From the IMG/VR virus record IMGVR_UViG_3300031707_000181, positions 1-23,296 of that record: DNA of 23,296 nucleotides, one strand, 5' to 3'. A program made the translations under genes and the position numbers. This document shows, in pieces, positions 1-23,296 of the stretch; within the stretch, counting starts at the first letter, position 1; the number at the start of each line of letters is the position of its first letter. The notes below the pieces were generated by a model. It ran no database searches, had not been told where the DNA came from, and worked only from the letters and a program-made list of their open reading frames with translations. The DNA is from a virus.

Positions 1-180
1 GAGATGCATGAGCGGTGGAGGGTAGACAAGATCATGCATGGTTGGACCTACGGTGAGGTCACCGACGATTTGAAGAAGACACACAAGAACATGGTTTCCT
101 ACGCTGATCTCCCGATTGAGCAGAAGGCCAAGGACGCCCTGTTCCTCAACGTTGTGGTTACCCTCGAAGGACTGATGTGA
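1..180 (+). CDS. RyR-domain protein, 3' part only
   Basis: The open frame runs from the window edge to TGA at 178-180, giving 59 residues of a protein whose start lies upstream. It matches the RyR repeat pattern seen in ryanodine receptors and in many bacterial and phage proteins. An HExW motif (residues 3-6) is followed by GWxYG (14-18), an Asp pair (22-23), a KKTH segment (25-28), Tyr34, Leu37 and a Lys/Asp pair at 42/45. In the family the domain is thought to bind small ligands, possibly nucleotide-derived, and phage copies have no established role. The next gene starts inside its stop codon (TGATG), so the two are probably translationally coupled. Whether further domains precede this one cannot be seen. 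The domain call is by pattern recognition and is fairly secure; any function is inference. Confidence 0.8.
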   Translation, partial: EMHERWRVDKIMHGWTYGEVTDDLKKTHKNMVSYADLPIEQKAKDALFLNVVVTLEGLM

Positions 181-311
181 TGGCTGCCAATAAGGGGGGC
201 CGCGTTAAGAGCGATCGGGGGGAACAGGAGTGGTTCAGGAAGCGGCGGGTCCGCAATCGTCGGGCTGGTGCCGCGGCTAAGGTTGCACGTCGGGCTAATC
301 GCTCCCACTAA
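180..311 (+). CDS. Small highly basic protein (43 aa)
   Basis: An ATG at 180 overlaps the previous stop by one base, with AAGGA at 167-171 eight bases upstream as ribosome binding site. The frame ends at TAA 309-311, and the terminase ATG follows at once. The 43-residue product has 15 Arg/Lys and only three acidic residues, with the basic residues clustered from residue 20 onward. Such composition suits nucleic-acid binding. Its place just before the large terminase raises the possibility of a role in DNA packaging, but it is far too short and lacks the helix-turn-helix features of a usual small terminase. I do not recognise a family. The ribosome binding site and the tight coupling on both sides support a real gene. 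Confidence 0.6.
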   Translation: MAANKGGRVKSDRGEQEWFRKRRVRNRRAGAAAKVARRANRSH

Positions 312-1916
312 ATGGTCGCTTTCAACTTCGGGCTCGTGCACCAGCCCATCGCTTTCGACTACAGCTTGGATCCGGCGAAGCTCCCACCTGAGTTGACTGA
401 TGAGTTGGCTCGGATCGATCCTCAGTGGTTCGACACCATCAAGGGATTTACTGAAGACGACTTGCTGTTGCTGAGGTGGCGGATCTGTTGGAAACAGTTG
501 GCACGTGAGAAGCAACTGCCCCCCAAAGAATTCGAGTCGATGGAGAAGTTGTATTGGGGCATTCGTAGTGGGCGAGGGTTTGGGAAGACGTTGTCAGCAG
601 CGAACTGGCTTGGGATCGAGGCTGCCCTTTATCGCTCGTTTTACGCCGTGGTTAGCCCAACGCATGATGACGTCCGGTACACGTGCTTCGAAGGCCCTAC
701 GGGCTTATACGCCTGTGTCCCCCCACAACTGATCGTAAGCAAGAATGCGGCATTGCCCAGCTGTACCCTGAGGAATGGGTCGATCATTCGCGGGTTCGCC
801 GGGGACACACCTGAACGACTGAGGGGACCACAACATGCGAAGGCCTGGTGTGATGAGATTGCGAGTTGGAAGTACCCGCAAGATGCGTGGGATAACCTCA
901 TGTTCGGTTTACGGTTGGGGCCCAAGCCTCAGGTGGTGTGGACCGGTACTCCCAAGCCTACTGCTTTCATGCGCCAGCTCAACGCGGATCCGAGTTGCGT
1001 TGTCACTGTGGGCTCAACGTATGAGAACAGGGATAACCTCACGGACTCGTTCTATAAAAACATCGCCAAGTACGAAGGCACGAAGGTTGGGCGGCAGGAA
1101 GTCTACGGAGAGATATTGGATCCTGAGGAGGAGGGTTTTGTCAAGCGCAGTGACTGGCGGCTCTGGCCGTTCGACAAGCCCCTCCCTAAGCTACGGTACA
1201 TCGTACTCAGTCTCGATACGGCTTTCACTGAGGCAACGCACGATAAGAAAAGCCAGAAAGGGGATCCGACGGCGTGCAGCGTTTGGGGGTTGTTCGGCGT
1301 TAAGCGAACCCGGTCTGAACTGGATCCCGAAGAGCTGAACATCCTGTTGCTTGATTGTTGGGAGGAGTGGCTCGGGTTACCGGCTCTGATCAAGCGGGTG
1401 AAGAAGGAGATGGTCCTTACCTATGGGGATGCTGATGAGCCCCTGATCAAACCGAGGATCGTAGACAAGGAGCATCGCCCCCGACATCAGGGTAGGAAGC
1501 CCGACCTTATCCTGATCGAAGAGAAGGGGAGCGGGATTAGCCTGAGGCAATCGCTGGCTACTGAAAACATTTTAACGCACGGGTACAATCCAGGTGCCGA
1601 GGACAAGTTATCGAGACTACATATCGTGTCTCCCCTGTTCTCTGCCCATAGGATCTGGGCCGTTGAATCAGAAGTGCGACGTGGGACGTTCAAGACGTGG
1701 GCTGATCCTCTTATCACCCAGGTCTGTTCCTATGTCGGTGAAGGGTCTACCGATCGAGACGACTTGCTCGACACTACGACTCAAGCGTTGCGTCTAATCA
1801 TGGACAAATTCTTCGGGCCACTCACTGTTAAGGTTGATCCCGAGGAAGTGAAACGAACTGAAGCCGCGCTCGAGGTCGATAGACGCAAGCGCAAGAAGAA
1901 TCCCTACCAAAGCTGA
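312..1916 (+). CDS. terL: Terminase large subunit (DNA packaging ATPase-nuclease)
   Basis: This is the motor that pumps phage DNA into the prohead and cuts it to length. The N-terminal ATPase has a Walker A loop SGRGFGKT (residues 86-93), a Walker B region ending in Asp181-Glu182 (WCDEIA) and a coupling motif VVWTGTPKP (208-216). The C-terminal RNase H-like nuclease shows its first acidic residue in the strand LSLDTAF (Asp302), a second at LILIEEKGSG (Glu403/404) and a third in the DRDDLLD cluster (481-487). The length of 534 residues is normal for the family. ATG 312 directly follows the TAA of the previous gene. Other in-frame starts would cut into the N-terminal region. No separate small terminase is visible; it may lie upstream of the window. 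The residue positions come from reading the translation. Confidence 0.96.
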   Translation: MVAFNFGLVHQPIAFDYSLDPAKLPPELTDELARIDPQWFDTIKGFTEDDLLLLRWRICWKQLAREKQLPPKEFESMEKLYWGIRSGRGFGKTLSAANWLGIEAALYRSFYAVVSPTHDDVRYTCFEGPTGLYACVPPQLIVSKNAALPSCTLRNGSIIRGFAGDTPERLRGPQHAKAWCDEIASWKYPQDAWDNLMFGLRLGPKPQVVWTGTPKPTAFMRQLNADPSCVVTVGSTYENRDNLTDSFYKNIAKYEGTKVGRQEVYGEILDPEEEGFVKRSDWRLWPFDKPLPKLRYIVLSLDTAFTEATHDKKSQKGDPTACSVWGLFGVKRTRSELDPEELNILLLDCWEEWLGLPALIKRVKKEMVLTYGDADEPLIKPRIVDKEHRPRHQGRKPDLILIEEKGSGISLRQSLATENILTHGYNPGAEDKLSRLHIVSPLFSAHRIWAVESEVRRGTFKTWADPLITQVCSYVGEGSTDRDDLLDTTTQALRLIMDKFFGPLTVKVDPEEVKRTEAALEVDRRKRKKNPYQS

Positions 1917-1925
1917 GGACTGGAC

Positions 1926-4652
1926 ATGGCCAAGCGCGATGAGGAAGAGGTCGAAGACAACCCTGAGGAAGAGCAGGGTGAGATTATGGATTCGGGTGAA
2001 GTGCCCGATGACGTGACCGACACTGATGATGGCGGTGCGATCGTTCGAATTGGCGAAGAGGAGAAAGAGACCAACGAGATTCGCGAGTTCTACGAGAACA
2101 TCGTTGAAGAGTTTGATCAACCCACCCTGGAAGACCTGTGCACTCGGTTGCTTGACGACATTGATCGAGACAAGAAGTCGCGTGAAAAGCGTGATGCTGA
2201 CTATGCTGATGCCATCAAGCGAACGGGGTTAGGGAAGGAAGCCCCTGGAGGTGCTGACTTCGAGGGGGCGAGTAAGGTTGTGCACCCGATGTTGACCGAG
2301 GCTTGTGTGGACTTTGCCGCACGGGCCATTCGCGAGTTGATGCCGCCCAACGGACCGGTGAAGACGTATGTCCCCGGGAAAGAGCCCTCGATCGAGCGAA
2401 TGGAGAAAGCTGATCGCAAGAAGGAGTACATGAACTGGCAGTTCCTGGTTCAGATGACTGACTTCAGGAGCGAGCTGGAACAACTGCTGACTCAACTACC
2501 TCTGGGCGGTTCGCAATACCTTCGTCTTGTTTGGGACGATAAGAAGCGACGACCGGTTCCGATGTTCGCCGCGGTTGATGATGTTTACCTGCCGTATGCC
2601 GCTAGCAATTTCTACACTGCTGAGCGTGTGACCTACGTTGAGCATATCACCAAGTTCGAATTTGAACAGCGCGTTAAGTCGGGCATGTATAAGGATATTG
2701 GCGATGTTGCTGTAGCTCAAGCGCCGGAACAAAGCAAATCGGCGAGGGCTAGCGATCATGTCGAAGGAAGGGAGGAGCAGGTAGCGTACAACGAAGATGG
2801 GCTTCGTGATGAGTACGAGGTATCTACCAACTGTGAGTTGGAGGACGACTATGGCTCGGCTCCCTACCGGATTACGATTGACTCTGCTGCTCGACAGATT
2901 GTGGCTATTAACCGGAATTGGGACGAGGAAGACGAGGAAGTAAAGGAGACGATGTCTTGGATGGTCGAGTTTCCTTTCATTCCCTGGCGCGGGGCGTACT
3001 CGATCGGTCTGGGGCAGATGATTGGCTCGCTCTCAGGCGCCGCTACAGGCGCGCTACGGGCCCTGCTGGATAGTGCCCACGTAAACAACATGCCGACCCT
3101 GCTACGACTGAAAGGCGCGAACTTCTCGGGGCAGTCGAAAGAGCTGCAAGTAGGGCAAGTTACCGAGGTTGAGGGAGGTGTGGCTAGCGATGATGTGCGC
3201 AAGCTTGTCATGGCCGTGCCCTACAACGAGCCCAGCCCTGTCCTTTTCTCTCTACTGGGGTTCCTGGTTGATGCGGGGCGGGGAGTTGTTCAGACAACTT
3301 TCGAGAAATTGGCCGATCAGAATACCAACATGCCCGTTGGGACAACCCTAGCTCTGATCGAAGAGGGCATGAAGGTGATGTCTGGCATCCATCTTCGACT
3401 TTATCATGCGATGGGGTATGTGCTTCGGGTCTTGCATCGCATTGACCGAATGTATCTGACCGATGATGAGGTGAAAAATGATGTTGGTGAGGTATTGGCT
3501 CAGCGTACCGACTTCGAGTTACCACTCGATGTCGTCCCCGTGGCTGATCCCGAGATCTTCTCAGACGTGCAACGTCTCGCCCAATTGCAGATTGTGGCGG
3601 AACGTGCCGTTGCTATGCCCCAGATCTACAACTTACGAAAAGTTGAGGAGCGTATCCTCGAGCGGACTAAGATCCCCAACTACGAAGAGCTGCTTGTCCC
3701 TCAACTTGAGCCCGAGGACCAGAATGCCGTCAATGAGAATGCGGCAATGACTCTGGGTCGACCGGTGGCTGCCTTCCCTGATCAAGATCATTTGGGTCAT
3801 TTGCAGGTCCACCTGGACTTCCTAACTAGTCCGGTTCTGGGTGAGTTACCAATTATTGCCCCAACTTTCATCCCAATGTGTCTGGGACACCTGAAAGAGC
3901 ACATGGTTTTGTGGTATGTGAATGAGACTTTCGAGCTTATGGGACGAGAAACAGGAAAAAATGAGGATCAACTCAAGAAAATGCTCTCATTCCATGACGA
4001 GGAGACCCGAAAGGAGCTGGATCGCTTCTTGGCTGCTGCTAGTCAACACGTGATCCCCGAGGCTAGTCAGGTATTTGCCAAATTCCCGCAAATTATTCAA
4101 AAGGCTCAGCAGATTGCGCAACAATACCAGCCTCAACCGAATATTCCCATGGATCCGAACAAGAAGGCCGAGATTGATGCTACCATGCAGATTGCTAGTC
4201 AACAGGCGCAAATGAAGCAGGGAGACCAACAGCTCAAGGCTCAGGACCTACAGGCCAGAGCCCAGAACCAACAAGCAACGAACCAACTCAAGCAAGCCGA
4301 CCAACAACTCAAAGTGGTCGACATGCAAGGAAGACAACAGTTGGATGCGCAAAGACTTCAAGAGCAGCGCGTCCTTAAGTTTATGGATCTCAGTGCGAAG
4401 GAGAAGCAGTCAGCCATCGATGCTGCCAACGAGGCTGCTCAAAGTTCCCAGGAGTACGCTGCTCGGCTCCAGGAACTACAGCAGAAAGAGCGCAGTGATG
4501 ATGAACGTACTGCTGCAGAGCTGGAAAGCCGTGAAGCAATGAACACGGCCGACAATATGACGGCCTTGAAAATTGCGGCTGCTGAGATAGCCTCAGGTGA
4601 GAAGGTCGCTGTCTCAACCGGGACGGGTATCAATCCCTCCGGGAGTCAGTAG
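1926..4652 (+). CDS. Portal protein with Gln-rich C-terminal extension
   Basis: The portal is the dodecameric ring at the capsid vertex through which terminase packs DNA. The 908-residue product resembles portals of environmental short-tailed phages. Recognisable segments are FEGASKVVHPMLTEACVDFA near residues 112-131, followed by an RELMPPNGPVK stretch, and a region near 450-510 with NMPVGTTLALIEEG followed by a long helical segment. The first 60 residues are strongly acidic. Residues from about 725 are Gln/Ala-rich and predicted coiled coil, with a repetitive QQLK / QxLQ pattern at roughly 757-805, which could form a long barrel inside the head. AGGA at 1916-1919, six bases before ATG 1926, supports the start. 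The position directly after terL is classical. The exact portal subfamily is uncertain. Confidence 0.88.
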   Translation: MAKRDEEEVEDNPEEEQGEIMDSGEVPDDVTDTDDGGAIVRIGEEEKETNEIREFYENIVEEFDQPTLEDLCTRLLDDIDRDKKSREKRDADYADAIKRTGLGKEAPGGADFEGASKVVHPMLTEACVDFAARAIRELMPPNGPVKTYVPGKEPSIERMEKADRKKEYMNWQFLVQMTDFRSELEQLLTQLPLGGSQYLRLVWDDKKRRPVPMFAAVDDVYLPYAASNFYTAERVTYVEHITKFEFEQRVKSGMYKDIGDVAVAQAPEQSKSARASDHVEGREEQVAYNEDGLRDEYEVSTNCELEDDYGSAPYRITIDSAARQIVAINRNWDEEDEEVKETMSWMVEFPFIPWRGAYSIGLGQMIGSLSGAATGALRALLDSAHVNNMPTLLRLKGANFSGQSKELQVGQVTEVEGGVASDDVRKLVMAVPYNEPSPVLFSLLGFLVDAGRGVVQTTFEKLADQNTNMPVGTTLALIEEGMKVMSGIHLRLYHAMGYVLRVLHRIDRMYLTDDEVKNDVGEVLAQRTDFELPLDVVPVADPEIFSDVQRLAQLQIVAERAVAMPQIYNLRKVEERILERTKIPNYEELLVPQLEPEDQNAVNENAAMTLGRPVAAFPDQDHLGHLQVHLDFLTSPVLGELPIIAPTFIPMCLGHLKEHMVLWYVNETFELMGRETGKNEDQLKKMLSFHDEETRKELDRFLAAASQHVIPEASQVFAKFPQIIQKAQQIAQQYQPQPNIPMDPNKKAEIDATMQIASQQAQMKQGDQQLKAQDLQARAQNQQATNQLKQADQQLKVVDMQGRQQLDAQRLQEQRVLKFMDLSAKEKQSAIDAANEAAQSSQEYAARLQELQQKERSDDERTAAELESREAMNTADNMTALKIAAAEIASGEKVAVSTGTGINPSGSQ

Positions 4653-4711
4653 ATAGAGAGACGCTCACCAGAGCTACTTTGATTAATCGAATTTTAACCT
4701 AGGAGAATCAC
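4653..4711 (+). other. Intergenic gap after the portal gene
   Basis: These 59 bases are AT-rich around 4681-4698. They hold the ribosome binding site TAGGAGA (4700-4706) for the next gene, which sits beside the palindrome CCTAGG. I see no convincing promoter or terminator here. Confidence 0.4.
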
Positions 4712-4849
4712 ATGGCTGACGAACCGACACGACAACACTACAAGCTGGCGACGGGCAAGGGACTGAGGAAAGACCCGGGTGGTCCGCGTACTCCGGCGAA
4801 GAAAGGTGGTGCTGTTAAAGACACGAAGAAAGGAAAGACGCCCTGTTAA
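4712..4849 (+). CDS. Small basic Gly/Lys-rich protein (45 aa)
   Basis: ATG 4712 follows an excellent AGGAGA (4701-4706) with five bases of spacing, and the frame closes at TAA 4847-4849. The 45 residues are rich in Lys, Gly, Pro and Thr and are probably disordered, with several KKG-type motifs (AKKGG, KKGK) like those in the larger protein at 12403. It lies between portal and co-chaperonin in the head assembly block, so a minor structural role is possible. I do not recognise a family. Its ribosome binding site is one of the strongest in the window, which is the main argument that it is real. Confidence 0.65.
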   Translation: MADEPTRQHYKLATGKGLRKDPGGPRTPAKKGGAVKDTKKGKTPC

Positions 4850-4871
4850 GCCCCCCATAGGAGGGGAGCCC

Positions 4872-4910
4872 ATGGCGACCTATTGGACAACACGACCGGA
4901 TCGGAGGTAG
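4872..4910 (+). CDS. Possible 12-codon leader ORF
   Basis: A very strong GGAGGGGAG sequence (4860-4868) precedes ATG 4872, but the frame stops after 12 codons at TAG 4908-4910. That stop overlaps the ribosome binding site of the next gene (GTG 4916). It could be a translated leader that loads ribosomes for the following gene, or the remains of a longer start broken by a frame change. The second reading is possible because the downstream frame stays open back to a TTG at 4883. It could also be chance. No function is assigned. Confidence 0.3.
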   Translation: MATYWTTRPDRR

Positions 4911-4915
4911 TATCA

Positions 4916-5110
4916 GTGCCGCAGATGGAACCAATTTACTTGGACCGGCTCAAGAAGAAACAGATGGAGTATGCCATAGCCTCGCTGAAAACACCGTCAG
5001 ACCGGACTGAGTTCGGTTATGGTCAAGCGAGTGGGGTGTACCAAGGTTTGTTAATCGCCGAGCAGCTGTTCGAGGAAGTAATAGGAGAAGACCGTGACGG
5101 GACAAAGTAG
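4916..5110 (+). CDS. Small conserved phage protein (64 aa)
   Basis: The start is taken as GTG 4916 because GGAGG at 4903-4907 lies eight bases upstream. An in-frame TTG at 4883 has poorer support and ATG 4925 has no comparable site. The 64-residue product has a helical N-terminus with a KKKQMEYA stretch, a central segment ending in TEFGYGQASGVYQGLL and an acidic C-terminus. I recall similar small proteins near portal genes in environmental phages, none with a known role. Its end overlaps the co-chaperonin gene by 17 bases, and that gene's ribosome binding site lies within its coding sequence. Confidence 0.7.
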   Translation: MPQMEPIYLDRLKKKQMEYAIASLKTPSDRTEFGYGQASGVYQGLLIAEQLFEEVIGEDRDGTK

Positions 5111-5528
5111 TTCGATTGTCAAGCCTGAGTTCAACTACGGTCATCTAGGGGAGGCTTTCCCGGAGATAGACCCTGGACTCAAGCCTTACGGGTCTCGGAT
5201 CCTGGTTCAGATCCGGACGCCGAAGACACGGACGAAATCGGGTCTCTACGTTCCTGAAGAAACCCGGCAAACTGAGCTTTGGAACACTCAGGTGGCTAAA
5301 GTCATTGCTCTTGGACCTGTCGCTTTCAAGAATCGAGACACTCTTGAGACCTGGCCTGAGGGACGTTGGTGTGAGGTCGGAACTTTCGTGCGATGCCCCA
5401 AGTATGGTGGCGACCGCTGGGAGGTTCCGGTCTCCGATTCTGCACGAGCTCTCTTTGTACTTTTCAACGATCTAGACATTATTGGCGAGGTTACTATCAA
5501 CCCGCTTGATGTTGTCGCCTTTCTGTAG
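5094..5528 (+). CDS. GroES-like co-chaperonin (Cpn10 fold)
   Basis: The start is GTG 5094, with AGGAGA (5083-5088) five bases upstream. The 144-residue product has the layout of the 10-kDa chaperonin family. A strand PYGSRILVQI (31-40) is followed by a charged flexible stretch and SGLYVP (49-54), which aligns with the GGIVL end of the GroES mobile loop that docks into GroEL. Next come VAKVIALGP (67-75), a pocket of G and V residues in the GTFVRCPKYGG region, and LFNDLDIIGEV (123-133) at the end. About 30 extra residues precede the core. Known phage relatives such as T4 gp31 replace GroES so that host GroEL can fold the capsid protein. The location between portal and scaffold fits that role. 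No GroEL partner is in the window, and the client protein is inferred. Confidence 0.85.
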   Translation: MTGQSSSIVKPEFNYGHLGEAFPEIDPGLKPYGSRILVQIRTPKTRTKSGLYVPEETRQTELWNTQVAKVIALGPVAFKNRDTLETWPEGRWCEVGTFVRCPKYGGDRWEVPVSDSARALFVLFNDLDIIGEVTINPLDVVAFL

Positions 5529-5544
5529 ACTGTAGGAGTCAAAC

Positions 5545-6543
5545 ATGGCAGAAGCAAACGAGAAAGATGACGATCTGGTAGCCATTGCTGATGATGGTCA
5601 TCCCGTACCTGAGGATGAGACCACGGGGATAGTAACAAAACCTGATGAGGATGACGATGAGGAGGAAGACGAGGGCGAAGAGGAGCAACGTCTAGGTGCC
5701 TCAGAGGAAGACGAGGACCGCGGAGAACTACGCGGCAAACGCAAAGAAGAACGTCATGATCGTCGCTCCCGTCAGAAACAGGCACGAGAGCGCGACCAGA
5801 AAGAACTGGGGTTCCTTCGAGCTCGGAATGAGTCCTTAGAGCGACGCTTCAGCACCCTTGATAGTCGAGTTACGGGAAGCGAAGTATCGTCTATCGACCA
5901 AGCGATCAATTCGGTCAAAGGCAATCTACTGACCGCCGACCAAGTTATCTCGAGGGCTATCGCAGCGGGTAAAGGTGAGGATGCCGTCGAGGCCATGCGA
6001 ATTCGGGATGGTCTGCGGGATCGATTTACCCAATTAACCCAAGCCAAACAGGCCGTGACTAAACGTGGCGACGGTTCTGAACCTGATCCCGCCCTGATTA
6101 GTCATGCCAAAGCTTGGACTAAGAGCCACAGCTGGTGGGACCCCAAAGGTGGTGATGAAGATTCCCTGGTAGTTTCGGCCATCGATACCGCTTTGGTGAA
6201 CGAAGGTCTAGATCCGAAGACCTCGGATTATTGGGATGAGCTTTCCAAGCGCGTTGCTAAACGGTTGCCTCATCGGGCGGCTAAGGGCCAACGTCGCGAA
6301 GTGGAAGAAGAGGAAGAAAACGACAACGTCGGCAATCAACGCGAAGGTAACAACGGGAAAGCCCGTGGAGGCCCTCGCTTTAGGACTGGCGGTCGTGAAC
6401 GCCCCTTGAAGAAAAATGAGGTTTACATCTCAGCCGAGCGCAAAGACGCGATGGTTGAGGCGGGAGTCTGGGATGATCCTCAACTGCGGCAGCGCTACTT
6501 GAAACAGTATGCGCAATATGACCGTGATCACTCGAACGCTTAA
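5545..6543 (+). CDS. Putative capsid scaffolding protein
   Basis: AGGAG (5534-5538) sits six bases before ATG 5545. The 332-residue product begins with a strongly acidic, disordered region (residues 1-60, with a run of Asp/Glu near 31-47). A basic and coiled-coil stretch follows (about 60-125), then a helical middle, and a Gly/Arg-rich segment near 265-290 leads into a C-terminus with a basic cluster. Acidic, helical proteins encoded just before the capsid gene are typical scaffolds, which fill the prohead during assembly and leave before packaging ends. No protease motif is seen. The call rests on composition and position more than on a sequence family. Confidence 0.68.
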   Translation: MAEANEKDDDLVAIADDGHPVPEDETTGIVTKPDEDDDEEEDEGEEEQRLGASEEDEDRGELRGKRKEERHDRRSRQKQARERDQKELGFLRARNESLERRFSTLDSRVTGSEVSSIDQAINSVKGNLLTADQVISRAIAAGKGEDAVEAMRIRDGLRDRFTQLTQAKQAVTKRGDGSEPDPALISHAKAWTKSHSWWDPKGGDEDSLVVSAIDTALVNEGLDPKTSDYWDELSKRVAKRLPHRAAKGQRREVEEEEENDNVGNQREGNNGKARGGPRFRTGGRERPLKKNEVYISAERKDAMVEAGVWDDPQLRQRYLKQYAQYDRDHSNA

Positions 6544-6569
6544 CAGTTCACTGAGAAGAGAGAGCTAAC

Positions 6570-7148
6570 ATGGCCCGAATAAAAACTGAGAACACGAGAC
6601 TGAGTCGTTCCGAAGGAAAAGCACGTGAATCACGGGGCATGGCTGACCGGCCTGTTACCGAGAACCGCGAGCTAACTGATAATGAGCGCTTGAAAGAGTT
6701 TCGTAAGTCTTTCTTCCAATCGGCACTTCCCGACTTGCCCCGAATCGAAGGGTGGCATGTCTGTTGGCTGACTACGACGAATCCTCGAGACCCTATCCAC
6801 GGCCGTATGAGGCTGGGGTATGAACCGATCAAAGCTGTTGACATACCGGGCTGGGAGCATGCCGCTCAGAAGTCTGGTGAATGGGCCGGTTGTATCGGTG
6901 TTAATGAGATGTTAGCTTTCAAGCTTCCCATGGACCTTTATGAAGCGTACATGAAAGAAGCTCATCACACTCAGCCCTTGGCTGAAGAGGGGAAGCTGGA
7001 CCAGGCTCGAGAAAGCGCCGAGGCGATGGCAGCCACAATGGCACGCCGTCCGATCAGTTTTCAACTTGAAGAAGGCAATGCCGACTTGGGTCGAGCACCA
7101 GAGCCTCCGTCCTTCGCGGTCACCCTCGGTGAACGTGACGAGGATTGA
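6570..7148 (+). CDS. Conserved head-region protein of unknown function
   Basis: The 192-residue product starts at ATG 6570 behind a purine-rich GAGAAGAGAGAG stretch that is only a fair ribosome binding site. After a basic N-terminal tail (1-50), a folded core has WHVCWLTTTNPRDPIHGRM near residues 62-80, then RLGYEPIKA and an IPGWEH segment. A Glu/Ala-rich helix follows from about 125 to 155. I recall relatives between the scaffold and capsid genes of environmental phages, with no established job. Its position suggests a head assembly or minor capsid role, which is inference. Confidence 0.65.
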   Translation: MARIKTENTRLSRSEGKARESRGMADRPVTENRELTDNERLKEFRKSFFQSALPDLPRIEGWHVCWLTTTNPRDPIHGRMRLGYEPIKAVDIPGWEHAAQKSGEWAGCIGVNEMLAFKLPMDLYEAYMKEAHHTQPLAEEGKLDQARESAEAMAATMARRPISFQLEEGNADLGRAPEPPSFAVTLGERDED

Positions 7149-7186
7149 GACTCTAATCAATCAATTGTTCATTTTGGAGTTTTAAC

Positions 7187-7738
7187 ATGAGTTCAGTCGC
7201 TTCTCCGTTTGGGTTGAAGCCGGCATGGCACCCCTCTGGTATCCTGCGCCAGCAACAAGGGACGATCATCTCGGGTCTTGCTGTCAACATTTTCCAGTTC
7301 TCTCCGGTTCAAATTGACACCACTGGCGGGCTACTGGGTGCCGTTGTTGGCACTCGGGCCGTGGGCTCGTTCATGGGTGTGGAGTTCACGGATGCGGAAG
7401 GTCGTCGCCGTGTTTCCAACCGCTGGCTGGCCAACACAGTCGCAACGGACATTGTTGCGTACTACACGGCCGACCCTTTGATGGTGTATGAGATCCAGGG
7501 TAATGCTCCGATCACTCTGTTGCGTGTTGGCGAACAGATGGATTGGAGTGCGCTGGCGGGAAATGCCACCACGGGTCTCTCGTCCGTTGCTTTGAACGTG
7601 GCCTCTTCGGCAGCCAACGCTGGTCTCCGAGTCATCGGCCTGAACCCCGGCCCTGATAATATCTTCGGTGATGCTTTCACCGTGGTTCAGGTTCAAATCT
7701 CAGAGCATCAGTTCGTCGCAGACGTTGCGGCTATCTGA
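7187..7738 (+). CDS. Small virion protein, possible capsid decoration protein
   Basis: TGGAG (7175-7179) lies seven bases before ATG 7187. The 183-residue product opens with ASPFGLKPAWHPSG, a pattern I associate with small head proteins found just before the capsid gene in environmental phages. It is rich in Gly, Ala, Val and Thr, with alternating hydrophobic residues suggesting beta structure, and has no membrane segment or catalytic motif. Size and place fit a decoration or capsid-stabilising protein. No specific family can be assigned with certainty from sequence alone. Confidence 0.6.
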   Translation: MSSVASPFGLKPAWHPSGILRQQQGTIISGLAVNIFQFSPVQIDTTGGLLGAVVGTRAVGSFMGVEFTDAEGRRRVSNRWLANTVATDIVAYYTADPLMVYEIQGNAPITLLRVGEQMDWSALAGNATTGLSSVALNVASSAANAGLRVIGLNPGPDNIFGDAFTVVQVQISEHQFVADVAAI

Positions 7739-7770
7739 CGCCTGATCAACCGATTTAATAGGAGCTTTCA

Positions 7771-8700
7771 ATGGCTGTTCCAATGAGGTCTACTGACTTC
7801 CGCTCGATTGTCGAGCCCATCATGAACGAGAGTTTTGACGGGATCTACAAGCAGCGGGCTGATGAGTGGAAAGGCGTGTTCACCGAAAGAACCGGCATTC
7901 CACGAAATTACCACGAAGAACCCGTGCTGTTCGGATTCGGGGCTGCTCCGGAGTTGCCTGATGGCACCCCGGTCACCTACGATGCTGGCGGCGTGCTGTT
8001 CATCCAACGGTACGTGTACAAGGTCTTCGGTCTTGCCTTTGCCCTGACGAAAGTCTTGGTTGAGGATGGCGATCACATCAAGATCGGTACGATCTACTCT
8101 GAGCATTTGGCTCAGTCGATGATCGAGACGAAAGAGACCCTGTGTGCCAACATCTTGAACCGCTCCTTTAACGGTGCTTTCGTAGGTGGCGATGGTGTTG
8201 CTCTGAATGTCATCAACCATCCTATCGCTCCGGGCGGTTCTGCTGGTGGCGTATTCTCCAATCTGTTGACCACTCCGGCAGCTCTGTCCCAAACGAGTCT
8301 TGAGCAGATGCTCATTCAAATCCGAAACGCTGTTGACAACAACGGCAAACGGATTCGTCTGACTCCGCGGAAGATCGTGGCAGGTCCGAGTCAGGTGTTC
8401 CAGGCAGAAGTTCTGCTGAAGAGCGTGCTTCGAGCTGGTACCGCCAACAACGACATCAACCCAGTCAAGTCGATGGGCTTGCTGTCTGACGGGCAGGCTA
8501 ACCTGTCGCGTATCACCAGCACCACAGCATGGTGGGTCCAGACGGACGCACCGCGCGGTATGCAGCTGATGAAGCGACGGGGCCTTGAGAAGTCGATGGA
8601 AGGCGATTTCGAGACCGATTCGATGCGCTATAAGTCGACTGAGCGGTATATCCCGAGCTGGACGGATCCTCGGACCCTTTACGGCACCCCGGGACTGTAA
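7771..8700 (+). CDS. Major capsid protein (HK97-fold type)
   Basis: The product of 309 residues builds the icosahedral shell. A good AGGAG (7760-7764) stands six bases before ATG 7771. The N-terminal part holds an FDGIYKQRADEWKGVF helix, and residues 90-130 hold ALTKVLVEDGDHIKIG and SEHLAQSMIETKETL, a spine-like helix region. RKIVAGPSQVFQAEVLLKS (near 193-211) resembles the A-domain segment of HK97-fold capsid proteins, and the order scaffold, small head protein, capsid is standard. The length is close to that of Mu-type gpT capsid proteins. No N-terminal delta domain is evident, in keeping with a separate scaffold. A strong hairpin follows the gene, as is common after highly expressed capsid genes. 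Confidence 0.85.
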   Translation: MAVPMRSTDFRSIVEPIMNESFDGIYKQRADEWKGVFTERTGIPRNYHEEPVLFGFGAAPELPDGTPVTYDAGGVLFIQRYVYKVFGLAFALTKVLVEDGDHIKIGTIYSEHLAQSMIETKETLCANILNRSFNGAFVGGDGVALNVINHPIAPGGSAGGVFSNLLTTPAALSQTSLEQMLIQIRNAVDNNGKRIRLTPRKIVAGPSQVFQAEVLLKSVLRAGTANNDINPVKSMGLLSDGQANLSRITSTTAWWVQTDAPRGMQLMKRRGLEKSMEGDFETDSMRYKSTERYIPSWTDPRTLYGTPGL

Positions 8701-8721
8701 CGGTCACGTCACAATGAGATA

Positions 8722-8750
8722 GGGGGCGGGCTCATTAGGAGCCCTCCCCT
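8722..8750 (+). terminator. Strong hairpin downstream of the capsid gene
   Basis: Six pairs GGGCTC/GAGCCC (8728-8733 with 8739-8744) close a five-base ATTAG loop. After one C-T mismatch (8727/8745), four G-C pairs and a terminal G-T pair extend the stem to 8722/8750. No T run follows immediately; the nearest is TTTTT at 8767-8771, after the next ribosome binding site. It may act as a leaky terminator or as a block to 3' RNA decay that keeps capsid message abundant relative to downstream genes. Confidence 0.6.
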
Positions 8751-8773
8751 CACTCACACAGGAGAATTTTTCG

Positions 8774-9487
8774 ATGTCCATCAATAATGTCTCTCGTTTC
8801 CCGATCGGGTTGAACAACCTGGCGGACAACGACCCATTGGCCAACATCATTCTGGAAGATCGCACTCGGATGCATTCCTTCCTGGAAGATTTTGACCTTT
8901 TCCTGGCGACGATGTGGACCGTGGGGGGTGTTGGTACTCCGACACGTGCTTTGGCAGCTGGTGATGGTGGAATTCTTTCCATCAGCAATTCAGCAGCCAA
9001 CGCTGACAACTCGTGGATCCAAGGGTCGATTGGCTACACTTCTGTAGCAACTAAGCGCTTGTTCTTTCGCGCTCGGGCTCCAGTTGACGATGCCTCTCTG
9101 GCCGTTGCTGCTCTGGGGCTGCAAATTGCTGTAGCTGCCAACAACTTCCTGACTCCGGTGAACGGCATCTTCTTCCTGAAGGCTGCCGCTCAGACGGGCA
9201 TTGTCCTGCGCAATGCGGCGGCATCAGTCAACACTGACTCGGTGTCGTTGGGTACGGTGGTTTCAGGTCAGCAATTCGAAGTGGCGTTCTCTCTGGATAC
9301 CGGGGCGAACATCATGGCAATTGCGTTTCAACCGAACACAGCGAACGGCCCAGCTCAAGTCGTCGCTACCATCACACCAGCGGCCCTGCCTGCTGTGGCG
9401 ATGGGCGTGGTTGCTGGTTGTCAGAATGGTTCGGCTGTTATTCGGACCATGCTGCTTGATCAGATCTTCGCTGCCAAAGAGAGGTGA
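8774..9487 (+). CDS. Putative virion structural protein (237 aa)
   Basis: GGAG (8761-8764) precedes ATG 8774 by nine bases. After an N-terminal segment (1-50) the 237-residue protein is rich in Ala, Val, Thr and Asn, with alternating hydrophobics that suggest a beta-sandwich of about 170 residues. There is no catalytic motif, signal peptide or membrane helix. It follows the capsid gene and precedes another small beta-type protein, so it is probably a head decoration or vertex protein. The pattern is familiar from environmental phage genomes, but no named function comes with it. Confidence 0.6.
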   Translation: MSINNVSRFPIGLNNLADNDPLANIILEDRTRMHSFLEDFDLFLATMWTVGGVGTPTRALAAGDGGILSISNSAANADNSWIQGSIGYTSVATKRLFFRARAPVDDASLAVAALGLQIAVAANNFLTPVNGIFFLKAAAQTGIVLRNAAASVNTDSVSLGTVVSGQQFEVAFSLDTGANIMAIAFQPNTANGPAQVVATITPAALPAVAMGVVAGCQNGSAVIRTMLLDQIFAAKER

Positions 9488-9490
9488 GTC

Positions 9491-9811
9491 ATGCGCCCAG
9501 TACGTGTTGTTGTTGCGGCTGTTGCAGTTAGTTCGGTTATACCGATTGACCAATATCTCGGGCCGACTAATATCGGGCTGGGCGTTGTCATCACCACTGG
9601 CCCGGCCACCTATACGGTAGAGCATACGTTTGATAACATTTGGGATCCTTTGGTAACGCCCGTGTGGTTTCCTCATCCAACGTTGGTTGCGCAAACGACT
9701 AACAAAGACTCAAACTATGCTGCGCCTCCCCGGGCGGTGCGACTGAATGTGACAGCTTTCACAGCTGGCAGTGTGGCTCTGACTCTGGTTCAAGCTGGTG
9801 CCGTAGGATAA
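9491..9811 (+). CDS. Small putative structural protein (106 aa)
   Basis: ATG 9491 is preceded by GAGGTGAG (9481-9488), which also contains the stop of the previous gene. The 106-residue protein contains a core with IDQYLGPTNIGLGV near residues 19-32 and TYTVEHTFDNIW near 40-51. It ends with a short strand-rich segment, VALTLVQAGA. This pattern recurs in small structural proteins of environmental phages. The high beta content and tight linkage to the preceding gene suggest the two act together on the particle. Function is not known. Confidence 0.62.
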   Translation: MRPVRVVVAAVAVSSVIPIDQYLGPTNIGLGVVITTGPATYTVEHTFDNIWDPLVTPVWFPHPTLVAQTTNKDSNYAAPPRAVRLNVTAFTAGSVALTLVQAGAVG

Positions 9812-9823
9812 AGGGAGAAGCCG

Positions 9824-10372
9824 ATGGGTATGGTAGCCGGAGTTAGTGACAACGATCCTCTTGAGACTGTCCGAATGATGCTGGCTGATCCGAAGGGATT
9901 GCAGCAAAAACTCGATCAACTCAAAGAGGCCCAAAACCAAGCTCAAGCCGTGCTTGACCTAGTCGGTCCAGCCAGGGAGATTTTGAAGCTTCGTGAAGAG
10001 GCTAATCGACTCAGAGAGAAAGCGGACTCAATACTTCTTTTGGCTCAGAGGGAGGCTGATTCTCTCAAAGCTCAGGCTCAGGACGAGATGAGGAAAATGG
10101 TCGCTTTGACTAATCAAAAGGCTCGAGATCAGGAAGCTGAGCTTAAGTTGGTTGAGGTTGAGAAGAAAGAGCTTAAAGCCCAAACTCAAGTGGCGTTAGG
10201 TCGAGCCAAACGGCTCGAGGCTGATGCTGCTGATGAATTGAAGAAAGTACTCAATTCTGCCAAAGTACTTGAGGAAGCTCAAAAGGCGACTGATCTCAAA
10301 CAGGACGAGCTGGACCAACGACTCGGTCAGCTGGAGAAAGCACAAGCTTCCCTGAAGCTTTTGTTGGGGTAG
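9824..10372 (+). CDS. Coiled-coil protein (182 aa)
   Basis: GGGAG (9813-9817) is six bases before ATG 9824. From about residue 24 nearly to the end the 182-residue protein is one long charged helix, rich in Lys, Glu, Ala, Leu and Gln, with heptad-like spacing. No membrane segment, metal site or enzyme motif is present. It directly precedes a fibre-like gene whose GTG start lies three bases after its stop. It could be a rod-shaped virion part, a fibre trimerisation or assembly helper, or a minor scaffold. Coiled coils match many families by composition, so no closer call is justified. Confidence 0.6.
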   Translation: MGMVAGVSDNDPLETVRMMLADPKGLQQKLDQLKEAQNQAQAVLDLVGPAREILKLREEANRLREKADSILLLAQREADSLKAQAQDEMRKMVALTNQKARDQEAELKLVEVEKKELKAQTQVALGRAKRLEADAADELKKVLNSAKVLEEAQKATDLKQDELDQRLGQLEKAQASLKLLLG

Positions 10373-10375
10373 TAC

Positions 10376-11569
10376 GTGGCCATTCCCAGTGGTATGGGCT
10401 ATGCGGGGATAGTTGCTATCCCCATTCCCGACGATGGGACCACCGGCCAAGTTTTGACCAAGAGCACCAATGCTGATTACGACATGCAGTGGGCTGCCGG
10501 TGGTGGCGGTGGTTCCGTTGCAGATGGTGATTATGTAGACATCACCGTCTCTGGTGTCGGTACCATTTGGACTATTGATCCCGGCGTTGTCACTTACGCC
10601 AAGATGCAAAATATCTCTGGACCCTCCCTGTTACTAGGGCGAGGTGACTCGGGGGCGGGTGTTGTACAGGAGATCTCTCTCGGTACGAACCTAGCGATGG
10701 TCGGCACTGTGCTGAATGCTGTTGGTGCTGGTGCCTCGGTTGATGGTTCCTGGAGATTCAGCACCTCTACCGTAGCGGCTGATCCCGGAAATCGGAACTT
10801 CAGGTTGGACAACGCGACACTCGCTAGTGTCACGGCGATTTACATCAACGACACGACTGTCAACGGCTTCGATGCGAGCACGATTCTAGGATTTCTGCGA
10901 GCCGGGAACCGAATCTACATTCAGCAAAAGAACGATGCTACTCGTGCGGCATTGTTCCTGGTGACGGGAACTGCGACTGACAACATCGGCTGGTGGACTG
11001 TTCCGGTTACGACGATTCTCGATGGCGGTGTGCTGTACCAGAACAACGCGGAGTGTGGCTTCGTCCTGCTCCTGTCAGCTGGGGTTGTAACTGACGCTGA
11101 CTATGGCGACATCACGGTCTCCGCTGCTGGAACGCTCTGGACCATCGACAACGATGTAGTGACCTACGCGAAGATGCAGAACGTGTCTGCTGCGTCTTTA
11201 CTGTTGGGGAGAGGATCAGCGGGGGGTGCTGGAGATCCGCAGGAGATTACTCTAGGAACCAACCTGAGCATGGCCGGGACTACCCTGAACGCCGCTGCGG
11301 GTGGGGGTGGCACGATCACGCAAGTCACTGCTACTTTGCCTTACCCCGCGCAACGATCAAATGTGATCAACATCATTGATGCCACGATGGCCGCTACAGA
11401 TAAGATTCTGGTGACGCTGGCGGGTGTTGCAGATACTCAAGCTAACGCAGGATTCATCGAAGTCTTGTATCTGGCTGCCGTAGCCAAAGCGGGTTCGTTT
11501 GATCTTGTCATAGAGACTAGGGTACCCGAGGGTGGCCCAGTCGTTATCAATTACTCAAGGGCCGCTTAG
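10376..11569 (+). CDS. Modular tail-fibre-like protein (397 aa)
   Basis: The start is GTG 10376, with GGGG at 10365-10368 as a weak ribosome binding site; ATG 10394 would trim six residues. An N-terminal GQVLTKSTNADYDMQWA (25-41) is a motif common in phage fibres. Two related modules at about 50-115 and 239-305 both read D(I)TVS..GT.WTID..VVTYAKMQN, then a LLLGRG and an LGTNL.M.GT.LNA segment. They enclose a different domain (about 122-235) with a WRFSTSTVAADPGNRNFRLD opening. The last 80 residues form a separate beta-type end domain. The two copies differ at many synonymous sites, so the duplication is old. The likely role is host binding or particle decoration. Confidence 0.75.
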   Translation: MAIPSGMGYAGIVAIPIPDDGTTGQVLTKSTNADYDMQWAAGGGGGSVADGDYVDITVSGVGTIWTIDPGVVTYAKMQNISGPSLLLGRGDSGAGVVQEISLGTNLAMVGTVLNAVGAGASVDGSWRFSTSTVAADPGNRNFRLDNATLASVTAIYINDTTVNGFDASTILGFLRAGNRIYIQQKNDATRAALFLVTGTATDNIGWWTVPVTTILDGGVLYQNNAECGFVLLLSAGVVTDADYGDITVSAAGTLWTIDNDVVTYAKMQNVSAASLLLGRGSAGGAGDPQEITLGTNLSMAGTTLNAAAGGGGTITQVTATLPYPAQRSNVINIIDATMAATDKILVTLAGVADTQANAGFIEVLYLAAVAKAGSFDLVIETRVPEGGPVVINYSRAA

Positions 11570-12379
11570 ATGCCGACTTTGTATGACGCTCGTGGAAATG
11601 AAGTTCTTGTTGGGCAACCTGATCAAGTCACCGGGGGTGTTGTTACTGATGGTCGAACAATTACCGCTTTGTTGGCTGCAGCCAATGCCGAGTCCATTAT
11701 GGATCTCAATGGTGTTGCCACCGTAGCTGTCGATGCGCGAACTGCTGCCGCAAACCTGACTTTTGTTTTTGAAGGGACGGTTGACGGGACTAATTACTTC
11801 GGATTGCCCGCTTTGGCCATCAACCAGCTGGTAGCCGCGGCTATTGCCAGTGAGCAGTATGTCGCAGGTGTGGTGGTGGCTACCACTACTTCGGGGCTAT
11901 ATCTGATCAAGGTTTCGGGTCTTCGACGCTTCCGAGTTCGAGTCTCAGCCTACACATCTGGGAACCTCACAGTTGCGTTACGGGCCTCGATGGGTGACTC
12001 GATTATTTACGCCAAGCCGATCCCGACAGTCCTGTGGGTAACTGTTACAGCAGCCGCGAACACTATTGCGACTGCCACATTGCCAGCCGCTGGTGCCGGA
12101 CTGTTCCATTACATCACGTCGATTAACTGCATGCGAAATGCCACAGCTCTTTTAGCAGGCGGTGCTACGTTGATTATTACTTCCACTAACTTACCCGGCT
12201 CCCCAGCTTGGTCAGTGGGGAATAACATGATTGCGGGGGGCACCCAACTGGATGTTGATCTCCAACCAAGTAGCCCCCTTAAATCCTTGTTGGCGAACAC
12301 AGCAACAACGATTGTCATGCCTGCAGCAGGCGCAGCTGTGTTGAATAGAATTAACGTCGGTTATTACGTCGGAGCTTAG
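11570..12379 (+). CDS. Putative virion structural protein (269 aa)
   Basis: ATG 11570 follows the previous stop directly, so translation is probably coupled. The first part (about 40-150) has LNGVATVAVDARTAAANLT and VFEGTVDGTNYFGLPA, segments I recall from beta-sandwich structural proteins of environmental phages. The second part is Ala/Thr-rich with alternating hydrophobics. No enzyme motif, signal peptide or membrane helix is seen. It lies between a fibre-like gene and a tail-region gene and may be part of the fibre or tail periphery. The precise role is unknown. Confidence 0.65.
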   Translation: MPTLYDARGNEVLVGQPDQVTGGVVTDGRTITALLAAANAESIMDLNGVATVAVDARTAAANLTFVFEGTVDGTNYFGLPALAINQLVAAAIASEQYVAGVVVATTTSGLYLIKVSGLRRFRVRVSAYTSGNLTVALRASMGDSIIYAKPIPTVLWVTVTAAANTIATATLPAAGAGLFHYITSINCMRNATALLAGGATLIITSTNLPGSPAWSVGNNMIAGGTQLDVDLQPSSPLKSLLANTATTIVMPAAGAAVLNRINVGYYVGA

Positions 12380-12402
12380 CAACTTTTTTAAGGAGAAGGA
12401 TG

Positions 12403-13242
12403 ATGACGGTCAAGTACGTCGATAGTTTCGAGTTCCCAGTCGAAGCAGGCTTTACGGGTTCGGCCTCTAACCGTCCTACCACGGCCGTTCGAGGATATGA
12501 GCGAAAGCGACCAGGACTGCATGAAGAGATGCTGACTCAGGGAAAGCGTTTGGGCTTCAAAGAGGGCGGTCAAGTCAAGATGGCCGATATGGATAATGCC
12601 TTGACTCAACGGGGCAAGTCTGTGGCTTCGAATAAGCTTGATCAGGAGTTCGGGGATCAAGGCCCTCTTAAGCCAGGCTACCGCAAGGGCGGGAAAATCA
12701 AGAATTTCAACAAGCATGATCGAGATGTCGTTGACAAGAAGATGTCAAAAAAGATCGGGAAAGGCGATGAAGTCTACGGCACTGCCAAGCCTCAAGGCAA
12801 GAACTTTGCTGAAGGAGGCAGCGTAGACAGCGATGAGATAAAAGAACTCCGACGGCAGCTTGGAGCCAACTTCACCGAGCTTGAAGCCAAGCGCCTTCTG
12901 TCTGAGCGACGAAAAGGGGGCAGTCTGGGCAGCGTAGACAGCGATGAGATAAAAGAACTCCGACGGCAGCTTGGAGCCAACTTCACCGAGCTTGAAGCCA
13001 AGCGCCTTCTGTCTGAGCGACGAAAAGGGGGCAGTCTGGGCATCAAACCAATCAATAAGCGCGTGGGTGGACCCGTCGCCGCGAAGAAGGGAGGTTTGAC
13101 TCAGGCTCAGGACATGAAGCAGGATGTTAAAACTGCCAAGCGTGTGGCTGACCAAGAAATCGGTAAGCATGTTCGGTCTCCCGCACCTAAGGGTCATGGA
13201 ATCAAAGTACATAGCGGAAAGCCGATGTTCGGGAAGGACTAA
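12403..13242 (+). CDS. Gly/Lys-rich protein with an exact internal duplication
   Basis: Two adjacent ATGs lie at 12400 and 12403 behind AGGAGAAGGA (12391-12400). The second has better spacing, seven bases from GGAG, and is used here. The 279-residue basic protein carries scattered KGG/EGG motifs (FKEGGQVK, YRKGGKIK, FAEGGSV, RRKGGSLG twice, KKGGLTQ) in an otherwise polar, probably disordered chain. Residues 140-176 and 177-213 are identical 37-residue units, each with a helical IKELRRQLG ... LEAKRLLSERR segment. The repeated Gly-Gly motifs with basic flanks resemble those in other phage structural proteins and may be sites that dock onto another protein or DNA. No function is known. It lies just before a putative tail adaptor gene. 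Confidence 0.7.
   Translation: MTVKYVDSFEFPVEAGFTGSASNRPTTAVRGYERKRPGLHEEMLTQGKRLGFKEGGQVKMADMDNALTQRGKSVASNKLDQEFGDQGPLKPGYRKGGKIKNFNKHDRDVVDKKMSKKIGKGDEVYGTAKPQGKNFAEGGSVDSDEIKELRRQLGANFTELEAKRLLSERRKGGSLGSVDSDEIKELRRQLGANFTELEAKRLLSERRKGGSLGIKPINKRVGGPVAAKKGGLTQAQDMKQDVKTAKRVADQEIGKHVRSPAPKGHGIKVHSGKPMFGKD
12817..13042 (+). repeat. Perfect 111-bp tandem duplication inside a gene
   Basis: Positions 12817-12927 and 12928-13038 are identical base for base, and the match continues four bases further to 13042. The unit is 111 bp, or 37 codons, so the frame is kept. Absence of even synonymous differences implies a very recent event. An assembly artefact is possible but less likely because both edges are clean and in frame. 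Confidence 0.95.
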
Positions 13243-13245
13243 GTT

Positions 13246-14301
13246 ATGGCGACCAGTGGGACAGTCTCGACAACGGTCTTTACGACTCAGAAGGTCATTG
13301 ACCATGCCTTTCGGCGTTGTCGGCTAACGCCTCAGCAAGTGACGTCTGAGCATATTCAGACGGCCCTTGACTTGCTGTTTCTTCTTCTCTCTACCTTGGT
13401 AAGTAAAGGGATTAAGCTGTGGAATATCGAGAAGATTATCCTACCTCTATATGAGGAAGAGTACTCGGTAGTCACACCTTTAGGTGTTGTTGATATGTTC
13501 AACTGTAACCTGAGGGTGTCACAGCGAGTTACGGGAACTGCCACCTCTACTGAAGGATTGGCCGATAACGCCTTTGATGGTGATGTGTTCACAACTTGTA
13601 CTCAGACCCTGGCTGCCGGATCCATTACGATGCAGCTGCCCTCAGCCATAGCTGTTCCTCAATTTGGTATCCTGCCGAATGTCTCGGGGTCTTGGGATTT
13701 CTCTTTCCAATACTCCGAGGACAGTATCACTTGGGTTAATATCTTTACAAGGACCGCTGTCGCCGCGGTGGCCGGTAACTGGCTCTGGTATGATGCCGAG
13801 GGAGTCACCTCGCACCTTTACTACAGACTACAGGCCAATGGCACGACTATTCTCGATGTCGCCGAGCTCGTTTACCAGAACCTACCTTCCGAGGTACCTT
13901 TGGCTAAGCTCAATCGGGATGACTACGCAAATCTCCCCAACAAAACCTTTACTGGTCGGCCCACTCAGTTCTGGTGGGATAAACAACGATCCCAGTCAGT
14001 TATTACCCTGTGGCCCTCAGTTTCGTACCAGTTCACTTTCGCTCAATTGGTCTGTTTCGTACAGACCTACATTGAAGATGTTGGCACGATGAGTCAAGAG
14101 ATCGAAGTGCCCCAAAGGTGGTACCTGGCCATTGTGACTGGTCTTGCGGCCCAATTAGCTCGTGAGATTAAGGAAGTTGATCCCTCCATGATCCCTATTG
14201 TAGCTGTTGATGCAGCCTCCGAGCTCAGCATCGCCTGGGACGGTGAGAGTGATGGTTCGGTGGCGAAATTGATGCCTAATATCTCTCCTTACACGAGGTA
14301 G
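13246..14301 (+). CDS. Putative head-tail adaptor with discoidin-like insert
   Basis: AAGGA (13234-13238) precedes ATG 13246. The N-terminal part (residues 12-85) has the helical layout AL..LF.LLSTLVSKGIKLW.IEK, followed by a strand and loop, as in short-tail adaptor proteins (P22 gp4 or T7 gp11 type). Residues about 98-205 look like an inserted beta-sandwich of the F5/8 type C (discoidin, galactose-binding-like) class: LADNAFDGD (106-113), DFSFQYSEDSITWVNI (151-166) and YYRLQANG. The adaptor pattern resumes with LNRDDYANLPNKTFTGRPTQ (222-241) and ITLWPS, ending in a helical tail. A discoidin-like domain would sit on the outside of the tail and could bind sugars. The adaptor call is by resemblance, not a proven family match. 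Confidence 0.65.
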   Translation: MATSGTVSTTVFTTQKVIDHAFRRCRLTPQQVTSEHIQTALDLLFLLLSTLVSKGIKLWNIEKIILPLYEEEYSVVTPLGVVDMFNCNLRVSQRVTGTATSTEGLADNAFDGDVFTTCTQTLAAGSITMQLPSAIAVPQFGILPNVSGSWDFSFQYSEDSITWVNIFTRTAVAAVAGNWLWYDAEGVTSHLYYRLQANGTTILDVAELVYQNLPSEVPLAKLNRDDYANLPNKTFTGRPTQFWWDKQRSQSVITLWPSVSYQFTFAQLVCFVQTYIEDVGTMSQEIEVPQRWYLAIVTGLAAQLAREIKEVDPSMIPIVAVDAASELSIAWDGESDGSVAKLMPNISPYTR

Positions 14302-14304
14302 GTG

Positions 14305-14640
14305 ATGGCAATTTTCATAGATCCGACGGGGCGTGGCACTTACGGCATTGGGCTTTGTGCTAGGTGCAGTCGGAAATTTTCCATCGAGGATCTTTACTCA
14401 GACCCTAACTCCCCGGGTTTGAAGGTTTGTCGTGCTGACTTAGATGACTATGATCCCTATCGACTTCCAGCTCGACAAACTGAGGATATCACCCTCAGGT
14501 TTACGCGACCTGATGTGGCTCTCGACTCTGGTGGCCCGATCCCCAACATTATTGGACTTTTTGGGATTCGAGTTACTGAGAATGGGAACTTACGAACTAC
14601 CATCAATGGCTCATTGAGAGTTATCTCACCGGCTCCTTGA
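14305..14640 (+). CDS. Small zinc-ribbon-like phage protein (111 aa)
   Basis: ATG 14305 is chosen over GTG 14302 because GAGG (14295-14298) lies six bases before it. The 111-residue protein has CARC (Cys18, Cys21) and a third Cys at VCRADLD (Cys42). A fourth ligand could be Asp45, since no fourth Cys or His sits at the expected place. The core reads RKFSIEDLYSDPN ... YDPYRLPARQ, then a Pro/Arg-rich tail ending in beta-type sequence. I recall relatives of this core near tail fibre genes of environmental phages. The role is unknown; a small metal-stabilised connector or fibre-attachment part is possible. Its stop TGA adjoins the ribosome binding site of the large fibre gene. Confidence 0.68.
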   Translation: MAIFIDPTGRGTYGIGLCARCSRKFSIEDLYSDPNSPGLKVCRADLDDYDPYRLPARQTEDITLRFTRPDVALDSGGPIPNIIGLFGIRVTENGNLRTTINGSLRVISPAP

Positions 14641-14649
14641 GGATATAGC

Positions 14650-17600
14650 ATGACCAATGTCACGATTCCCCAGCTTCCTCCAGCGGTAACGCCTTTGGCG
14701 CCGGCTGATCTGTTTGAGGTAGTTCAAACTATCTCTGGAGTACTAACCAGCAGAAAGGTTTCTGCAGCCGATCTCACCGGGGGAGGCGGAACTCAAGCCA
14801 CTTTGATTTTGACCGACACTAACCCCGTTGACCTAGTTGATGTTAGTAATGCTCTTAATTTGGGAGGTCTGGTTCCTACAACCGACCCTCACTTGGCTTT
14901 CTCGGCGGCTATTGTTCAAGCCAAGGCGAATATCAACACGGCTGCTCCTTTAAGTATTAACCCTTTCGGTGGTCAGGTTCAGATGGGCGATCAGCTCGTA
15001 GTAACCGCCGCTGGTACGGTTTTTCAGCAACCGTTTTGGACGGCCAATACTGTCCTCACTATTCAAGCGGCTCAGGCCTCGATGTTCCAATCAGTGGAGC
15101 ATTGGAATATCACTGCTACCGGGCCTGTCTACATTACCAATAAGAGCCGGGGAGCCACTCTTGGCGCTCAAGCTTTGGTTCAGTTAAACGACAGTCTCTA
15201 CACTGAACAGTATCGGGGTAGCGATGGAGTTCAATTTCTTCAATTTGCTAACTTCGAAGCACTGGTCGATGGGGCGGCGGCACTCAACAATACTCCGGGA
15301 CGTTTGGTCTTTCGAACGACTCCAGTTGGAGGGATTAGCCCGCTTGAGCGTTTGAGGATGAGTTCTACAGGTCAGCTTGTTGTAACGGCCAATGGCGCGG
15401 CCTATGTCAGCACGCCTAAACAAGTAATAGGTGTGACACCTGTGACGGTTTGGCAAGGCGCGGCTAACCAAACGATCCTTACCATTGATCATTTTACGGC
15501 CGATCCTAACCCCGGGCAGTTCATCTTTCGTAAGTCGCGTGGAGCGACGCTCAGTGTCTATACGATCGTGCAATCGGGTGATCAGTTAGGTTCTCTCCAG
15601 TTTCATGGGTCGACTGGCACTGACTACACTCCCGCTGCTGAGATCCGTGGCGAAGTCGATGGTACTCCCGGTGCTGGTACGGATATGCCTGGCCGACTCG
15701 TGTTCCTTACCTCACCCGATGGTTCGGCGACTCCAGCTGAGGGGTATCGCGTTACTAACCTGGGTAATTTAGTCTCAACGGGAAGAACTGCTGCTTATGG
15801 CACGCCTGTCACGTTCAGTGCAGTTGTCCCCCAGCTGACGGTTCAGGCACAGACAGCTGCTGGCATCGCAAGTGTTAGACACTCTGCCGACGCTGGTGGT
15901 GCGTTCATGTTCTTGGGAAAAAGTCGCAATGCGACCTATGGAGGCCAAACCATAGTGCAAAACGCCGATGGCATCGGCACGATTGATTTTCGTGGCTCTG
16001 ACGGCGTTGCTATGATTCAGCTCGCCACCATCACGGCGTTCAGTGATGGGGTTCCGGGTGTCAACGATATGCCTGGTCGATTAAGCATTCACACAACCCC
16101 AGACGGTGCGGTTTCAGCACTTGAGCGGTTGCGTATCAATAACGCGGGTAAGGTCTTCCTCACGGGTGACGGTGCGACCTTTGCCCCACCCATCACGAGT
16201 CTCGATTATGGCCTAGCTATTCAAGCTACGCTCAGTGCTTCGCTGCTTCAAACCCTGTACACCTCGGGCTCTAGCGGTCCTCAGCACATGTTGGCTCATA
16301 GCGGGTCGAACACCTTAGGTGCTAACGCAATCCTTACCGATGGCGACACTCTGGGTCAACTCGCGTTCGGTGGCTACGACGGTACGACTGCCAACATCCT
16401 GACAGGGGCGCGCATTAACTCGGAGGTTGTTGGTGCCGTCGCAGTAGGCCAATTGCCGACAGCCTTGATAATTCACACCCGTGCGATTGGAGATGCTGCA
16501 ACTTTCGAGAGAGCGCGATTCAACCCTGCTGGTCGATTCTTGCTGACCAACGACAACACCAGCACAGCACCACCCCCCACGTTGGCGACTGTGGTGCCGT
16601 TTGTAGCTGCTCAAGCTGTGAACTCAGTCGTGCCCATTATTGCAGTTTACAAGCACTCAGCCGATGCACTTTCTGGCGCGTTGGCTATGGTCAAGACACG
16701 GGGTACTGTAGCCGGTGCTACAACAGTCGTTCAGCTTAATGACTCTCTGGGCAGTGTGCAGTGGTGGGCTCCCATCGGGGGCACAATGGATCTGGGGGGC
16801 TACATCGAGGGGATTGTCGATGTTGCTCCTGCCACTACGATCTCAGCACGAATCTCAACTTGGACGGCACCTTCGGGGGGCGATCCTCTGGAACGACTGA
16901 GAATTCAGGCTAATGGTCAGAACGTCATTATGGGAGGTGGGACGGCGTATGGTGTCCCGCCCACTTTCGGAGGCTTGCTCCCCGCCTCTGTTGTAATGGC
17001 GCAAGGCGGAAGTGGTATAGCCAATGTCGGTTATAACGCCACCCCGACTGGTGCCACGCTGTACATGGCGAAGTCCAGATCTACGATCTATGGCAACAAC
17101 GCCACAGTCAATACTGACGACACCGTAGGGGCTATCGAATTTTTCGGCAATGATGGCGCTGCGATGATTCAGCTCGCGACCATCAAGGGAGTGGTTGAGG
17201 CAACCCCCGGCGCGAATGACATGCCTGGTCGATTGGTGTTCAGCACCACACCTGATGGGACGACTGCCTCTGTTGAGCGTATGCGCATTCTCCAAAACGG
17301 AATGGTCTCAATCCTAATCTCGGGTTTCGCTTACGGCAACGCTCCGAACCCTGTAGAGAGTGCCATCGCCGGAATCGTGATCCAGGGTGTTGGCCCCTCT
17401 GTCGCTCTTGATCATTACACCAACAGTGCGACGGGTCCCGTGTACGCATTGCGTAAGTCACGTGGCACAACGGCGAGTTCATACACGATCGTTCAGCTCA
17501 ACGACATTCTTGGTTCGATTAACTGGTACGGGGCCAACGGCTCTGACATCACTAACATAGCGGCACAGATTCAGGCAGCCAGTGATGCCACCCCTGGTGC

Positions 17601-18168
17601 CGCCGATATGCCTGGCCGACTGATGTTCTTGACCACGCCTAACGGTACGGTCACACCTGTTGAGCGCATGCGAATCTCTGAGGATGGTTTCATAACCTTC
17701 CCCAGCGCAGGAACGGGGATCATTGGCAAGATCACCTCGGCTGATGTAACACGAACTAATACGACTACTCTGGCTGACGATGCCACATTGACCTTTACCG
17801 TCTTAGCCGCAGCCAGTGCTACTGTCAGGTATTCTTTCGAGTGTTTGCTTGACTTCACTAACGCGGCAGCGACCGCCGATGTGAAGTTGGACTTCACCGT
17901 CCCTGGTGATACGTACATGTACTATGCCGAGTGGATTGGGTCGGCCGGTTCAACAGGCTCGGCTCGACTCATCGGGGGAGCCTCTTCGACTCTTACAACC
18001 ATCGCCATTGCCGCGGGGGAGTCTGTTGCTGTCCATATCTCGGGAACCGCCAACCTAGGGGCAAGCACTGGTGCCTTTGCGTTACAATGGGCTCAGAACA
18101 CCCTTGACGCGGTAAACGGTACTACCCTGTCAAACGGTTCTTGGATGCGCTGGAAACGACTGGCTTAA
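14650..18168 (+). CDS. Large tail fibre protein with seven repeated modules
   Basis: GAGGA (14639-14643) precedes ATG 14650. The 1172-residue product opens with a fibre-type N-terminus (IPQLPPAVTPLAPADLF, 6-22) that likely anchors it to the particle. Seven modules of about 128 residues then follow, starting near residues 165, 295, 424, 550, 682, 808 and 936. Each has a KSRG-type start, an IVQ..D.LG segment, a G.DG segment, usually a DMPGRL and a TTPDG motif, and an ERLRI end. The last 145 residues form a different beta domain ending in GSWMRWKRLA, probably the receptor-binding tip. Modules 4 and 5 have lost DMPGRL. The protein most likely binds the host surface. Fibre class is secure; the receptor is unknown. 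Confidence 0.85.
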   Translation: MTNVTIPQLPPAVTPLAPADLFEVVQTISGVLTSRKVSAADLTGGGGTQATLILTDTNPVDLVDVSNALNLGGLVPTTDPHLAFSAAIVQAKANINTAAPLSINPFGGQVQMGDQLVVTAAGTVFQQPFWTANTVLTIQAAQASMFQSVEHWNITATGPVYITNKSRGATLGAQALVQLNDSLYTEQYRGSDGVQFLQFANFEALVDGAAALNNTPGRLVFRTTPVGGISPLERLRMSSTGQLVVTANGAAYVSTPKQVIGVTPVTVWQGAANQTILTIDHFTADPNPGQFIFRKSRGATLSVYTIVQSGDQLGSLQFHGSTGTDYTPAAEIRGEVDGTPGAGTDMPGRLVFLTSPDGSATPAEGYRVTNLGNLVSTGRTAAYGTPVTFSAVVPQLTVQAQTAAGIASVRHSADAGGAFMFLGKSRNATYGGQTIVQNADGIGTIDFRGSDGVAMIQLATITAFSDGVPGVNDMPGRLSIHTTPDGAVSALERLRINNAGKVFLTGDGATFAPPITSLDYGLAIQATLSASLLQTLYTSGSSGPQHMLAHSGSNTLGANAILTDGDTLGQLAFGGYDGTTANILTGARINSEVVGAVAVGQLPTALIIHTRAIGDAATFERARFNPAGRFLLTNDNTSTAPPPTLATVVPFVAAQAVNSVVPIIAVYKHSADALSGALAMVKTRGTVAGATTVVQLNDSLGSVQWWAPIGGTMDLGGYIEGIVDVAPATTISARISTWTAPSGGDPLERLRIQANGQNVIMGGGTAYGVPPTFGGLLPASVVMAQGGSGIANVGYNATPTGATLYMAKSRSTIYGNNATVNTDDTVGAIEFFGNDGAAMIQLATIKGVVEATPGANDMPGRLVFSTTPDGTTASVERMRILQNGMVSILISGFAYGNAPNPVESAIAGIVIQGVGPSVALDHYTNSATGPVYALRKSRGTTASSYTIVQLNDILGSINWYGANGSDITNIAAQIQAASDATPGAADMPGRLMFLTTPNGTVTPVERMRISEDGFITFPSAGTGIIGKITSADVTRTNTTTLADDATLTFTVLAAASATVRYSFECLLDFTNAAATADVKLDFTVPGDTYMYYAEWIGSAGSTGSARLIGGASSTLTTIAIAAGESVAVHISGTANLGASTGAFALQWAQNTLDAVNGTTLSNGSWMRWKRLA
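15142..17700 (+). repeat. Seven diverged fibre modules (about 385 bp each)
   Basis: Module starts (KSRG-like motif) are at about 15142, 15532, 15919, 16297, 16693, 17071 and 17455, so spacing is 378-396 bases. Copies are diverged in DNA except for a close match between parts of modules 3 and 6. The seventh ends with its ERMRI segment near 17680. Confidence 0.85.
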
Positions 18169-18191
18169 CCACAGATTAATTTTCACCAACG

Positions 18192-18204
18192 AGCCTAGGA
18201 GGCT
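18192..18204 (+). promoter_or_regulatory. Small palindrome carrying a ribosome binding site
   Basis: AGCCT (18192-18196) and AGGCT (18200-18204) form a five-pair stem with a three-base loop. The ribosome binding site AGGAGG (18197-18202) for the gene at 18208 spans loop and stem. The stem is short, so any masking of the site would be weak. This may be chance. Confidence 0.35.
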
Positions 18205-18207
18205 AAG

Positions 18208-18447
18208 ATGCAACAGCAACAGCAACAGCAAGTCAATCTCTCCCAACAGCAGGTCCAGCAGGCGGCCGCGGCCGGAGCTGAGCTCCTGGAGGATCCAACG
18301 CTTCGGGTACCTATGCCCTTGGCTTTGGGTCAGCTGGGGACTCTCAAGACTCTTCTTTTGGCCATCGCTACGGGAAAATTAATCCTCGCAGTCCCGCCTG
18401 AGGAGAAGCCCCAGTTGAAGATGGTCGAGGGAGATGCTAGTGCCTGA
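18208..18447 (+). CDS. Small Gln-rich protein (79 aa)
   Basis: AGGAGG (18197-18202) lies five bases before ATG 18208. The 79 residues begin with seven Gln in a row encoded by alternating CAA/CAG codons, then a Gln/Ala segment. A hydrophobic helical part LPLALGQLGTLKTLLLAIATGKLIL-like (about 37-61) follows, with a charged end. The CAA/CAG tract may be prone to copy-number change. The hydrophobic part is long enough for a membrane segment, but it contains Gly, Lys and Gln and could as well be an amphipathic helix. It overlaps the next gene by 14 bases. No family is recognised; it may belong to the same small group of lysis candidates. Confidence 0.6.
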   Translation: MQQQQQQQVNLSQQQVQQAAAAGAELLEDPTLRVPMPLALGQLGTLKTLLLAIATGKLILAVPPEEKPQLKMVEGDASA

Positions 18448-18736
18448 TGAGCTCTGGAAACTCCTGATTCAACTGCCCATTGTTGCAGTTGTAGTCTGGG
18501 TAGTGCTCAGATTGCTTCATCAAGCCACGGCCGAGCGAGCGGTATTTATGACGGCCATGTCTGAGCAATCTCGGCTTTTCACCGCCGAGCTCAAGGCGGA
18601 GCGAGAGAGTCGAGAAGCCACAGTGAGACAAACCATGGCTAGTCTTACCGAGCTTTCAACAGCCATCACTGAGCTGAGAAGTGAGGTAAGACTTAGTCAT
18701 GCAACTCAACAACGAGTGGGAACTTCTCCAAAATGA
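18434..18736 (+). CDS. One-helix membrane protein with coiled coil (holin or spanin candidate)
   Basis: The frame has ATG 18434 and, two codons on, GTG 18440. The upstream AGGGAG (18428-18433) suits the GTG better by spacing, so the true start may be 18440. The 100-residue product has one membrane helix (about residues 10-28, LIQLPIVAVVVWVVLRLL), then a charged helical region (30-90) rich in Glu, Arg, Ala and Ser. This layout suits a small phage holin-like or inner-membrane spanin-like protein. It overlaps the DUF5675-type gene by the ATGA pattern. The role is inferred from layout only. Confidence 0.6.
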   Translation: MLVPDELWKLLIQLPIVAVVVWVVLRLLHQATAERAVFMTAMSEQSRLFTAELKAERESREATVRQTMASLTELSTAITELRSEVRLSHATQQRVGTSPK

Positions 18737-19221
18737 ATGTTACCCTCCTCAGACACAGCTACTCCAAGTTCGAGACTGAGGGGTCTTTGAGTGTGGCTAG
18801 TCTAAAGCTTTTCACCATGGAACGTCCTTGGATCCCGGGGGTTGAGCTGGGGGGTAGCCCATTTCTTTCCTGTGTCCCCGACGGGGAGTATACTCTCTCT
18901 CCTTGGGTTCGTCCGGGCGGGGCTGAGGTTTATATTCTCGAGAATCCCGAGTTAGGCGTTTGGAAACAAGAAGAGGACCGACCCGACGGTCATGGAAGAT
19001 ACCTTATTCTGATCCACACTGGCAATTTTGTTTCCGATGTAGTTGGTTGTATAGCCCCAGGGATCAGTCATGGGATGTTGCTAAGTAACAAGACGGGTCG
19101 AATGGAACGAGCGGTAACAGGGAGTGCTGGAGCTATGCAGAGACTCAAGATTGAGCTCGGTAGACAAGAGATCCACCATCTGACAATTACCCCTTCAACA
19201 GGGGCGAGGGGAGTTCGATAA
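18733..19221 (+). CDS. DUF5675-type protein, possible cell-wall enzyme
   Basis: ATG 18733 overlaps the previous stop (ATGA). The 162-residue product matches the DUF5675 pattern: LFTMERPWIPG (26-36), a SCVPDGEYTL segment (46-55), then LILIHTGNFVSDVVGCIAPG (91-110) with His95, Asn98, Asp102 and Cys106. The spaced His and Gly-Cys recall L,D-transpeptidase-like active sites, but I have not verified any shared fold or activity. No canonical endolysin (lysozyme, amidase or muramidase motif) is in the window. With a one-helix membrane protein just upstream, it could serve host lysis, or cell-wall opening at infection. The family assignment is fairly sure; the role is inference. Confidence 0.72.
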   Translation: MNVTLLRHSYSKFETEGSLSVASLKLFTMERPWIPGVELGGSPFLSCVPDGEYTLSPWVRPGGAEVYILENPELGVWKQEEDRPDGHGRYLILIHTGNFVSDVVGCIAPGISHGMLLSNKTGRMERAVTGSAGAMQRLKIELGRQEIHHLTITPSTGARGVR

Positions 19222-19865
19222 TGGCCACCGCGATGACCTACACCTCTCTTGTCCAAGACTTGCAGCAGTACTTGGAACGGGGGACTCCTGATGACCCCAC
19301 AGTATTTGACCAATTGCCCAGACTCATTAACCTGGCTGAGCGAAGTATCGCCACTGAGTTGAAAATTCTGGGCTTCATCAATGTGGTGACTTCAACCCTG
19401 ACTGCTGGGGTCTCAGTATACGCCAAACCTACACGTTGGCGCGAAACTGTGAGCATCAATTTTGGCTTGGGGGCTAGTCAGGTGCGAACACCTCTTTTCC
19501 CCCGGAGCTATGAGTATTGTCGTTCTTATTGGCCTGATGAGGACATTCAGGGACAGCCGTTGTTCTATTCTGACTATGACTACAACAACTGGTTGATTGC
19601 CCCCACCCCGAATGCGAACATGCCATTTGAGGCGATCTACTACCAGCTGCTACCTTTACTGGACGCTGTGAATCAGACCAACTGGCTGACCGATTTCGCA
19701 CCTAATCTACTACTGCATGGGACTCTCCTGAAGTGTACTCCATTCCTGAAGAACGATGAAAGGATCCCAACTTGGCAGACTCTTTACGCGACCGATTTGC
19801 AAGCCTTTAACACCCAGGACTTAGGCAGGATTATTGATCGCACTACTTCGAGGCAAGAAGCATGA
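19221..19865 (+). CDS. Phage adaptor protein (SU10/T7 gp11-like)
   Basis: ATG 19221 overlaps the previous TAA by one base. The 214-residue protein has the family layout of short-tail adaptors. An N-terminal YTSLVQDLQQYLERG (7-21) is followed by LPRLINLAERSIATELKILG (32-51). A beta part with YAKPTRWRE and a SYEYCRSYWP segment comes next, then APTPNANMPFEAIYYQLLP (about 126-144), TNWLTDFAPNLLLHGTLL (153-170) and a C-terminal helix. In this class a ring of adaptors sits below the portal and holds the nozzle. I associate it with the adaptor family of phage SU10. The next genes are a fibre-like and a nozzle-like protein, which supports the call. Confidence 0.75.
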   Translation: MATAMTYTSLVQDLQQYLERGTPDDPTVFDQLPRLINLAERSIATELKILGFINVVTSTLTAGVSVYAKPTRWRETVSINFGLGASQVRTPLFPRSYEYCRSYWPDEDIQGQPLFYSDYDYNNWLIAPTPNANMPFEAIYYQLLPLLDAVNQTNWLTDFAPNLLLHGTLLKCTPFLKNDERIPTWQTLYATDLQAFNTQDLGRIIDRTTSRQEA

Positions 19866-21574
19866 GCTATACAGATGTCTTTGGGGGAGCTACTCTCTAC
19901 CCAGTCGGTCAGAGCTACCTTAGTCTGGTCTTCGCCACTGACCAGACGCTTGAATGGCCTCTGGAGCAACAGAGCAGCAACATTGTCGCCAGCATCATGG
20001 ACCTCAGCGCCACAGTCCCTGGGCTGAATGTGATTCTAACCGACGCCAGGCAGGTTTCTACGGGGATTCAAGCAGTATTCAACAATGTCGGTGCGAACAC
20101 GTACACCGTCAAAGACTCAGTAGGAGGAACGATCATAGCCCCGGCTCCTGGGACTGCCTGGGTCGCTTATCTCACGGATAACTCTACCGCGGCCGGATCT
20201 TGGAGAACCTTTCAATTAGGGGCAACAGTTTCAGTAGCCTCAGCTGCAGCTTTGGCAGGTGCTGGAATCAAGGCGATCTCAACTACTCTAAATCAGAAAA
20301 TTGAGCCCTCGTCTAAAGCCTCAACTCCCTTTACGATCGTGGATGCCGATCGAGCCAAAGGGCTGATCTATACCGCTGGTGTAGGCGTAGCGAATCTGAC
20401 GGCCGCAGCCACGTTGGGGTCAGACTGGTTCGTCCTACTGAGGAATAGTGGGTCAGGCGATTTAGTGGTCACTCCTCCGGCCGGATTGATTGATGGCTCA
20501 GCCACCAAGACCGTTTCTCCCGGTGAGTCATGTATCATCTTCACTGACGGGGCCAATTTCTATACAGTTGGATTCGGTCAGTCAAGCACTAGTGTCTTCG
20601 ACTACATTTCCATTGCCGTGCCTGGCTCGGGAGACTACACACTCTCGGGGGTTGAGTTAAATCGAATCTCTTACAACTTCACCGGAATCTTAACGGGGAA
20701 TCGGAACATTGTCGTTCCTGCCTCAGTTCAGCAGTACTGGGTAAGCAATCAGACCACAGGGGCTTTTACTTTGTCGGTCAAGGTCGCTGCTCAAGTAGGG
20801 CCTCCAAGTATCCTCCAAACCGATCGAGCGATTCTTTATTGTGACGGGGCTCAAGTAGTGAATGCGAGTTCATCTACCGTGGTATTCCCCATCTCAATCA
20901 GCCAGGGGGGGACGGGGGCTATCACGGCAGCTGCTGCTGTCACGGCCTTGGGGGCTGTGCCAACTACTCGAGCCATTACTGCTGGATCTGGCATGGCTGG
21001 CGGGGGGGATTTGTCTGCTAATCGTACCCTGACTTTGGATATCAATAGTCTGACGACTGACACCACTCCTGATTTCGCGGCTGACTTCGTTCCCACTTTT
21101 GACGTTAGTGCCGCGGCCAATAAGAAGGTGTTGCTGGAGACGATCCAACCCACCACTCTGAAAACCTTGCAGGATACTGATTTCAGTTTCAGCAACCAAG
21201 GAACAGATCAAACGATCACGGGACTTACTCAGGCCTTGTTAGCAGCAAAGAACTACTTGATCGAGTTCGCGGTTCGAATTGTTACTGCCTCCAGTGGTTA
21301 CTCATTCTCGTGGGATCCTCCTGCCGGGTCAGGTCTGACAGGGTTTGGTTCTCGAGCGGGGTCGGCCAATCCCCTGCAATTGGCCTCAACCGGGGCTTCA
21401 GATGTGATTGACTCCCAGACAGCAGCAGCGAGAGACGCCTGGATTACGGGCTGTGTCTACTACAATCCCTCGTCTGATGGAAATTTGATCTTTACTGTGA
21501 AGCAATCCACGGTTGATGTCAATTCAGCCGTAGTAGCCGGGTCCAGTTGGTCACGAGCGACGATTGTAGCATAA
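19862..21574 (+). CDS. Fibre-like tail protein (570 aa)
   Basis: ATG 19862 overlaps the adaptor stop (ATGA). The N-terminal 120 residues, beginning MSYTDVFGGATLYPVGQSYL, resemble a conserved attachment domain found in tail proteins next to adaptor genes. A stretch near 345-435 carries common fibre motifs: ISQGGTGAITAAAAVTALGA, SGMAGGGDLSANRTLTLD, then DFVPTFDVSAAANKKVLLE. The last 135 residues form a beta domain ending in SSWSRATIVA, similar in layout to the tip of the large fibre at 14650. The protein likely anchors or forms a tail spike or fibre at the nozzle. Receptor and enzyme function are not evident. Confidence 0.75.
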   Translation: MSYTDVFGGATLYPVGQSYLSLVFATDQTLEWPLEQQSSNIVASIMDLSATVPGLNVILTDARQVSTGIQAVFNNVGANTYTVKDSVGGTIIAPAPGTAWVAYLTDNSTAAGSWRTFQLGATVSVASAAALAGAGIKAISTTLNQKIEPSSKASTPFTIVDADRAKGLIYTAGVGVANLTAAATLGSDWFVLLRNSGSGDLVVTPPAGLIDGSATKTVSPGESCIIFTDGANFYTVGFGQSSTSVFDYISIAVPGSGDYTLSGVELNRISYNFTGILTGNRNIVVPASVQQYWVSNQTTGAFTLSVKVAAQVGPPSILQTDRAILYCDGAQVVNASSSTVVFPISISQGGTGAITAAAAVTALGAVPTTRAITAGSGMAGGGDLSANRTLTLDINSLTTDTTPDFAADFVPTFDVSAAANKKVLLETIQPTTLKTLQDTDFSFSNQGTDQTITGLTQALLAAKNYLIEFAVRIVTASSGYSFSWDPPAGSGLTGFGSRAGSANPLQLASTGASDVIDSQTAAARDAWITGCVYYNPSSDGNLIFTVKQSTVDVNSAVVAGSSWSRATIVA

Positions 21575-23085
21575 TGGCACTCAAACCTGTCAGAATCCAA
21601 TCCCGTCCTGGCATCAAGCGAGATGGGACAGTTCTTGAGGGCGATGTCTATATTGATGGTCAATGGGTCCGATTCAATAGAGGTCTTCCTCGGAAAATGG
21701 CCGGTTACCAAGCGGTTACGGCTACTCTACCTGAGCTAGTTCGAGGAATGACTAGTTTCTCGGCCAATTCTCTCCAGTATTTGCATCTTGGGAGTGCGAC
21801 GAAGCTGGGTCAATACATCACTAACTCAGCAGGGAATTTGTCAGCTTTCAATAATCGAACTCCAGCAGCGTTGGTCAACAGCAGTGACAACTTGTGGCAA
21901 TTCGATCACTTCTATGACTCAGTGGCCGCAGTAACTCGATTGATCGCACATGCCGCCCCTAATTTGTCAGCGATTGATTCCACGCTCAATCGAGCCATCT
22001 GGTTCGGGACTGATACTGCGGCTGCCGTATTAACTGACACCACGTTGGCTCAAGTGAGCGGAGGCATTGTTGTTCTTGGCCCCTACCTGTTCTCTTTCGG
22101 GAATGATGGGAATATCAACTATAGCGCTGTGAACAACCCTACTGCGGCTGGAGCTTCAGCGTTCATTACTCAGCAGAAGATTGTCAAGGGGATGGTTCTG
22201 AGAGGTAATGGCTCGGGTCCAGCAGGGTTGTTCTGGTCCCTAGACTCCCTAATTCGAGCCTCTTTCGTGGGGGGAGTTACTGTTTGGAACTTTGACACGA
22301 TCACCTCAGAGTCGTCCATCCTGTCAAGTCAGGGAGTCATTGAGTACGATGGCATCTACTTCTGGGCTGGGGTTGATCGGTTTCTGATGTTCAACGGCGT
22401 TGTTCGTGAGATCCCGAACACCTACAATAACAACTGGTTCTTCGATGGTTTGAACATTAACTATCGCCAGAAAGTGTTCGCTTTCAAAGTTCCTCGCTGG
22501 GGTGAGATCTGGTGGTGTTACCCACGGGGTAATGCCACTGAGTGTACTCATGCGGTCATTTATAACGTCCGGGAGGGGTCTTGGTACGATACTGAGCTTC
22601 CCGATGGGGGGAGGACCTGCGGGATTTATGCCAAGGTCTTTGAGCACCCGTTCATGACAGGACTGGTAGCCAACGCTACTCCGGCGTATACTCTATGGCT
22701 ACATGAGAGTGGTACTGATCGGATTGAGGCCTCAAGTGTTAACCCCATCCAGTCGTTCTTTAGCACGAATGAGATCTCAATGATTACTCAAGAGGAGTCA
22801 ATAGACAAGTCTCTCCGGGTGGCTCGAATTGAACCAGACTTTGTTCAAGTTGGCGATATGACTGTCACGGTGGTCGGGCGCCAAAATTCTCGTGCCCCTT
22901 TTGTTGATGGACCGACGTTTACTTTCGGTGATACTGCTCCTCTGCCTGAGGATCAAACCATTAAGCTGAAAGAGATCGCACGTCTCATGACTTTCAAATT
23001 CGAATCCAATACAGTGGGGGGAAACTACGAGATGGGAGAATCCCTAGCCCATATCGAACCAGCAGATGGAAGGATTCAGTCATGA
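21574..23085 (+). CDS. Putative tail nozzle protein (P22 gp10/T7 gp12-like)
   Basis: ATG 21574 overlaps the previous TAA, so coupling is likely; a longer start at TTG 21547 lacks support. The 503-residue product begins with a conserved GQWVRFNRGLPRKMAGY segment (about 30-46). Its middle is beta-rich with repeated short strands and W/F/G turns, compatible with a propeller. It ends with KSLRVARIEPDF, LPEDQTIKLKE and RLMTFKFESNTVGGNYEMG, the last being typical of the end of gp10/gp12-type proteins. Together with the adaptor it would form the short tail tube through which DNA leaves. The nozzle label is inferred from pattern and context. Confidence 0.7.
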   Translation: MALKPVRIQSRPGIKRDGTVLEGDVYIDGQWVRFNRGLPRKMAGYQAVTATLPELVRGMTSFSANSLQYLHLGSATKLGQYITNSAGNLSAFNNRTPAALVNSSDNLWQFDHFYDSVAAVTRLIAHAAPNLSAIDSTLNRAIWFGTDTAAAVLTDTTLAQVSGGIVVLGPYLFSFGNDGNINYSAVNNPTAAGASAFITQQKIVKGMVLRGNGSGPAGLFWSLDSLIRASFVGGVTVWNFDTITSESSILSSQGVIEYDGIYFWAGVDRFLMFNGVVREIPNTYNNNWFFDGLNINYRQKVFAFKVPRWGEIWWCYPRGNATECTHAVIYNVREGSWYDTELPDGGRTCGIYAKVFEHPFMTGLVANATPAYTLWLHESGTDRIEASSVNPIQSFFSTNEISMITQEESIDKSLRVARIEPDFVQVGDMTVTVVGRQNSRAPFVDGPTFTFGDTAPLPEDQTIKLKEIARLMTFKFESNTVGGNYEMGESLAHIEPADGRIQS

Positions 23086-23296
23086 CCATTAACCCCCAGG
23101 GGATGACCGTTATCGAATGGACTGACGCGATGGCCTTCTTGCTTAATGGCTCTCCTCCCACGCAGAAGCTGTTGGATCCGACCGATTGGAAGACTTGGGG
23201 CAGGAGTCTTTTGCAGACTCTTCCTGACGGTCCGAACGTCGATGAATTTGAGGACTGGAGGGAATGGGCCATGAGACTTAACAGTACTGAAGAATT
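23082..23296 (+). CDS. Small acidic tail-region protein, cut by the window end
   Basis: ATG 23082 overlaps the nozzle-like stop (ATGA), and the frame runs open to the last base (71 codons seen). The visible part has ViEWTDAM-type aromatic segments, a LLDPTDWKTWGRSLLQTLP stretch (about 31-49) and an EFEDWREWAMRL stretch (55-66). The two W..W segments look like a repeated short helix motif. I recall similar small proteins after nozzle-type genes in environmental phages. The function is unknown and the C-terminus is missing. Confidence 0.65.
   Translation, partial: MTINPQGMTVIEWTDAMAFLLNGSPPTQKLLDPTDWKTWGRSLLQTLPDGPNVDEFEDWREWAMRLNSTEE

Follow-up and report, generated by a model that had tools for sequence, protein, structure and literature searches.

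In phage T4, segmental amplification is driven by microhomologies of 6-10 bp, and at dmd-tifA whole genes are amplified for dosage as tandem copies, with joints in short microhomologies and a rapid rise in the phage population (PMC9391042). In crAss-like phages, a protein encoded near the tail genes grows by duplication of BACON, a known carbohydrate-binding-type domain, and the tandem arrays are built by sequential duplication (PMC6949934). In the case of lambda, the tail assembly chaperone is made as gpG and gpGT, a short protein and a form carrying a C-terminal domain through a -1 frameshift near the gene end, beside the tail genes and next to the tape measure (PMC5009743). The locus described here, situated in a window of 23,296 nucleotides (the whole stretch analysed, IMG/VR record IMGVR_UViG_3300031707_000181), resembles each of these systems in part.

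The repeat array and its gene

The features of the locus are as follows.

12400-13242, + strand: Gly/Lys-rich gene, an ORF of 280 aa, with a pI of about 10 and a net charge of about +21
12415-12465, + strand: conserved N-terminal motif YV.DFEFP...GFTGSA, in the window YVDSFEFPVEAGFTGSA, defined by invariant columns across 18 members
12817-12820, + strand: GGCA microhomology at the left end of the array, recurring at 12928-12931 and 13039-13042
12817-12927, + strand: repeat unit 1, 37 codons (GSVDSDEIKELRRQLGANFTELEAKRLLSERRKGGSL), a predicted helix hairpin of residues 144-154 and 160-172 (pLDDT about 80)
12928-13038, + strand: repeat unit 2, equal to unit 1 at every base, a predicted hairpin of residues 181-191 and 197-209 (pLDDT about 68); contig L002 has one unit only
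13099-13200, + strand: C-terminal domain TQAQD...KHVRSPAPKGHG, fused in frame in the window; 17 distinct relatives encode it in the -1 frame
13246-14301, + strand: tail-adaptor-like gene, 3 bp downstream of the Gly/Lys-rich gene (PHROG 12985, unknown function)
Unit-unit junction in the two-unit form: GGCAGTCTGGGCAGCGTAGAC
One-unit passage: upstream flank, one unit, then GGCATCAAACC

The original prediction had placed a perfect, in-frame 111-bp tandem duplication at 12817-13042, and Tandem Repeats Finder reported exactly this array as the only one in the window, with a period of 111, 2.0 copies, 100% matches and no indels. The array of 226 bp consists of 2 x 111 bp and the 4-bp GGCA, which opens each unit and comes again after the second. 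The copies are adjacent and in register, as in a VNTR, and both units lie in frame within the ORF, encoding 37 identical residues each. A perfect adjacent repeat of 111 bp cannot be the work of chance; a chance or low-complexity origin was ruled out, the unit being perfect and unique in the window. The base identity of the units had also been set against the diverged repeats of the fibre genes, a contrast that holds: the fibre-like gene at 14650-18168 does contain four copies of a 60-nt repeat at 15682-17664, the other three being 62-75% identical to the reference copy. These copies are spaced by 384, 1152 and 387 bp. Elsewhere in the window, the protein predicted from 10376-11569 has, by eye in translation, two similar internal blocks in which YAKMQN.S..SLLLGRG... 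is repeated.

In 1.18 Mb of comparison loci, mostly relatives and partly redundant, only two arrays were found at a period of at least 30 and a match of at least 85%, and neither is perfect. One, of 39 bp and 2.1 copies (93%), is located at 6596-6677 of L046; the other, of 60 bp and 2.8 copies (92%), is located at 312-481 of L118, within a different Gly/Lys-rich ORF that lies close to the adaptor homologue.

In the structure model of the 280-aa protein, weak overall with a mean pLDDT of 58, order is found mainly in the two hairpins and a C-terminal helix, and the remainder is mostly of low confidence. Each repeat unit is predicted to form a two-helix hairpin between Gly linkers. Scans of Pfam and PHROGs, together with a scan of the unit alone, gave no match above the cut-off for the window protein, and annotated phages gave no match by DNA search with the gene or protein search with its product. 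The description of the product as an unknown Gly/Lys-rich protein is therefore right, yet a definable family exists.

Besides this gene, the window encodes a terminase, a portal, a major capsid protein and one virion structural protein, and the nearest cultured capsid relatives found are the Caulobacter phages GB2A, RW, RLK and KcrB (80% identity). The product of the adaptor-like gene is 36% identical to the 'tail adaptor' of MW202545 and 42% identical to Caulobacter phage proteins; its structure model is too poor for a fold search (pLDDT 40). An adaptor homologue is present in 30 of the 39 related records, in most of them with a Gly/Lys/Arg-rich ORF just upstream. Among the genes examined around the adaptor homologue of Caulobacter phage RLK, one of the closest cultured relatives found, there is no clear counterpart to the window gene. 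In Pelagibacter phage HTVC023P (L124, 7007-8197), several small Lys/Gly-rich genes lie directly 5' of an adaptor-like gene, alike in composition alone. A scan of prokaryote genomes matched one contig, in an uncultured Reyranella MAG, which is no evidence of a host.

A modular protein family upstream of the tail adaptor

A profile scan recovered 43 loci, in all of which the gene is situated 0-146 bp upstream of an adaptor homologue. The members, 92-529 aa long, are basic Gly/Lys proteins that are for the most part disordered, and the window gene belongs to them by its N-terminal motif and the 3-bp gap to its adaptor homologue. The ends are partly conserved, namely the N-terminal YV.DFEFP...GFTGSA, with Y6, V7, F10, F12, P13, G17, F18, G20 and S21 invariant in 18 members, and, in many, the C-terminal KHVRSP.PKGHG; the middle expands and contracts by whole modules. 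The 92-aa form in L129 consists of both ends with almost no middle. No Pfam or PHROG match extends along the length of the members scanned; a small domain, DUF6496 (PF20106), is carried by two members, L152 and L155, and the window protein has no match to it.

An internal duplication signal (z>4) is present in 7 of 30 relatives, against none of 30 adaptor proteins, and in the window protein the signal is abolished by removing one unit. Two relatives contain tandem copies spaced by 168 bp with 75-80% DNA identity. In close phage pairs with adaptor identities of 99.2% and 97.0%, the Gly/Lys gene differs by 24 bp and 75 bp, respectively; other identical-adaptor pairs from different contigs have no length change in this gene, so length changes are not constant. 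This is an unnamed family of fast-changing, modular basic proteins, and comparison of its members shows module gain and loss as its mode of evolution.

Copy-number variation in the repeat

A very recent expansion, possibly copy-variable within the population, had been proposed, and comparison with related genomes bears it out. The only other IMG/VR contig found with the repeat unit, L002 (IMGVR_UViG_3300032053_000494), is identical to the window at 100% over 10,297 bp (its bases 85-10381 equal window 13000-23296, to the window's end), and it holds one unit between the same upstream (12 bp) and downstream flanks. Copy number thus differs between otherwise identical genomes, as in a VNTR. The lack of any difference in about 10.3 kb would place the divergence below about 0.03% (95%), so the unit number changed too recently for base divergence to resolve. 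A clear homologue of the 111-bp unit is absent in the relatives compared, so that the change may be either the gain or the loss of a unit.

The start of L002 is informative. Its bases 1-127 correspond to window 12805-12931, that is, 12 upstream bases and the 115-bp repeat (111 bp and GGCA), and the base that follows decides the path: T is the exit and G the entry into a second unit. In a published JGI pipeline, metaSPAdes is run with -k 33,55,77,99,127, the largest k being 127 (PMC11584781). The contig starts 127 nt before the allele-specific base, a distance equal to the largest k, which fits branching of a k = 127 graph with both alleles present; assuming this assembler for metagenome 3300032053, an assembly graph with the two alleles in it would produce just such a start point. 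These data support a unit number that varies in the phage population faster than base substitution, and the co-existence of the two forms depends on the assumed assembler. Two is thus the apparent number of units in the window, and more than two could be present if k was <115 in its assembly.

Perfect copies are able to expand and contract, and module number differs across the family, as would be expected if unit number were an adaptive phase variation, with selection acting either on the length of the spacer or on how many helix hairpins are present; neutral tolerance accounts for the same data, and this explanation is improbable. Tandem-repeat collapse is a common assembly error, and two fixed units with a collapsed L002 would be one such case. 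It is nonetheless very unlikely, given that L002 runs from 12 upstream bases through one unit into the downstream bases, and that its 128-mer exceeds the 115-bp repeat, requiring one-unit reads if k = 127. Least likely of all is an artefact in which the assembler walked the loop of one true unit twice: although a separate contig, beginning at the repeat, does hold the one-unit version, the inter-unit junction is confined to molecules of two or more units and has to reach the assembler in reads, k = 127 exceeds the 115-bp repeat and would resolve it directly, and the start of L002 at the 127-mer itself indicates a second path leaving there. Independently of the value of k, the junction and the one-unit passage each need reads of their own, which argues against the assembly artefact that the original prediction had kept as an alternative.

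The preferred reading, which we hold to be highly probable, is a real in-frame tandem duplication of very recent date, which shares the phage population with the one-unit form and affects a hairpin module that would tolerate it. It most likely arose by slippage or recombination between two GGCA tetranucleotides 111 bp apart, and two perfect copies could contract again by the same route. The GGCA at the joints (P = 0.016, the chance of at least 4 bp of microhomology at a random junction) fits slippage or microhomology recombination, 4 bp being a weak signal. The duplication would be tolerated as the unit is a self-contained predicted two-helix hairpin with flexible Gly linkers in an otherwise disordered basic protein; since the joints are glycine-rich, an in-frame duplication is probably accommodated easily.

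Candidate -1 frameshifting in relatives

In 17 distinct loci (L156, L149, L150, L168, L139, L158, L140, L169, L165, L162, L142, L138, L100, L101, L103, L105 and L108), the C-terminal domain is encoded in the -1 frame, and its reading frame overlaps that of the Gly/Lys part at the latter's 3' end. A canonical slippery heptamer, X XXY YYZ, lies within the overlap in all 17, at a distance of 21 or 6 bases upstream of the zero-frame stop; it is A AAA AAA in most, G GGA AAA in L150, and G GGA AAG in L169 and L162. Codon shuffling gives an expectation of 4.2 heptamers in 17, against the 17 observed, in loci that are related and hence not independent. The second frame of L150 is without a usual start codon. 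Beyond the zero-frame stop, codon positions 1, 2 and 3 of the -1 frame carry 354, 190 and 795 differences (10 loci), a pattern expected for a translated frame.

A strong stem-loop (z -3.6 to -4.5) is predicted a few bases downstream in four loci with the stop-adjacent site, and in others it is weaker or absent. Folded jointly as a consensus, the RNA of all 17 loci yields no strong shared structure, owing to the poor alignment between the two types of site, and the loci were folded singly instead. In the adaptor tree, these loci fall within one 22-row clade with 100/100 support, in which the other 6 rows are without the C-terminal domain. The fused window gene is located outside this clade; the three heptamers it contains are at other places, and there is no slippery site at its 3' end. 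In L097, the gene and its C-terminal motif share one reading frame.

Read from sequence, this arrangement suggests that relatives in one clade reach the C-terminal domain by programmed -1 frameshifting, which is absent from the window gene. The frameshift signal in the relatives is a stronger finding than the original duplication. On its gene position, its charge and the frameshift arrangement of its relatives, the Gly/Lys protein might tentatively be assigned as a minor virion or assembly factor acting with the adjacent tail adaptor.

Comparison with known systems

At this locus, an in-frame module duplication in a natural phage population is caught while its copies are still free of substitutions, and other members of the family show signs of older events of this kind. 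The comparison also uncovers a family of genes, as yet without a name, that neighbours the tail adaptor; one of its clades gives a strong frameshift signal that is open to testing. In annotation pipelines, such genes would be broken up or overlooked.

Like the dmd-tifA amplification of T4, the window contains tandem copies with joints in a short microhomology, but a 37-codon piece within one gene is duplicated in frame, and the homology is 4 bp. Like the BACON repeats, the window module belongs to a phage protein that is encoded near tail genes and grows by duplication; in contrast to BACON, the module is a short stretch predicted to fold as a helix hairpin, the protein around it is basic and disordered, and the copies are identical and polymorphic. 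Compared with lambda gpG/gpGT, the relatives of the window gene likewise combine a short protein with a C-terminal domain by a likely -1 frameshift near the gene end, beside tail genes, whereas the neighbour here is the adaptor gene, and the likeness is one of arrangement, not of sequence kinship. The window gene itself departs further, being fused without a frameshift and without the 3'-end slippery heptamer found in the 17 relatives. Possibly, and we put this forward as speculation, these proteins form a class of phage assembly proteins that has escaped recognition, encoded next to the tail adaptor and built on a disordered basic backbone with helix modules whose number varies and is polymorphic within populations. 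One clade would use programmed -1 frameshifting to fix the ratio of a short to a long form, in the manner of gpG/gpGT but with a tail-adaptor gene in place of a tape measure as neighbour.
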